From NCBI GenBank assembly GCA_002282015.1, contig NCIJ01000005.1:64598-128469 (forward strand): a DNA stretch of 63,872 bases, in the 5' to 3' direction. Of the stretch, positions 1-63,872 are shown piece after piece. The notes under the pieces are model-generated. The model was not told the origin of the DNA. It saw only the letters and a list, made by a program, of their open reading frames with translations, and searched no databases. The position numbers and the translations under genes were made by a program. The stretch's first letter is position 1, and every line of letters begins with the position of its first letter. Source of the DNA: Sulfuricurvum sp. 17-40-25. GTDB lineage: Bacteria; Campylobacterota; Campylobacteria; Campylobacterales; Sulfurimonadaceae.

Positions 1-402
1 TGCTTCTCCATCATCTGGTATAAAAAGAGCGTCATCCGTTTTTATTGTAAACTTTGGCAGTTCTTTTTGAGAAGCTAGTGTGGTACTCATCGCTCCTACA
101 ATATTGGAAATAATCTCTTTTATGGCATCAAGATCTTCATCGTTCATGTCATCTTTGCTCTCGCCATCACCGCCAAGCATCATATCCCCAAGCGCAGTTG
201 CCAAAGAGGGCTGAACCAATACCATCCCTTTACCTTCAACTGGACCTGAAAAAGTTAAGTGAACCGATGCGATAGGAGGAATAACATTCGAAACGATCGA
301 GATGATTTCTAACTCTTTAAATCCAACTGATGGCGCTTGACCGGTTAGTCCTTCAATGGTTGCCGTTGTCTCTTGGGCGAATAACCCCGCAAAATCACTC
401 AT
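1..402 (-). CDS. fliY: Flagellar switch protein FliY, N-terminal part (runs off window)
   Basis: The reading frame starts at an ATG that overlaps the fliM stop (TAATG) and stays open for 134 codons to the window edge. The translation begins MSDFAGLFAQETTATIEGL and carries the CheC/CheX-like region with a conserved motif LGGDGESKDD near residues 80-90. In Helicobacter and relatives FliY joins this region to a C-terminal FliN domain in the C-ring of the motor switch; that C-terminal part would lie outside the window. Position directly after fliM matches H. pylori gene order. The name is secure from context; the missing FliN half cannot be checked here. Confidence 0.85.
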   Translation of the reverse strand, partial: MSDFAGLFAQETTATIEGLTGQAPSVGFKELEIISIVSNVIPPIASVHLTFSGPVEGKGMVLVQPSLATALGDMMLGGDGESKDDMNDEDLDAIKEIISNIVGAMSTTLASQKELPKFTIKTDDALFIPDDGEA

Positions 403-1499
403 TATTCATCCTCTTCAAAATCATCTTTAGTTTTAACGATCTCTTTGGCTACTGCGGCACGAGCTTTTCGTTTCATCTCAAACTCTTTAAGTGCTCGCTT
501 GACCGCATCTTTTTCTGTATCAATTTTCGTAGTGATTTGTACCGATTTACGGAAACGACGCAGTCCCATCTCTGCTATAAAACGCTCTTTGCCATCCACA
601 CTGACACTCACAACATCATTTGCCGCGACATTAAGACGTAAAATATCCCCTACTTCGACATCTAATAGTTCCTGCAGTGTCAACTCCGCCGTTCCTAGAT
701 TGACTTCAAAATTGACATGAGCACCCCCTAAGAGCACTTGAAGTTCTTGATTACGACTTTTTTTAGAACTGGTTTCATTAAGCATCAAATCACGGCTCGC
801 CAATTTCGGCAAAATAGGTTCCAGTGCAATAACCGGATAACAGATGTTCATCATACCCGAACTGTGCCCGATAATAATTTCCATAACGACCATGACAACA
901 ATTTCATTTTGTGCCACAATCTGAACGACGTTTGGACTCGACTCTTTAGACTCAACTTGAGGATACAGATCCGTAACCGGGCCCCATGCTTCACGCAAGG
1001 TATTCATCATAACGCGCAAGATCGTTTCAAATAACGAAAGCTCGATATCTGAAAATTCGCGGCTTGCTTCAAAAGGCTCTCCCCGTCCTCCCAAAATACG
1101 ATCCAACATAGGAAAAGCGATTGAGGGATTGATCTCTAAAACACCATTACCTTCCAAAGGCTTCATCGAAAAGACATTAAAACTCGTTGGGTTTGGCAAA
1201 GACATCAAAAATTCGCCATACGTCATCTGGTCAACCGAATGCAGCTGTATTTCTACAATCGACCGCATAATCGAAGAAATCTGTGAAGAGATCGAACGAG
1301 CCATTTTGTCATGAATCCCGCGAAATGCACGAAGCTGCTCTTTTGAAACACGGTTAGGACGCTTAAAGTCATACAGCGTTATCTGACGATGCGAGGAAAA
1401 AGTAGCCTCTTCCTCCGTATCTAAACCGCCTACATCACCATCATCATCAACAACATCCAATAGGGCATCAATCTCTTCTTGGGATAAAATATCTGCCAT
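402..1499 (-). CDS. fliM: Flagellar motor switch protein FliM
   Basis: 365 residues. The N-terminus MADILSQEEIDALLDVVDD is the CheY-P binding segment of FliM (consensus LSQxEIDALL). The middle domain contains the GGxG-type motif LGGRGEPF (about residues 138-145), and the C-terminal SpoA/FliN-like domain contains LTLQELLDVEVGDILRL. FliM forms the middle of the cytoplasmic C-ring and transmits the chemotaxis signal to the rotor. It lies 3 bp after fliA and overlaps fliY by one base, so the three are surely cotranscribed. The basic C-terminal tail (KRKARAAVAKEIVK) is a little longer than in enterobacteria. Confidence 0.95.
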   Translation of the reverse strand: MADILSQEEIDALLDVVDDDGDVGGLDTEEEATFSSHRQITLYDFKRPNRVSKEQLRAFRGIHDKMARSISSQISSIMRSIVEIQLHSVDQMTYGEFLMSLPNPTSFNVFSMKPLEGNGVLEINPSIAFPMLDRILGGRGEPFEASREFSDIELSLFETILRVMMNTLREAWGPVTDLYPQVESKESSPNVVQIVAQNEIVVMVVMEIIIGHSSGMMNICYPVIALEPILPKLASRDLMLNETSSKKSRNQELQVLLGGAHVNFEVNLGTAELTLQELLDVEVGDILRLNVAANDVVSVSVDGKERFIAEMGLRRFRKSVQITTKIDTEKDAVKRALKEFEMKRKARAAVAKEIVKTKDDFEEDE

Positions 1500-1502
1500 C
1501 TT

Positions 1503-2192
1503 TTATCCTTCCACCACTTCTTTAATACGTCGAATAACGGATTTATGTATCTGAGAAATTCGAGACTCTGTAATGTTTACGATCTCACTGATCTCTTTGA
1601 GTGTTAGTTCTTCAAAATAATACAGCTGTATTATCATCTGCTCACGTTCATCAAATTTGGTCAGTACTTCTCGAATCACATCGACAAGTTCTTCATGTTC
1701 CATACGTTCTAATGTTCCACCATCAAACTCGTTTCCCAGCTGATCATCCAATGGCAAGACCGTATAAATATCCGATGCGATACGTGCATCATGAACTTTT
1801 TCAACTTCCATATTCAGAATAATAGCCAGTTCTTGGTTTGTTGGCTCAGTATCATTCTCACAAAGGTGACGCTCAATAGCTCTATCAATCTCTTTTATCA
1901 GTCTTCTGCTAGAACGGCTAACCAGATCAAGCGAGCGTAAATAATCCAACATAGCACCATAGACTCTCGTTTTTGCATATCCCCAAAACGAATCATTTTG
2001 GGCCTCATCGTAACGACGCGCCAGTTTAACCAGTTCTTCGGTACCAATAGCACATAAGTCCATGTAATCAATCGAGCTAGGCAAACGCTCTTTGAGACGA
2101 AAAGACATTGCTTTCACCGCAGGAAGGTATTGCAAAGCGAGCTGGTCTTCAATGTGCTTTAGTTCTTGACAGTAAATCCCCGCACCGCTCAT
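1503..2192 (-). CDS. fliA: RNA polymerase sigma factor FliA (sigma-28)
   Basis: 229 residues with the region 2 segment DYMDLCAIGTEELVKLARRYD, region 3, and a C-terminal region 4 helix-turn-helix (LTLKEISEIVNITESRISQIH). This is the flagellar sigma factor that drives late genes such as flagellin. Its start overlaps the upstream small membrane-protein gene (ATGA). Its place between flhG and fliM is the standard arrangement of the Helicobacter and Campylobacter flagellar regulatory operon. No flgM anti-sigma factor gene is visible in the window. Confidence 0.95.
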   Translation of the reverse strand: MSGAGIYCQELKHIEDQLALQYLPAVKAMSFRLKERLPSSIDYMDLCAIGTEELVKLARRYDEAQNDSFWGYAKTRVYGAMLDYLRSLDLVSRSSRRLIKEIDRAIERHLCENDTEPTNQELAIILNMEVEKVHDARIASDIYTVLPLDDQLGNEFDGGTLERMEHEELVDVIREVLTKFDEREQMIIQLYYFEELTLKEISEIVNITESRISQIHKSVIRRIKEVVEG

Positions 2193-2512
2193 GCTTTTCT
2201 CCCTTCATCACTGCTTAATAACTCATCTTTATTTGCGTAATATGCATCAATAAATTGCTCACGTCGATTAATTTCACGCACATAACCATCCAAACTTCGT
2301 TCATGCGTATGTTTAGGAAATGAATGTGCCTTAACACCCAATGTCTGGAAATAAAAGCCTACACACATATGTGCAAAAAGATAGAAAAAAATAGAGATAA
2401 GGAGAACATAAACCAAAAACTCTTCAGCGTTGTCCGATTGCAATAACCCAAAAACGATCCCGGCGATAAATCCTTGTACCGTTAAAAAAGCAACAAAATT
2501 CGAACCCCGCAT
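2189..2512 (-). CDS. Small conserved membrane protein of the flhG-fliA interval
   Basis: 107 residues. Two hydrophobic stretches are visible, about residues 7-24 (FVAFLTVQGFIAGIVFGLL) and 31-52 (EEFLVYVLLISIFFYLFAHM), followed by a charged cytoplasmic-looking tail with NRREQFIDAYY. The gene sits 17 bp after flhG and its stop overlaps the fliA start (ATGA). In H. pylori a small protein of unknown function (HP1033) sits at the same place, so it is probably a conserved flagellar accessory. I recognise no domain and assign no function. Confidence 0.7.
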   Translation of the reverse strand: MRGSNFVAFLTVQGFIAGIVFGLLQSDNAEEFLVYVLLISIFFYLFAHMCVGFYFQTLGVKAHSFPKHTHERSLDGYVREINRREQFIDAYYANKDELLSSDEGRKA

Positions 2513-2529
2513 AAACAGCCTTGATAATA

Positions 2530-3402
2530 TTAGAAGTGTTCCATTAAACGCTTGAACAATCCGCCCAATCCACTCTCTTGGGGATTTACTAGCACATTTC
2601 GTTCCAATTTCTTTGCAATACGCTTCACAATCATCTCTAATTCCATTGAAGGTTTCGAAGAAGGAAACTCTCGTGCGAATAAAGCTCTTTTTTTGACACT
2701 AATAGCCACTTTTTGATCGCTGGATATCTGCCCTAAATAGTTTAAGCGCAGCTTATCCCCAATATTGACAAGCGCAACTTTTTGAATTTTTTCAAACAAT
2801 GCAGCTGCCTCATTATCGTTTCGAACCTGATTCATTATAACATTGATTTCATCACGAAGACGCGATGTGATTTTGATTGTGGCATAGGCATCTGTAATAG
2901 CAGCAGGATCAGGAACCGTCACGACGATCACATCATCACATGCTCGCAAAAAAAGCTGTGTGTGTTCTCCAATACCCGCACCCGTATCGATAATCAACAC
3001 ATCCAAGTCATCCAAAACATGCGCTTCGCCCATAAAGCGTTCAAATATCCCGGAGGAAGCATATTTAAAAATCTCTTCGCCGCTTTCACCTGGGATCAGC
3101 ACTAAGTTTTTTTCAATAGGAACCAAGATCTCTTCAACAGTAGCTTCCCCTTTGAGGACATGTAAAATGTTCTTTTTGATTTTGACATTGAACATTACAT
3201 CCAGATTGGCCAAGCCGATATCCGCATCAAAAATACCGACTTTTAATCCATGCTTCGCCATCATATGTGCCATGTTAGAGCTGATAGTACTTTTCCCAAC
3301 ACCGCCTTTTCCACTCGTAATGGCTATAAAACGGGTTTTTTTAGGCGAAACATTCCTATTTTGGTTCACCAATGCTTCGAGCTTGGCGGCTTGATGTATC
3401 AT
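2530..3402 (-). CDS. flhG: Flagellar number regulator FlhG (MinD-like ATPase)
   Basis: 290 residues of the ParA/MinD family. The deviant Walker A motif is SGKGGVGKST (about residues 30-39), followed by the switch DADIGLANLD and VLIIDTGAGIG. FlhG (YlxH) antagonises FlhF and limits flagellar number at the pole; the C-terminal basic helix LFKRLMEHF is a likely membrane-targeting helix like that of MinD. The start overlaps the flhF stop (ATGA). The order flhF-flhG confirms that this is the flagellar paralogue and not the division-site MinD. Confidence 0.93.
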   Translation of the reverse strand: MIHQAAKLEALVNQNRNVSPKKTRFIAITSGKGGVGKSTISSNMAHMMAKHGLKVGIFDADIGLANLDVMFNVKIKKNILHVLKGEATVEEILVPIEKNLVLIPGESGEEIFKYASSGIFERFMGEAHVLDDLDVLIIDTGAGIGEHTQLFLRACDDVIVVTVPDPAAITDAYATIKITSRLRDEINVIMNQVRNDNEAAALFEKIQKVALVNIGDKLRLNYLGQISSDQKVAISVKKRALFAREFPSSKPSMELEMIVKRIAKKLERNVLVNPQESGLGGLFKRLMEHF

Positions 3403-4661
3403 GAGCTTTCACCTTTACGAAATCCATTCAGCAAACAGTCAACCAAAAAGTCACTGTTTGATACCACCAGATCTTCCGGTACTTCTTGCCCTACTGAAAA
3501 ATAACTGATAGGTATTTTTGTCTCGTATACCAATGAAAAAATATTACCAAACCCTCTGGTCTCATCAAGCTTTGTAAACATCATCGTATCAATGCCCAAT
3601 GGAGCAAAGTTATCATACGTCGCTTTTAGATCCTCATATTTGATAGAGCTTGGCAGTACGAGCACTACATCAACGCTATACTCGGTATCATTAGAACGTA
3701 AACATTCATATATTTTTTCGATTTTACCCTTATCATACGGAGAAGATCCCATCGTATCAATCAAAATATAATCACTATACCGTAAAGAATCAAGCGCACT
3801 GGAAAACTCTGGAGGATCGACTACGGTTTCAATCCCAAGTTTCATCATACGAGCATACTGCATGAGCTGTTCAACCGCACCAATACGATACGTGTCCAAA
3901 ACAACCAGTCCTACTTTGTATTTTTTTTCTAACAAATAGGAATATCGTGCTGCCAGTTTTGCAATCGAGGTGGTTTTTCCTACTCCCGTAGGACCCACAA
4001 GCATCACTACTTTTTTACCGCCCATCTTGGGTGATGTTTCCAAACGAACCGGAATCATCTTACGTAGTAAAACTTGAAAATAACGTTTTACCGTTTCAGA
4101 GTTTTCCCGCATTTTGGAGGGCATATGCTCTAATGTTAGCTGCATGATCTCATCGAGATGTTCCTGATTCATTCCACTTTGCTGAGCAAGACGATAGATC
4201 TCTGAAAACTCGGGAGGAATCGCAACGGATGTTTTTGGCGATTTTTCATCCCAAAACATATTTTGAATGATTTTTACTTTGTCCCCAAGTTTTTCGATCT
4301 CATCTTTGATTCGCTTGAGGTCTTCATTAGGCACTGCAGGGCTGTGTTTTGGGGTACGTTCTTCTTCCGTGACTTCGGCAATTTTAGAAATTTGCTTGGC
4401 TGCTTGTGAAATATTAAAGAGGACATCACTGCTTTTTTGTGCAATAGGTCGTTGCTGCGTTAACGGTTCTTTATTTCTTGGGATTGGTTTGGATATGGAT
4501 TCTTCTTCGACACCGACGACAATCTCGTACAGCGCACTTTTACCCAGCGACTTTTTTTGGATCTCTCGGGTTTCGATGAGCATTGCATCTTCTCCCACTT
4601 CCAATTGCGCTTTTTTAAGCGCTTCGGCAGGAGTAGAACCACTAAAGGTCAAGATTTTCAT
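3399..4661 (-). CDS. flhF: Flagellar biosynthesis GTPase FlhF (SRP family)
   Basis: 420 residues. The N-terminal basic part (MKILTFSGSTPAEALKKAQ) and linker are followed by an SRP-type NG domain: P-loop LVGPTGVGKTTSIAKLAARY (about residues 218-237), LVVLDTYRIGAVEQL, ILIDTMGSSPYD and TKLDETRGFG. FlhF marks the cell pole for flagellar assembly and works with FlhG. The gene overlaps the end of folK by about 20 bp and flhG by 4 bp, so it is in one transcriptional unit with both. Start and length are normal for the family. Confidence 0.95.
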   Translation of the reverse strand: MKILTFSGSTPAEALKKAQLEVGEDAMLIETREIQKKSLGKSALYEIVVGVEEESISKPIPRNKEPLTQQRPIAQKSSDVLFNISQAAKQISKIAEVTEEERTPKHSPAVPNEDLKRIKDEIEKLGDKVKIIQNMFWDEKSPKTSVAIPPEFSEIYRLAQQSGMNQEHLDEIMQLTLEHMPSKMRENSETVKRYFQVLLRKMIPVRLETSPKMGGKKVVMLVGPTGVGKTTSIAKLAARYSYLLEKKYKVGLVVLDTYRIGAVEQLMQYARMMKLGIETVVDPPEFSSALDSLRYSDYILIDTMGSSPYDKGKIEKIYECLRSNDTEYSVDVVLVLPSSIKYEDLKATYDNFAPLGIDTMMFTKLDETRGFGNIFSLVYETKIPISYFSVGQEVPEDLVVSNSDFLVDCLLNGFRKGESS

Positions 4662-5172
4662 ATAGTCTCCGTCTTTTTTGTGCGTTAGGTCCCAAGCTTC
4701 GTAAGGGGATCAGGACGCTGAGTCGTTCTTTGTATCCAGGATGAGGAAGCGTGAGTTGTTTGGTATTCATCACCCTATTTGCAAAGAATATCATATCCAA
4801 ATCAAGCGTTCTTGGAGCATTTGCAAAACTACGTTTTCGTCCAAAATGCTTTTCTATTCGTAAAAGCCATCGTAACAATCTCTGTGGGGCCAAAGAGGTT
4901 GCGATTTCCATCACGGTATTGTAAAAATCAGCTTGCTGTGTGTAGCCAAATGGGGGATTGCGAACAATTATCCCGTTTTGAATTGGATAAATCTGCGGGC
5001 TACGGCATAAATAAATCCACAAACGTTCCAAGCGACGCTGGGTATCACCCACATTTCCGCCGACACCTAATACAACTCGGTGTCGATATCCAGAGGGCTT
5101 TGCCCTATACCGTGGAAAACACCGATTGATGATCACACAATGTTGTTCATCCAATGGGCGTTTCAAGGGCAT
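4642..5172 (-). CDS. folK: 6-hydroxymethyl-dihydropterin pyrophosphokinase FolK
   Basis: 176 residues from the ATG at 5172, which lies 4 bp after the aroQ stop; an upstream in-frame start would run into aroQ and is less likely. HPPK motifs are clear: LGVGGNVGD near the N-terminus, NPPFGYTQQADFYNTV, and FANAPRTLDLDMIFF with the catalytic Asp pair in DLD. The enzyme makes the pyrophosphate ester of 6-hydroxymethyl-7,8-dihydropterin for folate synthesis. The N-terminal about 30 residues before VVLGVGGN are longer than in E. coli. It precedes flhF, as in H. pylori. Confidence 0.92.
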   Translation of the reverse strand: MPLKRPLDEQHCVIINRCFPRYRAKPSGYRHRVVLGVGGNVGDTQRRLERLWIYLCRSPQIYPIQNGIIVRNPPFGYTQQADFYNTVMEIATSLAPQRLLRWLLRIEKHFGRKRSFANAPRTLDLDMIFFANRVMNTKQLTLPHPGYKERLSVLIPLRSLGPNAQKRRRLYENLDL

Positions 5173-5176
5173 ATTG

Positions 5177-5650
5177 TTACTCTTGTGTACCTTGCTGTGC
5201 TGCACGTAATGCCGTAATTTCACTCAATACTTGCATCATTCCTACCATTGCCAAATGGTATCCAAACGGTCCAAATCCGATAATAGAAGAAGTACATACA
5301 GGAGCCGTCATACTTTTTTGACGGAACTCTTCACGACGATAAATATTACTGATATGCACTTCGATAGTCGGAAGGTTCACCGCAGCAATAGCATCACGAA
5401 TCGCAATAGATGTATGTGTATACGCCGCTGGATTAATAATAATCCCGTCCGTATCACCATAGCACTCTTGGATACGATCTACAATCTCACCCTCCAGATT
5501 ACTTTGATAAAACTCAATTTCAATCCCATTTTGCTCTGCAAACTCTTTCATTTGTGCATGGATTTGCTCTAGACGCATTGGACCGTAAACTTGTTGTTCA
5601 CGAGCTCCCAACATATTGAGATTAGGACCTTGGATTACCGCTATTTTCAT
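5177..5650 (-). CDS. aroQ: 3-dehydroquinate dehydratase, type II
   Basis: 157 residues with all type II dehydroquinase motifs: [15 protein letters not shown] with the catalytic Tyr, [31 protein letters not shown] with the catalytic His, and [14 protein letters not shown]. Converts 3-dehydroquinate to 3-dehydroshikimate in the shikimate pathway. First gene of the minus-strand group leading into folK and flhF; the shared promoter should lie in 5651-5771, between it and the divergent amidohydrolase gene. Length is typical. Confidence 0.96.
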
Positions 5651-5742
5651 TCATATACCTTGAGTGTTTCTTTTTAAGGGTAGATTATAAACGGTAATAG
5701 ATTATAAGGAACTAAAAGGGCTTTTTTCAACCATTTTACGAG

Positions 5743-5748
5743 TATAAT
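5743..5748 (+). promoter_or_regulatory. Candidate -10 box for the amidohydrolase gene
   Basis: A perfect TATAAT lies 23 bp before the ATG at 5772, at a distance that gives a short leader with a GGA-type ribosome site. I see no matching -35 box; the stretch at the expected place is T-rich, as is common for vegetative promoters of this phylum. Confidence 0.45.
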
Positions 5749-5771
5749 TTCGTCTATAAAGGAATATACTG

Positions 5772-6992
5772 ATGCACATATTACTCGCCGATGCTATTTT
5801 ACAAAACAATACGATTTTACATGATCACGGAGTAGTTTTCGACAAAACAATCCTTGAGATTTCTCCCAATGATGATTTACGTTCACACTATGGGGATCAG
5901 TGCATTGAGCTTGGAATTGGTTCGGTACTTCTTCCGGGACTTATTAACCCTCATGTCCATTTGGAATTCAGTGCCAATCGCTCCACTTTGACCTATGGCG
6001 GTTTTATGCCATGGCTTTCCAGTGTGATGGCGAATCGTGATGATTTGATAAACGACTGTGACGATGAGTGCATTACCCAAACCATTGATACTATGCTCTC
6101 ACAAGGAATTACCGCTTTTGGCGCGGTTAGTTCCTATGGTTATGATTTAGCACCTTGTTTTAATGCCCCACAAAAAGTGGTCTATTTTAATGAACTCATC
6201 GGCTCCGATCCCAAAATGGCGGATGCCCTATATGGCAATTTTCAAGAACGACTTTTTGCTTCCCAAGGTAACCAGAGAGAAGGCTTTTATCCCTCAATCG
6301 CCATTCATTCTCCCTACTCCGTACATCGTGTTTTAATTCAAAAAGCAGTCGCCTACGCCAAAGCACATACCTTGCGTCTAACCGCTCATTTTATGGAGAG
6401 CCCAAGTGAGCGAGAATGGCTTGATGAAAACGGCGGTGATTTCAAGCCTTTTTTTGAAAACTTTTTAAAACAGCACCAAGCTGCCAATACCGCCGAAGAT
6501 TTTTTACAGCTATTTCATGACATTCCCACCCTCTTTACCCATGTTGTTCATACAAAAGAAAATGAATTGGCATTACTTAAACAAGGTAACCACACGATCA
6601 TCCACTGCCCTATTTCAAATCGACTTTTAGGAAATGGTGCTATTGATTTGGAAAAAATACACTCTCAAACTATACGTTGGGTATGTGGAACCGATGGTCT
6701 GAGTTCCAACTATGCTCTTGATTTATTTGAGGAGATGAAGATCGCACTGTTTATGCACCACTCACATGATCTACTCACCTTAGCCTACCAGCTGTGGAAC
6801 AGCGTCACAGTTAATGCAGCCCAGGCATTGAATCTAAACTGTGGTAAAATTGCCCCTAATTATGATGCGGATATCTTGGTTGCCCGTGTTGATTATCCGA
6901 TCAATGAGCAGTTAGCGATTCACCTGTTACTGCAACCGCGTGTTATCGAATCGGTCTATATCCAAGGCCAAAAAGTAAAAGGAAACCAATAA
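5772..6992 (+). CDS. Metal-dependent amidohydrolase, aminodeoxyfutalosine deaminase-like
   Basis: 406 residues of the TRZ/ATZ-type amidohydrolase family. Metal ligands are visible as HVH at residues 61-63 (INPHVHLEFS), a His in SIAIHSPYSVHR, a His in THVVHTKENE, and the Asp in CGTDGLSSNY. Family members deaminate adenine-like rings; homologues in this phylum are commonly called aminofutalosine deaminase and would serve menaquinone synthesis by the futalosine route. However, several Campylobacterota are known to use MTA/SAH nucleosidase on aminofutalosine directly, so the exact substrate is open. It overlaps sppA by one base (TAATG). Confidence 0.75.
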   Translation: MHILLADAILQNNTILHDHGVVFDKTILEISPNDDLRSHYGDQCIELGIGSVLLPGLINPHVHLEFSANRSTLTYGGFMPWLSSVMANRDDLINDCDDECITQTIDTMLSQGITAFGAVSSYGYDLAPCFNAPQKVVYFNELIGSDPKMADALYGNFQERLFASQGNQREGFYPSIAIHSPYSVHRVLIQKAVAYAKAHTLRLTAHFMESPSEREWLDENGGDFKPFFENFLKQHQAANTAEDFLQLFHDIPTLFTHVVHTKENELALLKQGNHTIIHCPISNRLLGNGAIDLEKIHSQTIRWVCGTDGLSSNYALDLFEEMKIALFMHHSHDLLTLAYQLWNSVTVNAAQALNLNCGKIAPNYDADILVARVDYPINEQLAIHLLLQPRVIESVYIQGQKVKGNQ

Positions 6993-7861
6993 TGGAAACA
7001 CTTAAAAAGATAGGCTCACTACTCGCTTCAATCATACAATTTATCCAAACTAATTTTAAAGCGACCCTCTTGGTCCTTTTTGTCCTTTGGCTGATAATTC
7101 CCTCCGGTGATGAGACAATGAGTTCTCATAATCTTCAAAAGATCACGCTAACAGGGCCCATTCTTGATGCTACCTCCATCCTTGAACAAATAGATGAAGC
7201 ACGCGAGGACAAAGACATCAAAGGGGTTCTTTTTTCTATTGACTCTCCGGGTGGTGCCGTTGCTCCCTCCGTCGAAATTGCTTATGCAATCAAACGCTTG
7301 AGCCAAGTAAAACCAACCGTGGTATATGCAGCAGGTATCATGGCAAGCGGTGGCTATTACTCCGCGATCTGGGGAAATGAAATCATTGCCAATCCAGGTA
7401 GCATGATTGGCTCTATTGGAGTGATCATGCAAGGAGCGGACGTATCTGAGTTAATGAAAAAAGTAGGGGTAAAAACACAGGTAGTCCATGCAGGAACGTA
7501 CAAACAAGTAGGTACCTTTGACCGCCCATGGAACGCACTAGAGCGTGCAGAATTAGACAAAGTGATCAATGGAACGTATGCTTTATTTGTGCATGATGTA
7601 GCACAGGCCCGCAAACTCGATATCAATCAAAGCAGTGAATTCGCCGATGCCCATATCTTCACCGCAGCTCAAGCGAAACAAGTCGGCTTAGTGGACAACA
7701 TCGGCGTAGAGTTTGATGCTAAAAAACGGGTTGAAGTACTTGCTAAAACGAAAAAACCTATTTGGAATAAAGAAGACCCTATGGACAGGTTTTTCAAACG
7801 TTTTGCAGCAGAAGGAGCGACATTAGCGCATATGTACTTTCCAGCTATTTCATTACAATAA
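6992..7861 (+). CDS. sppA: Signal peptide peptidase SppA, short form
   Basis: 289 residues of the S49 family. One membrane segment is visible near residues 24-36 (ATLLVLFVLWLII), then the protease domain. The catalytic Ser is Ser119 in MASGGYY, and the catalytic Lys is likely Lys171 in TYKQVGTFDR, the pair known from the short Bacillus-type SppA. It degrades signal peptides left in the membrane. The gene overlaps the convergent xseA gene by 17 bp at their 3' ends, with no terminator between them. Confidence 0.93.
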   Translation: METLKKIGSLLASIIQFIQTNFKATLLVLFVLWLIIPSGDETMSSHNLQKITLTGPILDATSILEQIDEAREDKDIKGVLFSIDSPGGAVAPSVEIAYAIKRLSQVKPTVVYAAGIMASGGYYSAIWGNEIIANPGSMIGSIGVIMQGADVSELMKKVGVKTQVVHAGTYKQVGTFDRPWNALERAELDKVINGTYALFVHDVAQARKLDINQSSEFADAHIFTAAQAKQVGLVDNIGVEFDAKKRVEVLAKTKKPIWNKEDPMDRFFKRFAAEGATLAHMYFPAISLQ

Positions 7862-9101
7862 TTTCTACTACCTGTGAGCGAACACTACGGTGATCGTTCA
7901 TCGCTTCATACTCATCTCCAACACTTAGATCATCCAGATCAATCACTTTTCCTTCTTTTGCGATTTGTGCAAAGCCTCGTTTATTCTTATGTTTTGGATG
8001 CTGTGACTCAAATGCTTCCATCAGTTGTGCCACTAAAGAGGTACGTTGTCGCAAGAGATTTTGTGTGTAGTCACTCAGTCGTTCTTTGAGAGGGCTGAGA
8101 TCGCGTGAACATCGTTGAAGATTTATCATTATTTGTACATTTAACCGCTCTTTTAGCTCCGTTATCTGTTGACGTTGAGCGTCCAAACGATGTTCAACTC
8201 CATGACGTTTAAAAGATTCCTGCATATTGACCAGCTGCTCACGCTTTCGCTCAAGCCGCTGCATGATCATCCCATAAGCCCCATAACGCATTTCATCAAT
8301 ACTTTGTACCAATTCATTACGATCCGGTAATAACATCTGCATAGCCGCACTGGGTGTAGGTGCCCGTAAGTCACTGACATAGTCACTGATGACCCAGTCA
8401 ATCTCATGCCCTACTGCTGATACCACCGGTGTCTTCATCGCAAAAAGCGCATTGGCAACAACCTCTTCATTAAACGGCCATAAATCTTCGATACTTCCGC
8501 CCCCACGTCCTACTATGACGGCATCCACATTCAGTGAATCTGCATACTGTAGACCATTAGAAATCATCTCAGCCGCCTGTGTTCCTTGAACCAACACATC
8601 GATGACAATCAGTTTAACAAGTGGCCACCGTTGTGAGGCTATACGCTGCATATCCTGTAAGGCAGCCCCGGTAGCAGAGGTGACTAAGGCAATCGTTTTT
8701 GGGTATTTTGGAAAGAGTTTTTTTCGTGTTGGATCAAAATAGCCTTGTGCTTCCAGCTTTTTTTTGAGCTGTTCAAACGCAACTGCCAAAGCACCCTGAC
8801 CATATGGTTCTGCGCTGACACAGTTTATTTGATATTCACCCCGTGGTTTATACAGCGATAAAGCCCCATGAATGACGACATGTGCCCCTTCTGTTAATGC
8901 AAACTTTAATCGTGCAGCATTACCGCGAAACATCACGCATTTTAGGCTTGAGTCGGCATCTTTGAGGGTAAAATAGATATGGCCGCTGTTGTGATTGATA
9001 ATGCGGGAAAGTTCTCCCTCAACGCTCACAAACTCAAACGTCGTCTCTAAAAGCGTCTTGATCTGCTCATTGAGGCCTGAGACGCTAAGCGTCGTATTCA
9101 T
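7845..9101 (-). CDS. xseA: Exodeoxyribonuclease VII large subunit
   Basis: 418 residues. The N-terminal OB-fold (LSVSGLNEQIKTLLE, VEGELSRI, SGHIYFTLKDADSSLKCVMF) is followed by the catalytic region (LVTSATGAALQDM, VIVGRGGGSIEDLWPFNEE, SAVGHEIDWVISDYVSDLRAPTPSAA) and a coiled-coil C-terminal part. Large subunit of ExoVII, a single-strand exonuclease in DNA repair. It overlaps the upstream methyltransferase gene by 4 bp (ATGA). No xseB is seen next to it. Confidence 0.95.
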   Translation of the reverse strand: MNTTLSVSGLNEQIKTLLETTFEFVSVEGELSRIINHNSGHIYFTLKDADSSLKCVMFRGNAARLKFALTEGAHVVIHGALSLYKPRGEYQINCVSAEPYGQGALAVAFEQLKKKLEAQGYFDPTRKKLFPKYPKTIALVTSATGAALQDMQRIASQRWPLVKLIVIDVLVQGTQAAEMISNGLQYADSLNVDAVIVGRGGGSIEDLWPFNEEVVANALFAMKTPVVSAVGHEIDWVISDYVSDLRAPTPSAAMQMLLPDRNELVQSIDEMRYGAYGMIMQRLERKREQLVNMQESFKRHGVEHRLDAQRQQITELKERLNVQIMINLQRCSRDLSPLKERLSDYTQNLLRQRTSLVAQLMEAFESQHPKHKNKRGFAQIAKEGKVIDLDDLSVGDEYEAMNDHRSVRSQVVEIIVMK

Positions 9102-9808
9102 TTTTTACGCGCGATCATCAATGATGAGATATTCATGGAAAAACTTTGCGTATACAGCATCTCAAATCCACTCTTTTCCAATTCTCTTTGCAGCATCTCT
9201 ACACTCAAAAATCCTTCGATCGAATCGGGTAAATAACGATACGCTTCATAATTATTAGAGATCAATCCTCCGATACGCGGAAGGACATTGTTCATGTACC
9301 AATCCCGTACTTTTCCAAGGGCTGATGGATTTTCATTTTTCATAAATTCGAGAATAACTACCAAGCCTCCACTCTTAAGAGAGCGGTTAAACTCCTGCAA
9401 TGCAGCCTCTCGCTCAACCACATTACGTATACCGTAGGAAATACTGATAATATCCGCACTCGCGTCTTCACATGAAAGCTGTGTCGCGGGTGCTATGTGA
9501 TACGTAAAATCAGGAAATTTTTCACGAGCAACGTTCACCATACCCTCAGAGGGATCCACTCCGACAATCTCGCTAATAGCAATCCCTTTGATATCTCCAC
9601 GACGTTTCCAATATCCCATCATGTCGCCAGTACCACACGCAACATCTACTATCTTGTCCAAAACTTTGGACTCACAATAGCCAAAAGCGAGATCACAGGC
9701 ACGTTTACGCCAAAAAGTATCAATACCCATACTTAAAACACGATTTGCTCGATCATAGGTCGGCGCAATATCATTAAACATCGATACAATCTTTTCTTGA
9801 CGCGTCAT
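9098..9808 (-). CDS. ubiE: Demethylmenaquinone methyltransferase UbiE/MenG
   Basis: 236 residues. The SAM-binding motif I is VDVACGTGDMMGYW (about residues 53-66). The UbiE signatures FNDIAPTYDRANRVLSMGID at the N-terminus and SYGIRNVVEREAALQEFNRSL are present. It performs the last C-methylation of menaquinone; organisms of this phylum use menaquinone, so ubiquinone synthesis is unlikely. It lies 9 bp after ribD and overlaps xseA. Start ATG is preceded by a weak ribosome site. Confidence 0.93.
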   Translation of the reverse strand: MTRQEKIVSMFNDIAPTYDRANRVLSMGIDTFWRKRACDLAFGYCESKVLDKIVDVACGTGDMMGYWKRRGDIKGIAISEIVGVDPSEGMVNVAREKFPDFTYHIAPATQLSCEDASADIISISYGIRNVVEREAALQEFNRSLKSGGLVVILEFMKNENPSALGKVRDWYMNNVLPRIGGLISNNYEAYRYLPDSIEGFLSVEMLQRELEKSGFEMLYTQSFSMNISSLMIARKK

Positions 9809-9817
9809 ACTTGGCCC

Positions 9818-10828
9818 CTATTTCTTTTTCATCCATAGGATGATGTCTTCTTGAATTTTAGCGCTCATTACCTCAAAATCCACTTGATTCTGGCCTATTC
9901 TACTCATTCCACCGCCTATTTTAGGTGCAATGTAACTCACATACCAATCGCATATATCATGAGTCGCTTCCATCATAAAAGCACCCCCTTCAATCATCAC
10001 TAAACTATAGGAGTGAACCTTATCCAATGTTGATTCGATAAATACCTCTCTATTTTCAATCCCAAATAATGGAATTGATTGGTCAAAATCCGTTGTATGA
10101 GAGTAGATAAGAACATCAGGTGCTTTTCCATTAACCAGTCGTGCATCCAACGTAGGACGATCCATGCGTACCGTATTTCCGCCAATAACAATCAGGTCAC
10201 ATTTATCTCTCAACGCATGCACATGCTCTCGTGAGATAGTTGAGCTTATTATCCCACCATCTACGGTTCCATCAAGTCGTTGTGCCCATTTAAAAAAGAC
10301 AAATGGCTTTGTCTGCCATTGGATAAAGGGTTGTAAAAGGTTTTGCCCTTCTTTTTCCATTACACCAATTGTACATTCACAACCACACTCTTCTAAAAGT
10401 TTCAGCCCACCTGCAGCTTTTGGATTAGGATCTTTTGAAGAAATAGTAATTTTATTGATTTTCAAATCGCGTATTAATGCTGCACATGAGGGTGTTTTTC
10501 CACTGTGGGCACAGGGTTCAAGTGTCACAACCATTGAAATAGATTCAAAGCATCCCTTATGATGTTGACGAAGATAGGTATGTATGAAAGCTGAATCATC
10601 GCACTCCTTGAGTGCTGTATCACCACTCAAAACTTTATAAGCATCACGCAGTGCATAAACCTCCGCATGAGGACCACCCGCTTTTTTATGGGCACCTATT
10701 GAGAGGATTTCACCTGACTCACCGATGCAAACAGCACCTACAGCGGGATTAGGAAAAGTTAAAAGTTGATAGTCCCACGCCGCTTCGAGCGCGAGATTCA
10801 TAGCAGAGAGTTCAGCGGTAGTATTCAT
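9818..10828 (-). CDS. ribD: Riboflavin biosynthesis protein RibD
   Basis: 336 residues from the ATG that overlaps the rimP stop (TGATG); two in-frame GTG codons lie just upstream. The N-terminal deaminase domain has the zinc motif HAEVYAL and PCAHSGKTPSCAALI, and the C-terminal reductase domain starts near FVFFKWAQRLDGTVDGG. It deaminates and reduces the pyrimidine intermediate of flavin synthesis. An insertion between the HAE and PCxxxGxxP motifs (about 50 residues, including ECDDSAFIHTYLRQHHKG) makes it longer in this part than E. coli RibD. Confidence 0.93.
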   Translation of the reverse strand: MNTTAELSAMNLALEAAWDYQLLTFPNPAVGAVCIGESGEILSIGAHKKAGGPHAEVYALRDAYKVLSGDTALKECDDSAFIHTYLRQHHKGCFESISMVVTLEPCAHSGKTPSCAALIRDLKINKITISSKDPNPKAAGGLKLLEECGCECTIGVMEKEGQNLLQPFIQWQTKPFVFFKWAQRLDGTVDGGIISSTISREHVHALRDKCDLIVIGGNTVRMDRPTLDARLVNGKAPDVLIYSHTTDFDQSIPLFGIENREVFIESTLDKVHSYSLVMIEGGAFMMEATHDICDWYVSYIAPKIGGGMSRIGQNQVDFEVMSAKIQEDIILWMKKK

Positions 10829-11259
10829 CACCACTCAAAATAGGTCTTAGCCTTGTTAATTGAGCGAAAAGGGACAGATTTGTCACCATCTTCTTTTGTT
10901 TTGATGGTCATATTCTCACTGTTCGCAGCAATCAATTCACCCTCAATTTTTTCTTTTTCAATCGTCGTAACGGATACTTTTTCGCCAATTGATTGGACAA
11001 AATGCTCAATGCTTTTAAGGCGACGCTCAATACCCGGAGAGCTCACTTCAAGTCGGTAGTCACCGCTTACAGGAACCGTGATGTCCAAAAGAGGAGAGAT
11101 CAAGTGCGATAGATTGGCACATTGATCCAAACTGACACCACCGGGTGCTGTCACACTGACACGGTAAATCGTGTTTTCATTTTCATTTACGATGCCGATA
11201 TCATAGAGCCCAAGCCCAACTGATTCGACCATTTTTTTGATATCACTTTCAAGACTCAT
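10828..11259 (-). CDS. rimP: Ribosome maturation factor RimP
   Basis: 143 residues from the ATG at 11259; a longer upstream reading overlaps rbfA heavily and lacks homology, so the inner start is preferred. RimP features are visible: GLGLYDIGIVNENENTIYRV, LDQCANLSHLISPLLD and the signature DYRLEVSSPGIERRL. It binds the 30S subunit during maturation. It overlaps rbfA by 11 bp, within the translation operon infB-rbfA-rimP. Confidence 0.93.
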   Translation of the reverse strand: MSLESDIKKMVESVGLGLYDIGIVNENENTIYRVSVTAPGGVSLDQCANLSHLISPLLDITVPVSGDYRLEVSSPGIERRLKSIEHFVQSIGEKVSVTTIEKEKIEGELIAANSENMTIKTKEDGDKSVPFRSINKAKTYFEW

Positions 11260-11614
11260 CTGTCTTCTCCTTAGCGATTTTGGCAAAAAGTGCCTCAATA
11301 TTTTGACTTCGCTTCAAGGTATCATCAAATACAAAAGTCAATGTAGGGGAGCGAAACCACCCTTGATCACGTAAACAATACTCTTCAATGATAGGTCGTG
11401 CTTTTTCTAGTAAGCGGATAAAAGCGGCTTTTTCTTGTGGAGTATAGGAATGAGGATCGAGATAGATTTTTGCGTCACTGCGACCTTTGGAACATTTCAC
11501 ATCGATAACATCGACTTCACGTAAACGTGCATCGGAAAGCTGAGAGAGTGCTTCAGGGATCAACTCTTTGAGAATTGATTCCGTCCGTTTTACTTTAATC
11601 TGTCCAGGAGTCAC
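11249..11614 (-). CDS. rbfA: Ribosome-binding factor A
   Basis: 121 residues with a KH-type fold: [25 protein letters not shown]-like [18 protein letters not shown], and the C-terminal motif [20 protein letters not shown]. RbfA acts in 16S rRNA 5'-end processing and 30S maturation. The start overlaps infB by 4 bp and the end overlaps rimP. Normal length and place for the family. Confidence 0.93.
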
Positions 11615-14160
11615 AGGGTTACTTTTTTCTCGATTTTCTTGAAGGTCTCGATAACGTCACCGACTTTAACATCCAAGTATCCATTAAGAACAACACCACA
11701 GTCAAACCCTTTGGTTACTTCTTTGACATCGTCTTTGAAACGTCTCAATGATGTCAAGTCACCCTCATGGATAACAACACCCTCACGAATAACACGAACC
11801 ATTCCACCACGAACTAACTTACCGTCTACAACAACACATCCAGCAATAGTTCCAGCACCTTTTGGCATTGGGAATGTATCACGTACTTCTGCTTGACCTG
11901 TGTTTTCTTCACGGAATTGTGGAGCCATCATACCTGTCAACATAAGCTTGATATCATCAATAAGCTCATAAATGATCGAATAGGTCTTGATATCAACACC
12001 CATTTGTTTTGCAGCGGCTTTTACATTCCCCGTAGGACGGACATTAAACCCAAGCAAGGCACAGTTTTCACTGTTATTGACCAAGGCAACGTCGTTTTCT
12101 GTAATTCCACCGACACCAGATGAAATAACCTCAACTTTAACCTCTTCATTACGAAGATCAGCAAGAGCTGCTTTAATCGCTTCAAGAGAACCGTGTACGT
12201 CTGTTTTAAGAACGACTTTCAACGCTTTGATACGTCCTTCTACAACCAATGACGTCAATTCATCAAATGTAGTCTTCGTACTAAGTGATAGCTCTCTGTG
12301 ACGATCATACTCATAACGCTTTTGGGCATACTCTCTTGCTTCTCTGTCACTTTCCATCGCCATCATGATTTCCCCTGATGGAGGAACTTCATTCAAACCA
12401 ACAACAACAGCCGTTCGACTTGGTCCAATTTCCTGAAGCTGTGCTTTTCGATCATTAATAAGAGCACGTACACGCCCGTATGAACCACCACAAACGATGT
12501 TGTCTCCCACTTTAAGCGTACCGTTTTGTACGATTACTGTTGCAACCGGTCCACGCCCTTTTTCAAGAGTACTCTCAACAACAACGGCTTTTGCCATAGC
12601 GGTTGAGTCTGCTTTTAGTTCCATGATTTCAGATTGCAACAAAATAGCTTCCAAAAGTTCATCAAGACCGGTCATCGCTTTTGCTGATACACCGATAAAC
12701 TCGACATCTCCACCCCACTCGATAGGGTTAAGACCCAATTCTGCCATTTGACCTTTAACTAAATCTGGATTTGCGCCCGGCTTGTCCATTTTATTAATAG
12801 CCACAATAACCGGAACTTTTGCATCTTTCGCATGCTGTACGGCTTCGCGTGTTTGTGGCTTAACGCCATCATCTGCGGCAACAACGATGATAATAATATC
12901 TGTTAATTGTGCACCGCGAGCACGCATTGCACTAAAGGCTTCGTGACCAGGAGTATCCAAGAAAGTAATCAATTTACCTTTTTGTTCAACAGAATACGCA
13001 CCAATATGCTGAGTGATTCCGCCTGCTTCGCCGTGCGCTACTTTTGCACTACGGATTGCATCAAGCAACGATGTTTTACCATGGTCAACGTGTCCCATAA
13101 TGGTGATAACCGGTGGACGCTCTTCCAAATTCTCAGAATCAACCAATGACTCATCGTATGCTTCTTCCAAATTGAACGCGTCTTTTGGATCGATGGTTGT
13201 TACTTCAACGTCAAATTCGCTGGCTAAGATTTCAATTTCATCTTTACCCAAAAAGTCGTTTTTAGTCACCATCATTCCAAGGTCAAAAAGGACTTTGATA
13301 ACATTAGAGATACTTTGACCCACTTTTTCCGCAAATTCATAGACACGCACGTCTTCTGGAATCTCTACGTGAGTAATGACTTCATCTTCTTTTGCGTCTT
13401 TTGTATACTTTTTACGTGCTTCTCTAGAAACTTTACGAGGTTTACCTTTGTTGGCACCTTGCTTTTTACCCGCATTACGTCCAGGTGGTTTTTTCTCTCT
13501 TGGTTTCTGCTCTTCTTCAGGAGGGAGGTTCTGCCCTAAATCATTGAGATCCATCAAGACGACTTGATTTTCTTCATAGTCCATTGATACGTTAGAGATG
13601 TCTCCACCAAATATATCAAGCCTTACACCCTGGTCTTTTCGCTGAGACGGAGAGTTACTATGCGCTTTTTTAGCTTTTTTGGCTTCAAGTTCACGCTGTA
13701 CTTCTGCACTTACTTTACCGTACTGAGACACATTAACATTCTCATGCTTTACCGCAACGACTACTTCCTCAACAGGACGTACTTTTTTGACAATCTTCAG
13801 ACCAGAACGTTTTGGTACTTCGACTTCAGTAATTTCAATCTCTGCTTGATCTTGAACTACTGACGTGGCCTTTGGTGCTGATGCAGTATCAACTTTTACA
13901 GGAGTGGATGCTACTTTCGTTTCTACTTTAACTTCTGCAGTTGGAACTACAGCTTCTTCTTGAACAACCGCTTTTGGCGTATTACTTTCGACAGCTGCTC
14001 CGCTCATGATGTAGTTCATGATTTTTTCAGCCTCTTCCATTGACACGCTACTTGAAGCTGTTTTAATATTCAATCCCATCGCTGCTGCTTTATCAACAAC
14101 CTCTTTAGAATTGACACCAAGTTCCTTGGCAATTTCATGAACTCTTACTTTATCCATCAT
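11611..14160 (-). CDS. infB: Translation initiation factor IF-2
   Basis: 849 residues. An N-terminal IF2_N domain ([24 protein letters not shown]) is followed by a long Val/Glu-rich linker and a Lys/Arg-rich stretch (about residues 215-250). The G domain has [14 protein letters not shown] (about residues 352-365), DTPGHEAF and [10 protein letters not shown], then domains II-IV. It brings fMet-tRNA to the 30S subunit. It overlaps ylxR upstream and rbfA downstream. Length is typical of Campylobacterota. Confidence 0.97.
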
Positions 14161-14404
14161 TAACGACTATCTCCTTTAACCGATTCTTAAGCATCTCAAG
14201 CGCGTTACTTTTGCACTGACGAGCGAGAAGCCCTGGTGTTTTTTTATGCTCAATACAATTAAAGCATAGATAAAAACTGCGCCCTACCCCGCAATGAGAT
14301 TCCAAAACTCCCTCACGGCATTGAAGCCTTAAAAGGGACAATTGATTAGAGCGTTCGCGACATACCACACACATACGCGTTGGTTTATTTATAATTTTCG
14401 CCAT
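14150..14404 (-). CDS. YlxR-like RNA-binding protein (DUF448)
   Basis: About 84 residues from the ATG at 14404; a TTG nine bases upstream is an alternative start. The hallmark of the family is at the N-terminus: [20 protein letters not shown], corresponding to the RxCxxCR/K motif. YlxR proteins sit between nusA or thrB and infB in many bacteria and are thought to bind RNA. It overlaps the infB start by 11 bp. A second Cys pair (LCFNCIEH) suggests zinc binding, which is an inference. Confidence 0.85.
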
Positions 14405-14425
14405 TATATCCAATACTTTCTTTAC

Positions 14426-15307
14426 TTACCGTTCTATAACCAGTCCATCATTATCAAAGTTCAGAATTTTTACTTCAAAATCAGGGAATTCACTTCTAAA
14501 TTTATCTGCCAATGCTCTAGCATCTTCATCATAAACCATATTAAAAAAAGTGGATCCACTTCCCGAAAGTGTGCTCATCAAAGCCCCACTTTCATACGCT
14601 ATTTTTTGTACCTCAAAAAGCTCCGGTAACATCTTCATTCGAATTCTTTGATGAAATCGGTCTTGGCTTGCTAGACGTAACATTTCCCAATCCTCATTAA
14701 AAAATGCTCCTACCGTCACTGCAGTATGTGAAAGATTAAACACTGCACTCTCTTTACTGTATGATCGAGGTAGTGTTGTACGTGATTTAGCCGTCGAGAT
14801 TGGTTTATTCGGGATCACGACTATAGCTTTAAGGTAATCAGGCATGTGTTTTTGTTGAGAAAAAACTTTTTGTTTTTCTACCATTGCACAGTTGAATCCA
14901 CCCATAACCGCAGGGGTAATGTTATCAGGGTGAGATTCATACGTTAACGCATGGTTTAAGATACGCCGTTTAGACACTTTTACTGCTGCTGCTTCATGAG
15001 CACAACTGATCGCACTTACGATTACTGCTGATGAGCTTCCAAGACCACGGGACATGGGAATTTGATTGTAAAAAGTAAATTTAAAATTTTGACGTTTCTG
15101 AGTTAAACGACGATAATGCTCATTAAAAATACTCACAAAGAGGTTATTCCCTTTAAGTCGAGGATTGTTTTCCCCCTCACCTTTGATTGCCACGGTGAAA
15201 AAACGAGACGGGAGTAATTCAACACGATTACGTAAATCAACAGCCAATCCTAATGAATCAAATCCAGGTCCTAAATTGGCGCTGGTTGCGGGTACACTTA
15301 TAAACAC
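14426..15307 (-). CDS. thrB: Homoserine kinase
   Basis: 293 residues of the GHMP kinase family. The ATP-binding glycine-rich loop is [17 protein letters not shown] (about residues 88-104), the N-terminal motif is [16 protein letters not shown], and the C-terminal GHMP motif is [17 protein letters not shown]. It phosphorylates homoserine on the way to threonine. It stands between tsaB and ylxR on the same strand, with gaps of 9 and about 21 bp. Start ATG and length are standard. Confidence 0.96.
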
Positions 15308-15316
15308 TTTATTTCC

Positions 15317-15772
15317 TTATCCAACCGCTTCAATTCCATAATATGGGGCACTGTCAGTATTAAAATTCTTTACATCTATTGTTTGTGGAAGCTCAAATCC
15401 TCTAAGAGTAGGATTGTCTAATGGCTCCACGCTAATCACATTACTATTTTTAACAAAATAGAGCTTTCCTACTGCTTTTATCGGGTGATTTTCATTAAAA
15501 AAGAACCCATCAACTGCGAATAATGGGATATTTTGGACAATACTCAAGGTCTTTAAAAAAAGATACGCTACTTTAATCCCCATAAAACTGCCCGGACCAT
15601 TCGCGTAAATTAAACGTTTAAGGCTATAACGATTCAACAAGTCTTCAAAGATTGAGGGTAATACATCCGAACCTAAGCCATCATTCTCAATAGATTCGAT
15701 TAGTTTTCCATATTCATCGTATATCCCAACATGAACAGGACTTCCTAGCGCTATAATGAGCGCATCATGCAT
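15317..15772 (-). CDS. tsaB: TsaB-like protein for tRNA t6A synthesis, short form
   Basis: 151 residues from an ATG that overlaps the lpxC end by 8 bp. The recognisable part is [22 protein letters not shown], matching the TsaB segment xGPGSFTGxR that contacts the TsaD partner. TsaB forms the TsaBDE complex for threonylcarbamoyl-adenosine at position 37 of ANN-decoding tRNAs. Here the C-terminal lobe is much reduced compared with the usual about 230 residues, which is common in this phylum as far as I know. The assignment rests mainly on that motif and on length-independent fold features. Confidence 0.75.
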
Positions 15773-16652
15773 ATGCTTTGACCAGTTCTTCTGATTCTGC
15801 CATAACGAGTTCAATAACCTCATAGTTAGCCGGGTCTTTTAACAGTTCAAGAGTCAGCTTATGATTTAGATCATGACTCCCCGCAAAAGCTTCATAGTTA
15901 CCGATAAAATTCATCCCAATCAGTGACATATCACCAATCGCATCCAAAATCTTGTGGCGAACAAATTCATCTGTAAAGCGAAGACCTTCTGGATTCAGTA
16001 CTTTTTTATCATCCAAAACCACAGCATTCTCCAAACTTCCACCTAACGCGAGTCCTTTGGAACGAAGATATTGAACCTCATGCACAAATCCGAACGTGCG
16101 TGCTCGGGCAATCTCTTTTTTATAATTTTCTTTGGTGAATTTCAATACATACGTTTGTTTATCTATTGCCGGATGTGAAAATTTAATCGTAAAGTCATAG
16201 CTAAGATCATCAGAGGGAGAGAGTTTGACATATTTGTCCCCCTCTTTGACTTCAACCTCTTTTTTAATACGCATGATCTTTTTAGGACTTTCCAGCTCCA
16301 TGATTCCTGCTTCATCCAACAGCATACAGAAACTCATGGATGAACCGTCCATAACAGGTACTTCGTCTGCATTAACCACTACTCGTATGTTATCAATCCC
16401 GTAAGCATAAATTGCAGACAGCATATGCTCAATTGTTGAGATTACCACACCGTCTTTACCGATAACCGTGGCCATTTTAGTATCTACAACACTTTGGGGT
16501 GTCAAGGGGATTGACACTCCTGCATCACTTCGAAAAAAGACAATCCCGCTGTTACTCTCCATAGGTTCTAAACGCAAATGGACAGGAACCCCTTTATGCA
16601 GTCCTATCCCAACGAGTTCAACACTTTTTGCGATGGTTGTTTGTCTTGTCAT
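15765..16652 (-). CDS. lpxC: UDP-3-O-acyl-N-acetylglucosamine deacetylase
   Basis: 295 residues. Zinc ligands appear in [17 protein letters not shown] (His) and in [22 protein letters not shown] (His and Asp), with the catalytic His in [11 protein letters not shown]. The N-terminus [19 protein letters not shown] is typical. LpxC commits UDP-GlcNAc to lipid A. It lies 46 bp after the M23 peptidase gene and overlaps tsaB. Length is normal. Confidence 0.97.
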
Positions 16653-16698
16653 ACTAATCCCTTACACCGAAACCTTGTTTATGATTATAGCCACATTA

Positions 16699-18069
16699 TT
16701 ACTGCTGATTGATGAACATTTTTGCTGAATCAATCACATTGGTAACATTATCCGCGATCCATTTACTGTCCATCCACTCTTCTGGACGGACTTCAATACC
16801 TTGTACCAAGATACCAAAATGTAGATGATCCCCCATCGCATAACCGCTCATACCTGTTCTCGCGATCTCTTGTTGAGAAGCCACACGATCTCGTTCCTGC
16901 ACATGCACTTCCGAACAATGCCCGTATAAAGTGTAAAGCCCAAGTCCATGATCTATAATCGGAAGATTTCCGTAAATACCGTTTGTTTTAACAAAAACGA
17001 CATTTCCATTGTTAGAGCTTCTAATCGAGTCCATTTGTACACTAGCAAGGTCCAATCCCATATGATACGCTTGACTCACATTCTCTTGACCTTTGTAACT
17101 GTAAATACGATGATCTCCAAAATCAGCTACTTTTTGACCATTCACCAATGGATAAAAGGGAACTGGTCTGAAATCACTTACCATAGCGGTAGAAACTTTA
17201 GAGGTAATTTGATGAATAATTTTTTCATTATCTGCACGTACTTTTTCGTTGATTATACGAAATTGTTCTAGTCTATCATCAACCCCTATTGTTTGCTGAT
17301 ACACATTTGCTAATTCTGCAATCTTACCATCCAAGAAGGCATCACTGAGCTCTATTTTAGATACTTTATACGCATGGTCTTTTAATCGTACCGGTACCGA
17401 GCTTCGTGTCTCATTACCTGCTTTATCACGAGCGACTACCGTTGCACTAAAGCTTGGAGCCTGTACCGGCCATGCTAATAAAGATGCGTAATAACCTGGT
17501 TTGTAAAAAGGCTGTGCAATGAATGTCTTACCAAAATTAGTGTGTATTTTCAAACTTTCCATGTGAGGATCACTCGCCTTGAAAATAACAATAGCAGCTC
17601 CCCCTTTTTGGATCTTATATGAACTGGCAATAATAGAAAGAACAGGACGACGCTGATCAATCACCAATGCAATCTCTTTCTTATAGGTATTCCCCATAAA
17701 GAGGCCCCAAAGACTGTTGTCTGTTGCTTCGATTTTTAAAATAACCGATTGTGCCTCAACACTTCTACGTCCTTTTGGCGGGAGTACTTCAAAGACTCTT
17801 TTCTTCTCTTTGTCCATACTCGAATCATCCACCACAACCCAGTCATCATGATCTGTTGAAATAGTAGCTTTAAACGATTTTAGTCCACTTTCGTCTTCAA
17901 CACTGACATGAATGGGTTCTTGAAAGTTCCAATACCCATCATGAGAAACAGTTACAGTTGGGTCATTGCGCTCAAACATGGGTGAAAATGCCATAAATCC
18001 TATAGCACCTATCGCTGCTAACCCGACAGCCCATCCTATCATCCCTGTACCACTGTTTCGTCTTCTCAT
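16699..18069 (-). CDS. Membrane-anchored M23 peptidase (LytM-type)
   Basis: 456 residues. An N-terminal membrane segment (GMIGWAVGLAAIGAIGFMAF) anchors a periplasmic region with Ig-like stretches (about residues 35-240), a short coiled part, then a C-terminal M23 domain. The zinc motifs are YHMGLDLAS (HxxxD), YTLYGHCSEV and GDHLHFGI (HxH), so the domain should be active on peptidoglycan cross-bridges. In helical Campylobacterota such enzymes set cell shape; a role in this organism is inference. The gene overlaps the DHH phosphoesterase by 4 bp. Confidence 0.88.
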   Translation of the reverse strand: MRRRNSGTGMIGWAVGLAAIGAIGFMAFSPMFERNDPTVTVSHDGYWNFQEPIHVSVEDESGLKSFKATISTDHDDWVVVDDSSMDKEKKRVFEVLPPKGRRSVEAQSVILKIEATDNSLWGLFMGNTYKKEIALVIDQRRPVLSIIASSYKIQKGGAAIVIFKASDPHMESLKIHTNFGKTFIAQPFYKPGYYASLLAWPVQAPSFSATVVARDKAGNETRSSVPVRLKDHAYKVSKIELSDAFLDGKIAELANVYQQTIGVDDRLEQFRIINEKVRADNEKIIHQITSKVSTAMVSDFRPVPFYPLVNGQKVADFGDHRIYSYKGQENVSQAYHMGLDLASVQMDSIRSSNNGNVVFVKTNGIYGNLPIIDHGLGLYTLYGHCSEVHVQERDRVASQQEIARTGMSGYAMGDHLHFGILVQGIEVRPEEWMDSKWIADNVTNVIDSAKMFINQQ

Positions 18070-18998
18070 TCTAACTCCTCTTTGATATAACTGATAATTT
18101 CTTCTCTAATTTGTGCTAATGGTTTATCCATCACTTTTGCACCTGCACGGTCATGATGACCGCCACCTTGATATCTTTGCATCATCTCAGAAGCATTCAC
18201 AACTCCATCACTGCGTAATGAGAGGCTAATTCCTCCTCGTTTACGCACCGCTAACAGCAAGGCCACACTAACGATTTTCAGGGTAATGGCTTCATCCAAA
18301 ACTGCTTTACAATCCACCAAAGAAGCCCCTGTTGAAGCCAAAAGTTCCTGGTCCACTTCAAACAGTGCCAATCGACCATCCAAAACAAGTGTCATGCACT
18401 TAAGCATTTCAGCTTGAAGCCTCAAAGAGGCCAATGTTTTACTATTGTACAATCCATTGACACATTGCTCATGATTGGCACCCAGTTCAAGCAACCGAAG
18501 CGCTATACTAAAAATTTTCAGTGTGCATTTAGGATCACGAAAACATTTAGTGTCATCTATTAATCCAGCATAAAGCGCATTTGCCATTTTAGCATTTATT
18601 TTTATATCCTGCCCGATAAACCAGTCATACACCACTTGTGTAGTGCTCATAGCAGCGGTATCGATGCAGTTTAGTGTACCGTATTGTTCATTACTGATAT
18701 GGTGATCAAAATTTATGAGTTCACCACTGTAATCTACTCCTAATCTGCTAAAACTACCACAATCAAAACTAATCGCCAAATCCGCATCCGACGGAAAACG
18801 GTTACTTATTTTCTCACTCCAAGGGATAAATACCAGGTGAGCTGCGATAGTGGGAGAAGAACAATAAAAGGTGACTTTTTTTTGCGTGCGTAAAAGATAA
18901 GAGTAAAACGCGGATGCCGATCCCAACGAATCTGCATCAGGGTTTTCATGTGCGATAAGGACAATGTGATTTGATTTATCAATCAAGGAAAATGGCAT
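18066..18998 (-). CDS. DHH/DHHA1 phosphoesterase, NrnA-like
   Basis: 310 residues. The DHH-family motifs are HENPDADSLGSA, SFDCGSF, FDHHISNEQYG and the DHHA1 C-terminal GGGHHDRAGAKV. Such proteins hydrolyse nanoRNA, pAp or cyclic dinucleotides, using two metal ions. The substrate cannot be told from sequence. It is the first gene of the group leading to the M23 peptidase and lpxC, and stands with its promoter region back-to-back to the plus-strand porin at 19197. Confidence 0.87.
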   Translation of the reverse strand: MPFSLIDKSNHIVLIAHENPDADSLGSASAFYSYLLRTQKKVTFYCSSPTIAAHLVFIPWSEKISNRFPSDADLAISFDCGSFSRLGVDYSGELINFDHHISNEQYGTLNCIDTAAMSTTQVVYDWFIGQDIKINAKMANALYAGLIDDTKCFRDPKCTLKIFSIALRLLELGANHEQCVNGLYNSKTLASLRLQAEMLKCMTLVLDGRLALFEVDQELLASTGASLVDCKAVLDEAITLKIVSVALLLAVRKRGGISLSLRSDGVVNASEMMQRYQGGGHHDRAGAKVMDKPLAQIREEIISYIKEELE

Positions 18999-19196
18999 CG
19001 TGTACTCTTATTTTAGGATAACAAAGAACGCGATTCTACCATATTTTAGCACTTACCCACCATGTTACATCCTCAATCCATCTTTTTATACGTTTATTGC
19101 TTTACAGTGAATGATGTCACAAAAGTATCACATTAATTTACACAATTTTTACAAACAACAGATAACATTCAAAAATATTTAACCAAAGGTGAACGT
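18999..19196. other. Divergent intergenic region before the interrupted porin
   Basis: 198 bp between the start of the DHH gene (minus) and the porin (plus). It is AT-rich and must hold promoters for both directions. A good ribosome site (AAAGGTGAA) lies before the porin ATG. I find no convincing -35/-10 pair, riboswitch or operator palindrome. Confidence 0.5.
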
Positions 19197-20627
19197 ATGA
19201 ATGATCAAAAAAACATGCTAAAAATGCATGTTAATACAGGTGTTAAACTCTCTATGATACTCGCATTAGCAATGACGCTTTCAACCGATGCTAAAGCTGC
19301 AGACTGGCTGTTTCTTCAAGGTACTCAACCCGAGACCGTTGCTCCAAAAGGAGTTATTGTCCCTTATCGTAATCATATGCCAAAGATATGGGGATTTGTT
19401 CAAGCAAACTACATGGTTGATGATACCAAAATAGCTGTAAGTCCCACGGGATATACAACCACCCCTTTTGGCTTACTCAATCCTGATGTCTAAGATCAAT
19501 CCGGATTCAACCTATTTCGTGCCAGACTTGCTGCAAGGGGAATGGCAGACGATGAAAATCTCGTCGACTACTTTGTTATGACGGAGTTTGGAAATAACGG
19601 CGTAACAAATCCAGCTGGACACAGTGACAAAGGAACGTATCTTACGGATGCTTCCGTTACTTTAAAACATGTTCCAGGTGCAAAAGTGCGATTAGGTATG
19701 TTCAAATACCCAGGTAGTGAGGAGGGTTTACAAGCAGTTTTTGTCTCCCCTTATATGAACTTTACCACCATGACCGATCAGCTACTGCTTGAACGTTCAG
19801 CCAGCAAAGTTGGAGCAGCCCAAACGGGAGCTGCAGCTGGCGGTGCATTAACAACACACTATGCTGGTACTGCAAGCGGTCCAGTAGGAGCATTTAGAGA
19901 TACAGGGGTACAGATTTTTGATACCCTGGATGTTTCAAAAGACTGGAAAGTCAGTTATGCCTATATGTTGGGTAACGGGACGGGGGTTTCATTAGAAACC
20001 TCCGATAAACAAAGAACCCATTATGGTTATCTTGCCCTAGAAGAAGAATTTGGTGCTGGACGAGGTTACTATACCGAATCCATGAAGTTTTATATCTGGG
20101 GTATGAAAGGTACGCGAACACTCCTATCAGGAACAGGACAAACTCCTACTATCACTGGAAACTTAACGCCAAAAGAATTTGATCGTAATCGATACGGACT
20201 AGGGATGACCTACTATCGTGATGGTCTCCGATTTGAAGCTGAGCTTACAAAAGCTGAGGGAATGATTTTTACCGGAGCAAAAGATACAAGCAGTGATCCT
20301 GCTGTTGTAGACTGGGATTTCCAATTTGCAGCGGATAAGTCCAACAAAGCCGATGGTGGTTACGTTAATCTGCAATATGAAATTGTCCCGAAAAAATTTG
20401 AGGTCTTCGGTCGCTATGATTGGATGAGTCGTTTGACCAATGATGAAAAAGGTCAACGTGATTTCACAACAACGACACTTGGCTGCTCATACCGTTTAAA
20501 AGGCTCAACACGTATTGATTTCAACTATGCGATGCGTGAAGCAAAAGCTCCAGGTAATTCAGCTGCACAATTAGTACTTGATAATATGGGTGATCGATAC
20601 GGCGTCATGGTGACGGCAGAATTTTAA
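19197..20627 (+). pseudogene. Outer-membrane porin gene interrupted by an in-frame TAA
   Basis: One continuous frame of 477 codons is broken only by TAA at 19491-19493. The first part (98 residues) has a signal peptide (LSMILALAMTLSTDAKAA) and mature N-terminus; reading on in the same frame gives DQSGFNLFRARLAARG and then the rest of a beta-barrel porin ending in the aromatic residue Phe (MVTAEF), as barrel insertion needs. Together the parts give about 475 residues, a normal size for phosphate-selective O/P-like porins. A single base change (for example CAA to TAA) explains it. Downstream codons show no decay, so the stop is recent, read through, or a sequence error. A DsrE-like gene follows by 20 bp. 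Confidence 0.75.
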
Positions 20628-20647
20628 TTAACGATAAAAGGATACAT

Positions 20648-21124
20648 ATGAAATCAAAAACATTAGCACTATCACTCTTAACATTGCTTGTCTCTTCTTT
20701 GCCTCTTCAGGCTGGAGAGAATGCCAATAAACCGGTAAGAATTGTCTATCAATGTGACGTTCCAGATGATAAAAACGTTGATCTCATGATCAATACACTC
20801 AACAATGTTGTTAGTTACTATCAAAAGAATTTAACCGATTACGAAATTGATGTTGTTGCATTAGGACCATGTCTGCAGTATTTTATGAAGGACTTTAAAG
20901 ATACTGGCTTTGTAGAAATGCCCTATACTCAACCAACACAAGCACGTTTGAAAACATTGGTAGCTACCTCTGGGTATATTAATCTGCTTGCTTGTCAAAA
21001 TACCATGGAAAAGAAAAATGTAAAACCTGAACAGTTACTTGATATTGTCAAGACAACACCAGCCGGTGTTATAAAAGTCATAGAGGACCAAGCAAAAGGT
21101 TACTCATACATCAAAATACAATAA
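20648..21124 (+). CDS. Secreted DsrE-family protein (copy 1)
   Basis: 158 residues with a cleavable signal peptide (LALSLLTLLVSSLPLQAG). The mature part has the DsrE/DsrF-like fold pattern: IVYQCDVPDDKNVDLMINTL at the start, VVALGPCLQYF, and the family Cys in NLLACQNTMEKKN. DsrE-like proteins handle sulfur via this Cys in cytoplasmic sulfur transfer; here the signal peptide puts it in the periplasm. It follows the interrupted porin by 20 bp with a clear ribosome site. It is related to the products at 22416 and 22887 by the segment ACxNTMExK. Its exact role is unknown. Confidence 0.78.
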   Translation: MKSKTLALSLLTLLVSSLPLQAGENANKPVRIVYQCDVPDDKNVDLMINTLNNVVSYYQKNLTDYEIDVVALGPCLQYFMKDFKDTGFVEMPYTQPTQARLKTLVATSGYINLLACQNTMEKKNVKPEQLLDIVKTTPAGVIKVIEDQAKGYSYIKIQ

Positions 21125-21136
21125 CGTTCGATCCAT

Positions 21137-21159
21137 ATAACAGAGGTTTTCTCTGTTAT
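21137..21159 (+). terminator. Hairpin after the DsrE-like gene
   Basis: A perfect 9-bp stem (ATAACAGAG/CTCTGTTAT) with a 5-base loop lies 13 bp after the stop at 21124. It has a T-rich loop but no T-run after the stem, so it is a weak or factor-assisted terminator candidate. Confidence 0.45.
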
Positions 21160-21162
21160 CCC

Positions 21163-21277
21163 ATTGGTATACAACACCGTCGAGGCAATAATTCTCCTAA
21201 GATTTGTCAAGTTACATTTGCATTGCTCCCCTGCAATATTAATACTAATTTCATTCTCGGCGGTGCTGTATGCTAAT
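21163..21277. repeat. Imperfect inverted repeat between convergent genes
   Basis: Arms of 22 bases at 21163-21184 and 21256-21277 pair at 21 of 22 positions if G-T wobbles are allowed (four differences from perfect complementarity, all transitions). About 71 bases lie between the arms and contain a smaller hairpin (ATTGC...GCAAT). This 339-bp gap (21125-21463) between convergent genes has no protein-coding frame that I can support. The structure could be a folded RNA or the remains of a small repeat element. Confidence 0.5.
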
Positions 21278-21454
21278 CAATACTGGATTACTTAATCACT
21301 AAATACAATTCTTACCAATAGGTCCACTTTTATTCATAGTATTTAGCATCCGATAGTTGTCTATGTATAGTAGATATATTAATTATTAATGATGGAGAGG
21401 ATTTTATTCTTGCAGTAATTATGAAATGGGATATAAAACGAATAATTTTATAGC

Positions 21455-21473
21455 TACGGAGATTTACTCCGTA
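21455..21473 (-). terminator. Terminator-like hairpin overlapping the DUF302 stop
   Basis: A perfect 7-bp stem (TACGGAG/CTCCGTA) has the DUF302 gene's stop codon in its loop. On the minus strand it is followed by an AT-rich stretch with only short T-runs. It marks the likely end of the sox-linked minus-strand group. Confidence 0.45.
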
Positions 21474-22381
21474 ACAGATTTTAGAACTTCTTCAAAATCT
21501 TTTTGTGCTTGCAATAAAGCCTCTTTTCCATCAGGATCTGTGATGTGTGCACTGCTGATCCAATTATAGACACTTGGGAAACCCATTACGATTTCATTTG
21601 AACCTTTTACCTTATAGATCATCAGAGAACATGGAGCAAATGTTCCAGCTTCTGGTCGTGTATTGGCAACTGTATTAATGACTTTAAGTTTACAAATAGA
21701 ATACGTATCATAAAAATCAAACGGACTTGGTGATACATCCTCATTGACATATAAATTATAATCAGTGAAGTTTGAGAGTATAAATCCATATGGCTTCAGC
21801 CCCTCTTCTACCAACATTTCAGTACCGCCCTTATCACTTTCCCAATTTGCTGAGTCAGTAGGTTTGACATAACGGGTCAATAAAGGTGCTTCGGGTGGTA
21901 AAGCAGGCTGTGTTAACGTAATTGTAGCCGTTGGAAGTGCTTTTTTGAGTGTTGCTAGAACTTCTTTTTCAATCAATGCAAATTCAGGTGCATTAAATCC
22001 GGCAATTTTTTGCATCGCTTCTGCTGTTAATACAGATACATAAAAGTTTTTATCATTGTTACGCTGATAAATACCAAAACCCATTGGAATAAAAATACCA
22101 GCATCCGTATGGGCTCGCACTAATGACTCAGTAAGTTTTTTATGAAAAACTGTCAATAAATTAAATTGAGTAAAATCACTTTTACCAAACTGTTTTAAAA
22201 ACGGACCATTCATATCCGTGTTAGAAGAAATAACAAAGCCGTTTGCTTCGAGCTCTTTTTCTATGATTTTTGCATTAATCTTTCCATCTGCATTTGCAAC
22301 ACTGAATATACGTATATCACCTGCTGCATGCAAAGCAACTATTCCTAGCATTAACCATGCTAATAGCATTATTTTTTTCAT
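21464..22381 (-). CDS. Periplasmic protein with two DUF302 domains
   Basis: 305 residues from the ATG at 22381, chosen because GGAG precedes it at 7 bp and a signal peptide follows (MLLAWLMLGIVALHAAG); in-frame codons further up lack both. Two similar halves are visible: ELEANGFVISSNTDMNGPF...FNLLTVFH near residues 40-80 and LKPYGFILSNFTDYNLYV...YDTYSICKL in the second half, each with the DUF302 pattern. DUF302 proteins often occur near sulfur-oxidation genes, but their reaction is unknown. Last gene of the sox-linked group, 34 bp after a DsrE-like gene. Confidence 0.78.
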   Translation of the reverse strand: MKKIMLLAWLMLGIVALHAAGDIRIFSVANADGKINAKIIEKELEANGFVISSNTDMNGPFLKQFGKSDFTQFNLLTVFHKKLTESLVRAHTDAGIFIPMGFGIYQRNNDKNFYVSVLTAEAMQKIAGFNAPEFALIEKEVLATLKKALPTATITLTQPALPPEAPLLTRYVKPTDSANWESDKGGTEMLVEEGLKPYGFILSNFTDYNLYVNEDVSPSPFDFYDTYSICKLKVINTVANTRPEAGTFAPCSLMIYKVKGSNEIVMGFPSVYNWISSAHITDPDGKEALLQAQKDFEEVLKSVTE

Positions 22382-22415
22382 TTTAACTCCTGTTTTTAAA
22401 TTTAACTTCCAATAA

Positions 22416-22877
22416 TTATCGTATAGGCATATACGCATAACCTTCGTTTTGCAGATCAATCAATCCAATGGTTGAAGTCACTACAGGTGTCACAAAATCA
22501 TAAATATTCTCATTTGCAATTTTGAGATGATTCATACCTGCTTGACAAATATAAAACTTGACATGGTAATTCTCTACTGAACTTTTGAGTCTTTTTTCAA
22601 GTGATTCACGTTCTGATATTAACTTAGTATCATCTTTATAAGGTGAATTCGATAAGTCCTTGATAAAAAATTTATACGCATCACCATGAATAACTACTGC
22701 TACCTCAAGTTCTTGCATATTGCTTTGATAATAATCTTTATTTTTGACCATTCCGATAAGAACTTTTTGCTCAAATTCTTTTAGATCTCCAATGGTCAAA
22801 TCAAAAACAACTTTTTTCAATCCCTCTTCTGCATTAAGACACATTGATAAAATCAAAACCAATAACCATTTTTTCAT
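22416..22877 (-). CDS. Secreted DsrE-family protein (copy 2)
   Basis: 153 residues with a signal peptide (WLLVLILSMCLNAEE). The fold pattern follows the other two copies: VVFDLTIGDLKEFEQKV, ELEVAVVIHGDAYKFFI, a Cys in KFYICQAGMNHLKI, and a similar C-terminal end GLIDLQNEGYAYMPIR. The conserved Cys is kept, but the NTMExK segment after it is altered. It lies 9 bp after the third copy, in the same transcriptional unit. A sulfur-carrying or accessory role in the periplasm is inference. Confidence 0.72.
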   Translation of the reverse strand: MKKWLLVLILSMCLNAEEGLKKVVFDLTIGDLKEFEQKVLIGMVKNKDYYQSNMQELEVAVVIHGDAYKFFIKDLSNSPYKDDTKLISERESLEKRLKSSVENYHVKFYICQAGMNHLKIANENIYDFVTPVVTSTIGLIDLQNEGYAYMPIR

Positions 22878-22886
22878 TCTATCTCC

Positions 22887-23321
22887 CTAGGGTCTAATAT
22901 ATGTCGAACCGGACTTAACCCGTTCAATTATCTCTACAATGCCAGCTGTAACAATTTCAGTACCTTCTATCAGCTCAGTGGGTTTGATTTTTTTGGTTTC
23001 CATCGTATTGCCACAAGCCACAAACTTCACATCGTATTGCATCAGCGCTCTCACACGAATAGAAATATCTTTTTCACTTTCTAACAGTGCTCTTATCCCA
23101 TGATAGTAAGCAACAATTTCCATTTCAACGTTCTCAGGACCATAAAATTTCAGTACATTATTGGCTGAGCTCAATACATGGTTTATCGCTTCATCATCCC
23201 CGGAAACGATCGAAAAAATAATCTTACGTGGATTATCAATCGCCGGCTTTGGCTGTGCGAATTGCGTTTCACCGTAAGCTGTCAAACATAACAGTAATGT
23301 CATAAAAAACTTTTTAATCAT
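22887..23321 (-). CDS. Secreted DsrE-family protein (copy 3)
   Basis: 144 residues with a signal peptide (FFMTLLLCLTAYGE). It has IIFSIVSGDDEAINHVLSSA, EIVAYYHGIRALL and the family Cys in KFVACGNTMETKKIKPTEL, almost the same as the copy at 20648 (ACQNTMEKKNVKPEQL). The end GIVEIIERVKSGSTYIRP resembles the other copies. It lies 34 bp after the metallo-hydrolase gene. Three related secreted DsrE-like proteins near one sox cluster suggest duplication with shared function. Confidence 0.75.
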   Translation of the reverse strand: MIKKFFMTLLLCLTAYGETQFAQPKPAIDNPRKIIFSIVSGDDEAINHVLSSANNVLKFYGPENVEMEIVAYYHGIRALLESEKDISIRVRALMQYDVKFVACGNTMETKKIKPTELIEGTEIVTAGIVEIIERVKSGSTYIRP

Positions 23322-23355
23322 TTAATTTTCTCCCCTATAATCATACACACTATTG

Positions 23356-24261
23356 TTACTGCTCCCATTCTAACATACGGTACGCTGCATCAACATTTCC
23401 ACGGTGTAATGTATCATACATTTTGAGGGTTTGATAGGTTGGCATTGCTATTTTATGGACGCTTTCATCAATCCCTGTTCCAGCAGCAATAGCGGCCCGG
23501 ACTTGTACGCGCATATCTATAAGATAATCATACGTCATATCCATGGCTTTTTCATCGGTTCGAAACCCATGTCCACCAACTATAGTCGTTGCATTCAATG
23601 TTTTGAGGTCATCCAATGCCTCAATCCAACCATTTATATCTCCATCTCTCAATGAAAGAACACGATCATTAAAAACCAAGTCACCGGCAAAAAGTACTTT
23701 TAATTTGGGCAAAAATACAACTAGATCTTTATCACTGTGCGCTTTTTTGGGCATAAGGCGCAGTTGTATTTCTTGATCTCCGATTGTAAGTGTTTTATTC
23801 TCGCTTATGAATTGTGTAGGCCGAGTCGGAACCGTCATGGCGTACGCTTCTGGAGAGATATGGGTTTGGATTCGGGAAGGAGAATCAATGCTAGCATTAT
23901 GAATAAAGTCATCCGAACCCAAAACCATAACTCCCGTTTGCGTGAAGTATCCGTTTCCTAACCAATGATCATCATGAACATGGGTATTGATCACCAGTTC
24001 AACAGGCAATGGTTTGATTTTTTGCATCGCTTTGTATGCCGCATCGGCATACAAGTACGAAGAGCCACTGTCGATCACGACATAGCTCTTTTTGGTATCG
24101 ATATAACAGGAGTTAGACATGTTGCCATTATTGCTCTTATTCATCGCTTCAGGTTCCCCAAAAAAACAGGTGACATCAGGGGTGAGGCGCTGAGGCTTGA
24201 GATCAAACTCAAACCCGCTCAACGTGCTTAGAAAGACAAGTAATGGCAACATCCAACGCAT
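23356..24261 (-). CDS. Secreted metallo-beta-lactamase-fold hydrolase (SoxH-like)
   Basis: 301 residues with a signal peptide (MLPLLVFLSTLSGFE). The zinc motif is NTHVHDDHWLGNGYF (HxHxDH), then KKAHSDKDLVVF (His), FAGDLVFND (Asp) and VGGHGF (His). This set is that of binuclear-zinc MBL hydrolases. Similar proteins called SoxH lie at the end of sox operons and are not essential for thiosulfate oxidation in Paracoccus; their substrate is unknown. It follows the porin gene by 10 bp in this group. Confidence 0.82.
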   Translation of the reverse strand: MRWMLPLLVFLSTLSGFEFDLKPQRLTPDVTCFFGEPEAMNKSNNGNMSNSCYIDTKKSYVVIDSGSSYLYADAAYKAMQKIKPLPVELVINTHVHDDHWLGNGYFTQTGVMVLGSDDFIHNASIDSPSRIQTHISPEAYAMTVPTRPTQFISENKTLTIGDQEIQLRLMPKKAHSDKDLVVFLPKLKVLFAGDLVFNDRVLSLRDGDINGWIEALDDLKTLNATTIVGGHGFRTDEKAMDMTYDYLIDMRVQVRAAIAAGTGIDESVHKIAMPTYQTLKMYDTLHRGNVDAAYRMLEWEQ

Positions 24262-24271
24262 GTTTTATCCC

Positions 24272-25777
24272 TTAGAACAGGTAGTTAACTTCAAAACGAT
24301 ATTCGTTATATGAGTTATTGTCTACTACAGTGCCAGCTGAAGGCTTAGCATCAATGGTTGCGAAACGCACTTTAAACTCGGTATTCGGTACCGCTTTAAA
24401 TGTTTGCCATGCATCCACATGGAAAATGTTACGGTCTGTAAAATCGGTAGATTTTGCAGCCACTTTAGCATCATCGAAATTCATATCAACATAGTCAGCC
24501 GCAATTTTCAATCCAGGAACCACTCCTGCTTTTCCGAAATCATACGCTGCTTTTACCATCCACGACTTGGTATTTGCAATCCAGTTCAGTTGCGCCATTG
24601 AACGAGTATATCCTCCCGTCGGGAACCCACGCCATGGAGCAATAATATCAGCATCATCAGAGACTTTTGAATATCCTGCCATTAATTCCAGCGGACCGTT
24701 AGCTGCTACCAAACGACCCATGAGGATACTACCATCAGCACTTTTTGCATTAGTATAACTACCAGCAGCAGTATTGTAAGCTGCGCCTGATTTATCTCTC
24801 CCTAAAGAACCATTCAAAGATGCACCGCCAATAGCACCCGCGCCATCATCCATTTGATTTAGATAACGAATTCCCGGTGTCAATGTCCACTTATCCCCAA
24901 GAGCGATTTGGTAATTTGCTTCTAGAATTGCCGTGTTCACAAAACCATCCAATCCAACATATTCACCATGTAGCTTTAAATTAGGGATAGATGTATTATC
25001 AACCGTCGCCAAAAGCATTTCAGGATTTAGATCTTCACCTACACTATTGATATTTTTAGTTGATAACCCTTTGTGAACACCAGAATCATCATTTCGATTG
25101 TACTTCTCAAATGCAATCAAACTGTGAAATGTTTGGTGATCGCGAAGTTTTTGTGACATGATATAGCCGGCACGTAGTTTCGTGTTAGGAATATCTTTGT
25201 TTTCAATCACTGCCGCTTCAAACGTGTTAGGAATAAATTTAGTGTCATTGGATGCCAGCATAACACTGTCGATCATTTGGCGACCTACTTTTACGTCTGT
25301 TTTGCCCGCTTTGTATTCACCATAGGCTTCGGCGAAGACACCGATATTACCTTCTGATCCATCTGCACGGGTGTGGTACGTATCTTTTCCTGATTTTCCG
25401 TAGTTTGCTGTAGAGCTAAATCCATCTTTATTGTCACCTAAAACTTGCGTCACTCCATAAAAACCAACCGTTGCACCAAATCCTTTGTAAAACCCGGTTT
25501 TATAGACCAAACTTCCACCCAAGCCCCACATCTTATTATCAGCTGTTGTGCCATCATTTTGATTATCCCAATCCCAAAAAAACGAGTTTGAACGTAGACG
25601 TCCATACACGTCACCCTCAGTGAACATTTCAGTGAATGAATTGACATCGCCCGGTGCTTTGGTATACTCAACTTGATAATTGCCTTTGACAACACGATCT
25701 TCAGATTTAAGTGCATGCGCCGACGTAGCGAATAAACATGCAGCTGCTGCTGCAATACTAAGATTTACTAATTTCAT
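24272..25777 (-). CDS. Outer-membrane porin, OprD-like
   Basis: 501 residues with a signal peptide (LSIAAAACLFATSAHA). The mature protein has repeated aromatic/charged beta strands, VKVGRQMIDSVMLASND near residue 155, typical of OprD-family porins of this phylum, and ends in Phe (YRFEVNYLF). Its place directly after soxB suggests uptake of a sulfur substrate or other anion across the outer membrane; this is inference. It is a different family member from the interrupted porin at 19197. Confidence 0.85.
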   Translation of the reverse strand: MKLVNLSIAAAAACLFATSAHALKSEDRVVKGNYQVEYTKAPGDVNSFTEMFTEGDVYGRLRSNSFFWDWDNQNDGTTADNKMWGLGGSLVYKTGFYKGFGATVGFYGVTQVLGDNKDGFSSTANYGKSGKDTYHTRADGSEGNIGVFAEAYGEYKAGKTDVKVGRQMIDSVMLASNDTKFIPNTFEAAVIENKDIPNTKLRAGYIMSQKLRDHQTFHSLIAFEKYNRNDDSGVHKGLSTKNINSVGEDLNPEMLLATVDNTSIPNLKLHGEYVGLDGFVNTAILEANYQIALGDKWTLTPGIRYLNQMDDGAGAIGGASLNGSLGRDKSGAAYNTAAGSYTNAKSADGSILMGRLVAANGPLELMAGYSKVSDDADIIAPWRGFPTGGYTRSMAQLNWIANTKSWMVKAAYDFGKAGVVPGLKIAADYVDMNFDDAKVAAKSTDFTDRNIFHVDAWQTFKAVPNTEFKVRFATIDAKPSAGTVVDNNSYNEYRFEVNYLF

Positions 25778-25808
25778 TTAATCTCCTCAGAATAAATTTG
25801 AAACTGCG

Positions 25809-27575
25809 TTAGCAACTTTTAGAGCCCTTCTTAGGGCAACCACAATCGTAATCTAGAATGTTAACATTACTGTTACCGCTTATATCGACCTTTTTTTGTT
25901 TTCTTATATAACCAGCAGTTATATCATAAACTGGTCGTGTCAACTTATCATTTAAGTTTGTACCTGCATTTTGCAGGTTTCCGCCCCATGATGACACTTT
26001 GTAAATCTTACGGTCATCCAGTGGTTTACCTTTCACCATGATATTCGTGATACGTTTCCCCGTCGGAGCCCCAACCTTAATATCATACGTCACACCGCCA
26101 AGACGGCTCATGTCACCACCTTGTTGGTATAATGGGTTAGCATTGAAAACATTGTCCGCAATGTCTTCTAAAACATTTCGTATTTGTTTTCCACCCATCT
26201 CAAAAGTATAAACATTTGGATACGTAATCGCTGTCATATCGTATACATTGTCCATCGTAATGGCTTCGCCACCTAAAACGGTAGTCCCCCAACGATATCC
26301 TGGAGTAAACGATATGTCCGAATCCATAGCGTCCATAATCGAGTCATTGATCAACTCATCAAATGGAGAGTGAAAGGTATCGCGTTTGTATAAGATGTTT
26401 TTGGTGACACCCAATATCTCACTAAACTCTTTTTCATGCGGAGCATAAAGAGAATTGACCAAATCAACACCCTCTGGATCAGCAGGGATGAGATTGGCTG
26501 CCACTGGGATAAGTTTATACTCATACCCTTTTACTCTATGGTTTTGGATATCGATATCCAAACGTCCAACGTATTTACCGTGGCTTCCTGCAATAATAAT
26601 TACCGTACCATTAACAACTGTCGGTTTTGGTGATGGATCATGAGTATGGCCGCTTAGGATAAAGTCGATCCCCTTGACCTGACGCGCAACCTCTTGGTCA
26701 ACACTGAAACCATCGTGTGATAATAAAACCACACAATCTACTTTTTCTTCTTTACGTAATTTATCAACATACGTCTGAAGCGTATCAAGACGTAATCCAA
26801 AACTCCACCCTTGGGTAAACTCTTTTGGATTGGCTGTTGAGGTAAATGGAAATGATTGACCGATGATACCGATTTTAGCACCACCACGCTCTTCGATCGT
26901 GTAGGGTTCAAAAATCAGCTCTTCATAATCATCCGCAAATGAATCATCCCCAACAATATTTTGAGAAATAAATTTCCCTTTGAGCATTTCGATGAGTTCA
27001 CGTACCCGTTTTTTACCGTACGTAAATTCCCAGTGACCGACCATTACGTCTACGCCTAGGTAATTTTGTGCTTTGACAATCGCTTCACCCTCTGTTTTGA
27101 GGGCAAGGCCTGTTCCTTGCCATGTATCCCCTGAATCCAGAAGCAATACATTGTCAGCGCCACGCTCTGTTTTGACATGGTTGATGAGGGTTTTCATGTG
27201 AGCGATCCCCCCCATTTTCCCAAATTTATGGGCTAACGTGTCAAAATTCATAAACGTATCAAAATAGGCGTCCAAGGTTTTACCCTTCATCCCATAGTGT
27301 TTCAAAAACGACTCACCGCATAAGAACCCCGGAGTTCCTGTGAGGTTTGGAGCTGAAATCAATGTCGAAGGCTCACGCCAGTACATAGGCTTGATATGCG
27401 CATGCAAATCACAGATATGCAGTAACGTCACCTTTCCTTTTGCATTAAATCCGTAAATATCTTTTAATCCTACTTGATCAAGACGCGTAGGTGTTGGTGC
27501 TGCTGCTCCAAGGGTCGGTAATCCGATTCCTAATGCCGCAGCTATGTGAAAAAAGTCTCTTCGTGATACATCCAT
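25809..27575 (-). CDS. soxB: Thiosulfohydrolase SoxB
   Basis: 588 residues. A twin-arginine signal (SRRDFFHIAAALGIGLP) exports the folded protein. The calcineurin-like/5'-nucleotidase domain shows DLHAH (residues 56-60), DSGDTWQG, VGHWEFTYGKKR and LSGHTHDPSP, which bind two manganese ions. SoxB removes sulfate from SoxY-bound S-sulfonate in thiosulfate oxidation. It lies 9 bp after soxA in the cluster XYZAB. Length fits the family. Confidence 0.97.
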   Translation of the reverse strand: MDVSRRDFFHIAAALGIGLPTLGAAAPTPTRLDQVGLKDIYGFNAKGKVTLLHICDLHAHIKPMYWREPSTLISAPNLTGTPGFLCGESFLKHYGMKGKTLDAYFDTFMNFDTLAHKFGKMGGIAHMKTLINHVKTERGADNVLLLDSGDTWQGTGLALKTEGEAIVKAQNYLGVDVMVGHWEFTYGKKRVRELIEMLKGKFISQNIVGDDSFADDYEELIFEPYTIEERGGAKIGIIGQSFPFTSTANPKEFTQGWSFGLRLDTLQTYVDKLRKEEKVDCVVLLSHDGFSVDQEVARQVKGIDFILSGHTHDPSPKPTVVNGTVIIIAGSHGKYVGRLDIDIQNHRVKGYEYKLIPVAANLIPADPEGVDLVNSLYAPHEKEFSEILGVTKNILYKRDTFHSPFDELINDSIMDAMDSDISFTPGYRWGTTVLGGEAITMDNVYDMTAITYPNVYTFEMGGKQIRNVLEDIADNVFNANPLYQQGGDMSRLGGVTYDIKVGAPTGKRITNIMVKGKPLDDRKIYKVSSWGGNLQNAGTNLNDKLTRPVYDITAGYIRKQKKVDISGNSNVNILDYDCGCPKKGSKSC

Positions 27576-27584
27576 TCTAAGTCC

Positions 27585-28358
27585 TTAACGCTTCAGGCCA
27601 GGGATCTGCATAGGATTCCCTTTGGCTTTATGAGCAACATATACTTCAAGACCGACCATCTCTTTTGAACCTAACGGTAATTCAGCCAATAATGCATTTT
27701 TCATACATTGTTGCATTCGTTTGTCCAATGTAACCATCGCGCTTTGTGTCATACGATACGCAGGCCATGTTGCAGCTGATGCTGTCTCACTAGATCCTAA
27801 ATCAGGAAGTGCTTGCATACGCAGGCGTGATCCTACGATATCAGCACTGTGACAGCTGTTACATGAAAGACCACGTCCGCCGCGGCGTTCTTCAAATATT
27901 TTCTGTCCAAGCGCTACCATCTCTTGCATCTGCTTATTTGCTTTTACATCAATGTTTATCTTTTTATCATTTGCCAATGATTTGACATATGCAGACATTT
28001 TTACCATTTCTTTGCTTTCAAGCTTTGGAATAGCTTTTCCTTGATCTGCCGCTGCCATCTGAAGTGATTGAGACAATGTCACTACTTTACCTGCCGCTTT
28101 TACCAAACGAGGGAAGCCAGCGACTGTTACCGGTAAATCTTTTACTTTTATCCCAAGCATCTTGGCATAAGCTTCTTGTCCGATCAGAGCATTAAATAGC
28201 TCTTCACCTTCTGCCACATCCATAGCAGCAGGATTGTTTTCCAACATTTCAGCATACATCGCTTTATCAGCAGCATTCATACTCATTGATTCTTCGGCAT
28301 TTAATATACCGCACAATGCAAGTGAGAATAAAGCTGTACAAATAGAAAGTTTACGCAT
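27585..28358 (-). CDS. soxA: Cytochrome SoxA, single-haem form
   Basis: 257 residues with a signal peptide (ICTALFSLALCGILNAE). Only one CxxCH occurs (Cys166-His170, LSCNSCH). The active-site pair is present as Arg214 and Cys218 (KRMQQC), the spacing known for Arg247/Cys251 of the Paracoccus enzyme. The N-terminal domain has no haem motif, so this is a monohaem SoxA. With SoxX it couples thiosulfate to SoxY and passes electrons to cytochrome c. It follows soxZ by 3 bp. Confidence 0.95.
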   Translation of the reverse strand: MRKLSICTALFSLALCGILNAEESMSMNAADKAMYAEMLENNPAAMDVAEGEELFNALIGQEAYAKMLGIKVKDLPVTVAGFPRLVKAAGKVVTLSQSLQMAAADQGKAIPKLESKEMVKMSAYVKSLANDKKINIDVKANKQMQEMVALGQKIFEERRGGRGLSCNSCHSADIVGSRLRMQALPDLGSSETASAATWPAYRMTQSAMVTLDKRMQQCMKNALLAELPLGSKEMVGLEVYVAHKAKGNPMQIPGLKR

Positions 28359-28361
28359 AAT

Positions 28362-28688
28362 TTATCCTTTTGGAGTAATGGCTGCGCTTGTCTCTACGCT
28401 TTCGCCTTTATTGTCTTTTGCAAGAACTTTGAGTGTTCCTGCGCCCGAAACTTTAAGACTAATCGATAATACAGGGTTAACCGAAAGGGATTCCCATGTT
28501 ACCATTTTCGTAAGCACTTTATCGTTGAACAAGAAATTTACTTCATTGATATAGTGGGCAGGTACTATTTTCCCTGTATCTTTATCTTTACGCATTCCTG
28601 ATTCCATTGGATGCATTGCCATAAAATCGACTTTAACGATATCTCCAACTTTATAGCTGTTTGGTTTAATCTTAATCAGTGTTTTCAT
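28362..28688 (-). CDS. soxZ: Sulfur carrier partner SoxZ
   Basis: 108 residues, no signal peptide, Ig-like fold. Typical stretches are YKVGDIVKVDFMAMHPMESG, IVPAHYINEVNFLFNDKVL and GTLKVLAKDNKGES. SoxZ forms the SoxYZ heterodimer and is co-exported with SoxY via the latter's twin-arginine signal. It lies 48 bp after soxY. Confidence 0.96.
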   Translation of the reverse strand: MKTLIKIKPNSYKVGDIVKVDFMAMHPMESGMRKDKDTGKIVPAHYINEVNFLFNDKVLTKMVTWESLSVNPVLSISLKVSGAGTLKVLAKDNKGESVETSAAITPKG

Positions 28689-28736
28689 CTCTAATATCCT
28701 TTTTATTTTTTCTTATATTTTATGCTTAGAACGAAA

Positions 28737-29210
28737 TCAACCACATCCACCGATGGTTACTTTAACATTTTGCTTTGCACTTAAAAAAGTACCATCACTC
28801 ATCTCAGCAATAGCCAAGACATCTTGAGTAGAACCCAGCTTAACGCGTGTTCCAAAAGATGCTTCTCCATTAGCAGGTGTCAAATAGACATTAGCACATC
28901 GAGTATTATTATTTTTAGTTGCCAAGACATGAATAGCTTTAACGTGGTCATTTGCGCTCATTGGGCTTTCGACACTGACTTTAACCGGTACAACTGCTCC
29001 ATTTTCTGCGATTTCAGGTGCAGAAAGTGATACTTTTGCAGATGCTGTTACGGGCTTTCCACCGGTAATTGCAGCAATTGCTGACTCAGTACTCATCTCA
29101 TTAGGGCCAGTAACTTTTTTAGCTTCATCTGCCGCATGTGTAATAGTAGGAATCAACGCAGCACATGCTGTTACCGTTCCAAATCCTTTTAAAAATGATC
29201 TACGCTCCAT
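28737..29210 (-). CDS. soxY: Sulfur carrier protein SoxY
   Basis: 157 residues. The twin-arginine signal is MERRSFLKGFGTVTACAAL. The C-terminal end is VTIGGCG, where Cys156 is the residue that carries the thiosulfate-derived sulfur. The end is one Gly shorter than the usual GGCGG, which should still allow the swinging-arm action. It lies 24 bp after soxX and 48 bp before soxZ. Confidence 0.96.
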   Translation of the reverse strand: MERRSFLKGFGTVTACAALIPTITHAADEAKKVTGPNEMSTESAIAAITGGKPVTASAKVSLSAPEIAENGAVVPVKVSVESPMSANDHVKAIHVLATKNNNTRCANVYLTPANGEASFGTRVKLGSTQDVLAIAEMSDGTFLSAKQNVKVTIGGCG

Positions 29211-29234
29211 TTTTTTCTCCCTTATACTTAAAAT

Positions 29235-29753
29235 TTATTTTTTAGAAACAATATACGACATCAAATCGCATACTTCACTCTCAGAAAAGAGCCCATTTGC
29301 CAAATTAACCGTCATGTGTGTATTTGGATTATCCTTACGCGGATCAGCGATTTGCTGATATAAAAATTGCCCAGTTCTCGCACCGCTATCCATATATAAC
29401 GCTTTATAGTTGGTTAGGTCAGGCCCGATATTGCCATATCCTTTTGCCCCTTCGATATTATGGCAAGCAACACAGTTACCCATTTGCTTTTCTTTTCCAT
29501 TTGGAAGTAATCGCGTTAAACCCTCTGGCGGATTTTCTTTTGCATCTTTTCCATTAAGATTATGGAAAATATAATTTCCACGTGCAATTGAGGCAGCATT
29601 GTCAGTAAGACACCCTGCTGGCATCGTATGTACCTTGGCTGCGGGAAGCGCATCTTTTAACAAAATTGCTTTTGCATCCGGACTTTCAATCGCTGTCGAA
29701 AGATCGGCTGCACCTAAAAAGGTAGCAATTCCAAGCATCATTATTTTTCGCAT
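29235..29753 (-). CDS. soxX: Cytochrome SoxX
   Basis: 172 residues with a signal peptide (MRKIMMLGIATFLGAADL). One haem motif, CVACH at residues 94-98; Met147 in NTHMTVNL is the likely distal ligand. Forms SoxAX with the monohaem SoxA. First gene of the sox group, 83 bp downstream of a histidine kinase gene on the same strand. Confidence 0.95.
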   Translation of the reverse strand: MRKIMMLGIATFLGAADLSTAIESPDAKAILLKDALPAAKVHTMPAGCLTDNAASIARGNYIFHNLNGKDAKENPPEGLTRLLPNGKEKQMGNCVACHNIEGAKGYGNIGPDLTNYKALYMDSGARTGQFLYQQIADPRKDNPNTHMTVNLANGLFSESEVCDLMSYIVSKK

Positions 29754-29824
29754 TAGCTCTCCTTGATTTGTTGATCAGGATTATTGTACATCAGATTTGT
29801 AAAAATTATGTAAAAAAATAAAAA

Positions 29825-29830
29825 ATTATA
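29825..29830 (-). promoter_or_regulatory. Weak candidate -10 box before soxX
   Basis: A TATAAT on the minus strand lies 71 bp upstream of the soxX start, in the 83-bp gap after the kinase gene. No good -35 box goes with it. It suggests that sox may have its own promoter in addition to reading from the kinase genes. Confidence 0.3.
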
Positions 29831-29836
29831 GTTGTA

Positions 29837-31003
29837 TTATGATTTATTATAGACTGGAGGGTTAAAATGATACGCAAAGGTACTGCCTTCTTCTTCTTGA
29901 GAATCAATGTGTAAATCGATATTGGCATTGTCAATAATCGATTTTACGATATTGAGCCCAATACCGAAACCACCTTTCTCTTTATTTTCTCTATAGTAAC
30001 GATCAAAGATTTGTTGACTGTCTTTTATCCCAACGCCATTGTCTTTAAAAACCATATAACATTGATCATTCTTGACTTCCAGCGAAATCTCAATCTTTCC
30101 TTCTTCATACGAGTATTTGATCGCATTGGAAATATTGTTGTCAATTATCCGCTGTAGTTGTGTAGGATTAAAAAAAAGAGTGATTCCATCCGAAATATGA
30201 GACTCTATTGTAATGTTGCGAAGTGCCGCTACTTCTTGAAAATAGTCAATACGCTCTCGTAAATAATGACTCAAGCTTATCAATTCATAATCAAAAACAA
30301 CCCTCTCATTTTTAATCAGATAGTCCATATCATTGTATATGTTTGCCAATGTTTTGGCTGCGGCTTTGATTCTTTGAAGATATTTATTCGTCGTATTACT
30401 GCGATTATAAAGATCAATGTTGACATTAATAATTGACAGAGGCGTATTGATCTCATGCATCGAATCTTTTATAAAACGGTCAAGTCGCTGGTTAACACGC
30501 TGAAATCGCAGCGCAAAGCGATCAAGGAAAAAGAGAGAGACTATAAAAATCAGGATTGAAACGACCAATAAAAGAATCACAACGTCCTGATAAACACTCA
30601 CATACGATATCTTTCCGCCAACAATAAGATATGCCGCATCAAAATATCGTCGTTCCGGTAATGGAACAACCAAATAGGCATAACCATCTTGAACATAATA
30701 TCCGGCTTTTTGCGTATTTAAGGGTTCCTTGATTAACGTAAATATAGGGGTAAAATACTCATCATACAACCCCGAATCAAAGGATTGAAAGCGTGGATAG
30801 TCAAATGCTTTATTATCCGCTTGATCAAAATCTTCCATCGCGCTGATAATCATGCGAGACTGCCCTTTGAGCTTAAATTCATACTGAATTTCTTGAACAT
30901 ACTTCATATACGTGACATAGACATATATCGGTACCAACAAAAGTGTGGCAACGATCATCGTATACAAAAAAGCGTTCTTTAACGCGTAGCGATTATCGTT
31001 CAA
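29837..31003 (-). CDS. Sensor histidine kinase next to sox
   Basis: 388 residues. Membrane segments lie near residues 9-30 and 145-168 (VVILLLVVSILIFIVSLFFL) with a small periplasmic domain between. The H-box is DSMHEINTPLSIINVN, and the ATP-binding part has NISNAIKYSYEEG, VFKDNGVGIKD and GFGIGLNIVKS. It should phosphorylate the response regulator gene next to it (11-bp overlap). Position between the Cache sensor and soxX makes control of sox genes plausible, but no binding site was identified. Confidence 0.85.
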   Translation of the reverse strand: MNDNRYALKNAFLYTMIVATLLLVPIYVYVTYMKYVQEIQYEFKLKGQSRMIISAMEDFDQADNKAFDYPRFQSFDSGLYDEYFTPIFTLIKEPLNTQKAGYYVQDGYAYLVVPLPERRYFDAAYLIVGGKISYVSVYQDVVILLLVVSILIFIVSLFFLDRFALRFQRVNQRLDRFIKDSMHEINTPLSIINVNIDLYNRSNTTNKYLQRIKAAAKTLANIYNDMDYLIKNERVVFDYELISLSHYLRERIDYFQEVAALRNITIESHISDGITLFFNPTQLQRIIDNNISNAIKYSYEEGKIEISLEVKNDQCYMVFKDNGVGIKDSQQIFDRYYRENKEKGGFGIGLNIVKSIIDNANIDLHIDSQEEEGSTFAYHFNPPVYNKS

Positions 31004-31646
31004 TAATGTATCCCAAGCCCCGACGGTTTTGAATAATATCTATCGGCAGTTTTTTACGTAGGTTGTTGATTTGGACACGAATATTGGCTGGATCAACGTA
31101 TTCACCCCATATTTCATCTTGAAACATAGTAACCGATACAATCTGATTTTGGTGCTTTAGCAATACCCCAAATATCTCTTTTTCTGTTTTACTCAAAGTA
31201 ATGGATTCACCATTGAAACTAAGCACAAATTTTTCGGTGTCATAGACAAGTCCACCCCCTAAATCCAGTAAATCTTCCCCGTCATGATAATGATCTTTTA
31301 ACGCATGCATGATTCGAACCTGTAGTTCTGTTAGATCAAACGGCTTGCGTATGTAGTCACAACATCCCGATTTATACCCCTCTTGTAAATTATCGACATT
31401 GACCATTGACGTTAAAAAGATGGCCGGGACTTTATTTCCTTCTTTGCGTAAGGTACGTAGCAGATCAAATCCATTCATCCCAGGAACATTGACATCCAAT
31501 AAATAAAGATCGAATGGTGTTTCATAAATGGCATCAAATGCTTTCTCTCCATTTGAAAATCCAATAACCTCAAATCCAATATCTTCTAAAAATTCTGTAA
31601 TGCTAACCCGCAACATGTATTCATCTTCTAAAAGCAATACCTTCAT
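30993..31646 (-). CDS. OmpR-type response regulator next to sox
   Basis: 217 residues. Receiver domain with the acidic pair EDE at the N-terminus, the phospho-acceptor Asp in LYLLDVNVPGMNG and Lys in YIRKPFD; C-terminal winged helix (LSKTEKEIFGVLLKH, NIRVQINNLRKKL, NRRGLGYIIE). It overlaps both neighbours, the kinase by 11 bp and the Cache protein by 4 bp (ATGA), so the three are one functional unit. The target genes are unknown; sox is the obvious candidate. Confidence 0.87.
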   Translation of the reverse strand: MKVLLLEDEYMLRVSITEFLEDIGFEVIGFSNGEKAFDAIYETPFDLYLLDVNVPGMNGFDLLRTLRKEGNKVPAIFLTSMVNVDNLQEGYKSGCCDYIRKPFDLTELQVRIMHALKDHYHDGEDLLDLGGGLVYDTEKFVLSFNGESITLSKTEKEIFGVLLKHQNQIVSVTMFQDEIWGEYVDPANIRVQINNLRKKLPIDIIQNRRGLGYIIER

Positions 31647-32773
31647 CGAATTTCTCCTTGCACTTTTTTTGACACTTTGTAATTGAGCATGATACCGATC
31701 AATTCTTCTTTTGAATACGCATTTAATCGCTCACGTGCTTCCTCTAAATACAGGTCCCTGTCTTCAGGAGGGACAATGTCTTTCATATAAAGCAACTCTT
31801 TATCGTACTTTGTCTGAAAAATAGCATTTCCCAATGATTCTTTGGCCATCGTATCATAAATTTGATCACGACTTAGCGGGATTAAAAAAGAGATGTCTTC
31901 TTGTTCTGAATGCGCATAATTACTGATTTGTTTTTGTGTTAATGAAAAGACAAAGGCTCCAATAATCTCACCTTCCCCATTTTTCATCGGTTCATAAAAG
32001 AAATATTTCCCTTTATGTGACACCGCATGCGCATCTTTTAGTGCTTGATAATCAATCCCATTTAAGTCTTTGATATCTTTTTGGGTATATTTTGAATTTG
32101 CCAAGATATACTTTTTACCGATGCTAGGGTTTTCTTGCATAAAAACCGCCGTATCGTAAAATCGTTTGTCCATTAAAATATACAGATCAATGCCTAAACG
32201 ATCAAAATACTCTTTCGTTGGCTCAAAAAATGAAAGGACCTCGACAAAGCCAAGCATCTTCGCTTTATTGTAAATCGGTACAGTCGCTTTAACCCCTAAT
32301 TTACGTCCTACTTCTATCTCCGAACGTGGCTTACGATGATTTTGAAAATAAAGTAGATCCGGACGAAAATATTCCAGTGGCATTCCAGCATAGGAGCTGT
32401 CCCAGCTTCGTGTAAAAATAATATAATCGGATGTAATTATCTGTGAACGGATTAGAACATTGGTATGTGTTTTGATCGATTCCATCACTTCTGAAAGAAT
32501 CTTAAATCCTAAGTCTTCGTCATTATTTTCCAGTGCTGCGCCAAGTGCTGTATTTTTACCCAAGATTAAAGCAAAGCGTAATGCAGTTTCACGTTCTTTA
32601 TCAAGTTGATTATCCAGAGCTAGAGAGAGCTGATCGCTCAGGTGCTCAAGTGTTTGTGAGGTTTTTTGCTGTCTCAAAGACCAAAAAATTGCGCCTAAAA
32701 CAATTAAAATGACCAAAAAAACCGCGGTAACCGTTTTTTTCTTTCCCAAAAAATCTACTATACGAAGATTCAC
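31643..32773 (-). CDS. Membrane Cache-domain sensor without output domain
   Basis: 376 residues. A membrane segment (about residues 15-34, VTAVFLVILIVLGAIFWSL) leads to a large extracytoplasmic region of the double-Cache type (SDYIIFTRSWDSSYAGMPLE, LGVKATVPIYNKAKMLGFVE, GKYFFYEPMKNGEGEIIGAF). The C-terminal end after about residue 290 is short and carries no kinase, GGDEF or methyl-accepting part. It would therefore signal through a partner, presumably the adjacent kinase. Lies 2 bp after flhB and overlaps the regulator gene. Confidence 0.75.
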   Translation of the reverse strand: MNLRIVDFLGKKKTVTAVFLVILIVLGAIFWSLRQQKTSQTLEHLSDQLSLALDNQLDKERETALRFALILGKNTALGAALENNDEDLGFKILSEVMESIKTHTNVLIRSQIITSDYIIFTRSWDSSYAGMPLEYFRPDLLYFQNHRKPRSEIEVGRKLGVKATVPIYNKAKMLGFVEVLSFFEPTKEYFDRLGIDLYILMDKRFYDTAVFMQENPSIGKKYILANSKYTQKDIKDLNGIDYQALKDAHAVSHKGKYFFYEPMKNGEGEIIGAFVFSLTQKQISNYAHSEQEDISFLIPLSRDQIYDTMAKESLGNAIFQTKYDKELLYMKDIVPPEDRDLYLEEARERLNAYSKEELIGIMLNYKVSKKVQGEIR

Positions 32774-32775
32774 AC

Positions 32776-33837
32776 TTACCCCTTGCGCTTTTTACCCATT
32801 TTATACACATATGCCAACACCTCAGCAACCGCGGTAAACAACATATCCGGAATCGGATGGTCAATCTCAACTTCTTTATAAAGTGATCGTGCAAGCGGAG
32901 GATTTTGTACCACATGCACCCCATTTTCCCGTGCGACTTTTTTAATCTGGATGGCAATATTATCCACCCCTTTTGCTACGACTACGGGAGCATTATGTTT
33001 CGTTTCATCGTATTTAATTGCAACTGCATAGTGGGTTGGATTGGTAATAATCACATCCGCTGTAGGAACCGATGACATCATCCGCTTTCGTGCTGCTTGC
33101 ATCTGAATTTGACGGATCTTTGCTTTAATATGCGGATCCCCTTCCATACTTTTGAACTCATCTTTGATCTCTTGCATGGACATTTTAAGCTTATCAAAAT
33201 AGTGTTTACGCGTTATAACCAGGTCAATAACCGCGAATACAAACAATATCACCAGCATTACGGCCGCTATAATAATCGCTTTTTCAGTAAACCACGACAT
33301 CTGCTCCCATAAACCAAACAAGGCCACGGTAGGAAGCTCTTTGATAAACGACCAAAAAAATAAAAATCCGACGCCTAACGCGGTAAAGGATTTAAACGTG
33401 ATTTTAAGTGACTCTAAGACTTTTTGCATGCTCAACATGTTTTTTAATCCGGCAATCGGATCAAGTTTAGAAAAATTAGGGGTCAGCGGTTTGGTCGTAA
33501 AATTAAATCCGATTTGTGCCACCGTACCGGCAACCCCTGCAATAGCAATAACAATACTAATAGGAAGAGCCATGATTAAAAACTCTTTAAAGGTGATAAA
33601 AGCAATATCAATTAAATTGGTTTTTTCCAGGGGGTGATTCATCAACGAAAAATAATAGCGAACCAAATTTAAAAGTCGCTCGGCAATAAACGAAAACATC
33701 ATCCACAATGCCAAAATAGCAACGATCAGGATCATAACACCCGAAATATCCTGACTTTTGGGAACATTACCTTCGGCTCTTGCATCTTCGAGCTTCTTGG
33801 CGGTGGGTTCTTCTGTTTTTTCTTGATCGTCAGCCAC
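32776..33837 (-). CDS. flhB: Flagellar export apparatus protein FlhB
   Basis: 353 residues. N-terminal EEPTAKKLEDARAEGNVPKS, four membrane segments, and the cytoplasmic autocleavage motif NPTH (VIITNPTHYAVAIKYD), where cleavage between Asn and Pro switches export from hook to filament proteins. Part of the type III export gate. It stands alone between nadC (3-bp gap) and the Cache sensor (2-bp gap), away from the flagellar cluster at 1-4661. Confidence 0.97.
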   Translation of the reverse strand: MADDQEKTEEPTAKKLEDARAEGNVPKSQDISGVMILIVAILALWMMFSFIAERLLNLVRYYFSLMNHPLEKTNLIDIAFITFKEFLIMALPISIVIAIAGVAGTVAQIGFNFTTKPLTPNFSKLDPIAGLKNMLSMQKVLESLKITFKSFTALGVGFLFFWSFIKELPTVALFGLWEQMSWFTEKAIIIAAVMLVILFVFAVIDLVITRKHYFDKLKMSMQEIKDEFKSMEGDPHIKAKIRQIQMQAARKRMMSSVPTADVIITNPTHYAVAIKYDETKHNAPVVVAKGVDNIAIQIKKVARENGVHVVQNPPLARSLYKEVEIDHPIPDMLFTAVAEVLAYVYKMGKKRKG

Positions 33838-33840
33838 GTA

Positions 33841-34656
33841 TTAATCCATTTTCATGGACAGATCAATCCAGTTAGCTTGATGGATCAACGCTCCCGAGCT
33901 AATCGCATCGACACCTGTCGCCGCATAACTCTCGATCGTATCCAAAGAGATGTTGCCGCTAGCTTCGAGTAGCACATCACTGTGGTGTTCCCATTTATAC
34001 TTCACCACTTTACTAAGCTCTTCAGGAGTCATATTATCACACATGACAATATCCGCGCCTACGCGCATTGCATGTGCAGCCGATTCAAAATCTTCTGCTT
34101 CGATTTCAATTTTTGACGTGAAAGGGATTTTACGGCGCGCTTCTTCCATATAGGCTTCAAGGTTTTCAATCGTTTTAAGATGAGTGTCTTTGAGCATGAG
34201 GGCATCATCAAGTCCCATTCGATGATTGGTTGCACCCCCGATACGAGTCGCATATTTTTCAAAAGTCCTTAGCAAAGGTCGAGTTTTTCGGGTATCAAGC
34301 AGTCGTGTCCCATAGGGCGCGATTATTTCGACATATTTACGTGTCAAAGTAGCGATCGAGCTTGCATGCAACAGTATATTGAGCAATGTACGCTCGATGC
34401 GTAAAAGCGTATGCGAATCGCCCTGCAGTTCCATAAGCACTTCCCCTTTTACAAATTTTTCTCCGTCACGCTTATGCCACACAATCGTAAATCTTTGTAT
34501 ATCAGCTAAAACATTCAGATATTCTTCACCTGCAACGACTCCATCGCTTTTGGCAATGATTTTTGCCGAAGCCACAACTGCTTCTGAAACCCGTGCATAG
34601 AGGTCCCCTCGTCCGATGTCTTCGGCTAATACGTCGCGGATAAATTGTTCGATCAT
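33841..34656 (-). CDS. nadC: Nicotinate-nucleotide pyrophosphorylase NadC
   Basis: 271 residues of the quinolinate phosphoribosyltransferase family: DIGRGDLYAR at the N-terminus, LLDTRKTRPLLRTFEKYA, GGATNHRMGLDDALMLKDTH, EIEAEDFESA and LEASGNISLDTIESYAATGVD. Makes nicotinate mononucleotide from quinolinate and PRPP. The nadA gene is 0.7 kb upstream, separated from it by a toxin-antitoxin pair. Confidence 0.96.
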   Translation of the reverse strand: MIEQFIRDVLAEDIGRGDLYARVSEAVVASAKIIAKSDGVVAGEEYLNVLADIQRFTIVWHKRDGEKFVKGEVLMELQGDSHTLLRIERTLLNILLHASSIATLTRKYVEIIAPYGTRLLDTRKTRPLLRTFEKYATRIGGATNHRMGLDDALMLKDTHLKTIENLEAYMEEARRKIPFTSKIEIEAEDFESAAHAMRVGADIVMCDNMTPEELSKVVKYKWEHHSDVLLEASGNISLDTIESYAATGVDAISSGALIHQANWIDLSMKMD

Positions 34657-34673
34657 ACTCTTCTCGTCCTTAT

Positions 34674-35015
34674 TTAAAAAAGTTCTTTTTTCATCTTTTC
34701 AAGATTGATTTTCAGTGTTGGAAACTGCTCTTTTATCACTTTCCATACAATTTCTTCATCAATCTCAAAATACCAATGAATCATTTTATCTCTCATTTTT
34801 GCCATTAGTGACCACGGAATATTGAGATAGTCTTTTGTTATTTCATCGGGTATTTGTTTGGCCGCTTCACCAATTACTTCAATCTCACGGACACATGCAC
34901 TAACACTTTTATCATCCTCTTTAAAGGATTCAAAATCATACCCTTCGACAAATCGTTCACTCTTCTCAATGCTACGCAATATATCATCGACATACAAAGC
35001 ATAATTACGCTTCAT
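34674..35015 (-). CDS. HepT-like toxin (DUF86 HEPN ribonuclease)
   Basis: 113 residues, all-helical HEPN fold. The RX4HXY ribonuclease motif is Arg75-His80-Tyr82 (MRDKMIHWYF), the catalytic motif of HepT. HepT toxins cleave RNA and are silenced when the partner MntA attaches AMP groups to the Tyr of this motif. The gene overlaps the MntA-like gene by 4 bp (ATGA) and lies 17 bp upstream of nadC. Motif complete, so probably active. Confidence 0.88.
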   Translation of the reverse strand: MKRNYALYVDDILRSIEKSERFVEGYDFESFKEDDKSVSACVREIEVIGEAAKQIPDEITKDYLNIPWSLMAKMRDKMIHWYFEIDEEIVWKVIKEQFPTLKINLEKMKKELF

Positions 35016-35305
35016 ACCGCTATTTTCTCATTTTCAATTTGCTCAAACAATTCAGCTCTGAGTTTTCTACGAGGAACCAAATCAACATTTCGTCCCAGTA
35101 CCGCTTTTATCTTCTCTTCAAGCTCGATGAAACGTAGTAAATCAGGCGTATCGGAGAAATCAACGAGTACATCAACATCGCTATTAGGCGTTTGTTCACC
35201 ACGAGCGAATGAACCAAAAAGAGCAATAGAAGTAATATGATATTCTTTACTAATCTCGGGTTTTAAAAGAATAAGTTTATGTAATATCAATTCTTTTTCA
35301 TTCAT
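35012..35305 (-). CDS. MntA-like nucleotidyltransferase antitoxin
   Basis: 97 residues of the minimal nucleotidyltransferase family. The motif GSX10DXD is complete: Gly31-Ser32, Asp43 and Asp45 (GSFARGEQTPNSDVDVLV). MntA AMPylates HepT and so acts as antitoxin. It comes before the toxin gene, as in characterised pairs, with a strong ribosome site (GGAGGG). Pair inserted between nadA and nadC. Confidence 0.87.
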   Translation of the reverse strand: MNEKELILHKLILLKPEISKEYHITSIALFGSFARGEQTPNSDVDVLVDFSDTPDLLRFIELEEKIKAVLGRNVDLVPRRKLRAELFEQIENEKIAV

Positions 35306-35334
35306 TTTCTCTGCCCTCCAAAAACTTTATCTTT

Positions 35335-35343
35335 ATTGTAACA
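35335..35343 (-). promoter_or_regulatory. Candidate extended -10 promoter of mntA-hepT
   Basis: On the minus strand, TGTTACAAT (extended -10 form TGnTACAAT) lies about 30 bp before the MntA-like start, in the 43-bp gap after nadA. It would allow the pair to be transcribed apart from nadA. Confidence 0.4.
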
Positions 35344-35348
35344 TATAG

Positions 35349-36341
35349 CTATAGTGCCAACATCCGATCCAGTGCAACTTTTGCCCAGTAACTTGTATCT
35401 GCATCCACTTCGATCTCATTAATAGGCGTACCGTCTTCAATCGATTTGAGAGTTAGATATAAATCTTCCAGTGTGGTTTCATTCATCGTCGGACATTCTG
35501 GCTTGGTCGAAGAGAGAACATAAGTGTTTTTAGCTCTCAAACGGTTCACCATATTAAACTCAGTTCCTACCGCTACTTTTTGATCCTCCGGCAGCTCAGT
35601 GATGTATTTTATCAACTGCGAGGTTGATCCTACGAAGTCTGCTTTAGCACAGATGGCAGGGTCACACTCAGGGTGTACTGCGATTAAAATACCTGGATAT
35701 TTATTACGGTAAAACTCGATATCATCTACACTAAAGAGTTGATGTACCGAACAAAAACCGTTATAACAAATAATATCGGCAAGGTTTGGATCCGTCTCAT
35801 CCCCAATAACGCACGATTGTAATCCCATCATATTGGCAATGTTTTGACCCAAACAGCGATCGGGGACGAAGAGGATCTTTTTACCTTCGCTCAATGCTTT
35901 TTCGATGATCATTTTGGCATTGGAGCTCGTACACACCATTCCACCCATCTTACCTACTTTGGCTTTGACATCGGCATTGGAATTGATATACGTGATCGGA
36001 AGAATATCATCGGCCTTGATCCCGTGTTTTTCCAAATAGGCAATCGATTCATCAAAGTAGAGGCTGTCAATCATCCGTGCCATCGCACAACATGCTATTT
36101 TTGGCATTAACACCCGTTTCTCGGGGCTGAGAATTTTCACACTCTGCCCCATAAAACCGACCCCGCAAAAAACAACATACTCGGAATCATCTGCCATCGT
36201 GCGTTTGGCAAGCTCAAGTGAATCTCCTGTGATATCACCCATCTCAAAAACTTCATCACGTTGATAAAAATGAGCCACGACTGTGACACTAAGGCGGTTT
36301 TTTAACTCAATAATTTTTTGTTTTATCTCTTCTGAATTCAT
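35349..36341 (-). CDS. nadA: Quinolinate synthase NadA
   Basis: 330 residues. Typical motifs are VVAHFYQRDEVFEMGDITGD, FCGVGFMGQSVKIL, HPECDPAICAKADFVGSTSQ and the Cys ligands of the 4Fe-4S cluster, including ARMIDSLYF-preceding ACCAM, CNGFCSVH and KPECPTMNET. Condenses iminoaspartate with dihydroxyacetone phosphate. First gene of the minus-strand group nadA - mntA/hepT - nadC - flhB. Length is normal. Confidence 0.96.
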   Translation of the reverse strand: MNSEEIKQKIIELKNRLSVTVVAHFYQRDEVFEMGDITGDSLELAKRTMADDSEYVVFCGVGFMGQSVKILSPEKRVLMPKIACCAMARMIDSLYFDESIAYLEKHGIKADDILPITYINSNADVKAKVGKMGGMVCTSSNAKMIIEKALSEGKKILFVPDRCLGQNIANMMGLQSCVIGDETDPNLADIICYNGFCSVHQLFSVDDIEFYRNKYPGILIAVHPECDPAICAKADFVGSTSQLIKYITELPEDQKVAVGTEFNMVNRLRAKNTYVLSSTKPECPTMNETTLEDLYLTLKSIEDGTPINEIEVDADTSYWAKVALDRMLAL

Positions 36342-36374
36342 TATAAATTATTCCTCGCTTATCTTTATACTGCA

Positions 36375-36380
36375 ATTATA
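36375..36380 (-). promoter_or_regulatory. Candidate -10 box of nadA
   Basis: TATAAT on the minus strand, 34 bp before the nadA ATG, in a 111-bp divergent gap. No clear -35 box. Confidence 0.45.
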
Positions 36381-36412
36381 TCTATTTTAGTTCTCTGTTA
36401 CGATAGTTTAAA

Positions 36413-36418
36413 TATAAT
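36413..36418 (+). promoter_or_regulatory. Candidate -10 box of plsY
   Basis: TATAAT on the plus strand, 34 bp before the plsY ATG and about 33 bp from the opposing nadA box, so the two promoters are back to back. No clear -35 box. Confidence 0.45.
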
Positions 36419-36452
36419 AGCACATCTAATTAATGAAGAAGAGTCATACATC

Positions 36453-37067
36453 ATGGAATTTTTATTCAATCAAAACGTACAGTTTTACCTTCTTGCTTAT
36501 GCCCTTGGCGGTATCCCTTTTGGACTAATACTTGCCAAATTATTCGCAGGTGTTAACATCAAAGAATCAGGCTCAGGCAGTATCGGTGCAACGAATGTAC
36601 TGCGTGTTGTCAAAGAAACCAATCCCTCTTTAGCCAAAAAGCTGGGGGCTGCTACTCTTGCACTCGATGCACTCAAGGGAATCGCTGTTGTATTGGCAGC
36701 TAAATATTTTGGTATGAGCGAGGCTGTTGTGTGGTTGGTCGCTGTTCTTGCCGTTATCGGGCACTGTTTTAGTCCATACCTATGGTTTGAGGGAGGCAAA
36801 GGAGTTGCAACGGGAATGGGAGTTATGGCGGTAATGTTACCGATTGAAACGGCGATTGCTCTTGCTGTATGGGGGATTGCTGCAAAAACAATCCGTATCT
36901 CATCACTTTCATCGATGCTAGGTTTAGCTGCACTTGTTATTGCCTCGTTTGTTTTACAGCCGACTATGTTTCATACACCGGTTGTATTTATCGCCTTTAT
37001 CTTGTTTTATAAACACATCCCTAACTTTGTTCGCCTTTTCAAAGGAGAAGAGAAACGCGTCGCATGA
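36453..37067 (+). CDS. plsY: Acyl-phosphate:glycerol-3-phosphate acyltransferase PlsY
   Basis: 204 residues, five or so membrane segments. Conserved PlsY motifs: SGSGSIGATNVLR (motif 1), HCFSPYLWFEGGKGVATGMG (motif 2) and the C-terminal YKHIPNFVRLFKGEE (motif 3). Starts phospholipid synthesis using acyl-phosphate. Overlaps folB by 4 bp (ATGA); plsY-folB is a common pairing in bacteria. Confidence 0.95.
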   Translation: MEFLFNQNVQFYLLAYALGGIPFGLILAKLFAGVNIKESGSGSIGATNVLRVVKETNPSLAKKLGAATLALDALKGIAVVLAAKYFGMSEAVVWLVAVLAVIGHCFSPYLWFEGGKGVATGMGVMAVMLPIETAIALAVWGIAAKTIRISSLSSMLGLAALVIASFVLQPTMFHTPVVFIAFILFYKHIPNFVRLFKGEEKRVA

Positions 37068-37390
37068 CCATTCTCATTGAAAACCTCACCTTTGAGTGTA
37101 TCATCGGGATATTAGAACATGAGCGCTTAACTGCTCAAAAAGTAGTCATCGACTGTATCATTGACTACGATTATTCCCCAAATCGCTTTATCAATTATGC
37201 CGATGTTGCTGACCACATCACGCACAGCGTTCAAACAAAACATTTTTTCCTTATTGAAGAAGCCCTAGAATCACTGAGCCAATCACTCAAAGAAAAATTT
37301 ACTTCCATACAGACCCTCTCCCTCACCTTACGAAAACCTGATATTCTGGCCAATTGCACGGTTGCTGTTCAAGAGCGTTTCAATTTTTAA
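37064..37390 (+). CDS. folB: Dihydroneopterin aldolase FolB
   Basis: 108 residues. The family start ILIENLTFECIIGILEHERLTAQKVVIDC, with the conserved Glu of GILEHER, and YADVADHI are clear. Acts just before FolK in folate synthesis; folK lies far away at 4642. The segment HFFLIEEALESLSQ matches the dimer region with the conserved Glu-Ala. Overlaps plsY. Confidence 0.9.
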   Translation: MTILIENLTFECIIGILEHERLTAQKVVIDCIIDYDYSPNRFINYADVADHITHSVQTKHFFLIEEALESLSQSLKEKFTSIQTLSLTLRKPDILANCTVAVQERFNF

Positions 37391-37427
37391 AGAAAATTGA
37401 ATAAAACTTTAAGATTTCCTAAAACTG

Positions 37428-37436
37428 TGTTATAAT
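37428..37436 (+). promoter_or_regulatory. Extended -10 promoter of the second two-component system
   Basis: TGTTATAAT, a perfect extended -10, lies 33 bp before the response-regulator ATG at 37469, inside the 78-bp gap after folB. Confidence 0.55.
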
Positions 37437-37468
37437 TTTGCCAAAATATCCGCTTTCGAGGAACGTAA

Positions 37469-38143
37469 ATGCGCATTCTAATTATTGAAGACGAAGTAAC
37501 GCTTAACAAAACCCTTTCTGAAGGGCTCAAAGAGTTTGGCTACCAAAGTGATGTCGTGGAAACCCTAAAAGATGGTGAATACTATCTTGATATCCGAAAT
37601 TATGACCTTATCTTAATGGACTGGATGCTTCCTGATGGCAACAGTGTTGATATCATCCCCGATATTAAATCCAATACACCAAAGACAGTAATTGTTGTTC
37701 TCTCAGCTCGTGATGACAATCAAAGTGAAATCGATGCTCTACGAGCAGGTGCTGATGATTATATCCGTAAACCATTTGATTTTGATGTCCTAATTGCTCG
37801 TATCGAGGCACGCTTACGTTTTGGTGGAAGTAACATCATCGAAATCGACGATCTCATTATCAACCCTGAAGAAGAGAAGATCATCTACAAAGAAAAAGAG
37901 ATTGAACTCAAAGGTAAACCTTTTGAAGTTTTGACACACCTTGCTCGTCACCGCGATCAAATTGTCTCTAAAGAGCAACTCCTTGATGCAATCTGGGAAG
38001 AGCCTGAACTTGTAACACCAAACGTTATCGAAGTTGCTATTAATCAAATTCGTCAAAAAATGGATAAGCCACTTGGTATTACCACGATTGAAACAGTACG
38101 CCGTCGCGGATACCGTTTTTGTTTCCCAAAAGAAGTCAACTAA
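37469..38143 (+). CDS. OmpR-type response regulator
   Basis: 224 residues. Receiver with IIEDEVTLNKTL, phospho-acceptor Asp in LILMDWMLPDGNS and Lys in YIRKPFD; C-terminal winged helix (LKGKPFEVLTHLARH, VIEVAINQIRQKM, TIETVRRRGYRF). Transcribed with the kinase gene 30 bp downstream. The stimulus cannot be told from sequence. Typical of regulators that lie alone with one kinase in this phylum. Confidence 0.88.
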   Translation: MRILIIEDEVTLNKTLSEGLKEFGYQSDVVETLKDGEYYLDIRNYDLILMDWMLPDGNSVDIIPDIKSNTPKTVIVVLSARDDNQSEIDALRAGADDYIRKPFDFDVLIARIEARLRFGGSNIIEIDDLIINPEEEKIIYKEKEIELKGKPFEVLTHLARHRDQIVSKEQLLDAIWEEPELVTPNVIEVAINQIRQKMDKPLGITTIETVRRRGYRFCFPKEVN

Positions 38144-38173
38144 CGTTAGCCTTCTTCCTATAAAGGACGCCCT

Positions 38174-39478
38174 TTGTTTTCGAAAAGAAGTATAAGACGC
38201 CGTTTTTTATTCCAGCTTATTGTCGCTTCGGCGGCACTTGTAGTCCTTTTTTCCTCCTTTTTATACCTATTTATTAAGCAATCCATTTACGATGAAAAAC
38301 AAACAGAACTCGTTACTAGAGCTCAAAGTATTTCCACTTCAAAATCACTCACAAGCTTACAGCATATAGATACAGACCCCTTATCAGAACTCAAGGTTGA
38401 TTTGATTACCCTTAAAAAAGATGAGGGTTCTCTTGAGTTTAGTGAGGTAACCGATCAAGATCAAATCACAACCTTGACCCTCATCTATCCCTTTGATTTT
38501 GAACACTCAACGTATCTCAAAATCAGTCGTGATATTAGTGCCACTAAATTACTGCTCCAAAAAATTTTACAATCTATTTTTATCATCAACGCTTTTGGAT
38601 TTATCGTTATTATTCTCTATGCCATCGCTTTTTCAAAAATGCTTATTGCTCCTGTCAGTGCTTTAACAAAACGACTTGCTGACATGAATGAGCATCTCCT
38701 TCGCCCAATAAAGGTGGATCAATTACCCAATGAATTCCAGCCATTAGGTGAAACCCTCAATCGCCTAATGGGGCGTATTCAAAATTTTGTTAAGTACCAA
38801 AAAGAACTTTTTATTGGTACGGCACACGAACTCAAAACTCCATTGGCTGTCATAAAACTCAAAAATCAGGTTACCTTGATTAAAAAGAGAAGTGCCGAAG
38901 AATATATTGAAGCGATCAAAATAACCAATCAAAGTGTTGATGAGATGAATAAGATTGTCAGTGATATCCTCAATATCGGTCGTCAAGAGGGGGCACAGCT
39001 TGAAATGCCAGTAGAAGCCGATATTATCCAAATTCTCAAAAAATGGGAAGGAGATTTTGCTCTGCTAACACACAGTGAAAACAAGATATTCAAAACACAT
39101 TTTGAACCTGAAACATTTACAGCTGTTTTACAAGTGACCCTGCTCAATCAAATATTGCAAAACTTTTTACAAAACGCCATGAAATTCACGGCTCCCGGTA
39201 AAACCATTCTTTTTCACAGTTACCTCCATAATACAGACATCATAATCGAAGTCATTGATGAGGGATGTGGCGTTGATGAAGCGATTGATCTATTTGCACC
39301 GTTTAAACGTCAAGGAAATAAGTCAGGGGCAGGATTGGGGCTATTTTTGGCCAAAAGTGCTGCAGAAGCTATCGGGGCCGATATAACAATCACAAACCGT
39401 ATTGATGGGATTGACGGGACCATTGCACGACTTGTTTTGCCCGCAAAACTTTACTGTTTATTACCGCAACGTAAATAA
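38174..39478 (+). CDS. Sensor histidine kinase
   Basis: 434 residues from a TTG start that has AAAGGA 8 bp upstream; I see no better ATG. Two membrane segments (about residues 13-33 and 135-155) flank a periplasmic domain of about 100 residues. Then HAMP-like linker, H-box IGTAHELKTPLAVIKLK, N-box LQNFLQNAMKFTAPG, and G-boxes VIDEGCGVDEA and GAGLGLFLAKS. Partner of the response regulator 30 bp upstream. The input is unknown. Confidence 0.86.
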   Translation: MFSKRSIRRRFLFQLIVASAALVVLFSSFLYLFIKQSIYDEKQTELVTRAQSISTSKSLTSLQHIDTDPLSELKVDLITLKKDEGSLEFSEVTDQDQITTLTLIYPFDFEHSTYLKISRDISATKLLLQKILQSIFIINAFGFIVIILYAIAFSKMLIAPVSALTKRLADMNEHLLRPIKVDQLPNEFQPLGETLNRLMGRIQNFVKYQKELFIGTAHELKTPLAVIKLKNQVTLIKKRSAEEYIEAIKITNQSVDEMNKIVSDILNIGRQEGAQLEMPVEADIIQILKKWEGDFALLTHSENKIFKTHFEPETFTAVLQVTLLNQILQNFLQNAMKFTAPGKTILFHSYLHNTDIIIEVIDEGCGVDEAIDLFAPFKRQGNKSGAGLGLFLAKSAAEAIGADITITNRIDGIDGTIARLVLPAKLYCLLPQRK

Positions 39479-39544
39479 AACCTTTTATTAAGGTAGATTC
39501 TGCTATAAATCGCCCATTATCATATTACTAAACAAGGTTTAACT

Positions 39545-39799
39545 ATGCCACTAATCATTACGGATGAATGTATTGCATGTGATGCATGCCGCGAAGAGTG
39601 TCCAATGGATGCTATTGAAGAAGGTGATCCAATTTACATAATTGACCCAGATCGCTGTACAGAATGTGTTGGATTGTACGATGAACCAGCCTGTATTCCT
39701 GTTTGTCCTGTCGATTGTATTATCCCTGACAAAGAAAATGTTGAGACAACCCAAGAACTTCTTTATAAATTTAAACAGCTGACTGAAGAAGAAGAATAG
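39545..39799 (+). CDS. YfhL-type 2x[4Fe-4S] ferredoxin
   Basis: 84 residues. First cluster motif CIACDACREECP (CxxCxxxxxCP), second set CTECVGLYDEPACIPVCP with the insert between the first Cys pair and the rest that marks the YfhL/Allochromatium type. Electron carrier of very low potential. Its stop is directly followed by the ppx ATG. Many Campylobacterota have ferredoxin and ppx next to each other. Confidence 0.92.
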   Translation: MPLIITDECIACDACREECPMDAIEEGDPIYIIDPDRCTECVGLYDEPACIPVCPVDCIIPDKENVETTQELLYKFKQLTEEEE

Positions 39800-41263
39800 A
39801 TGGCGCAATGCACCGCCATCATAGACATTGGGTCTAACTCAATGCGTATGGCGGTTGTTCAAAAGACCAGCCGTTTTGCCTTTCACATTCTGCATGAAGT
39901 CAAAAGCTCAGTTCGTCTGAGTGAAAATGCCTACCGTAATAACGGACATTTGCAACAATCCGCTATGGACCGTACTGCAAGTGCATTAGGAGAGTTTCTC
40001 CTCATTGCCCGTTCCTTCAAAGCTCGTAAGATTCTCTGTGTTGCTACATCAGCATTACGTGATGCTCCAAACTCAACAGAGTTTATCTCACGTATTCGTC
40101 AAGAGCACTCTCTTAGTATCAAAATTATAGATGGTGTCAGAGAAGCTTATTTAGGCGGTATGGCCTGTGCCAATCTATTGCCTCCTATGGATGCTATTAG
40201 TGTAGATGTAGGTGGAGGGTCAAGTGAATTTGCCCACATTTCTAGGGGCAAAGTCATAGAAATGTTTTCTCTCAATATTGGTACCGTACGACTCAAAGAA
40301 CTCTTTATGGATCACGGGGACATAGAGGGTGCTACACGCTACATTGACAATGCTCTGGAGACTTTGCCCTTTGGATCAATGCAAACGCTAATAGGAGTAG
40401 GAGGAACGTTTCGAGCACTCACCCGCTCCCTTATGAAAAAAGAGAACTACCCTCTTAAAAAACTGCATGGCTGTACCACCGATAAAGAGACCTTTATTTC
40501 TTTTTGCGATGCCATCATCGAAGCATCTCCCAAAAAGTTAAAATCCCTCAATATTAAAGCAGACCGTTTTGATACTATCAAACCGGGAACACTCATATTG
40601 CAACGAATTGCTAGACGCTTAGAGGTAGAAGAATTTGTTTGCAGTGGGGTGGGCGTTCGAGAGGGAGTTTATTTAAGTGATTTGTTGCGTAATGCAGGCG
40701 ACCGTTTTCCTGCTAACTATAATCCATCGGTACGCTATTTATTAGATACATATGCTACGTTTAGCAATCATAGCGTTGAATGTTCTGCATTAGCTAAGCG
40801 TCTATTTACACTAATGCATACCCATCTTGATCTTCCAGAGTCCTATCGTACCGAACTTGTTATGGTGGCAAAACTTCTTCCTATAGGGCTAGGTGTACGC
40901 TATTATGCCTATCAAAAACACAGTCACTATTTGGCACTGAATGCCTTGAATTACGGATTAACCCATTCTCAAATCGCACTTGTTTCCCATTTGCTCTTGT
41001 TTAAAAAAGGGAACACTTCCTCAGACTTAATCCCAAAAAACAGTTATGGATCACTTTTACCCGCTGTGAAAATATTGGATGCACTGTACACAATACTGTG
41101 GCTTTCGCATATACTGCTAGCGCAACGCAGTAGTGCATCAGCACTAACCCTTGCATTTTCTGATGGTAAGCTAACGGTGGAGGGAAAAGATCTCTATCTC
41201 GCGCGTGAACAACTTAAGAATCTTCCGCTTCCGGCACATCTATCCATTCAGCTACGCGACTAA
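39800..41263 (+). CDS. ppx: Exopolyphosphatase / pppGpp phosphohydrolase
   Basis: 487 residues of the ASKHA fold. Motifs: DIGSNSMRMAVVQ at the N-terminus, TSALRDAPN, DVGGGSSEFAHI, IGVGGTFRAL, and a C-terminal HD-like helical domain (about residues 300-487). Cleaves polyphosphate or pppGpp; the two functions cannot be separated by sequence. It starts immediately after the ferredoxin stop and converges on bamA with a 6-bp gap and no hairpin between. Confidence 0.9.
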   Translation: MAQCTAIIDIGSNSMRMAVVQKTSRFAFHILHEVKSSVRLSENAYRNNGHLQQSAMDRTASALGEFLLIARSFKARKILCVATSALRDAPNSTEFISRIRQEHSLSIKIIDGVREAYLGGMACANLLPPMDAISVDVGGGSSEFAHISRGKVIEMFSLNIGTVRLKELFMDHGDIEGATRYIDNALETLPFGSMQTLIGVGGTFRALTRSLMKKENYPLKKLHGCTTDKETFISFCDAIIEASPKKLKSLNIKADRFDTIKPGTLILQRIARRLEVEEFVCSGVGVREGVYLSDLLRNAGDRFPANYNPSVRYLLDTYATFSNHSVECSALAKRLFTLMHTHLDLPESYRTELVMVAKLLPIGLGVRYYAYQKHSHYLALNALNYGLTHSQIALVSHLLLFKKGNTSSDLIPKNSYGSLLPAVKILDALYTILWLSHILLAQRSSASALTLAFSDGKLTVEGKDLYLAREQLKNLPLPAHLSIQLRD

Positions 41264-41269
41264 TCTTTC

Positions 41270-43543
41270 TTAGAAGCGTTGCCCAATTGTAAATTCAAAA
41301 ACGGCTGTCTGGTCACCCTCTTTTTGCCCTAAAGGTTTAGCGAAGACCAGTTGAAGCGGACCAACCGGAGAGAACCATTCTAAAGATACCCCAACACTGC
41401 TGCGAGATATTTCTGAGAGACTTTTATCCCCGATCATTCCGTAATCGTAAAAAGCAGTAGCACGCATACGCGCTTCCGGTACCAGAGGAAAACTCATCTC
41501 AAAACTGTTGGAAAAAGTTTGTGTTCCACCATTCCTTTGCACTGCTCCTGTTGAACTTAACAGCGTAGCACCTGTGGCATCGGTCAATGTAGGTGAAATA
41601 GAGAAACTTCTATAACCACGAACTGAACCAATCCCACCCATGAAGAATCTCTCATTAATTGGAAGGAAGCCAGAATCAGTAACGTAGTTAAAACGGGCTT
41701 TATAGCGTAAAATCAAATCAAAATCAGTTAACTTCTGCAAGCCTCGATAGATTCCAAAGTTACTACGGCTTTTAATAAATTCAGCATCTCCACCAATTCC
41801 TGCTTTTTCAAAACTTTGTGTAAAATTCATCCCCTCACGTGCAATATAATAGTCATCCGTACTATCATACGATGCAGATAGCATCACTGAACTTTTTGCA
41901 TAACTTTCAAAAAAGCGCAATTGATCCTGAGTCAGATTCACATCCGATAAATCACTGTATGCATTTTGCGAATAGTTGTACCCAACATACCCGCTCCAAT
42001 AACGATCAAAACGATGCCCTACTCCAAGACTAACCCCTTTAGAGGTCGTTGTATAGGTATAATATTTAGTAGAAGTATTGTTGATTGCGAAATTACCGCT
42101 AAAGTCACTGTCATTCAAGCGTGGATTAGAAATATTAAAGGCATAACTACTGGTTCGTTGTGATTTTTCTAAGTTTAGTCCTACCGTAATCCCTGAACCA
42201 AAAATATTACGATCACTGATGGCAGCGCTGAGCATTAACCCGCCGAAGCTTCCATATCCTCCGCCCAGTTGTATATTACCCGTCGGAGCTTCTTTTGTTT
42301 GAACAATAATGTCCATAGTCTCATCATCGATACGCTTTTCTTCAATTGTATTTGTTTCAAAATAACCGGTACGACCAATAGCATTACGTGAGTCTTTTAA
42401 ATTCGTTGAACTGTATAAATCACCTGGAGCTAAAAATAGCTCACGACGTACTACGCGGTCTAGTGTTCTATTATTACCCGCAATAATCACATTTCTGATA
42501 TGCACTTTTTTACCAGGTACTATACGGTAAATCACTTCAACGGTTTTTGTCTCTTTATCTTGGCGTAAATCAGGCTGAACCTGAACAAAGGCGTATCCAA
42601 GATCGGCTATTTTAGTTTTAATACTCTCGGCATCATCTCGGAAAGTCTTAATATTAAACGGCTTGTTTTTTTCCAGTTTGATCACATCCAAAAGTGCCTG
42701 GTCTTCGATGACAGCTGTATCTTGAAAAATAAGGATATCGCTAACACGGAAGATATCTCCCTCAAAAACGTTGTATGCCATCGTTGCTTCATAATGGTTA
42801 AAATCAACCGCTACAAATGGGGCATCTATTTTTGCATTTAAATATCCAAACTGCATATAGTAGTCGTGAATACGCAATGGATCGTATTGTAATTCTGCAA
42901 TTTTCAGCTTACCGTCGTTACGTCCCCACATCCATCCCATAAAATCACGCTCTTTATTGGCAACGACCTTATCAAACTCATCGGGATCCAAACCTATAAC
43001 TCCGTTATAGCGAAGCTCTTTGATAATGATTTCTCGCCCTTCATTGGCTATAAACTTCACACTCATACTGCCATTATCAAGCGTTTGTGTCTCCACCTCT
43101 ACCACAGAGTCAATTTTTCCCTCTTGATTTAGCGCATCAACAATCCGTTTTTTGGCACCTTCAATACGCTTTACATCGTACAAAGCACCTTTTTCTATTT
43201 GCAACAAACTTTTTTGCGCATCTTCATCATTTTCTTTGAACCCTTTGAGCTCAATTTTGGAAATAATTGCTTTCTCTTTAAAATGAAACGTTACGGTTCC
43301 CTCTTCTTGATCCGCCCATACATCTTCAAAATACCCTTGCTCGAAAAAGGTTTTAATCGTTTTATCCAAACGAATTGGATCAAGCGGTTCTCCAATTTTA
43401 ACTTCATTAAGCTGCTTGGCCACAGCCTCAGAGATGTGAATCATCCCCTCATATTTAATACTTGTAATCGTTTGGGTAGCAGCACAAAGTAATGAGGTAG
43501 AAAGAAAGAGAGAAAGAGTAATTTTATTCAATTTGAAATCCAT
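41270..43543 (-). CDS. bamA: Outer-membrane protein assembly factor BamA
   Basis: 757 residues. A signal peptide (LSLFLSTSLLCAA) is followed by five POTRA-like repeats (about residues 25-420, for example IKYEGMIHISEAVAKQLNEV and IRNVIIAGNNRTLDRVVRRE) and a 16-strand barrel with the conserved VRGYRSFS lid motif, ending in Phe (FEFTIGQRF). Inserts beta-barrel proteins into the outer membrane. Divergent from tyrA. Length is normal. Confidence 0.96.
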   Translation of the reverse strand: MDFKLNKITLSLFLSTSLLCAATQTITSIKYEGMIHISEAVAKQLNEVKIGEPLDPIRLDKTIKTFFEQGYFEDVWADQEEGTVTFHFKEKAIISKIELKGFKENDEDAQKSLLQIEKGALYDVKRIEGAKKRIVDALNQEGKIDSVVEVETQTLDNGSMSVKFIANEGREIIIKELRYNGVIGLDPDEFDKVVANKERDFMGWMWGRNDGKLKIAELQYDPLRIHDYYMQFGYLNAKIDAPFVAVDFNHYEATMAYNVFEGDIFRVSDILIFQDTAVIEDQALLDVIKLEKNKPFNIKTFRDDAESIKTKIADLGYAFVQVQPDLRQDKETKTVEVIYRIVPGKKVHIRNVIIAGNNRTLDRVVRRELFLAPGDLYSSTNLKDSRNAIGRTGYFETNTIEEKRIDDETMDIIVQTKEAPTGNIQLGGGYGSFGGLMLSAAISDRNIFGSGITVGLNLEKSQRTSSYAFNISNPRLNDSDFSGNFAINNTSTKYYTYTTTSKGVSLGVGHRFDRYWSGYVGYNYSQNAYSDLSDVNLTQDQLRFFESYAKSSVMLSASYDSTDDYYIAREGMNFTQSFEKAGIGGDAEFIKSRSNFGIYRGLQKLTDFDLILRYKARFNYVTDSGFLPINERFFMGGIGSVRGYRSFSISPTLTDATGATLLSSTGAVQRNGGTQTFSNSFEMSFPLVPEARMRATAFYDYGMIGDKSLSEISRSSVGVSLEWFSPVGPLQLVFAKPLGQKEGDQTAVFEFTIGQRF

Positions 43544-43565
43544 GGCGTTAAATTAGCCCTTATTC

Positions 43566-43578
43566 TATCACTGTGATA
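43566..43578. promoter_or_regulatory. Perfect palindrome in the bamA-tyrA gap
   Basis: TATCACTGTGATA, 6+1+6 bases, 23 bp from the bamA ATG. It could be a repressor site or chance; no regulator is named. Confidence 0.3.
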
Positions 43579-43608
43579 ATTAATGTACCGTAAATCTAAC
43601 CCAAAATC

Positions 43609-43617
43609 TGCTAAAAT
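43609..43617 (+). promoter_or_regulatory. Candidate extended -10 of tyrA
   Basis: TGCTAAAAT, 36 bp before the tyrA ATG. A second TATAAT at 43631-43636 is closer and would leave only a very short leader. Confidence 0.4.
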
Positions 43618-43652
43618 ACGATTCACAAAGTATAATTATTTAAAGGTTCATA

Positions 43653-44489
43653 ATGAACATAGGTATCGTCGGGCTTGGTCTGATGGGGGGTTCTTTAGCA
43701 CTTTCCCTTCAAAAGCTCCCTTTTATCACTTCCGTTGTAGGCAGTGATCATAATCTTGAACATCAAAAAATTGCCCTTGAACGTGGGCTTGTTCACGCTA
43801 TTGTCCCTTTTGAAACGCTTAAAAAGCGTTGTGATGTCATCTTTTTTGCAGTGCCCGTTGATGCGGTAATTCGTCTTTTAGGTCAATGTGTTGATCTAGC
43901 AGGCAGCGATATCACCCTTATTGATCTAGGAAGTACCAAGGCGCTCATAGTTCAAGCCGTTCCTGAGGTTTTACGCAAAAATTTTGTGGCCGCTCATCCG
44001 ATGACAGGAACCGAACAATTTGGCCCCAATGCAGCTCTTGAAGGGCTTTATACCAATAAAGTCCTGGTAATGTGTGATCTAGAGCACAGCGGGGAAGTAC
44101 AACGCTCAACAGCACTCAAACTCTTTCGTGCTATCAATATGCAAGTACATACTATGGGGGCCGATCAGCATGACCGCCATGCAGCGTTTATCAGTCATAT
44201 GCCTCACATTATTTCGTACGCACTTGCTAATACCGTATTAGCACAAGAAGAAAAAGAGAACATTCTGACCCTTGCAGCCGGAGGATTTCGTTCAATGAGC
44301 CGATTGGCTCAAAGTTCTCCGTTCATGTGGGAAGACATCTTTCGACAAAACCGCGAGAATGTACTTGAGGCTATTGAACTCTTTGAGCGTGAGCTTGCCA
44401 CCATGAAAGAGGCGTTACTGGTAAAAGACTACACCTCATTGCACGATGAGATGAAAAATGCCAATAAACTGCAAGATATTTTTTCGTAA
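43653..44489 (+). CDS. tyrA: Prephenate dehydrogenase
   Basis: 278 residues. Rossmann motif GIVGLGLMGGSLALSLQ at the N-terminus; DLGSTKALI, AAHPMTGTEQFGP and the catalytic-region His in HDRHAAFISHMPHIISYALA. Oxidatively decarboxylates prephenate to 4-hydroxyphenylpyruvate for tyrosine. Single gene, convergent with the Bat operon with a 1-bp gap. No fused chorismate mutase. Confidence 0.94.
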   Translation: MNIGIVGLGLMGGSLALSLQKLPFITSVVGSDHNLEHQKIALERGLVHAIVPFETLKKRCDVIFFAVPVDAVIRLLGQCVDLAGSDITLIDLGSTKALIVQAVPEVLRKNFVAAHPMTGTEQFGPNAALEGLYTNKVLVMCDLEHSGEVQRSTALKLFRAINMQVHTMGADQHDRHAAFISHMPHIISYALANTVLAQEEKENILTLAAGGFRSMSRLAQSSPFMWEDIFRQNRENVLEAIELFERELATMKEALLVKDYTSLHDEMKNANKLQDIFS

Positions 44490-44490
44490 C

Positions 44491-44892
44491 CTACACAACA
44501 ATCATCTGACAGTACGCTTTATAAAGAGCTAAACACTCTTTATCCATTGCTTCCACGTTTGGAGTATACTTATACGCTTCCAAATACGCCAAAAGCGTCT
44601 TATAAGCATCTTGCATCTGTTCATTATCCTGTGCAAAAAAAGAAGCTTCTTGCGTGATACTATATGCTGATTTTTTGGGATTCGTCAGATCCATATGAAT
44701 CAAATTCTCATAGCGTTTCTGCCGCTCATTGACTTCTTTAGTCTTTTTTATTGCACCCATTTTTTTTACAATCCCATAACTAACAACTAACACGCACACT
44801 GCAAACATCGCAAACCAAACAAGCGAATAGTCATGGATCTCCAAAAGGGGCGCTACATCATGTACGGGGATATCCATAGAAGTGGATTTCAT
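44491..44892 (-). CDS. Small membrane protein at the end of the Bat operon
   Basis: 133 residues. One membrane segment (about residues 23-43, YSLVWFAMFAVCVLVVSYGI) and a cytoplasmic helical part. The size and place after a DUF58 protein resemble the DUF4381-type members of Bat/Mox operons, but identity is too low by eye to be sure. It overlaps the DUF58 gene by 4 bp (ATGA). Function unknown. Confidence 0.6.
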   Translation of the reverse strand: MKSTSMDIPVHDVAPLLEIHDYSLVWFAMFAVCVLVVSYGIVKKMGAIKKTKEVNERQKRYENLIHMDLTNPKKSAYSITQEASFFAQDNEQMQDAYKTLLAYLEAYKYTPNVEAMDKECLALYKAYCQMIVV

Positions 44893-45722
44893 AATCTCCC
44901 CTCAAACAATCGTCGCAGTACCACTGAAGCGTTACTGTCGGTATAAAGCTTCGTTGAGCGAATCCCGTCACGGCGAAATTGATCAAACAGCTTCCCATCA
45001 TGGATACGGACTTGTTCCTGATATTTTTGAATACTCGCCGTATTAAAGTCCCCTTCCAACACTGCGGCACTTTCTGGATCTATTAAAGCGGTAAAACCCA
45101 TTGCTTCTGGTTTTTCTTCCTGACGATCTCGTACGATTATGGCCACAACTTCATGTCTTTTAGCTAATAATCGCATATCCGGAATCTCAAAAAAATCACC
45201 GATAACCACAATCAGGGAACGCCGCTTGAGTCGTTTATACAGGGTGTGTGCCATAGCGGTATAATCTGCTATGTGATTCAACAAGAGAGCATTCATCACA
45301 GATTCTACACTCTGTGTCACGGTAAATCTTTTTTTCCCTGCACGTACCTCATCTCGCATCTCTTTTGAAAAGTTATAATGAGAAAACAGATCTCCGTTAC
45401 CCAATGCCGAATACCCTATCAACGCGATTACTTCAGCTACAGACTCAATTTTACGTGTTTCTTTACCAAAATCCAATGCACCGCCTAACATAGCGACACT
45501 AACGACACTGAGTTCGCGTTCTTCACGAAATACTTTGACATAGGGGCGCTGCATTTTTGCCGTGATGTTCCAATCAATATGACGGGTATCATCACCGGAA
45601 ATGTATTCACGCAACTCAAGGAAATCGTACCCTTCACCTCGAAACATTGAGGCATTGTTACCAATACGGTCACCGACGATTTGACGGCGTGCTTTGATAA
45701 GAATTTCGCGGCTGTTTTTCAT
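44889..45722 (-). CDS. DUF58 protein of the Bat operon
   Basis: 277 residues. The DUF58 signature is RGEGYDFLELREYISGDDTRHIDWNITAKM near residues 28-57 (positions about 45640-45550), followed by a degenerate von Willebrand A-like fold. Partners of MoxR ATPases; thought to act in assembly of metal-enzyme or periplasmic complexes. Lies 3 bp after the MoxR gene. Confidence 0.88.
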   Translation of the reverse strand: MKNSREILIKARRQIVGDRIGNNASMFRGEGYDFLELREYISGDDTRHIDWNITAKMQRPYVKVFREERELSVVSVAMLGGALDFGKETRKIESVAEVIALIGYSALGNGDLFSHYNFSKEMRDEVRAGKKRFTVTQSVESVMNALLLNHIADYTAMAHTLYKRLKRRSLIVVIGDFFEIPDMRLLAKRHEVVAIIVRDRQEEKPEAMGFTALIDPESAAVLEGDFNTASIQKYQEQVRIHDGKLFDQFRRDGIRSTKLYTDSNASVVLRRLFEGRL

Positions 45723-45725
45723 GAT

Positions 45726-46673
45726 TTACGGAACAGGAACTGCGGTTACAATTTGCTCAATAAGGGTATCTACGTCGATCCCTTCTGCCTCAGCCTCATA
45801 CGACAGCACGATACGATGGCGCATCAAGTCTTTGACAATACTAGCAATATCGCTAGGGGTGACAAAGTCCTTGCCCTTTAAAAAAGCAACAGCACGAACG
45901 GCTTTAAACATATCGATACTGACACGAGGGGAAGCACCAAACTGGATATAGCGTTTGATAGATTCCAACCCAAAGTTCTGTGGTTCTCTCGTAGCTCTTA
46001 CAAGCGTAATCATGTAGCGCTCGACTTCTTCATCGACATGAACCATTTTCACCGCTTCTTGAAGCTGTTGAAGCGTTACAGAATCCACAACAGCATTAAT
46101 GCTCTCTGAGCTCTTAGAGGCTATACGACGGGCGATTAGAAGTTCTTCTTGGGCACTGTTATACCCTACTTTGATTTTTAGCATAAAGCGATCTAACTGC
46201 GCTTCAGGTAGAGGATAAACCCCCTCGTTTTCAATCGGATTTTGGGTTGCCATAACCAAAAATGGGGAAGAGAGTTCAAAACTTTGATCGGACAAGGTCA
46301 CCTGACGTTCCTGCATCGCTTCTAAAAGAGCCGACTGCACTTTTGCAGGAGCACGATTAATCTCATCTGAGAGGAGCAGATTCGTAAAAATAGGCCCTTT
46401 TTTAATCTTGAATTGATTCTTTTGAGGATCGTATACTTCTGCTCCCAATATATCACTTGGAAGCAAGTCGGGGGTAAATTGAACCCGTTTAAAATCCAGT
46501 CCCAAAGTCTGGGCAAGCGCTTTGACGGTGGTTGTCTTTGCCAATCCCGGAATACCCTCAATAAGGATGTGTCCCTCACACAGTAACCCGATCAAAAGCC
46601 CATCGATCATGTTGTCTTGTCCGACGACTACTTTCGCCATTTCTGTGCGTATGGCGTCTATTTTTTCTATCAT
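45726..46673 (-). CDS. MoxR-family AAA+ ATPase
   Basis: 315 residues. Walker A is LIEGIPGLAKTTTVKALA (Gly-rich GIPGLAKT), Walker B ILLSDEINRAPAKVQSALLE, sensor 1 MATQNPIENEGVYPLPEAQ. A chaperone-like ATPase that works with the von Willebrand A proteins coded next to it. Overlaps the BatD-like gene by 4 bp. Length is typical. Confidence 0.94.
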   Translation of the reverse strand: MIEKIDAIRTEMAKVVVGQDNMIDGLLIGLLCEGHILIEGIPGLAKTTTVKALAQTLGLDFKRVQFTPDLLPSDILGAEVYDPQKNQFKIKKGPIFTNLLLSDEINRAPAKVQSALLEAMQERQVTLSDQSFELSSPFLVMATQNPIENEGVYPLPEAQLDRFMLKIKVGYNSAQEELLIARRIASKSSESINAVVDSVTLQQLQEAVKMVHVDEEVERYMITLVRATREPQNFGLESIKRYIQFGASPRVSIDMFKAVRAVAFLKGKDFVTPSDIASIVKDLMRHRIVLSYEAEAEGIDVDTLIEQIVTAVPVP

Positions 46674-47773
46674 TGTTTACCCCCAGTTACTCTTAGTTTC
46701 TTTTTCGCTTCGTGCACGCTAATCGCACCCTCATCTAACATTTGAACCATATCCCTATAGCGAGAGTCATTTTTCATGGCAAGAAGAACGCTCAGCTCTT
46801 TTGCTGTTGTTGCTGTATCCCAAAATGCTTTACCTTTTTTTCGAGGTCGATGTTTCCATAACCATCGCAGTATTTCACTCACTGCTGCACCTAAGAGCAT
46901 AACAAAAGCATACGTTGCATACCGTTTCCACGACGTATCATGGCTTAATGATTGAGTATCTAGGAGATTAGAGGCAACGTACCCTTTTTGCACCTCTATC
47001 GTAATGGGTTGTGAGCGTAAAATTTTCGTTTTGTGCCTCTTCGTATCAAAAACACTCAGATTAAAAGAGGGAATCACATAGCTTTTTTCAGCCACGAGGG
47101 CAAATTCTTGACGGATCTCTCCCTCATAGCCATTGACTCCCAAAGTAAGCTCACGATACGCAGGCTCGCTAAAATGTTTCACTCCGCTGATGTTGAGCTC
47201 ATAGGGGACAAATTCGTTTAGGTTTCCATGTCCACGAACATACAAACTCAAATGAACCGGTTCATGGGAACGTACTTTGACTTTATCTACTCCCACATCA
47301 AGCGTAATCTCTCCGCTCAAATCCGCTGTATTTTCCAAAACGCTGATCTTCACGCTTGGGATAATGGCTTTTTCATCGTTAAAATCGTATTTTTTAACAT
47401 TATCGCGTCCGAGAGAAGCATTCTCAATGGATGCAAACGTCGTATGTCGGATTAGCGCATCAAACCGTATATCCAACGCTCCGGCTACTATAGGGGTAAT
47501 CAAAACATCAAACTGCAAGACTCGCTTACCATTACTGACACGATCATCCTGTGTCACCATAGACGCTTTATACTCTTTTAAACTTGTTGGTTTAAATACA
47601 ACCGTATAATCGCCGGCACTGGTATCAAAAAGACATTGATAGCGTATGATTGCGCCTTCTCCTACGTGCAATTGTGTGGGTGCTTTGAGCACGCTCCAGT
47701 GATATTGTGCCGCATTGAGTGACATCACTATCAATAGCCACAAAAGTCCTATTTTACCAAGGCTTTGTCTCAT
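46670..47773 (-). CDS. BatD-like membrane protein
   Basis: 367 residues with a signal peptide (GLLWLLIVMSLNAAQ), beta-rich extracytoplasmic part with repeated patterns (VGEGAIIRYQCLFDT, VRSHEPVHLSLYVRGHGNLN), a membrane segment near residue 280 (YATYAFVMLLGAAVSEILRW) and a short cytoplasmic tail. The pattern is that of BatD (oxygen-tolerance family). It overlaps batB by 20 bp at its start. The name comes from context and architecture. Confidence 0.7.
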   Translation of the reverse strand: MRQSLGKIGLLWLLIVMSLNAAQYHWSVLKAPTQLHVGEGAIIRYQCLFDTSAGDYTVVFKPTSLKEYKASMVTQDDRVSNGKRVLQFDVLITPIVAGALDIRFDALIRHTTFASIENASLGRDNVKKYDFNDEKAIIPSVKISVLENTADLSGEITLDVGVDKVKVRSHEPVHLSLYVRGHGNLNEFVPYELNISGVKHFSEPAYRELTLGVNGYEGEIRQEFALVAEKSYVIPSFNLSVFDTKRHKTKILRSQPITIEVQKGYVASNLLDTQSLSHDTSWKRYATYAFVMLLGAAVSEILRWLWKHRPRKKGKAFWDTATTAKELSVLLAMKNDSRYRDMVQMLDEGAISVHEAKKKLRVTGGKQ

Positions 47774-49289
47774 TGATACTCCTTTGATTAATCAGTTCGT
47801 ATTGCGTGGAGCTTAAGCGTGCTTTTCCCTGAGACATTGATAATCTCGGGTCACTTTCAACTTTTTTTCCCTCATCACCACCGCCACCGGAAGCCATATC
47901 GCTTTTCATATTACTGCCGCCTCCTTGTTTGGTCGGTTTTGACTCTCCCTTTGGGGAACCGGCTTGGGCTTGGAATTTATCATTTTTTTCTTTTCGTACA
48001 TTGAGACTTTTTTGTTCTACCCCATGAGCAATAAAACGCATATTATCATCTGCTTCTTTAGAATAATTCAGCGTTAACGATTTGAGAAACGCATCTTTGG
48101 CATTCTCAAATTCTTGCAAACGTATGTAACAGTTACCGCTATTGTAATAAAGGGTCGCTTTGAAAATCGGATCGTTTGATCGTATCCCTTGATATAGGGC
48201 AAGTGCCTCATTGTATTTTCCTGCTTTATACAGGGCGGTTGCTTGATTGTATTTTGCTTTTGGTGTTTGTACATGACTGTAAAACTTGGCAGAACGTTCA
48301 TAGTGCCCTTGTTCAAAACTTTTTTTAGCACCGTACAAATAGGCAAAATCAAGCATCCCTGCATTGGAAGAGACTCCAATCAGTGCTAATAGAACCAAGA
48401 CTCCGCGAGAGATCTTTACTCCGATATTCGTCATAGCGAGCATGAAAGAGATCACTGCCAACACTAATGGAAGATAAAAAAGTTCCTGATATCGCATGAC
48501 GGTTGATTTGCCTTGAAAATCATCGGTACGTGATTGATCTATGAGCTCTAAAACAGCACTTACATCTGCCCCTTCGATCATCTTGCCACCGCTGGCTTCT
48601 ACTAGCTCTGCTATAGCATCGTTGCGTGAGCTCACCACTATATGACCATTTTCGTCTTTTAGCGTGCCCTCACCTTCTTGCAAGGTACTTCCTTGTGCCG
48701 TTCCCAACATCACAACGTTCACTCGTAGATTATTGTCGCGTACAAAATCAGCTTCTTTAGCATACGAGGATTCATCCCCTCCATCGGTGAGAAGAATTAC
48801 CAAGGGCTGTTTGGCATACGACATTTTGCGCGCAAGCTCAAGAGCACTCATGACCTGCGTCCCCTTGGTAATGATCTGCGATTCGTCCAATGAGCCAAAA
48901 AGATGCGCTAATAATTCCGTATCTTTGGTCAACGGCGAGAGGATAATAGCACTGGTCGTAAAGCCGATCACCCCAAAGCGATCTCGCACATCACTGCGTA
49001 CAACCTCGTGAAGTAATGCTTTAGCCGCACCCAGACGGCTTGGAACAATATCCGTAGCACGCATCGAATACGATAGATCTACCGCGATGATGACATCCGA
49101 TCCCATCTCTTCAATCGATACCGGTTTTTGCTCCAGTACCGGTCGAGCCAATGCCACGATGACCAAAGCAATAGAGAGTAAAAGCCACTTTTGTGATCCA
49201 TCCGCTCGGTAACTAAAACGTCGTACCGCCATCCAATACACAGGAAGTATTCCCAATGCCAACAACCATACAGGATTCAGGATAGTCAT
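47754..49289 (-). CDS. BatB/BatC-like von Willebrand A protein with TPR
   Basis: 511 residues from the ATG at 49289, which overlaps the batA stop (TGATG); a longer upstream frame lies inside batA. Membrane segments near the N-terminus, then a von Willebrand A domain with metal site DLSYSMRATD, VILLTDGGDESSYAK, a membrane segment near 280, and a C-terminal TPR part (YNQATALYKAGKYNEALALY, YYNSGNCYIRLQEFENAKDAF). The fusion of BatB and BatC in one chain is seen in other genomes. Bat proteins give aerotolerance in Bacteroides; the role here is unproven. Confidence 0.85.
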   Translation of the reverse strand: MTILNPVWLLALGILPVYWMAVRRFSYRADGSQKWLLLSIALVIVALARPVLEQKPVSIEEMGSDVIIAVDLSYSMRATDIVPSRLGAAKALLHEVVRSDVRDRFGVIGFTTSAIILSPLTKDTELLAHLFGSLDESQIITKGTQVMSALELARKMSYAKQPLVILLTDGGDESSYAKEADFVRDNNLRVNVVMLGTAQGSTLQEGEGTLKDENGHIVVSSRNDAIAELVEASGGKMIEGADVSAVLELIDQSRTDDFQGKSTVMRYQELFYLPLVLAVISFMLAMTNIGVKISRGVLVLLALIGVSSNAGMLDFAYLYGAKKSFEQGHYERSAKFYSHVQTPKAKYNQATALYKAGKYNEALALYQGIRSNDPIFKATLYYNSGNCYIRLQEFENAKDAFLKSLTLNYSKEADDNMRFIAHGVEQKSLNVRKEKNDKFQAQAGSPKGESKPTKQGGGSNMKSDMASGGGGDEGKKVESDPRLSMSQGKARLSSTQYELINQRSINETKPW

Positions 49290-50251
49290 CACAACACCCC
49301 TCTTCGTCGCCATAGGATCAAGCCTAATACCAACAGTGACGAAGCCAAAAACCATTGAAAATAATGATCTTCCAAAATATTAGGAGCGCTTTTGATCCGT
49401 GAACGCTCCATACTATCGATCTCATCATAGACCTCTTGGAGTTCTTTGGCATTGGTGGCGGCAAAAAACTTACCCTTACCATCCCGTGCCAACTGTGCGA
49501 GCAGTGCATTGTCAAACTCTCCCTTTATACCAATGCCTATCGTATAAAGTCGAATATTGTTTTTACGTACCATCTCTATGGCTTCTTTTGGAGAGATCGA
49601 ACCGCTATTATGTTCTCCATCCGTCAATAAAATAATCACTTTAGATGCCGCTTTTGAATCTCGCAAAGCACGTACACCCATTGCGATTCCCTCACCTATA
49701 GCAGTGTTTTGCCCCGCCATTCCATAGCTTAGATACCCGATCATCTGAGCGATAATTTCTTTTTCATAGGTGATAGGAGACGCGATAAAAGCAAAATCAC
49801 CAAATTCCACAACACCGATATTATCTTGAGCGCGTTTCATCACAAAATCACTGGCGATCTTTTGCACGATCTCAAATCGGCTCTCACGGCTTCCTTCCTC
49901 ACCAAAGCCCGATGCATTCATCGATCCGCTGCCATCAATCGAGAGTACAATATCGACTCCGTTACGGTTACGAGGATCAGAAAAATCCACCATCACAGGA
50001 GTTGCCAACGCCCCTACCATCAGCGTCACGGCCAAAGCGTTGAGCAGCCAATCAAGATTGCGCCATTTGTTAAGTTTGGTAAAAAAATGAAGGTGGGGAA
50101 AATAGTGCTGTCTAACAGAGACCTTGCAACGGTATAAGCAATACATTAATAGCGGAAGCACTAACCCAGCAATAGGAAAATTAAAAAGCCAACTGTTCAT
50201 GTCGTGAATTATATCAAAATACGCTAAAACATCCCATACTATTGACATCAA
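49289..50251 (-). CDS. BatA-like von Willebrand A protein
   Basis: 320 residues. Two N-terminal membrane segments, von Willebrand A domain with the metal-ion site DGSGSMNASG (DxSxS), VILLTDGEHNSGSISPKEA, and a C-terminal membrane segment (WFLASSLLVLGLILWRRR). First gene of the Bat operon. Divergent from the tRNA genes. Confidence 0.88.
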   Translation of the reverse strand: MMSIVWDVLAYFDIIHDMNSWLFNFPIAGLVLPLLMYCLYRCKVSVRQHYFPHLHFFTKLNKWRNLDWLLNALAVTLMVGALATPVMVDFSDPRNRNGVDIVLSIDGSGSMNASGFGEEGSRESRFEIVQKIASDFVMKRAQDNIGVVEFGDFAFIASPITYEKEIIAQMIGYLSYGMAGQNTAIGEGIAMGVRALRDSKAASKVIILLTDGEHNSGSISPKEAIEMVRKNNIRLYTIGIGIKGEFDNALLAQLARDGKGKFFAATNAKELQEVYDEIDSMERSRIKSAPNILEDHYFQWFLASSLLVLGLILWRRRGVL

Positions 50252-50270
50252 AGCTTATATTCACTATAAT
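50242..50270 (+). promoter_or_regulatory. Perfect consensus promoter of the tRNA genes
   Basis: TTGACA at 50242-50247 and TATAAT at 50265-50270 with a 17-bp spacer: a perfect sigma-70 consensus, 43 bp before tRNA-Lys. Strong constant expression is expected. Confidence 0.85.
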
Positions 50271-50313
50271 TCCCGTCCACAAATCATGCTAACCGAATGA
50301 TTTAGTGCAGGTT

Positions 50314-50389
50314 GTCCCGTTAGCTCAGCTGGTAGAGCATTTCACTTTTAATGAAGGGGTCGATGGTTCGAATCCATCACGGGACACCA
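50314..50389 (+). tRNA. tRNA-Lys (TTT)
   Basis: 76 bases with encoded CCA. Acceptor GTCCCGT pairs with ACGGGAC; D-arm TAGCTCAGCTGGTAGAGCA; anticodon loop CTTTTAA gives TTT; T-arm GGTTCGAATCC. All four arms fold. Confidence 0.97.
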
Positions 50390-50414
50390 TTTTTTATTTT
50401 CCACATTTTGTTGT

Positions 50415-50489
50415 GGCTCCATCATCTAACGGTTAGGATCCCAGGTTTTCATCCTGGTCACAGGGGTTCAAATCCCCTTGGAGTCACCA
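50415..50489 (+). tRNA. tRNA-Glu (TTC)
   Basis: 75 bases with encoded CCA. Acceptor GGCTCCA pairs with TGGAGTC (one G-T); anticodon stem CCAGG/CCTGG with loop TTTTCAT gives TTC; T-arm has GGTTCAAATCC. The last 17 bases are repeated at 51396-51412. Confidence 0.97.
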
Positions 50490-50534
50490 CTACACTTTCC
50501 CTACACAGCGTACTTTAAACCACTTTAAGCTTTA
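50473..50534 (+). repeat. Direct repeat, copy in the tRNA-Glu 3' end
   Basis: 62 bases starting in the T-arm of tRNA-Glu and running 45 bases past its CCA. Matches 51396-51457 at 59 of 62 positions; the three differences lie just after CCA. Confidence 0.9.
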
Positions 50535-50591
50535 CTCGGTGACCGATTGAATCTCCACTTTTTTCTTTAAGTTTCAATTACAAATTAAAAA

Positions 50592-50927
50592 TTAAAAATT
50601 TTTGCAAAGATGGGCAATTACAGCATCATATTCAAGCGATGTAAGTTTCGCAATTTTCTCTTTTATTCTCATTTTTGAAAGAGCTCGGATTTGATTGATT
50701 AAAATATCCGAATCTTCTTTGAGACCATCTCGTTTTAAAATTCTGATTCTGTATGGATCCATATTATCAATAAGATCCGCTGAAAGAGGCATAAGGATGA
50801 CTGTATCTAAGATAGCATTTTCATCATCCCCTGAGATGATTACGGCAGGTCTGATTTTGCCTACTTCATCACCTTTTTTAGGGTAAAGATTGACGATGAC
50901 AATATCACCTCTATTTAAGTCCATCAT
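50592..50927 (-). CDS. MazF/PemK-family endoribonuclease toxin
   Basis: 111 residues. The fold starts NRGDIVIVNLYPKKGDEVGKIRPAVIIS, with the conserved Gly-Asp-Ile and the Arg-Pro-Ala/Val strand with catalytic Arg; IILMPLSADL-like strand and ILINQIRALSKMRI follow. Toxins of this family cut mRNA at short sequences. The start overlaps the antitoxin gene by 17 bp. Two neighbouring ATG codons are possible starts. Intact, so probably working. Confidence 0.9.
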   Translation of the reverse strand: MMDLNRGDIVIVNLYPKKGDEVGKIRPAVIISGDDENAILDTVILMPLSADLIDNMDPYRIRILKRDGLKEDSDILINQIRALSKMRIKEKIAKLTSLEYDAVIAHLCKNF

Positions 50928-51159
50928 CTACTCCAAGCTCTGCAAATTCCAAATCTTGATGATTTTTTAGTTTATGCAGTTTTGCAAGTTTTTCTTCTCG
51001 ATCGATTTTTTCGATGATTGGCAAGATAAAGCTTTCATATTTTGAAGAAATAAAATATCCCACAGTAGTATGCGCTCTTCTATCGACGATTTCAGCCACA
51101 TCCATAATTTTCATTAAAGAAGGTTTGTTTTGAATATCAGTTACACCATACGTTAACAT
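50911..51159 (-). CDS. Phd-like antitoxin
   Basis: 82 residues. The N-terminal part (VTDIQNKPSLMKIMDVAEIV, then TTVGYFISSKYE) has the Phd/YefM pattern for DNA binding and dimerisation; the C-terminal charged helix (EEKLAKLHKLKNHQDLEFAE) would wrap the toxin. First gene of the pair. Autoregulation is expected from the family. Confidence 0.82.
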   Translation of the reverse strand: MLTYGVTDIQNKPSLMKIMDVAEIVDRRAHTTVGYFISSKYESFILPIIEKIDREEKLAKLHKLKNHQDLEFAELGVDDGLK

Positions 51160-51192
51160 CTAATATCCTTTTTTTGTATTTAATCTATGTGT

Positions 51193-51198
51193 ATTATA
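51193..51198 (-). promoter_or_regulatory. Candidate -10 box of the toxin-antitoxin pair
   Basis: TATAAT on the minus strand, 33 bp before the antitoxin ATG; no convincing -35 box. Confidence 0.4.
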
Positions 51199-51272
51199 TC
51201 TTATATTTATTACCTTAGTTACTAGAATATACTTTTATGCTTATATTGGGATTTTTGAGAAAGCGCTTATGG

Positions 51273-51302
51273 TTGACTTTTCAACTTTAAACCTGATAGA
51301 AT
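51273..51302 (+). promoter_or_regulatory. Promoter-like sequence without a gene
   Basis: TTGACT at 51273-51278 and TAGAAT at 51297-51302 with 18 bp between, on the plus strand. A transcript would run through two hairpins (51323-51337 and 51386-51413) but no reading frame. Confidence 0.35.
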
Positions 51303-51385
51303 ACTTACAAATTTGGTACACAAATGTGTGACACATTCGGTGTTTGCTCTTCTAAAAAACCCTTATTTAGGGGATTGTAAAAATA

Positions 51386-51413
51386 TGGTGACTCTCCCCT
51401 TGGAGTCACCATA
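51386..51413. repeat. Perfect 10-bp stem hairpin at the second repeat copy
   Basis: ATGGTGACTC and GAGTCACCAT are exact reverse complements with an 8-base loop (51396-51403). The right arm is the tRNA-Glu acceptor end in the repeat. No T-run follows. Confidence 0.65.
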
Positions 51414-51457
51414 ACATTTTCCCTACACAGCGTACTTTAAACCACTTTAAGCTTTAT
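51396..51457 (+). repeat. Direct repeat, distal copy
   Basis: 62 bases matching 50473-50534 at 59 positions. Contains the last 17 bases of tRNA-Glu including CCA, without the rest of the tRNA. Confidence 0.9.
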
Positions 51458-51499
51458 CATAAATGAACTTTTCAGCAAAAAAACAGCATTAGCTCATAT

Positions 51500-51904
51500 T
51501 TAAATCATATAAGAGAGTTTCAATAAAATCAACTTTGCCTTTTCGTAACTTAGAGTTGAAAGTGCGTACTCTTCGCTTCCGCTGACATCCAAAAATACTT
51601 GCCTGATAGCTCGTTCGTTATTTAAATAGCCCATACACCATTGGCTAAACACCCGAACCGTAATTTCTTTTTCTCCTATGACATGAATATCCTGATGTCT
51701 AGGGTCACTAAATATATTCTTTTGAAGCTGGTTTACCTCGGCTTCATTGCCTTCAATGCACTGTAAAAATTGCTTCCCATCAAAAATCATCATTCCAGAA
51801 ATGCCAAACTCATTATTGTTCGCGACACATTGCGTTAAAATCTTCTGTATTACATCAAAGTTGACCGTTTGAGTTGCGGTACTGGCATAAATCATTTGCT
51901 TCAT
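51500..51904 (-). CDS. BLUF-domain blue-light sensor
   Basis: 134 residues from the ATG at 51904, which has CGGAG upstream; a TTG two codons earlier is possible. A stand-alone BLUF domain: Tyr6 (IYAST), Asn30 (NNNEFGISG) and Gln48 (FLQCIEG) correspond to Tyr21, Asn45 and Gln63 of AppA, the residues that rearrange around the flavin in blue light; a Trp follows in SQWCMGYL. The rest is the usual C-terminal helix pair. There is no output domain, so it must act through a partner. Confidence 0.92.
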   Translation of the reverse strand: MKQMIYASTATQTVNFDVIQKILTQCVANNNEFGISGMMIFDGKQFLQCIEGNEAEVNQLQKNIFSDPRHQDIHVIGEKEITVRVFSQWCMGYLNNERAIRQVFLDVSGSEEYALSTLSYEKAKLILLKLSYMI

Positions 51905-51924
51905 ACTCAAATGCTCCGTTATAA

Positions 51925-51940
51925 ATTATACTAAAGTATA
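51925..51940 (-). promoter_or_regulatory. -10 box of the BLUF gene overlapped by a palindrome
   Basis: On the minus strand TATAAT at 51930-51925, about 20 bp before the BLUF ATG. It is overlapped by the palindrome TATACT-AA-AGTATA (51927-51940), a place where a repressor would block transcription. Confidence 0.45.
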
Positions 51941-51963
51941 TGCACTTATCACTGAAGGTGTTG

Positions 51964-53496
51964 TTATCGATACCACAATCGCATAACAGCCGCACCCAAT
52001 AACGCATAACTAAACTCAGTAATACCCGCCATCCATGCTCCAACAGCCCCCAATCCCAACATCAATGCTACAACAATAGGACGAAGTGCCTTTTGAATAT
52101 TTTGCCCGATACTCTCTAATTGCAAGGGTGACAATTCTACTACCAATTCTCCACGGCTTGCACGTCGAAGTGTCTCTCTGGCGGCATGCAGATCATCAGG
52201 AAGATGTTTAATCTCATCAAAAATACTCTCTATAATTGAATCTTTCATCCCTAATGCTCGTGGAATGTTGTTCTGTAAGATCGGGAGGATGTCTTTTATC
52301 CCATTAAAGTTTTCGATATAGGTGGTTCCCAATCCTTCGACGATGGCACTGACCCGCAAGATGTAAATCGCTTCTTGAGGAAGTTTAAAGGGAAGGCTTC
52401 GAGTCTGTTCCAGCACCTGAAACGCAAGTTCTTGCATACTGCTACTATCGAGTGTATCATTGGCAAAGATCTCAAACATCCGCTGTGTAAATTCGGCAAG
52501 TTCAGCTACCGGAGCATCATAGGCCACAGTTCCAAGACGTTTTGAGGCACTCACATATGCTTCATAATCTTGCTCATTAGCCGCACGTAAAAGCTCGATG
52601 ATCGCGATGCGTGTCGAATTGGGGACACGCTTAACCATACCAAAATCCAGCAGTACCAACTCCCCTTGCGGCGTAACGAGGAGATTTCCTGGATGAGGAT
52701 CCGCATGAAAATATCCACGTACGAGCATCTGATCGGTATAAAACCGCACCAGCTTATCAATTAGAGGAACAATATCAATACCGCTGCCAATAATACTCTC
52801 TCTATCATCAAACCGCCATCCCTCATGATAACTCATCACCAACGCATCATCGCAGCTGTACTGACTATACGCGACAGGAAATATCACTCCAGATGAGGCA
52901 TACATGTGTGAAAACTTTTCCAAATTAGCACGTTCTTGATTCATACTGCATTCTTGGACAATCATGATCGAAAATTCAGAGATAACCGACTCAACTGAGT
53001 GGCGAGTCGTATGGGAAAAAAGTGGTCTGAAGATAACATTAAAGAACGACATGATTTGTATGTCCGCACGAACACGTTTTTCTATCCCCTCACGTCGCAG
53101 TTTTACTGCAACTTTCGTATCCTCATCCAACCATGCCTCGTGCACCTGACCGATTGAGGCGGAAGCTATGGGAATGGGATTAAAACGAGTAAATGGCAGT
53201 ACGGGAAATGCTCTGGCCATAACCTTCTCATACTCTTTTTCAGACATACGAGGGAGGTCGTCATGGAGAGTTTTGAGCGCATTTAGATAGAGGGGATCAA
53301 AAAAATCATTACGGGTAGCTAGTACTTGAGCCAGCTTGATAAAACTTGCCCCAAGTACAGCAATCGTACTGGTAAGTTTTTGAGGAGATAATGGTGCTAC
53401 CCCTAAAAATCGGCTCTTTTTCTTAATCAGAAGATAAAATGAGAGGAGAAGTCGGAAGACACTCCACAGCCGATAGGGGGAATAAAGAAAATTCAT
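51964..53496 (-). CDS. UbiB/ABC1-family atypical kinase
   Basis: 510 residues. The family N-terminal segment is FIKLAQVLATRNDFFDP (usual KxGQ changed to KLAQ), then SASIGQVHEAWL, VAVKLRREGI with the ATP-site Lys, FHADPHPGNLLV and LLDFGMVKRV. C-terminal end has two hydrophobic stretches (VALMLGLGAVGAWMAGITEF). UbiB aids ubiquinone synthesis; this organism seems to use menaquinone, so another lipid-related role is likely. Overlaps the small upstream gene by 4 bp. Confidence 0.88.
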   Translation of the reverse strand: MNFLYSPYRLWSVFRLLLSFYLLIKKKSRFLGVAPLSPQKLTSTIAVLGASFIKLAQVLATRNDFFDPLYLNALKTLHDDLPRMSEKEYEKVMARAFPVLPFTRFNPIPIASASIGQVHEAWLDEDTKVAVKLRREGIEKRVRADIQIMSFFNVIFRPLFSHTTRHSVESVISEFSIMIVQECSMNQERANLEKFSHMYASSGVIFPVAYSQYSCDDALVMSYHEGWRFDDRESIIGSGIDIVPLIDKLVRFYTDQMLVRGYFHADPHPGNLLVTPQGELVLLDFGMVKRVPNSTRIAIIELLRAANEQDYEAYVSASKRLGTVAYDAPVAELAEFTQRMFEIFANDTLDSSSMQELAFQVLEQTRSLPFKLPQEAIYILRVSAIVEGLGTTYIENFNGIKDILPILQNNIPRALGMKDSIIESIFDEIKHLPDDLHAARETLRRASRGELVVELSPLQLESIGQNIQKALRPIVVALMLGLGAVGAWMAGITEFSYALLGAAVMRLWYR

Positions 53497-53747
53497 GGCT
53501 TGAGCGCTTCAATATCCTTTTTGGTTGCAAGACCGAGTTCTTCGATCACCTCTTTGATAGCTGTTTTTAGCTCTTCTTTGAGACGGGTTTCCTCATTTTC
53601 ACCTTTGGTTTTTAGGTTTTCCAAAAAGCTTTTAGACTCATCTGCGTTGAGTTTCCCTTTTTCTTCAAGTTTTTTGAGTTCTTCTTCTACTTTTTCTTTG
53701 ATCAATAACGCTCCACCCATTCCGGTGTAAAACAATTCTTTTAACAT
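53493..53747 (-). CDS. Small coiled-coil, phasin-like protein
   Basis: 84 residues, mostly charged heptads (KVEEELKKLEEKGKLNADES and on). An N-terminal hydrophobic start (MLKELFYTGMGGALLI). The pattern resembles the polyhydroxyalkanoate-granule/phasin-like family often coded beside UbiB kinases. The ATGA overlap with the ubiB-like gene implies joint function, perhaps as regulator or membrane adaptor of the kinase. Confidence 0.7.
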   Translation of the reverse strand: MLKELFYTGMGGALLIKEKVEEELKKLEEKGKLNADESKSFLENLKTKGENEETRLKEELKTAIKEVIEELGLATKKDIEALKP

Positions 53748-53954
53748 GACATACTCCTGTATAAATGATAGAACATTATAGAGCTAAACTGGACAATATC
53801 GGTACTCTTTTTTTGTCAACTGATATTTTCATCTACTCATAATAATCAGTATAACCTCTAACATCATCATCAACTGCCAAAAAACATCTACGAAAGTCGT
53901 CTGTAATATTTTATTATTCTCTTCTAAAATAAATTAAATAGTATAAGGGCTCAC

Positions 53955-54833
53955 ATGAAAACGAAACTCGCCATCGAATGGTTTCTCAACCCTGATCATC
54001 TACCTTTTATCGTTGCACAAAGATGTGGAATATTTGACAAATACGGTATTGAATTTGAGCTTATTGAGCCCAATGAGCATTATGACGGTTTGTCTGAATT
54101 GCTGGCAGGAAATATTCACTTTGCTACGAATGAACCGCTTCACCTCATAGAACAATATGACGACAATTTTCTCTCACTTGGAATGTTTTTTGAGACGCAG
54201 GGTGGCGTGTTACTAAAGGCATCTTCATATGAAAAACTCCTAAACGGCAAAAATATTATTGTTACAACCCCCGTTTCCAATGAAACAACCAATACAATAG
54301 GGTTTGAGATTATTCGACGTTTTTATGCTCAAAAAGGGGTAGTAGTCTCGCGTAATCAAGTGACATTTGTTCAAAATGGCTTTGAACATCTCAAATACAT
54401 GAAAGAAGGTGCCGATGCAGGATGGCTTTATTTTTATAATTTTGAAGGGATCGAAGCACAGCACGAAGGTATGGATGTAGTTTATTTAGATGCCAAAAAC
54501 GCAGGGTTTGCAAATTTTAGCGCACTGGATATTTTTGTAAACAAATCATACTATCACTCAAATACGGTAATATGTGAAACATTTATACGTGCAATTAAAG
54601 AAGCAATTATTTATATCCATACCTCTCCTGAAGTGGCAATGGATGAGTATTACAAATATACCAATAGTGAGACAACACCTCTCATGGATGATATTTTACG
54701 TGCAACAATACGCTGTTTTAACCCTGATTTTAGTTCTAGCTACGCTCAAGAACTTCCTATTTTGGAGTTCTTTACCGAGATTGGTGTAACGACATTGGAC
54801 AAAAATGATTTTAAAAACGCTTTTTTGAGCTAA
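53955..54833 (+). CDS. THI5/NMT1-like (ThiY-like) protein without signal peptide
   Basis: 292 residues of the periplasmic-binding fold. It starts MKTKLAIEWFLNPDHLPFIV, matching the THI5/ThiY start with the conserved Trp; NPDHLPFIVAQRCGIFDKYG is the substrate-side segment. No signal peptide or lipobox is present and no transporter genes are near. The yeast Thi5 substrate His region corresponds to ATNEPLHLI: the His is kept, but the pyridoxal-binding Lys is Asn and the CCCFC motif is missing. It precedes thiD by 15 bp, so it belongs to thiamine metabolism, as a cytoplasmic binder or enzyme. The 207 bp before it show no TPP riboswitch that I can recognise. Confidence 0.7.
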   Translation: MKTKLAIEWFLNPDHLPFIVAQRCGIFDKYGIEFELIEPNEHYDGLSELLAGNIHFATNEPLHLIEQYDDNFLSLGMFFETQGGVLLKASSYEKLLNGKNIIVTTPVSNETTNTIGFEIIRRFYAQKGVVVSRNQVTFVQNGFEHLKYMKEGADAGWLYFYNFEGIEAQHEGMDVVYLDAKNAGFANFSALDIFVNKSYYHSNTVICETFIRAIKEAIIYIHTSPEVAMDEYYKYTNSETTPLMDDILRATIRCFNPDFSSSYAQELPILEFFTEIGVTTLDKNDFKNAFLS

Positions 54834-54848
54834 AGAAAAGGAAAAAAG

Positions 54849-55619
54849 ATGAAAGTCGTTCTAACCATAGCAGGATCTGACAGTAGCGGAGGCGCTGGTA
54901 TTCAGGCAGATTTAAAAACATTTGAAGCGTTTGGAGTGTTTGGAACTTCTGCTATTACCGTATTAACCGCTCAAAATACCACTGGGGTTCAATCACTCTT
55001 CCCCCTAAGTGTTGATTTCATCGAACAACAGATACAAAGTGTACTGAGTGATTTTGACGTAGCTGCTATTAAAATCGGTATGCTCTACGATACCGATATC
55101 ATCCAAATGGTACACCGTATTATTGAACCTTTGATCATACCCATTGTTCTTGACCCTGTGTGTATTTCAAAAGCTGGTTCACTATTACTTAAAGACGATG
55201 CTATCGATGCACTGCGTGATTTAAGCCGGATTGTTACCCTATCAACTCCAAATCTACATGAGGCATACCGACTGTTTGGTTATAAAGCCGATGACACAGA
55301 TTCTCATGCGCAGATTATGCAACATCGATCACCCGTTCTCATCAAACATCATGTCATGAACACGACTACATCGGATATACTGTATTTTGGTAACAAAAAA
55401 CAGATTTTTACCGCTGAAATGATAGATTCAACTTCTCAACACGGTACTGGATGTTCCTATTCATCTGCTATTGCAGCCAGCCTTGCTTTGGGACTAAATC
55501 TTGCACAATCTATTGAAAAAGCGAAACGCTTTATCACTCATGCTATTGTCCAAGCACCCCACATCGGTCATGGACCAGGTCCTATTAATCATAAATCAGG
55601 GGGAGATCATGTTGCCTAA
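54849..55619 (+). CDS. thiD: Hydroxymethylpyrimidine (phosphate) kinase ThiD
   Basis: 256 residues, ribokinase fold. Motifs: TIAGSDSSGGAGIQADLKTFEAFGV at the start (positions 54860-54930), AIKIGMLYDTDII, LDPVCISKAGSLLL, and the catalytic HGTGCSYSSAIAA. Phosphorylates HMP and HMP-P for thiamine. Its end overlaps thiE by 11 bp. The ribosome site AAGGAAAAA is good. Confidence 0.95.
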   Translation: MKVVLTIAGSDSSGGAGIQADLKTFEAFGVFGTSAITVLTAQNTTGVQSLFPLSVDFIEQQIQSVLSDFDVAAIKIGMLYDTDIIQMVHRIIEPLIIPIVLDPVCISKAGSLLLKDDAIDALRDLSRIVTLSTPNLHEAYRLFGYKADDTDSHAQIMQHRSPVLIKHHVMNTTTSDILYFGNKKQIFTAEMIDSTSQHGTGCSYSSAIAASLALGLNLAQSIEKAKRFITHAIVQAPHIGHGPGPINHKSGGDHVA

Positions 55620-56217
55620 AGGACTCTATGTCATAACCGATGAAACACTCACTCCCGACGATACTGTTGTAGAACAAATTCGCACAGTACTTCAAGCAGG
55701 GGTAAAAATCATTCAATATCGTAATAAAAATGATGCCGACAGTGATGTAGAAGAGGTTTGTATCCAACTGCAACAGTTATGCACTCTACACGGTGCCACA
55801 TTTATCATCGATGATAGACCCCATCTGGCACAAAAAATACAGGCAGATGGTTTGCACATCGGTAAAAATGATAGTAGTCTTCAAGAAGCACGTCTAATCT
55901 TTCCTAATGGCATTATCGGCGTATCCTGCTATGGAAGTGTTCGAAAAGCACTGGAAGCCCAAAATGAGGGAGCCAGTTACGTAGCATTTGGCTCGTTCTA
56001 TCATTCACCTACAAAACCCCATTCCGGCATTGTCTCGATGAGCGTATTAGCAAAAGCCAAGGAAGCATTATCTATCCCAATTTGTGCTATCGGAGGGATT
56101 AATGCCACTAACATTCATGAAATCTCTACTCACGATCCTGATATGATCAGCGTGGTATCAGCCGTATTTGAAGGCGATATCAAACATAATATTGCAAAGC
56201 TTGCACAAGGAATGTAA
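55609..56217 (+). CDS. thiE: Thiamine-phosphate synthase ThiE
   Basis: 202 residues from the ATG in CATGTTGCC, with GGGGGAG before it; a longer frame further up lies inside thiD and is rejected. TIM barrel with IIQYRNKNDADSD, FIIDDRPHLAQKIQADGLHIG, YVAFGSFYHSPTKP and CAIGGINATNI. Joins HMP-PP and thiazole phosphate. Last gene of the trio ThiY-like-thiD-thiE. Confidence 0.94.
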   Translation: MLPKGLYVITDETLTPDDTVVEQIRTVLQAGVKIIQYRNKNDADSDVEEVCIQLQQLCTLHGATFIIDDRPHLAQKIQADGLHIGKNDSSLQEARLIFPNGIIGVSCYGSVRKALEAQNEGASYVAFGSFYHSPTKPHSGIVSMSVLAKAKEALSIPICAIGGINATNIHEISTHDPDMISVVSAVFEGDIKHNIAKLAQGM

Positions 56218-56259
56218 CTTTTAGGCTATAGTAATAAAAATAATTTCAAAGGAAATACT

Positions 56260-57327
56260 ATGAATTGCCTGCAATGTCAAACCCTCCCTGATATCTCAAA
56301 AAAAAGTGGGCAACTCATTGTCAGCTGTAGTGTTTTTGAATTGTGCACTAAAATGGCGATTTTCCTTAAGAGTAAAAATAGTGCTTTTCACCATGAAGAC
56401 GCCCAAACACTTATTATAGACGTCGATAGTTTCCAGCCATTTCTTCATCAGCTATTCGATGCAGCAGTATTCAATAAACTGGAGCTAGAAGGCATTCGTG
56501 TCCTTTTTTTGGAAGGGACTCAAATCCTCACTCCCTCCATTCTAAAAGAGATGCGAACACTGCAAAAATTCAAAGATCTCATGGGTGCCGATCAACTCTC
56601 TGCCCTGATTACCAAAGGGGCACTGACCACTCACTTTCAACCTATTATCGATCTAAAATCCAATATTATCTATGGATATGAGTCTCTCGCTCGTGGGGTG
56701 AGTGATGATGGCAGTTTGATCTATCCCGATAAACTTTTTACCTGGGCACGGGAGGGAGATATGCTTTTTTATTTAGATCGAGCGTGTCGTGAATCTTCGC
56801 TCAAATCTGCCGCTGTCAAAAGTATTCAGTCTAAAGTCTTTATTAATTTTATTCCTACCGCTATATATGATCCAGAACATTGTTTACAATCAACCGTTAA
56901 ATGGGCCAAACAACTCGAATTTGATCCAAAAAATATAATCTTTGAAGTAATCGAAAGCGATTATGTTGAAGATTTAGATCATTTGAAACGTATTTTGGAC
57001 TTTTATAAGTCTCAAGGGTTTATGGTCGCATTGGATGATGTTGGAAGCGGTTACTCATCCTTAAATATGATTGCCAAACTGCTCCCGGATATCGTCAAGA
57101 TTGACCGAGCTATTATCGATCAAATCGATACCAACGATATAAATCAATCCATCTTTAGAGCCATTACTCAAATCGCCCATGAAAACAATATAATTGTCTT
57201 AGCTGAGGGGATTGAGCGCGCTGAAGAACTAGCCTTTTGTTCTGCAAACGGTGCAGATTTGGCACAAGGATATTATTTCGGCCGTCCCAATGCTGAGCCG
57301 ATACGAAAACTATGTTTAGGAGAATAA
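56260..57327 (+). CDS. EAL-domain cyclic-di-GMP phosphodiesterase with Cys-rich N-terminus
   Basis: 355 residues. The EAL domain (about residues 125-350) keeps its catalytic set: GYESLARG (EAL motif as ESL), FINFIP (Asn), FEVIESD (Glu), ALDDVGSGYSSL (Asp pair), VKID (Lys) and LAEGIE (Glu). It should therefore cleave c-di-GMP. The N-terminal 120 residues are not a known sensor to me; they carry MNCLQCQ (CxxC) and two more Cys (SCSVFELC), so metal or redox sensing is possible. No GGDEF part. Confidence 0.82.
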   Translation: MNCLQCQTLPDISKKSGQLIVSCSVFELCTKMAIFLKSKNSAFHHEDAQTLIIDVDSFQPFLHQLFDAAVFNKLELEGIRVLFLEGTQILTPSILKEMRTLQKFKDLMGADQLSALITKGALTTHFQPIIDLKSNIIYGYESLARGVSDDGSLIYPDKLFTWAREGDMLFYLDRACRESSLKSAAVKSIQSKVFINFIPTAIYDPEHCLQSTVKWAKQLEFDPKNIIFEVIESDYVEDLDHLKRILDFYKSQGFMVALDDVGSGYSSLNMIAKLLPDIVKIDRAIIDQIDTNDINQSIFRAITQIAHENNIIVLAEGIERAEELAFCSANGADLAQGYYFGRPNAEPIRKLCLGE

Positions 57328-57364
57328 TTCATTTTCTCACCAAGTGACATATACTCTCTACGAA

Positions 57365-57388
57365 AATAATAGCTTTCATTCTATTATT
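57365..57388. promoter_or_regulatory. Inverted repeat before the light-type operon
   Basis: AATAATAG and CTATTATT are perfect inverted arms of 8 bp with 8 bases between, 30 bp upstream of the small membrane peptide gene. TATACT at 57350-57355 just before it may be the -10 box. Could be an operator or a leader hairpin. Confidence 0.4.
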
Positions 57389-57417
57389 CTTCTATATTCA
57401 TTACTAGGAGGAATAAA

Positions 57418-57516
57418 ATGATTGAAACATCACAAGACTATCCTTTGGTAGCACTTATCGGTTCTATTGCACTCGTTTATATATCCCTTAACTTTATTTG
57501 GAATGGCTCTTTTTGA
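57418..57516 (+). CDS. 32-residue single-span membrane peptide
   Basis: Begins at an ATG with a perfect AGGAGG ribosome site 6 bp before it and ends in a TGA overlapped by the next start. The product (MIETSQDYPLVALIGSIALV and on to FIWNGSF) has one hydrophobic span of about 18 residues. Strong translation signal, good fit to the next gene and no other use for this region support it as a real gene. I recognise no family. Confidence 0.65.
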   Translation: MIETSQDYPLVALIGSIALVYISLNFIWNGSF

Positions 57517-58949
57517 TCCGAGAATACGCAATCATCGGTGGCGGTATCGGAGGATGCTCTATTGCAGCCCTTTTAAATGCCAAAGGTCATGATGTTGTAT
57601 TGATTGAAAAAGAGCCCTCACTTGGAGGATGTGCTTCTACGTTTTCACACGGAGGCAATCGCTACAATGCAGGAGCAACTACAATTTCTGGCTATCATGA
57701 AGGCGGTATTGTCCGTCGTGTATTTGAAACGGTAGGAATTACCCCTGATGTGATTTCTACTGATCCTGCCATAACCATCATCCAAGGTGATAAAAAATGT
57801 GTACGCTATCGTGACTTAGAACGTTTTATCGTTGAAGTCGAGGCCTTTTATCCCCATCCTAAACATCGAGAATTTTGGACATTGGTACACACCCTTGGTG
57901 TTGCTTTTTATAGTATAGAAGGACATTATTACTCCAACCGATCTGGTTTTATGAAAATTCGTTCACTACTGAGTCTTTACCCAATTTTAAAGCGCTTTTG
58001 GAGATATCTTTTTGGAAATGCCCGTGATTTTATTATTCGATTTTATGGAACTGTAACGCCAGAATATCTCGATTTTTTGGATGCACAAATTCTTATCGTC
58101 GCTCAAGCTAAGAGTGAGAAAGTCAACTTTTTTACAGCAGCCCTTAGTCTGGGCTATACTTTTAACGAAACACACTATCCCCTAGGTGGAATGGGAGCTG
58201 TGTGTACCTCGTTGACCTCCAACATTCCTGAAATTTTAACAGAATGTGAAGTCACGGCAATCACTAAAGATACAAACATCTATACGCTATCAACGTCCAA
58301 AGGTACTATCAGGTGTAAAAATCTCATTATGGGAACCTCCCATTACGAGAGCTCACAATGGTTCAGTGATCCTAGTATCAAGCAATACTATCAAAAATAC
58401 GAAAAGCTCAACAACCATCAAAGCGCTTTTGTTCTATATATGACTATCAAAACACCTACCCAATATCACCACCACTATCAGCTCATATCTGATGAAGTTC
58501 TCCCACATACTCTTTCCAAGTCGGTTTTTGTCTCTTTTAGCGATCCAAGCGATAGCTTTATGGCTCCTGCAGGATACTACCGTGTCACAGCATCCATTCA
58601 TACCGATACCCGTTTTTGGACGGTACTTTCTAAAACCCAATACCACGATCAAAAGAAAGCACTTCAAAACTTTCTGCAACAGTGGATTTGTGATAAACTT
58701 GGCGTGCAAAATGAGGAAATTACTGAGAGTTTTGCTGCCACACCCAAAACATTCGGTCGATACATACATCGTACTCAGCTAGGAGGAAACGCCTTGACTC
58801 TCGCAAATTTTCTTCCCCGTTTGCCCGCAAACGATACCCCTATAAAAGGGCTGTATCAAGTAGGAGATACGGCCTATGCTGCTCAAGGCTGGCCAGGTGT
58901 CGTCATGGGAGCATTTAATTGCATGAGGATGATCAATGGGAAACATTGA
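57513..58949 (+). CDS. FAD-dependent oxidoreductase of the carotenoid desaturase/isomerase type
   Basis: 478 residues from a TTG that overlaps the upstream TGA (TTGA); an earlier TTG five codons up is possible. The dinucleotide site is IIGGGIGGCSIAALLNAKGH and then LIEKEPSLGGCASTF and RYNAGATTISG; the C-terminal flavin motif is GLYQVGDTAYAAQGWPGVVMG. Closest in pattern to phytoene desaturase and CrtISO-like proteins. No phytoene synthase is visible here, so substrate is unknown. Overlaps the sensor kinase gene by 14 bp. Confidence 0.82.
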   Translation: MIREYAIIGGGIGGCSIAALLNAKGHDVVLIEKEPSLGGCASTFSHGGNRYNAGATTISGYHEGGIVRRVFETVGITPDVISTDPAITIIQGDKKCVRYRDLERFIVEVEAFYPHPKHREFWTLVHTLGVAFYSIEGHYYSNRSGFMKIRSLLSLYPILKRFWRYLFGNARDFIIRFYGTVTPEYLDFLDAQILIVAQAKSEKVNFFTAALSLGYTFNETHYPLGGMGAVCTSLTSNIPEILTECEVTAITKDTNIYTLSTSKGTIRCKNLIMGTSHYESSQWFSDPSIKQYYQKYEKLNNHQSAFVLYMTIKTPTQYHHHYQLISDEVLPHTLSKSVFVSFSDPSDSFMAPAGYYRVTASIHTDTRFWTVLSKTQYHDQKKALQNFLQQWICDKLGVQNEEITESFAATPKTFGRYIHRTQLGGNALTLANFLPRLPANDTPIKGLYQVGDTAYAAQGWPGVVMGAFNCMRMINGKH

Positions 58950-59958
58950 GCTAAAGATCACACGATACGATTGGCTGAGCGTTCTCGTCATCGGGACGTC
59001 ATTTTCGACACTTTTATCCCTATTTGGCTATTACTTGCTTGGATTACCCCCTATTAATGGAGCCTGGTTTGGTCTGGCATTAGGTTTTTTTATTACGATA
59101 TTTTCACTGGCTTTTATCAGCTTTATGAACCATTATCTTTTACCTAATATCGATAAAAAATTCTGGAATACTACTGCGGCATTCTTTTCATTTCTTGCAG
59201 GTTTTTTGGGAACTCTAACTACGTACTATACACTCCAATACAGTGAGATTAGTATCATTGAACTGTTTTCCATTCACCCGTTTCAAAGCGCCTCCATCAT
59301 CGGATTGCTCACCTATCTTATGGGAGCGCTCATCTATCGTTTTGTTAAAACACGCAATGAAAAAGAGCACATAGATACCCTTTTCATCCAAAGCCGTGTA
59401 CGTTCACTGGAAACTCAGCTTAATCCCCATTTTTTATACAATGCACTCAACTCACTCGCAGAACTCATCCACCAAGATCCCCTTCGAGCAGAAGCAGCTG
59501 TGATTAAAATATCCACATTTTTACGCAATACAATGATCGAAGCTCCCCTCATAACTCTCGAACAAGAGATACGTAATGCCAGCGATTACATCGAACTTGA
59601 AAATATCCGTTTTAACGGGCATATTCAACTCTCTATCGAAGTTGATGACGCGATCAAAAACAGCTTAGTCCCAAAGTTTTCCATTCAACTGCTGTGTGAA
59701 AATGCCATAAAACACAGTATGATTAACTCAATACAACCTTTTAATATCACCATACATGCTTTTAAAGAGAATGGTATACGCATCAACGTATCCAATAATG
59801 GGAAAGAGGTTACGTCAACCGCCTTTGGCATTGGTCTTTCAAATCTGCAAGAGCGTTTATCCCACTTATGTGAGGGAAAAGTCACTATAGGACATCTGAG
59901 TCCTCCAACCTATACCATCATGCTAAAGGAACTCTATGAATTTTCTGATCGTCGATGA
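58936..59958 (+). CDS. LytS-type sensor histidine kinase
   Basis: 340 residues. Four membrane segments in the first 135 residues, no extra sensor domain, then the His_kinase-type motif QLNPHFLYNALNSLAELI with the phospho-accepting His, the N-box LCENAIKHSM, and GIGLSNLQERL. Partner of the LytTR regulator it overlaps by 23 bp. The input is likely sensed in the membrane part. Located inside a metabolic operon instead of outside it. Confidence 0.87.
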   Translation: MGNIELKITRYDWLSVLVIGTSFSTLLSLFGYYLLGLPPINGAWFGLALGFFITIFSLAFISFMNHYLLPNIDKKFWNTTAAFFSFLAGFLGTLTTYYTLQYSEISIIELFSIHPFQSASIIGLLTYLMGALIYRFVKTRNEKEHIDTLFIQSRVRSLETQLNPHFLYNALNSLAELIHQDPLRAEAAVIKISTFLRNTMIEAPLITLEQEIRNASDYIELENIRFNGHIQLSIEVDDAIKNSLVPKFSIQLLCENAIKHSMINSIQPFNITIHAFKENGIRINVSNNGKEVTSTAFGIGLSNLQERLSHLCEGKVTIGHLSPPTYTIMLKELYEFSDRR

Positions 59959-60625
59959 TGAATCACTCGCCATCTCACGTCTAACGCGACTGTTGACATC
60001 TCTTGGACATAGTTCCATAACTGCAGCTTCCAACGGTGCAGAAGCGCTTGAACTTGCCTCACAGCAAAAGTTTGACATTGCCCTTTTGGACATCTCCATG
60101 TCACAGATGGATGGGATTGAGTTGGGATATGCCTTGCGGTATCAACATGAAGATTTAGCCATTATCTATCAAACAGCGTATGACCATCATGCACTCAAAG
60201 CATTCGATGTGGGAGCAGTGGATTATTTACTCAAACCCTATACTGCCGAAACTTTGGAGCGTGCTATTGCACGTGTCACGATTAACAATGTTCCCAAGGA
60301 ACTGCGACTCATCTCCAAAGCTGGAGAAAACCATTATCTTTTATCACCCCAAGACCTGTACTACGTCAAAGCCGATTTAACCGAAGTAATGTTTCGCTCA
60401 ACCGAGGGCTTTTCTTATTATCCCAAAAAAATATCTGATGTTGAAGCACTCTTGGAGCCACATGGTTTTTTACGTATCCATCGCTCCTACCTCGTCAATC
60501 TAAATCGGGTAAAAGAGATGGAAACAATCGATCAAAGCCGTATCAGCTTCAGCTTTGAGGGAATCAAAGAGACCGTTGAAAGCTCCAAAGACGGAGCCAA
60601 ACAGTTTCGCCATCTATTTAAATAA
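59936..60625 (+). CDS. LytTR-type response regulator
   Basis: 229 residues. Receiver with IVDDESLAISRL, the phospho-acceptor Asp in ALLDISMSQMDG and Lys in YLLKPY; C-terminal LytTR DNA-binding domain (YYVKADLTEVMF, YYPKKISDVEALL, FLRIHRSYLVNLNRVKEM). Binds direct repeats in promoter DNA. Overlaps the kinase; lipocalin gene follows after 23 bp. Confidence 0.92.
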   Translation: MNFLIVDDESLAISRLTRLLTSLGHSSITAASNGAEALELASQQKFDIALLDISMSQMDGIELGYALRYQHEDLAIIYQTAYDHHALKAFDVGAVDYLLKPYTAETLERAIARVTINNVPKELRLISKAGENHYLLSPQDLYYVKADLTEVMFRSTEGFSYYPKKISDVEALLEPHGFLRIHRSYLVNLNRVKEMETIDQSRISFSFEGIKETVESSKDGAKQFRHLFK

Positions 60626-60648
60626 TCAACTACCTAAAGGATTACTCC

Positions 60649-61185
60649 ATGCACCATTTACTAACGTTCGCCTTTACCGCCTTCATGATTCTCGGATGCA
60701 GTACCTCTAGTATTGCACCGCTTCAGACCGTAAAAACTTTGGACTTACAACAGTACAAAGGAAAATGGTATGAAATAGCACGCTATGAAAACCATTTTGA
60801 AAAGGGATGTGTCGGTGCCACTGCCGATTATGCCCTCAACAGTGATCACGTAGGCGTTACTAACAGTTGTTATGATGCAAAGGGGACCATGACAGCCCAA
60901 GCCCAGGGAAAAGCCTATGCAGTCGAAAATTCTCAAAACACAAAACTGCGTGTCACTTTTTTCTGGCCCTTTTACGGTGATTACTGGGTACTCATGATGG
61001 GGGATGATTATCGCTACAGTGTTGTGGGTGATCCATCACGCAAATACCTCTGGATTCTCTCTCGTACTACGACACTCAGTGATTCGGATCGTAAACATAT
61101 TCTTTCAAGGCTACCCGAATTCGAATACAGCAGTGACCAGCTTTATTGGACCGATCCAAAAGCCTATTCAAAGACACTACCATGA
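60649..61185 (+). CDS. blc: Lipocalin lipoprotein (Blc-like)
   Basis: 178 residues. Lipoprotein signal with Cys in FMILGCSTS; lipocalin start QQYKGKWYEIARYENHFEKG (GxW motif), TDPK-like end LYWTDPKAY. Bacterial lipocalins bind membrane lipids in the outer membrane under stress. Good ribosome site AAAGGA. The stop overlaps the next start (ATGA). Confidence 0.93.
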   Translation: MHHLLTFAFTAFMILGCSTSSIAPLQTVKTLDLQQYKGKWYEIARYENHFEKGCVGATADYALNSDHVGVTNSCYDAKGTMTAQAQGKAYAVENSQNTKLRVTFFWPFYGDYWVLMMGDDYRYSVVGDPSRKYLWILSRTTTLSDSDRKHILSRLPEFEYSSDQLYWTDPKAYSKTLP

Positions 61186-61643
61186 AGCTACACACTCTAA
61201 ACTATTCGTGTCTACTAACCGCATCTCAAGAAGCGGTTTGTCAATTCCATACCGATACCCACAACCTACCACTCATTACCCCGCCATGGATTGATGTAAC
61301 CATTGTCCAGATGGATACGCCTATGGTAGAAAACTCATCCGTTATCTTGGACATCAAACGCTATGGTTTCAGTACCCGATGGACTATGAATATTGAAAAG
61401 CTTTCTTGCCCTGAGACGGTCATTGATGTGATGATTTCAGGACCATTTTCCTTTTTTCGGCACGAACGACGATTCATAGCCGTATCAGAGTCTGAAACAC
61501 GTATGGATGAGACACTTACCTTTGCCCTTCCATTAGGTTGGCTTGGAAACCTCATCGCACCGTTTATCAAAAAAGACATGGATAAGATGTTTGCCTATCG
61601 CCATCATGCTACTCAAAATTATTTTTCCAAGGAAGCCAAATGA
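61182..61643 (+). CDS. SRPBCC-like cyclase/dehydrase-type protein
   Basis: 153 residues from the ATG that overlaps the lipocalin stop. The pattern of a helix-grip hydrophobic-ligand fold is visible: LPLITPPWIDVTIVQMDTPM near the start, VILDIKRYGFSTRWTMNIEK, and a C-terminal helix LGNLIAPFIKKDMDKMFAYR with the family HH pair (YRHHATQNYF). Such proteins commonly lie beside photolyase genes. Ligand or reaction unknown. Overlaps the DUF523 gene by 4 bp. Confidence 0.7.
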   Translation: MKLHTLNYSCLLTASQEAVCQFHTDTHNLPLITPPWIDVTIVQMDTPMVENSSVILDIKRYGFSTRWTMNIEKLSCPETVIDVMISGPFSFFRHERRFIAVSESETRMDETLTFALPLGWLGNLIAPFIKKDMDKMFAYRHHATQNYFSKEAK

Positions 61644-62587
61644 AAATCGCGGTATCCGGATGCCTCTTAGGTGAAAAAATCCGCTTTGACGCAGGACATA
61701 AACATGACCGCTTCATCACGGATGAACTGGGGAAGTTCTCTGAATTTGTCTCATTTTGCCCTGAACATTTGGCCTTTGGGACACCCCGTCCAACCGTACG
61801 GCTCGTAAAAGTCCATGATGCAATTCAGGTGCAATCCAACAAAACAGGCGATGATCTCACCGACGTACTCATGCAAACCAGTCACAGTGAGCTTCAAAAA
61901 CTCGAAACTGAACCACTGTGCGGAATCATTTTTAAATCCAAATCTCCAAGCTGTGGGATGAACAGTGCAAAGCTTTACCTGGAAAATGGGATGAGTGATG
62001 GGAAAGAGGATGGGGTTTTTATGCGTCTATGCCGCGAACGATTCCCTCTGTTGCCAATGGAAGAAGAAGGACGGCTGGAAGACGCATGGTTACGAGAAAA
62101 TTTTGTGATGCAATTATTTGCCTATGATACATTTCAAAAGTTCAATACCTCTGCTCCTACGCTAAATAAATTGGTCAAATTCCATACAGCACACAAATTT
62201 TTGCTTCAAGCCAAAGATGAAACACTTTATCGAGAACTTGGGAACATCGTCGCAAATCGAAGCGATTTATCGTTTGAAGCATTGCTTGGACAATACGAGC
62301 TTGGATTTAAAACCGCCATCAGCCGTAAAAGCTCTATAAAGCGTAATCGCAATGTCCTGGATCATCTCGCTGGCTTTTTTAAAAAAGAGCTCACAAAGAG
62401 TGAAAAAGAGACCCTTCACGATCAAATTCGCGATTATGCTGACAAGATCATCCCTCTCATTGTTCCTCTCTCAACGATTCATCTTTATGCACGTAAATAC
62501 GATACCAAGTATCTATTGGAACAGACATTTTTAGACCCTTATCCAAAAACACTCGCATTGCGTTCCCATATCAAAAGCGGCAAATAA
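61640..62587 (+). CDS. DUF523-DUF1722 two-domain protein
   Basis: 315 residues. N-terminal DUF523: SGCLLGEKIRFDAGHKHD, CPEHLAFGTPRP and KSKSPSCGM, with conserved Cys in each, suggesting metal binding. C-terminal DUF1722 (LVKFHTAHKFLLQAKD, RNRNVLDHLAGFFKKEL), similar to YbgA, which precedes phrB in E. coli. The domain fusion is usual in bacteria with photolyase. Activity unknown. Two bases before the photolyase. Confidence 0.9.
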   Translation: MKIAVSGCLLGEKIRFDAGHKHDRFITDELGKFSEFVSFCPEHLAFGTPRPTVRLVKVHDAIQVQSNKTGDDLTDVLMQTSHSELQKLETEPLCGIIFKSKSPSCGMNSAKLYLENGMSDGKEDGVFMRLCRERFPLLPMEEEGRLEDAWLRENFVMQLFAYDTFQKFNTSAPTLNKLVKFHTAHKFLLQAKDETLYRELGNIVANRSDLSFEALLGQYELGFKTAISRKSSIKRNRNVLDHLAGFFKKELTKSEKETLHDQIRDYADKIIPLIVPLSTIHLYARKYDTKYLLEQTFLDPYPKTLALRSHIKSGK

Positions 62588-62589
62588 CC

Positions 62590-63828
62590 GTGCGACGTAT
62601 ATTGTGGTTTCGACGTGATTTAAGAGTTCATGATAATCCACTGCTCTCCCAAGAGGGAGATGTCTTACCTATCTTTATCTTTGATTCTGCGATATTGGAA
62701 TCATTACCTGTAAACGATCGGCGTGTCACCTTTATCTTTCACTCACTGTTACATCTCAAATCTGCATTACAGGCACGAGGTCTTGATCTCGCACTCTTTT
62801 ACGGAAAACCTGCCGATGTATTTAGTTGGCTGTTGCAAAATGGCTCATATCATGATGTATGCGCTTCAGGAGATTATGATGCTTATGCACTTTCGCGTGA
62901 TCGTGAGGTCTCTCACCTTTTAGAGTTTACCTATGTACACGATACGTATATTTTTACTCCCGATGAAGTGCTCAAAAAAGACAAGACTCCTTATCAAGTC
63001 TTTACCCCTTTTTACAACAGTGCCAAAGCTATCTTCAATCCTGCTCATATGAAAGAATTCATCCCTGTTTCACAGATGCCAATCGACTTTGATTACACAT
63101 CCATTCATCGTATTGATATGCACGGACATACGACGCTTCCAATCGCTCTTGAATCCATTCACTTTCAAGTGCAAAATCTTACGGACCATCAAAAAATGCC
63201 CCCAGATGAAAAACTCACACTTTTCTCCCAAAAACTAGCACACTACCAGCATAATCGTGATTATATGATCTTGGATGCAACTTCTTCTCTGAGCACTGAT
63301 CTTCGATTTGGAACCATTTCGATTCGTGCAGTACTGCGATGGCTGGTTGAACAAAAAAAACAGGGAATTGATACTGAACCTTTTTTCAGGCAACTTATTT
63401 TTCGAGACTTTTACGCCATGTTACTGTATCACTTCCCACATCTTGCAACTCAAAATTTTCGCTACCGTTTTGAGGGGATACCAAATGAGGATTATTTTAA
63501 AGCATTTTGCACCGCTAAAACAGGCGTACCTATCGTCGATGCAGGTATTAGTGAATTGTTAAAAACCGGAGAGATGCATAATCGTGTACGGATGATTTGT
63601 GCGAGTTTCTTGACCAAAAACCTGCTGTTACCATGGCAGTGGGGTGAGGCTTTTTTTGCACAGTATTTAATGGATTACGATGCGAGTTCCAATATCCTAT
63701 CATGGCAATGGAGCGCAGGTACAGGTGTCGATCCGCAACCCTATTTTCGGATTTTTAATCCCACAACCCAAACTGTGTCAACGGCGGAGTTAAATTCGGC
63801 AGATTTTCGTAAAAAACATTACGAATAG
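62590..63828 (+). CDS. phr: Deoxyribodipyrimidine photolyase
   Basis: 412 residues from a GTG start. The antenna domain starts RRILWFRRDLRVHDNPLL; the FAD-binding half has FFRQLIFRDFYAMLLYHFP, GVPIVDAGISELLKTG, MHNRVRMICASFLTKNLL and SNILSWQWSAGTGVDPQPYF, so core flavin and substrate residues are present. It ends RIFNPTTQTVSTAELNSADF and six more residues; the usual FDPxGxYIRRW continuation is missing and it is 30-60 residues shorter than typical. Uses light to split thymine dimers. Last gene of the operon. Confidence 0.92.
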   Translation: MRRILWFRRDLRVHDNPLLSQEGDVLPIFIFDSAILESLPVNDRRVTFIFHSLLHLKSALQARGLDLALFYGKPADVFSWLLQNGSYHDVCASGDYDAYALSRDREVSHLLEFTYVHDTYIFTPDEVLKKDKTPYQVFTPFYNSAKAIFNPAHMKEFIPVSQMPIDFDYTSIHRIDMHGHTTLPIALESIHFQVQNLTDHQKMPPDEKLTLFSQKLAHYQHNRDYMILDATSSLSTDLRFGTISIRAVLRWLVEQKKQGIDTEPFFRQLIFRDFYAMLLYHFPHLATQNFRYRFEGIPNEDYFKAFCTAKTGVPIVDAGISELLKTGEMHNRVRMICASFLTKNLLLPWQWGEAFFAQYLMDYDASSNILSWQWSAGTGVDPQPYFRIFNPTTQTVSTAELNSADFRKKHYE

Positions 63829-63872
63829 TAACCTTAAGCGACGACAGTTGAATCTACTCCTTTTACTAATTT

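Follow-up and report, generated by a model that had tools for sequence, protein, structure and literature searches.

Which regulator controls the light-repair genes of Sulfuricurvum sp. 17-40-25, and what would it sense? The window, a stretch of 63,872 nucleotides from contig NCIJ01000005.1, carries eight genes on the + strand (57418-63828) in which a LytS/LytTR two-component pair is embedded among genes of photo-oxidative-stress type. We think it probable that the locus forms the centre of a photo-oxidative-stress regulon under the control of a two-component system that it encodes itself. ORF coordinates bear out the gene order and shared strand described in an earlier note, and neighbouring genes overlap or sit no more than 23 bp apart. 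The operon consists of the following features:

57418-57516, + strand: membrane peptide, 32 aa, kept in Sulfuricurvum directly 5' of a second ferrochelatase gene (hemH2) or the FAD gene
57513-58949, + strand: CrtD/CrtISO-like FAD oxidoreductase, 478 aa, TTG start; 4-bp overlap with the peptide gene; Amino_oxidase HMM
58936-59958, + strand: LytS-type histidine kinase; 14-bp overlap with the FAD gene; His_kinase PF06580
59936-60625, + strand: LytTR response regulator; 23-bp overlap with LytS; Response_reg and LytTR HMMs
60649-61185, + strand: Blc-type lipocalin; 23-bp gap after LytTR; Lipocalin_2 HMM
61182-61643, + strand: SRPBCC protein; 4-bp overlap with the lipocalin gene; Polyketide_cyc HMM
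61640-62587, + strand: RudS (TudS-DUF1722, equivalent to DUF523-DUF1722); 4-bp overlap with the SRPBCC gene; 2-thiour_desulf and DUF1722 HMMs
62590-63775, + strand: DNA photolyase, 5' part only, ~395 residues; 2-bp gap after RudS; DNA_photolyase and FAD_binding_7 HMMs
63776-63872, + strand: insertion-sequence (IS) end (TGTCAACGGCGGAGTTAAA...) reaching the contig end, its letters shared with other contig ends

HMM matches confirm the families named in that note for the FAD, LytS, LytTR, lipocalin, SRPBCC, DUF523-DUF1722 and photolyase genes, but the photolyase ORF that it ran to 63828 is not intact. The gene is cut at about residue 396; the ORF runs into the IS end from ~63776 and stops at 63828. 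Contigs C29 and C44 also terminate in this IS end, the C-terminal remainder of the photolyase lies on contig C39 behind the opposite IS end, and a 5-bp target duplication (AACTG) flanks the insertion. The FAD_binding_7 match spans positions 1-136 of 203, leaving the FAD-binding domain incomplete. An intact photolyase in the window is thus ruled out by the split, and its function is probably lost in this genome. The RudS protein has TudS (DUF523) fused with DUF1722 by HMM, the fusion that defines a family with tRNA 4-thiouridine desulfidase activity (PMC11417400), and it is predicted to share that activity. Generic sigma-70 promoter matches in the operon are no more frequent than in shuffles; terminator-like matches number 13 vs 5.0 in shuffles, but they are located inside genes.

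The gene order is not unique to this genome. When related Campylobacterota were checked, a three-gene core of the CrtD/CrtISO-like flavoprotein, LytS with four transmembrane (TM) helices and LytTR was found in Sulfuricurvum, Sulfurimonas, Sulfurovum, Arcobacter and others. Among 81 loci, LytS is present in 79, LytTR in 75 and the FAD gene in 72. LytS and the FAD gene occur together in 18 of 60 genomes, each occurs alone in one, and 40 have neither (P=4e-13, an optimistic value since related genomes are non-independent). Phylum-wide, LytS of the triad type is found in only 12 of 200 genomes. With the triad turning up in genome after genome, dozens of them across Campylobacterota, the arrangement is not a matter of chance. 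Around it, relatives carry genes familiar from light/singlet-oxygen regulons under LitR or ChrR control, namely those for RudS, photolyase, lipocalin, SRPBCC, SDR, glutathione peroxidase, Cfa, DUF1365, DUF3833 and a second ferrochelatase. The window operon's own share of this LitR/ChrR-type cargo is phr, RudS, lipocalin and SRPBCC.

A LytTR-type repeat, expected near 57330-57400, was sought by motif search, which returned a conserved candidate with a promoter element behind it:

57340-57365, + strand: predicted LytTR-type promoter motif of the operon (CCAAGTGACATATACTCTCTACGAAA), 25.8 bits, outside the training set
57382-57387, + strand: -10 box TATTAT of the operon, exactly 16 nt 3' of the motif, as in most relatives

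The consensus, AAYYGACA-N8-CTACNAA followed after 16 nt by TAWAAT, sits 5' of most triad and cargo operons. It reads as an imperfect direct repeat with a 13-bp register, and an inverted reading scores nearly as high. Trained on promoters picked for their closeness to LytS, the motif has a log-likelihood of 712 vs 93-112 in resampled controls, and the spacing to the -10 box is exactly 16 nt for 56 of 71 sites. The window contains only two matches above 20 bits, each 5' of an operon and neither in the training set. Motif copies covary with LytS: across 37 Sulfuricurvum genomes there are 3.5 per LytS+ genome vs 1.1 per LytS- genome (P=1e-5, again optimistic), and the reversed pattern, used as a control in Sulfuricurvum genomes, gives no LytS+/LytS- difference (P=0.3). 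Strong motif promoters are also found in three LytS- genomes (G007, G008 and G033), where the motif could be bound by another protein or LytS could have been overlooked. Matches before the gene 'c489' in several genomes were rejected: they are coding sequence within an aminofutalosine-synthase-like gene, a call judged from its sequence, and have no -10 box.

The motif bears directly on whether the operon reflects shared regulation at all. Stress genes may simply have been gathered by gene transfer, with LytS/LytTR controlling only itself or unrelated targets. RudS-phr pairs do stand free in LytS- genomes, and the cargo varies from genus to genus, as such gathering would have it. Most LytS- Sulfuricurvum carry lone RudS-phr pairs without the motif, as do LytS+ G026 and G003 at their unlinked pairs. 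However, the motif with its fixed -10 spacing is common to many operons, including some unlinked to the triad (in G010, G001, G013 and G023), and its covariation with LytS makes clustering without shared regulation very improbable. The proposal that the operon is of photo-oxidative type and carries a LytS/LytTR pair of its own is supported by the recurrent gene order, the promoter motif and motif counts that track LytS.

The second strong match in the window precedes the neighbouring operon:

53870-53895, + strand: predicted LytTR-type promoter motif of the thiamine/EAL operon (TCAACTGCCAAAAAACATCTACGAAA), 25.6 bits, outside the training set
53912-53917, + strand: -10 box TATTAT of the thiamine/EAL operon, 16 nt after the motif
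53955-54833, + strand: NMT1/THI5-like protein, 292 aa, without obvious signal peptide
54849-55619, + strand: ThiD, phosphomethylpyrimidine kinase
55609-56217, + strand: ThiE-like thiamine phosphate synthase, identified by sequence resemblance, with an internal ATG taken as start
56260-57327, + strand: EAL-domain (c-di-GMP phosphodiesterase-like) protein, by HMM

A ThiE-like gene also adjoins the triad in other genomes, and orthologues of the EAL protein elsewhere have the motif upstream. A TPP riboswitch was considered for this operon and rejected, the interval 50000-63872 having no Rfam match apart from two tRNAs. Thiamine-synthesis genes, here a THI5-like route besides ThiC, would be an unexpected addition to the regulon.

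LytS has four predicted TM helices, and H165, N256 and G300, in the H-box, N-box and G-box of PF06580, are invariant. The LytTR protein combines receiver and LytTR domains, with D7, D8, D52 and K100 at least 95% conserved across 70 sequences. HMM and fold searches found no recognised photosensory or chromophore domain in LytS, its TM sensor domain is absent from Pfam, and the fold search returned kinase-domain matches only, the best of which include the membrane-sensing DesK family. These features suit a general response to oxidant or membrane-lipid damage rather than light, in which LytS would detect an altered bilayer or quinone pool, and photolyase and RudS would ride along in a response directed mainly at oxygen or peroxide. 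The presence of glutathione peroxidase, Cfa, lipocalin and the second ferrochelatase among the cargo points the same way, as does the response of the counterpart RpoE2 regulon of Shewanella to hydrogen peroxide (PMC4336711). Yet photolyase and RudS deal specifically with near-UV/UV damage, and gene order time and again suggests a common transcript with the triad; we lean slightly against this otherwise credible account. The ChrR anti-sigma factor is above cut-off in none of 60 relatives, and ECF/ChrR control of the cargo was rejected on that ground; the suggestion that LytS/LytTR replaces the usual regulators therefore fits as far as ECF/ChrR is concerned. No LitR/CarH B12-MerR gene was found in or beside the operon.

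The flavoprotein is harder to place. It resembles CrtD/CrtISO over its full length by HMM, and its best fold match is a gamma-carotenoid desaturase (4rep). Unlike that family, it misses the curated cut-offs (186 bits for CrtD against 549.7, and 113.5 for carotenoid isomerase against 586.9), is almost always linked to LytS/LytTR, and occurs in hosts without phytoene/squalene synthase. That synthase (PF00494) was found in none of the 60 relatives' genomes, which rules out a carotenoid operon, makes a carotenoid an unlikely substrate of the 'CrtISO-like' enzyme in these hosts, and weakens the idea that the kinase senses a pigment. Since the flavoprotein accompanies LytS almost without exception, it probably either has a link to signalling or serves as the primary target.

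The lack of the synthase also suits a role in heme/porphyrin homeostasis, in which the flavoprotein would be an aerobic protoporphyrinogen-oxidase (PPOX)-like enzyme acting with ferrochelatase 2, and LytS would sense accumulated porphyrin photosensitiser. By fold, the FAD protein and PPOX share a superfamily. In many relatives hemH2 lies directly 5' of the FAD gene, often with a 4-bp overlap, and 8 of 13 LytS+ genomes have a second hemH, against 0 of 28 LytS- genomes. However, PPOX models match only the N-terminal nucleotide-binding part of a protein that is CrtD/CrtISO-like throughout, which rules out PPOX as its family, and the window genome, like several others, retains the triad without hemH2. 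The protein may still use a porphyrin substrate; porphyrin homeostasis as the purpose of the locus seems unlikely to us.

We favour a photo-oxidative-stress regulon under LytS/LytTR. A membrane stress signal would cause the four-TM LytS to autophosphorylate at H165 and pass the phosphate to D52 of LytTR. We infer that LytTR is the protein that binds the motif and that binding activates: bound to the imperfect direct repeat, which would stand in for a -35 element and is followed 16 nt on by the -10 box, it would turn on the flavoprotein, kinase, regulator, lipocalin, SRPBCC, RudS and photolyase genes. The first three would form an autoregulatory loop. LytTR would also turn on the adjacent THI5-like/thiD/thiE/EAL operon and, in relatives, the second ferrochelatase, SDR, glutathione peroxidase and a Cfa/DUF1365/amine-oxidase/DUF3833 operon. 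The cargo genes suggest light or singlet oxygen as the inducing condition. The flavoprotein and LytS might even make up a photo-oxidative sensor of a new kind, with the flavoenzyme serving as light/redox antenna or making a lipid-, isoprenoid- or porphyrin-derived ligand read by the kinase, and, in Campylobacterota, take the place of sensing through B12, LOV and a zinc anti-sigma factor; we offer this as a doubtful extension.

LytTR-type systems such as AgrA, YpdB/YehT and AlgR likewise pair a PF06580 kinase with a LytTR regulator and have a repeat-type site just 5' of the promoter, as predicted here, but the TM sensor domain of the window LytS is not in Pfam. Classical LytTR sites have a longer repeat spacing than the 13-bp register of the present motif. 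The literature searched contained no LytTR-type system linked to photo-oxidative genes. In Shewanella oneidensis, the RpoE2/ChrR regulon includes gpx-hemH2, ybgA-phrB-cfa and phr/SDR (PMC4336711); hemH2 with glutathione peroxidase, phrB/cfa and photolyase with SDR are thus common to both, whereas an ECF sigma/anti-sigma pair stands there in place of LytS/LytTR and the flavoprotein, and a ybgA-annotated gene in place of one of RudS type. The light-inducible operons of Pseudomonas class II LitR/PplR hold phrB, RudS, a short-chain dehydrogenase, an FAD oxidoreductase and ufaM, encoding a furan fatty acid synthase (PMC9758184, PMC11417400), all of them cargo in common; unlike the membrane two-component system here, they are governed by a MerR-type repressor with a B12 or LOV partner.

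Judged from genome sequence, a LytS/LytTR takeover of a photo-oxidative regulon appears well supported. The predicted motif and its exact promoter geometry make the regulon directly testable. A nearly identical light/singlet-oxygen gene set is already known to be governed by regulators of two types that are not related to each other, ECF/ChrR and B12/LOV-LitR. A third, a membrane LytS kinase with a flavoprotein, would, if true, mean that regulators have been repeatedly swapped over conserved damage-response genes, and would give the sulfur-oxidising Campylobacterota of redox interfaces a testable light/oxygen response.

The operon at 57418-63828 comprises eight plus-strand genes separated by gaps or overlaps of at most 23 bp, as the earlier note had read it, and HMM searches confirmed their families: a membrane peptide, a CrtD/CrtISO-like flavoprotein (the FAD gene), a LytS kinase, a LytTR regulator, a lipocalin, an SRPBCC protein, RudS (TudS-DUF1722) and a photolyase. 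The small first ORF is probably real, and relatives encode a counterpart just upstream of hemH2, a second ferrochelatase gene, or of the FAD gene. The photolyase is present as the last gene but is no longer an intact ORF, being split by an insertion sequence (IS) at the contig end.

57418-57516, plus strand: small first ORF, 32 aa
63776-63872 (end of contig C35) together with C39:1-96: IS splitting the photolyase, ends TGTCAACGGCGGAGTTAAA, duplication AACTG

The window ends where C35 ends, and copies of its final ~98 bases, with differing flanks, terminate C29 and C44 as well, as expected for a repeated IS. C39, C22 and C34 terminate in the opposite IS end, which has a 27-bp inverted repeat. 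Past this end, C39 continues with AACTG, which also closes the left flank of the IS as a 5-bp target duplication, and then with the missing C-terminus of the photolyase; next comes a TrkH-like gene, also found downstream of the operon in the closest relatives. Photolyase function has probably been lost in this genome, because its only PF03441 gene matches just 1-136 of 203 positions. The photolyase C-terminus of the closest relatives is likewise somewhat shorter.

LytS orthologues were detected in 19 of 60 genomes searched, counting its own, and 16 of the 19 belong to the same genus, Sulfuricurvum; more copies occur in Sulfurimonas, Sulfurovum, Sulfurospirillum, Malaciobacter and Arcobacter/Aliarcobacter, and phylum-wide the kinase is patchy (12/200 genomes). 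What recurs in related Campylobacterota, where the earlier note proposed to look for the gene order, is a triad with variable cargo: across 81 loci (LytS family in 79, LytTR in 75, FAD gene in 72) the order is nearly always FAD-LytS-LytTR with short overlaps. The cargo includes ferrochelatase (39 loci), RudS (34), photolyase (32), SDR (22), lipocalin (20), SRPBCC (18) and glutathione peroxidase (13). Some Sulfurovum/Sulfurimonas loci carry the run MFS-Blc-amine oxidase-DUF1365-Cfa-DUF3833-GPx-SDR-HemH-FAD-LytS-LytTR, in which the MFS, SDR, GPx, Cfa, DUF1365, DUF3833 and ferrochelatase cluster names were given by eye from sequence, the ferrochelatase being confirmed with PF00762. Two MAGs labelled Nitrospiraceae (L143, L159) also contain the triad, preceded by a methyltransferase-like gene, which reflects either transfer or binning error.

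The FAD gene and LytS occur together in 18 genomes, alone in one each and neither in 40 (Fisher P=4e-13), and a second ferrochelatase is present in 8/13 genomes with LytS vs 0/28 without (P=1e-5), both P-values ignoring relatedness of the genomes. hemH2 was probably lost from the operon position in the window's genome, since its single ferrochelatase lies away from the operon, on C34. The sole FAD-gene orthologue without detected LytS among the 60 genomes is on G056:C57 (L204 5397-6815). In Sulfuricurvum sp. MLSB (L091, G034:C107), LytS lies 79 bp past HemH2 with no FAD gene between, and none was found in that genome; here the flavoprotein has been lost naturally while the kinase was retained.

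The LytS kinase belongs to PF06580, with H165 and the N/G boxes invariant, and its AlphaFold model (pLDDT 85, pTM 0.56) has four TM helices (10-34, 39-71, 74-101, 115-161). The TM part matches nothing in Pfam and contains no invariant Lys, Cys or His, so a chromophore that is rhodopsin-like or bound covalently is less likely. D7, D8, D52 and K100 are conserved in the LytTR regulator. The FAD protein is well predicted (pLDDT 92), and both its glycines for nucleotide binding and a GD...QGWPG motif in the C-terminal part are conserved. Its nearest models are CrtD and CrtISO, matched over the full length with scores far under the cut-off, and its nearest structure is a gamma-carotenoid desaturase. 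No phytoene/squalene synthase occurs in any of the 60 relatives searched, so candidate substrates are an isoprenoid quinone, a porphyrin or a lipid.

EM on 110 non-redundant sequences, taken without alignment from upstream of operons in the neighbourhood of LytS, gave a single 26-bp motif, TcAAccGACAAAtaA.ccCTAC.AAA (log-likelihood 712 vs 93-112 in Markov-resampled sets). The -10 box lies exactly 16 nt past it in 56/71 sites, so the second half-site occupies the -35 element position; activator-dependent promoters have their site where the -35 element would be. Only two of 127,744 positions in the window exceed 20 bits, and five shuffles gave no match above 15 bits. One falls within 57330-57400, near which the earlier note suggested looking for LytTR-type direct repeats; the motif shows a 13-bp direct-repeat register, the inverted reading scoring nearly equally.

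57340-57365, plus strand: predicted site before the operon, TATTAT at 16 nt, outside the training set
53870-53895, plus strand: predicted site before the THI5-like/thiD/thiE/EAL operon, TATTAT at 16 nt, outside the training set
G000:C34:230623-230648 (L246 4624-4649): third motif promoter of the window's genome, before a 64-aa ORF, 27.1 bits, TATAAT at 16 nt

The IUPAC motif occurs 3.5 times per Sulfuricurvum genome in 16 with LytS vs 1.1 in 21 without (P=1e-5); the pattern written backwards gave 0.8 vs 1.2 (P=0.3). Relatives have additional sites in front of thi genes, EAL genes, SRPBCC, lipocalin-amine oxidase and RudS-phr. The motif also lies upstream of a small coiled-coil-like gene and an ABC1/UbiB-type kinase gene at L202 11150 and L042 11544; the window orthologues (51964-53747, minus strand) have no such site. 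G026 and G003 possess the kinase, yet their unlinked RudS-phr has no motif upstream. Strong motif promoters occur despite no detected LytS in three Sulfuricurvum genomes, G007 (L214 3211), G008 (L255 5880) and G033 (L256 4734), which another LytTR or incomplete assembly may explain.

The THI5-like/thiD/thiE/EAL operon (53870-57327) adjoins under the same promoter motif, and thi genes again lie beside the triad in other genomes. ThiC is present too, which would make the THI5-like route a second one, possibly less sensitive to oxygen or light than ThiC, an Fe-S enzyme; the THI5-like protein of bacteria may even lack enzymatic activity altogether. To our knowledge, thiamine genes are new to the photo-oxidative gene set.

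Largely the same genes are found in the Shewanella RpoE2/ChrR regulon (gpx-hemH2, ybgA-phrB...cfa, phr-SDR; PMC4336711) and in Pseudomonas LitR operons (phrB, RudS, SDR, FAD oxidoreductase, ufaM; PMC9758184, PMC11417400), whereas Campylobacterota carry LytS/LytTR. Vibrio cholerae responds to blue light through MerR and ChrR (PMC5241685). No ChrR scored above cut-off in 60 relatives, and none of the open-access papers searched links LytTR with blue light or with the control of photolyase. The earlier note's inference that LytS/LytTR replaces the usual regulators fits for ECF/ChrR. Regulator binding to the motif, the signal that activates the system and the part played by the flavoprotein are all inferred. 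Comparison of these genomes gives good support to the view that LytS/LytTR took over regulation of the photo-oxidative regulon.
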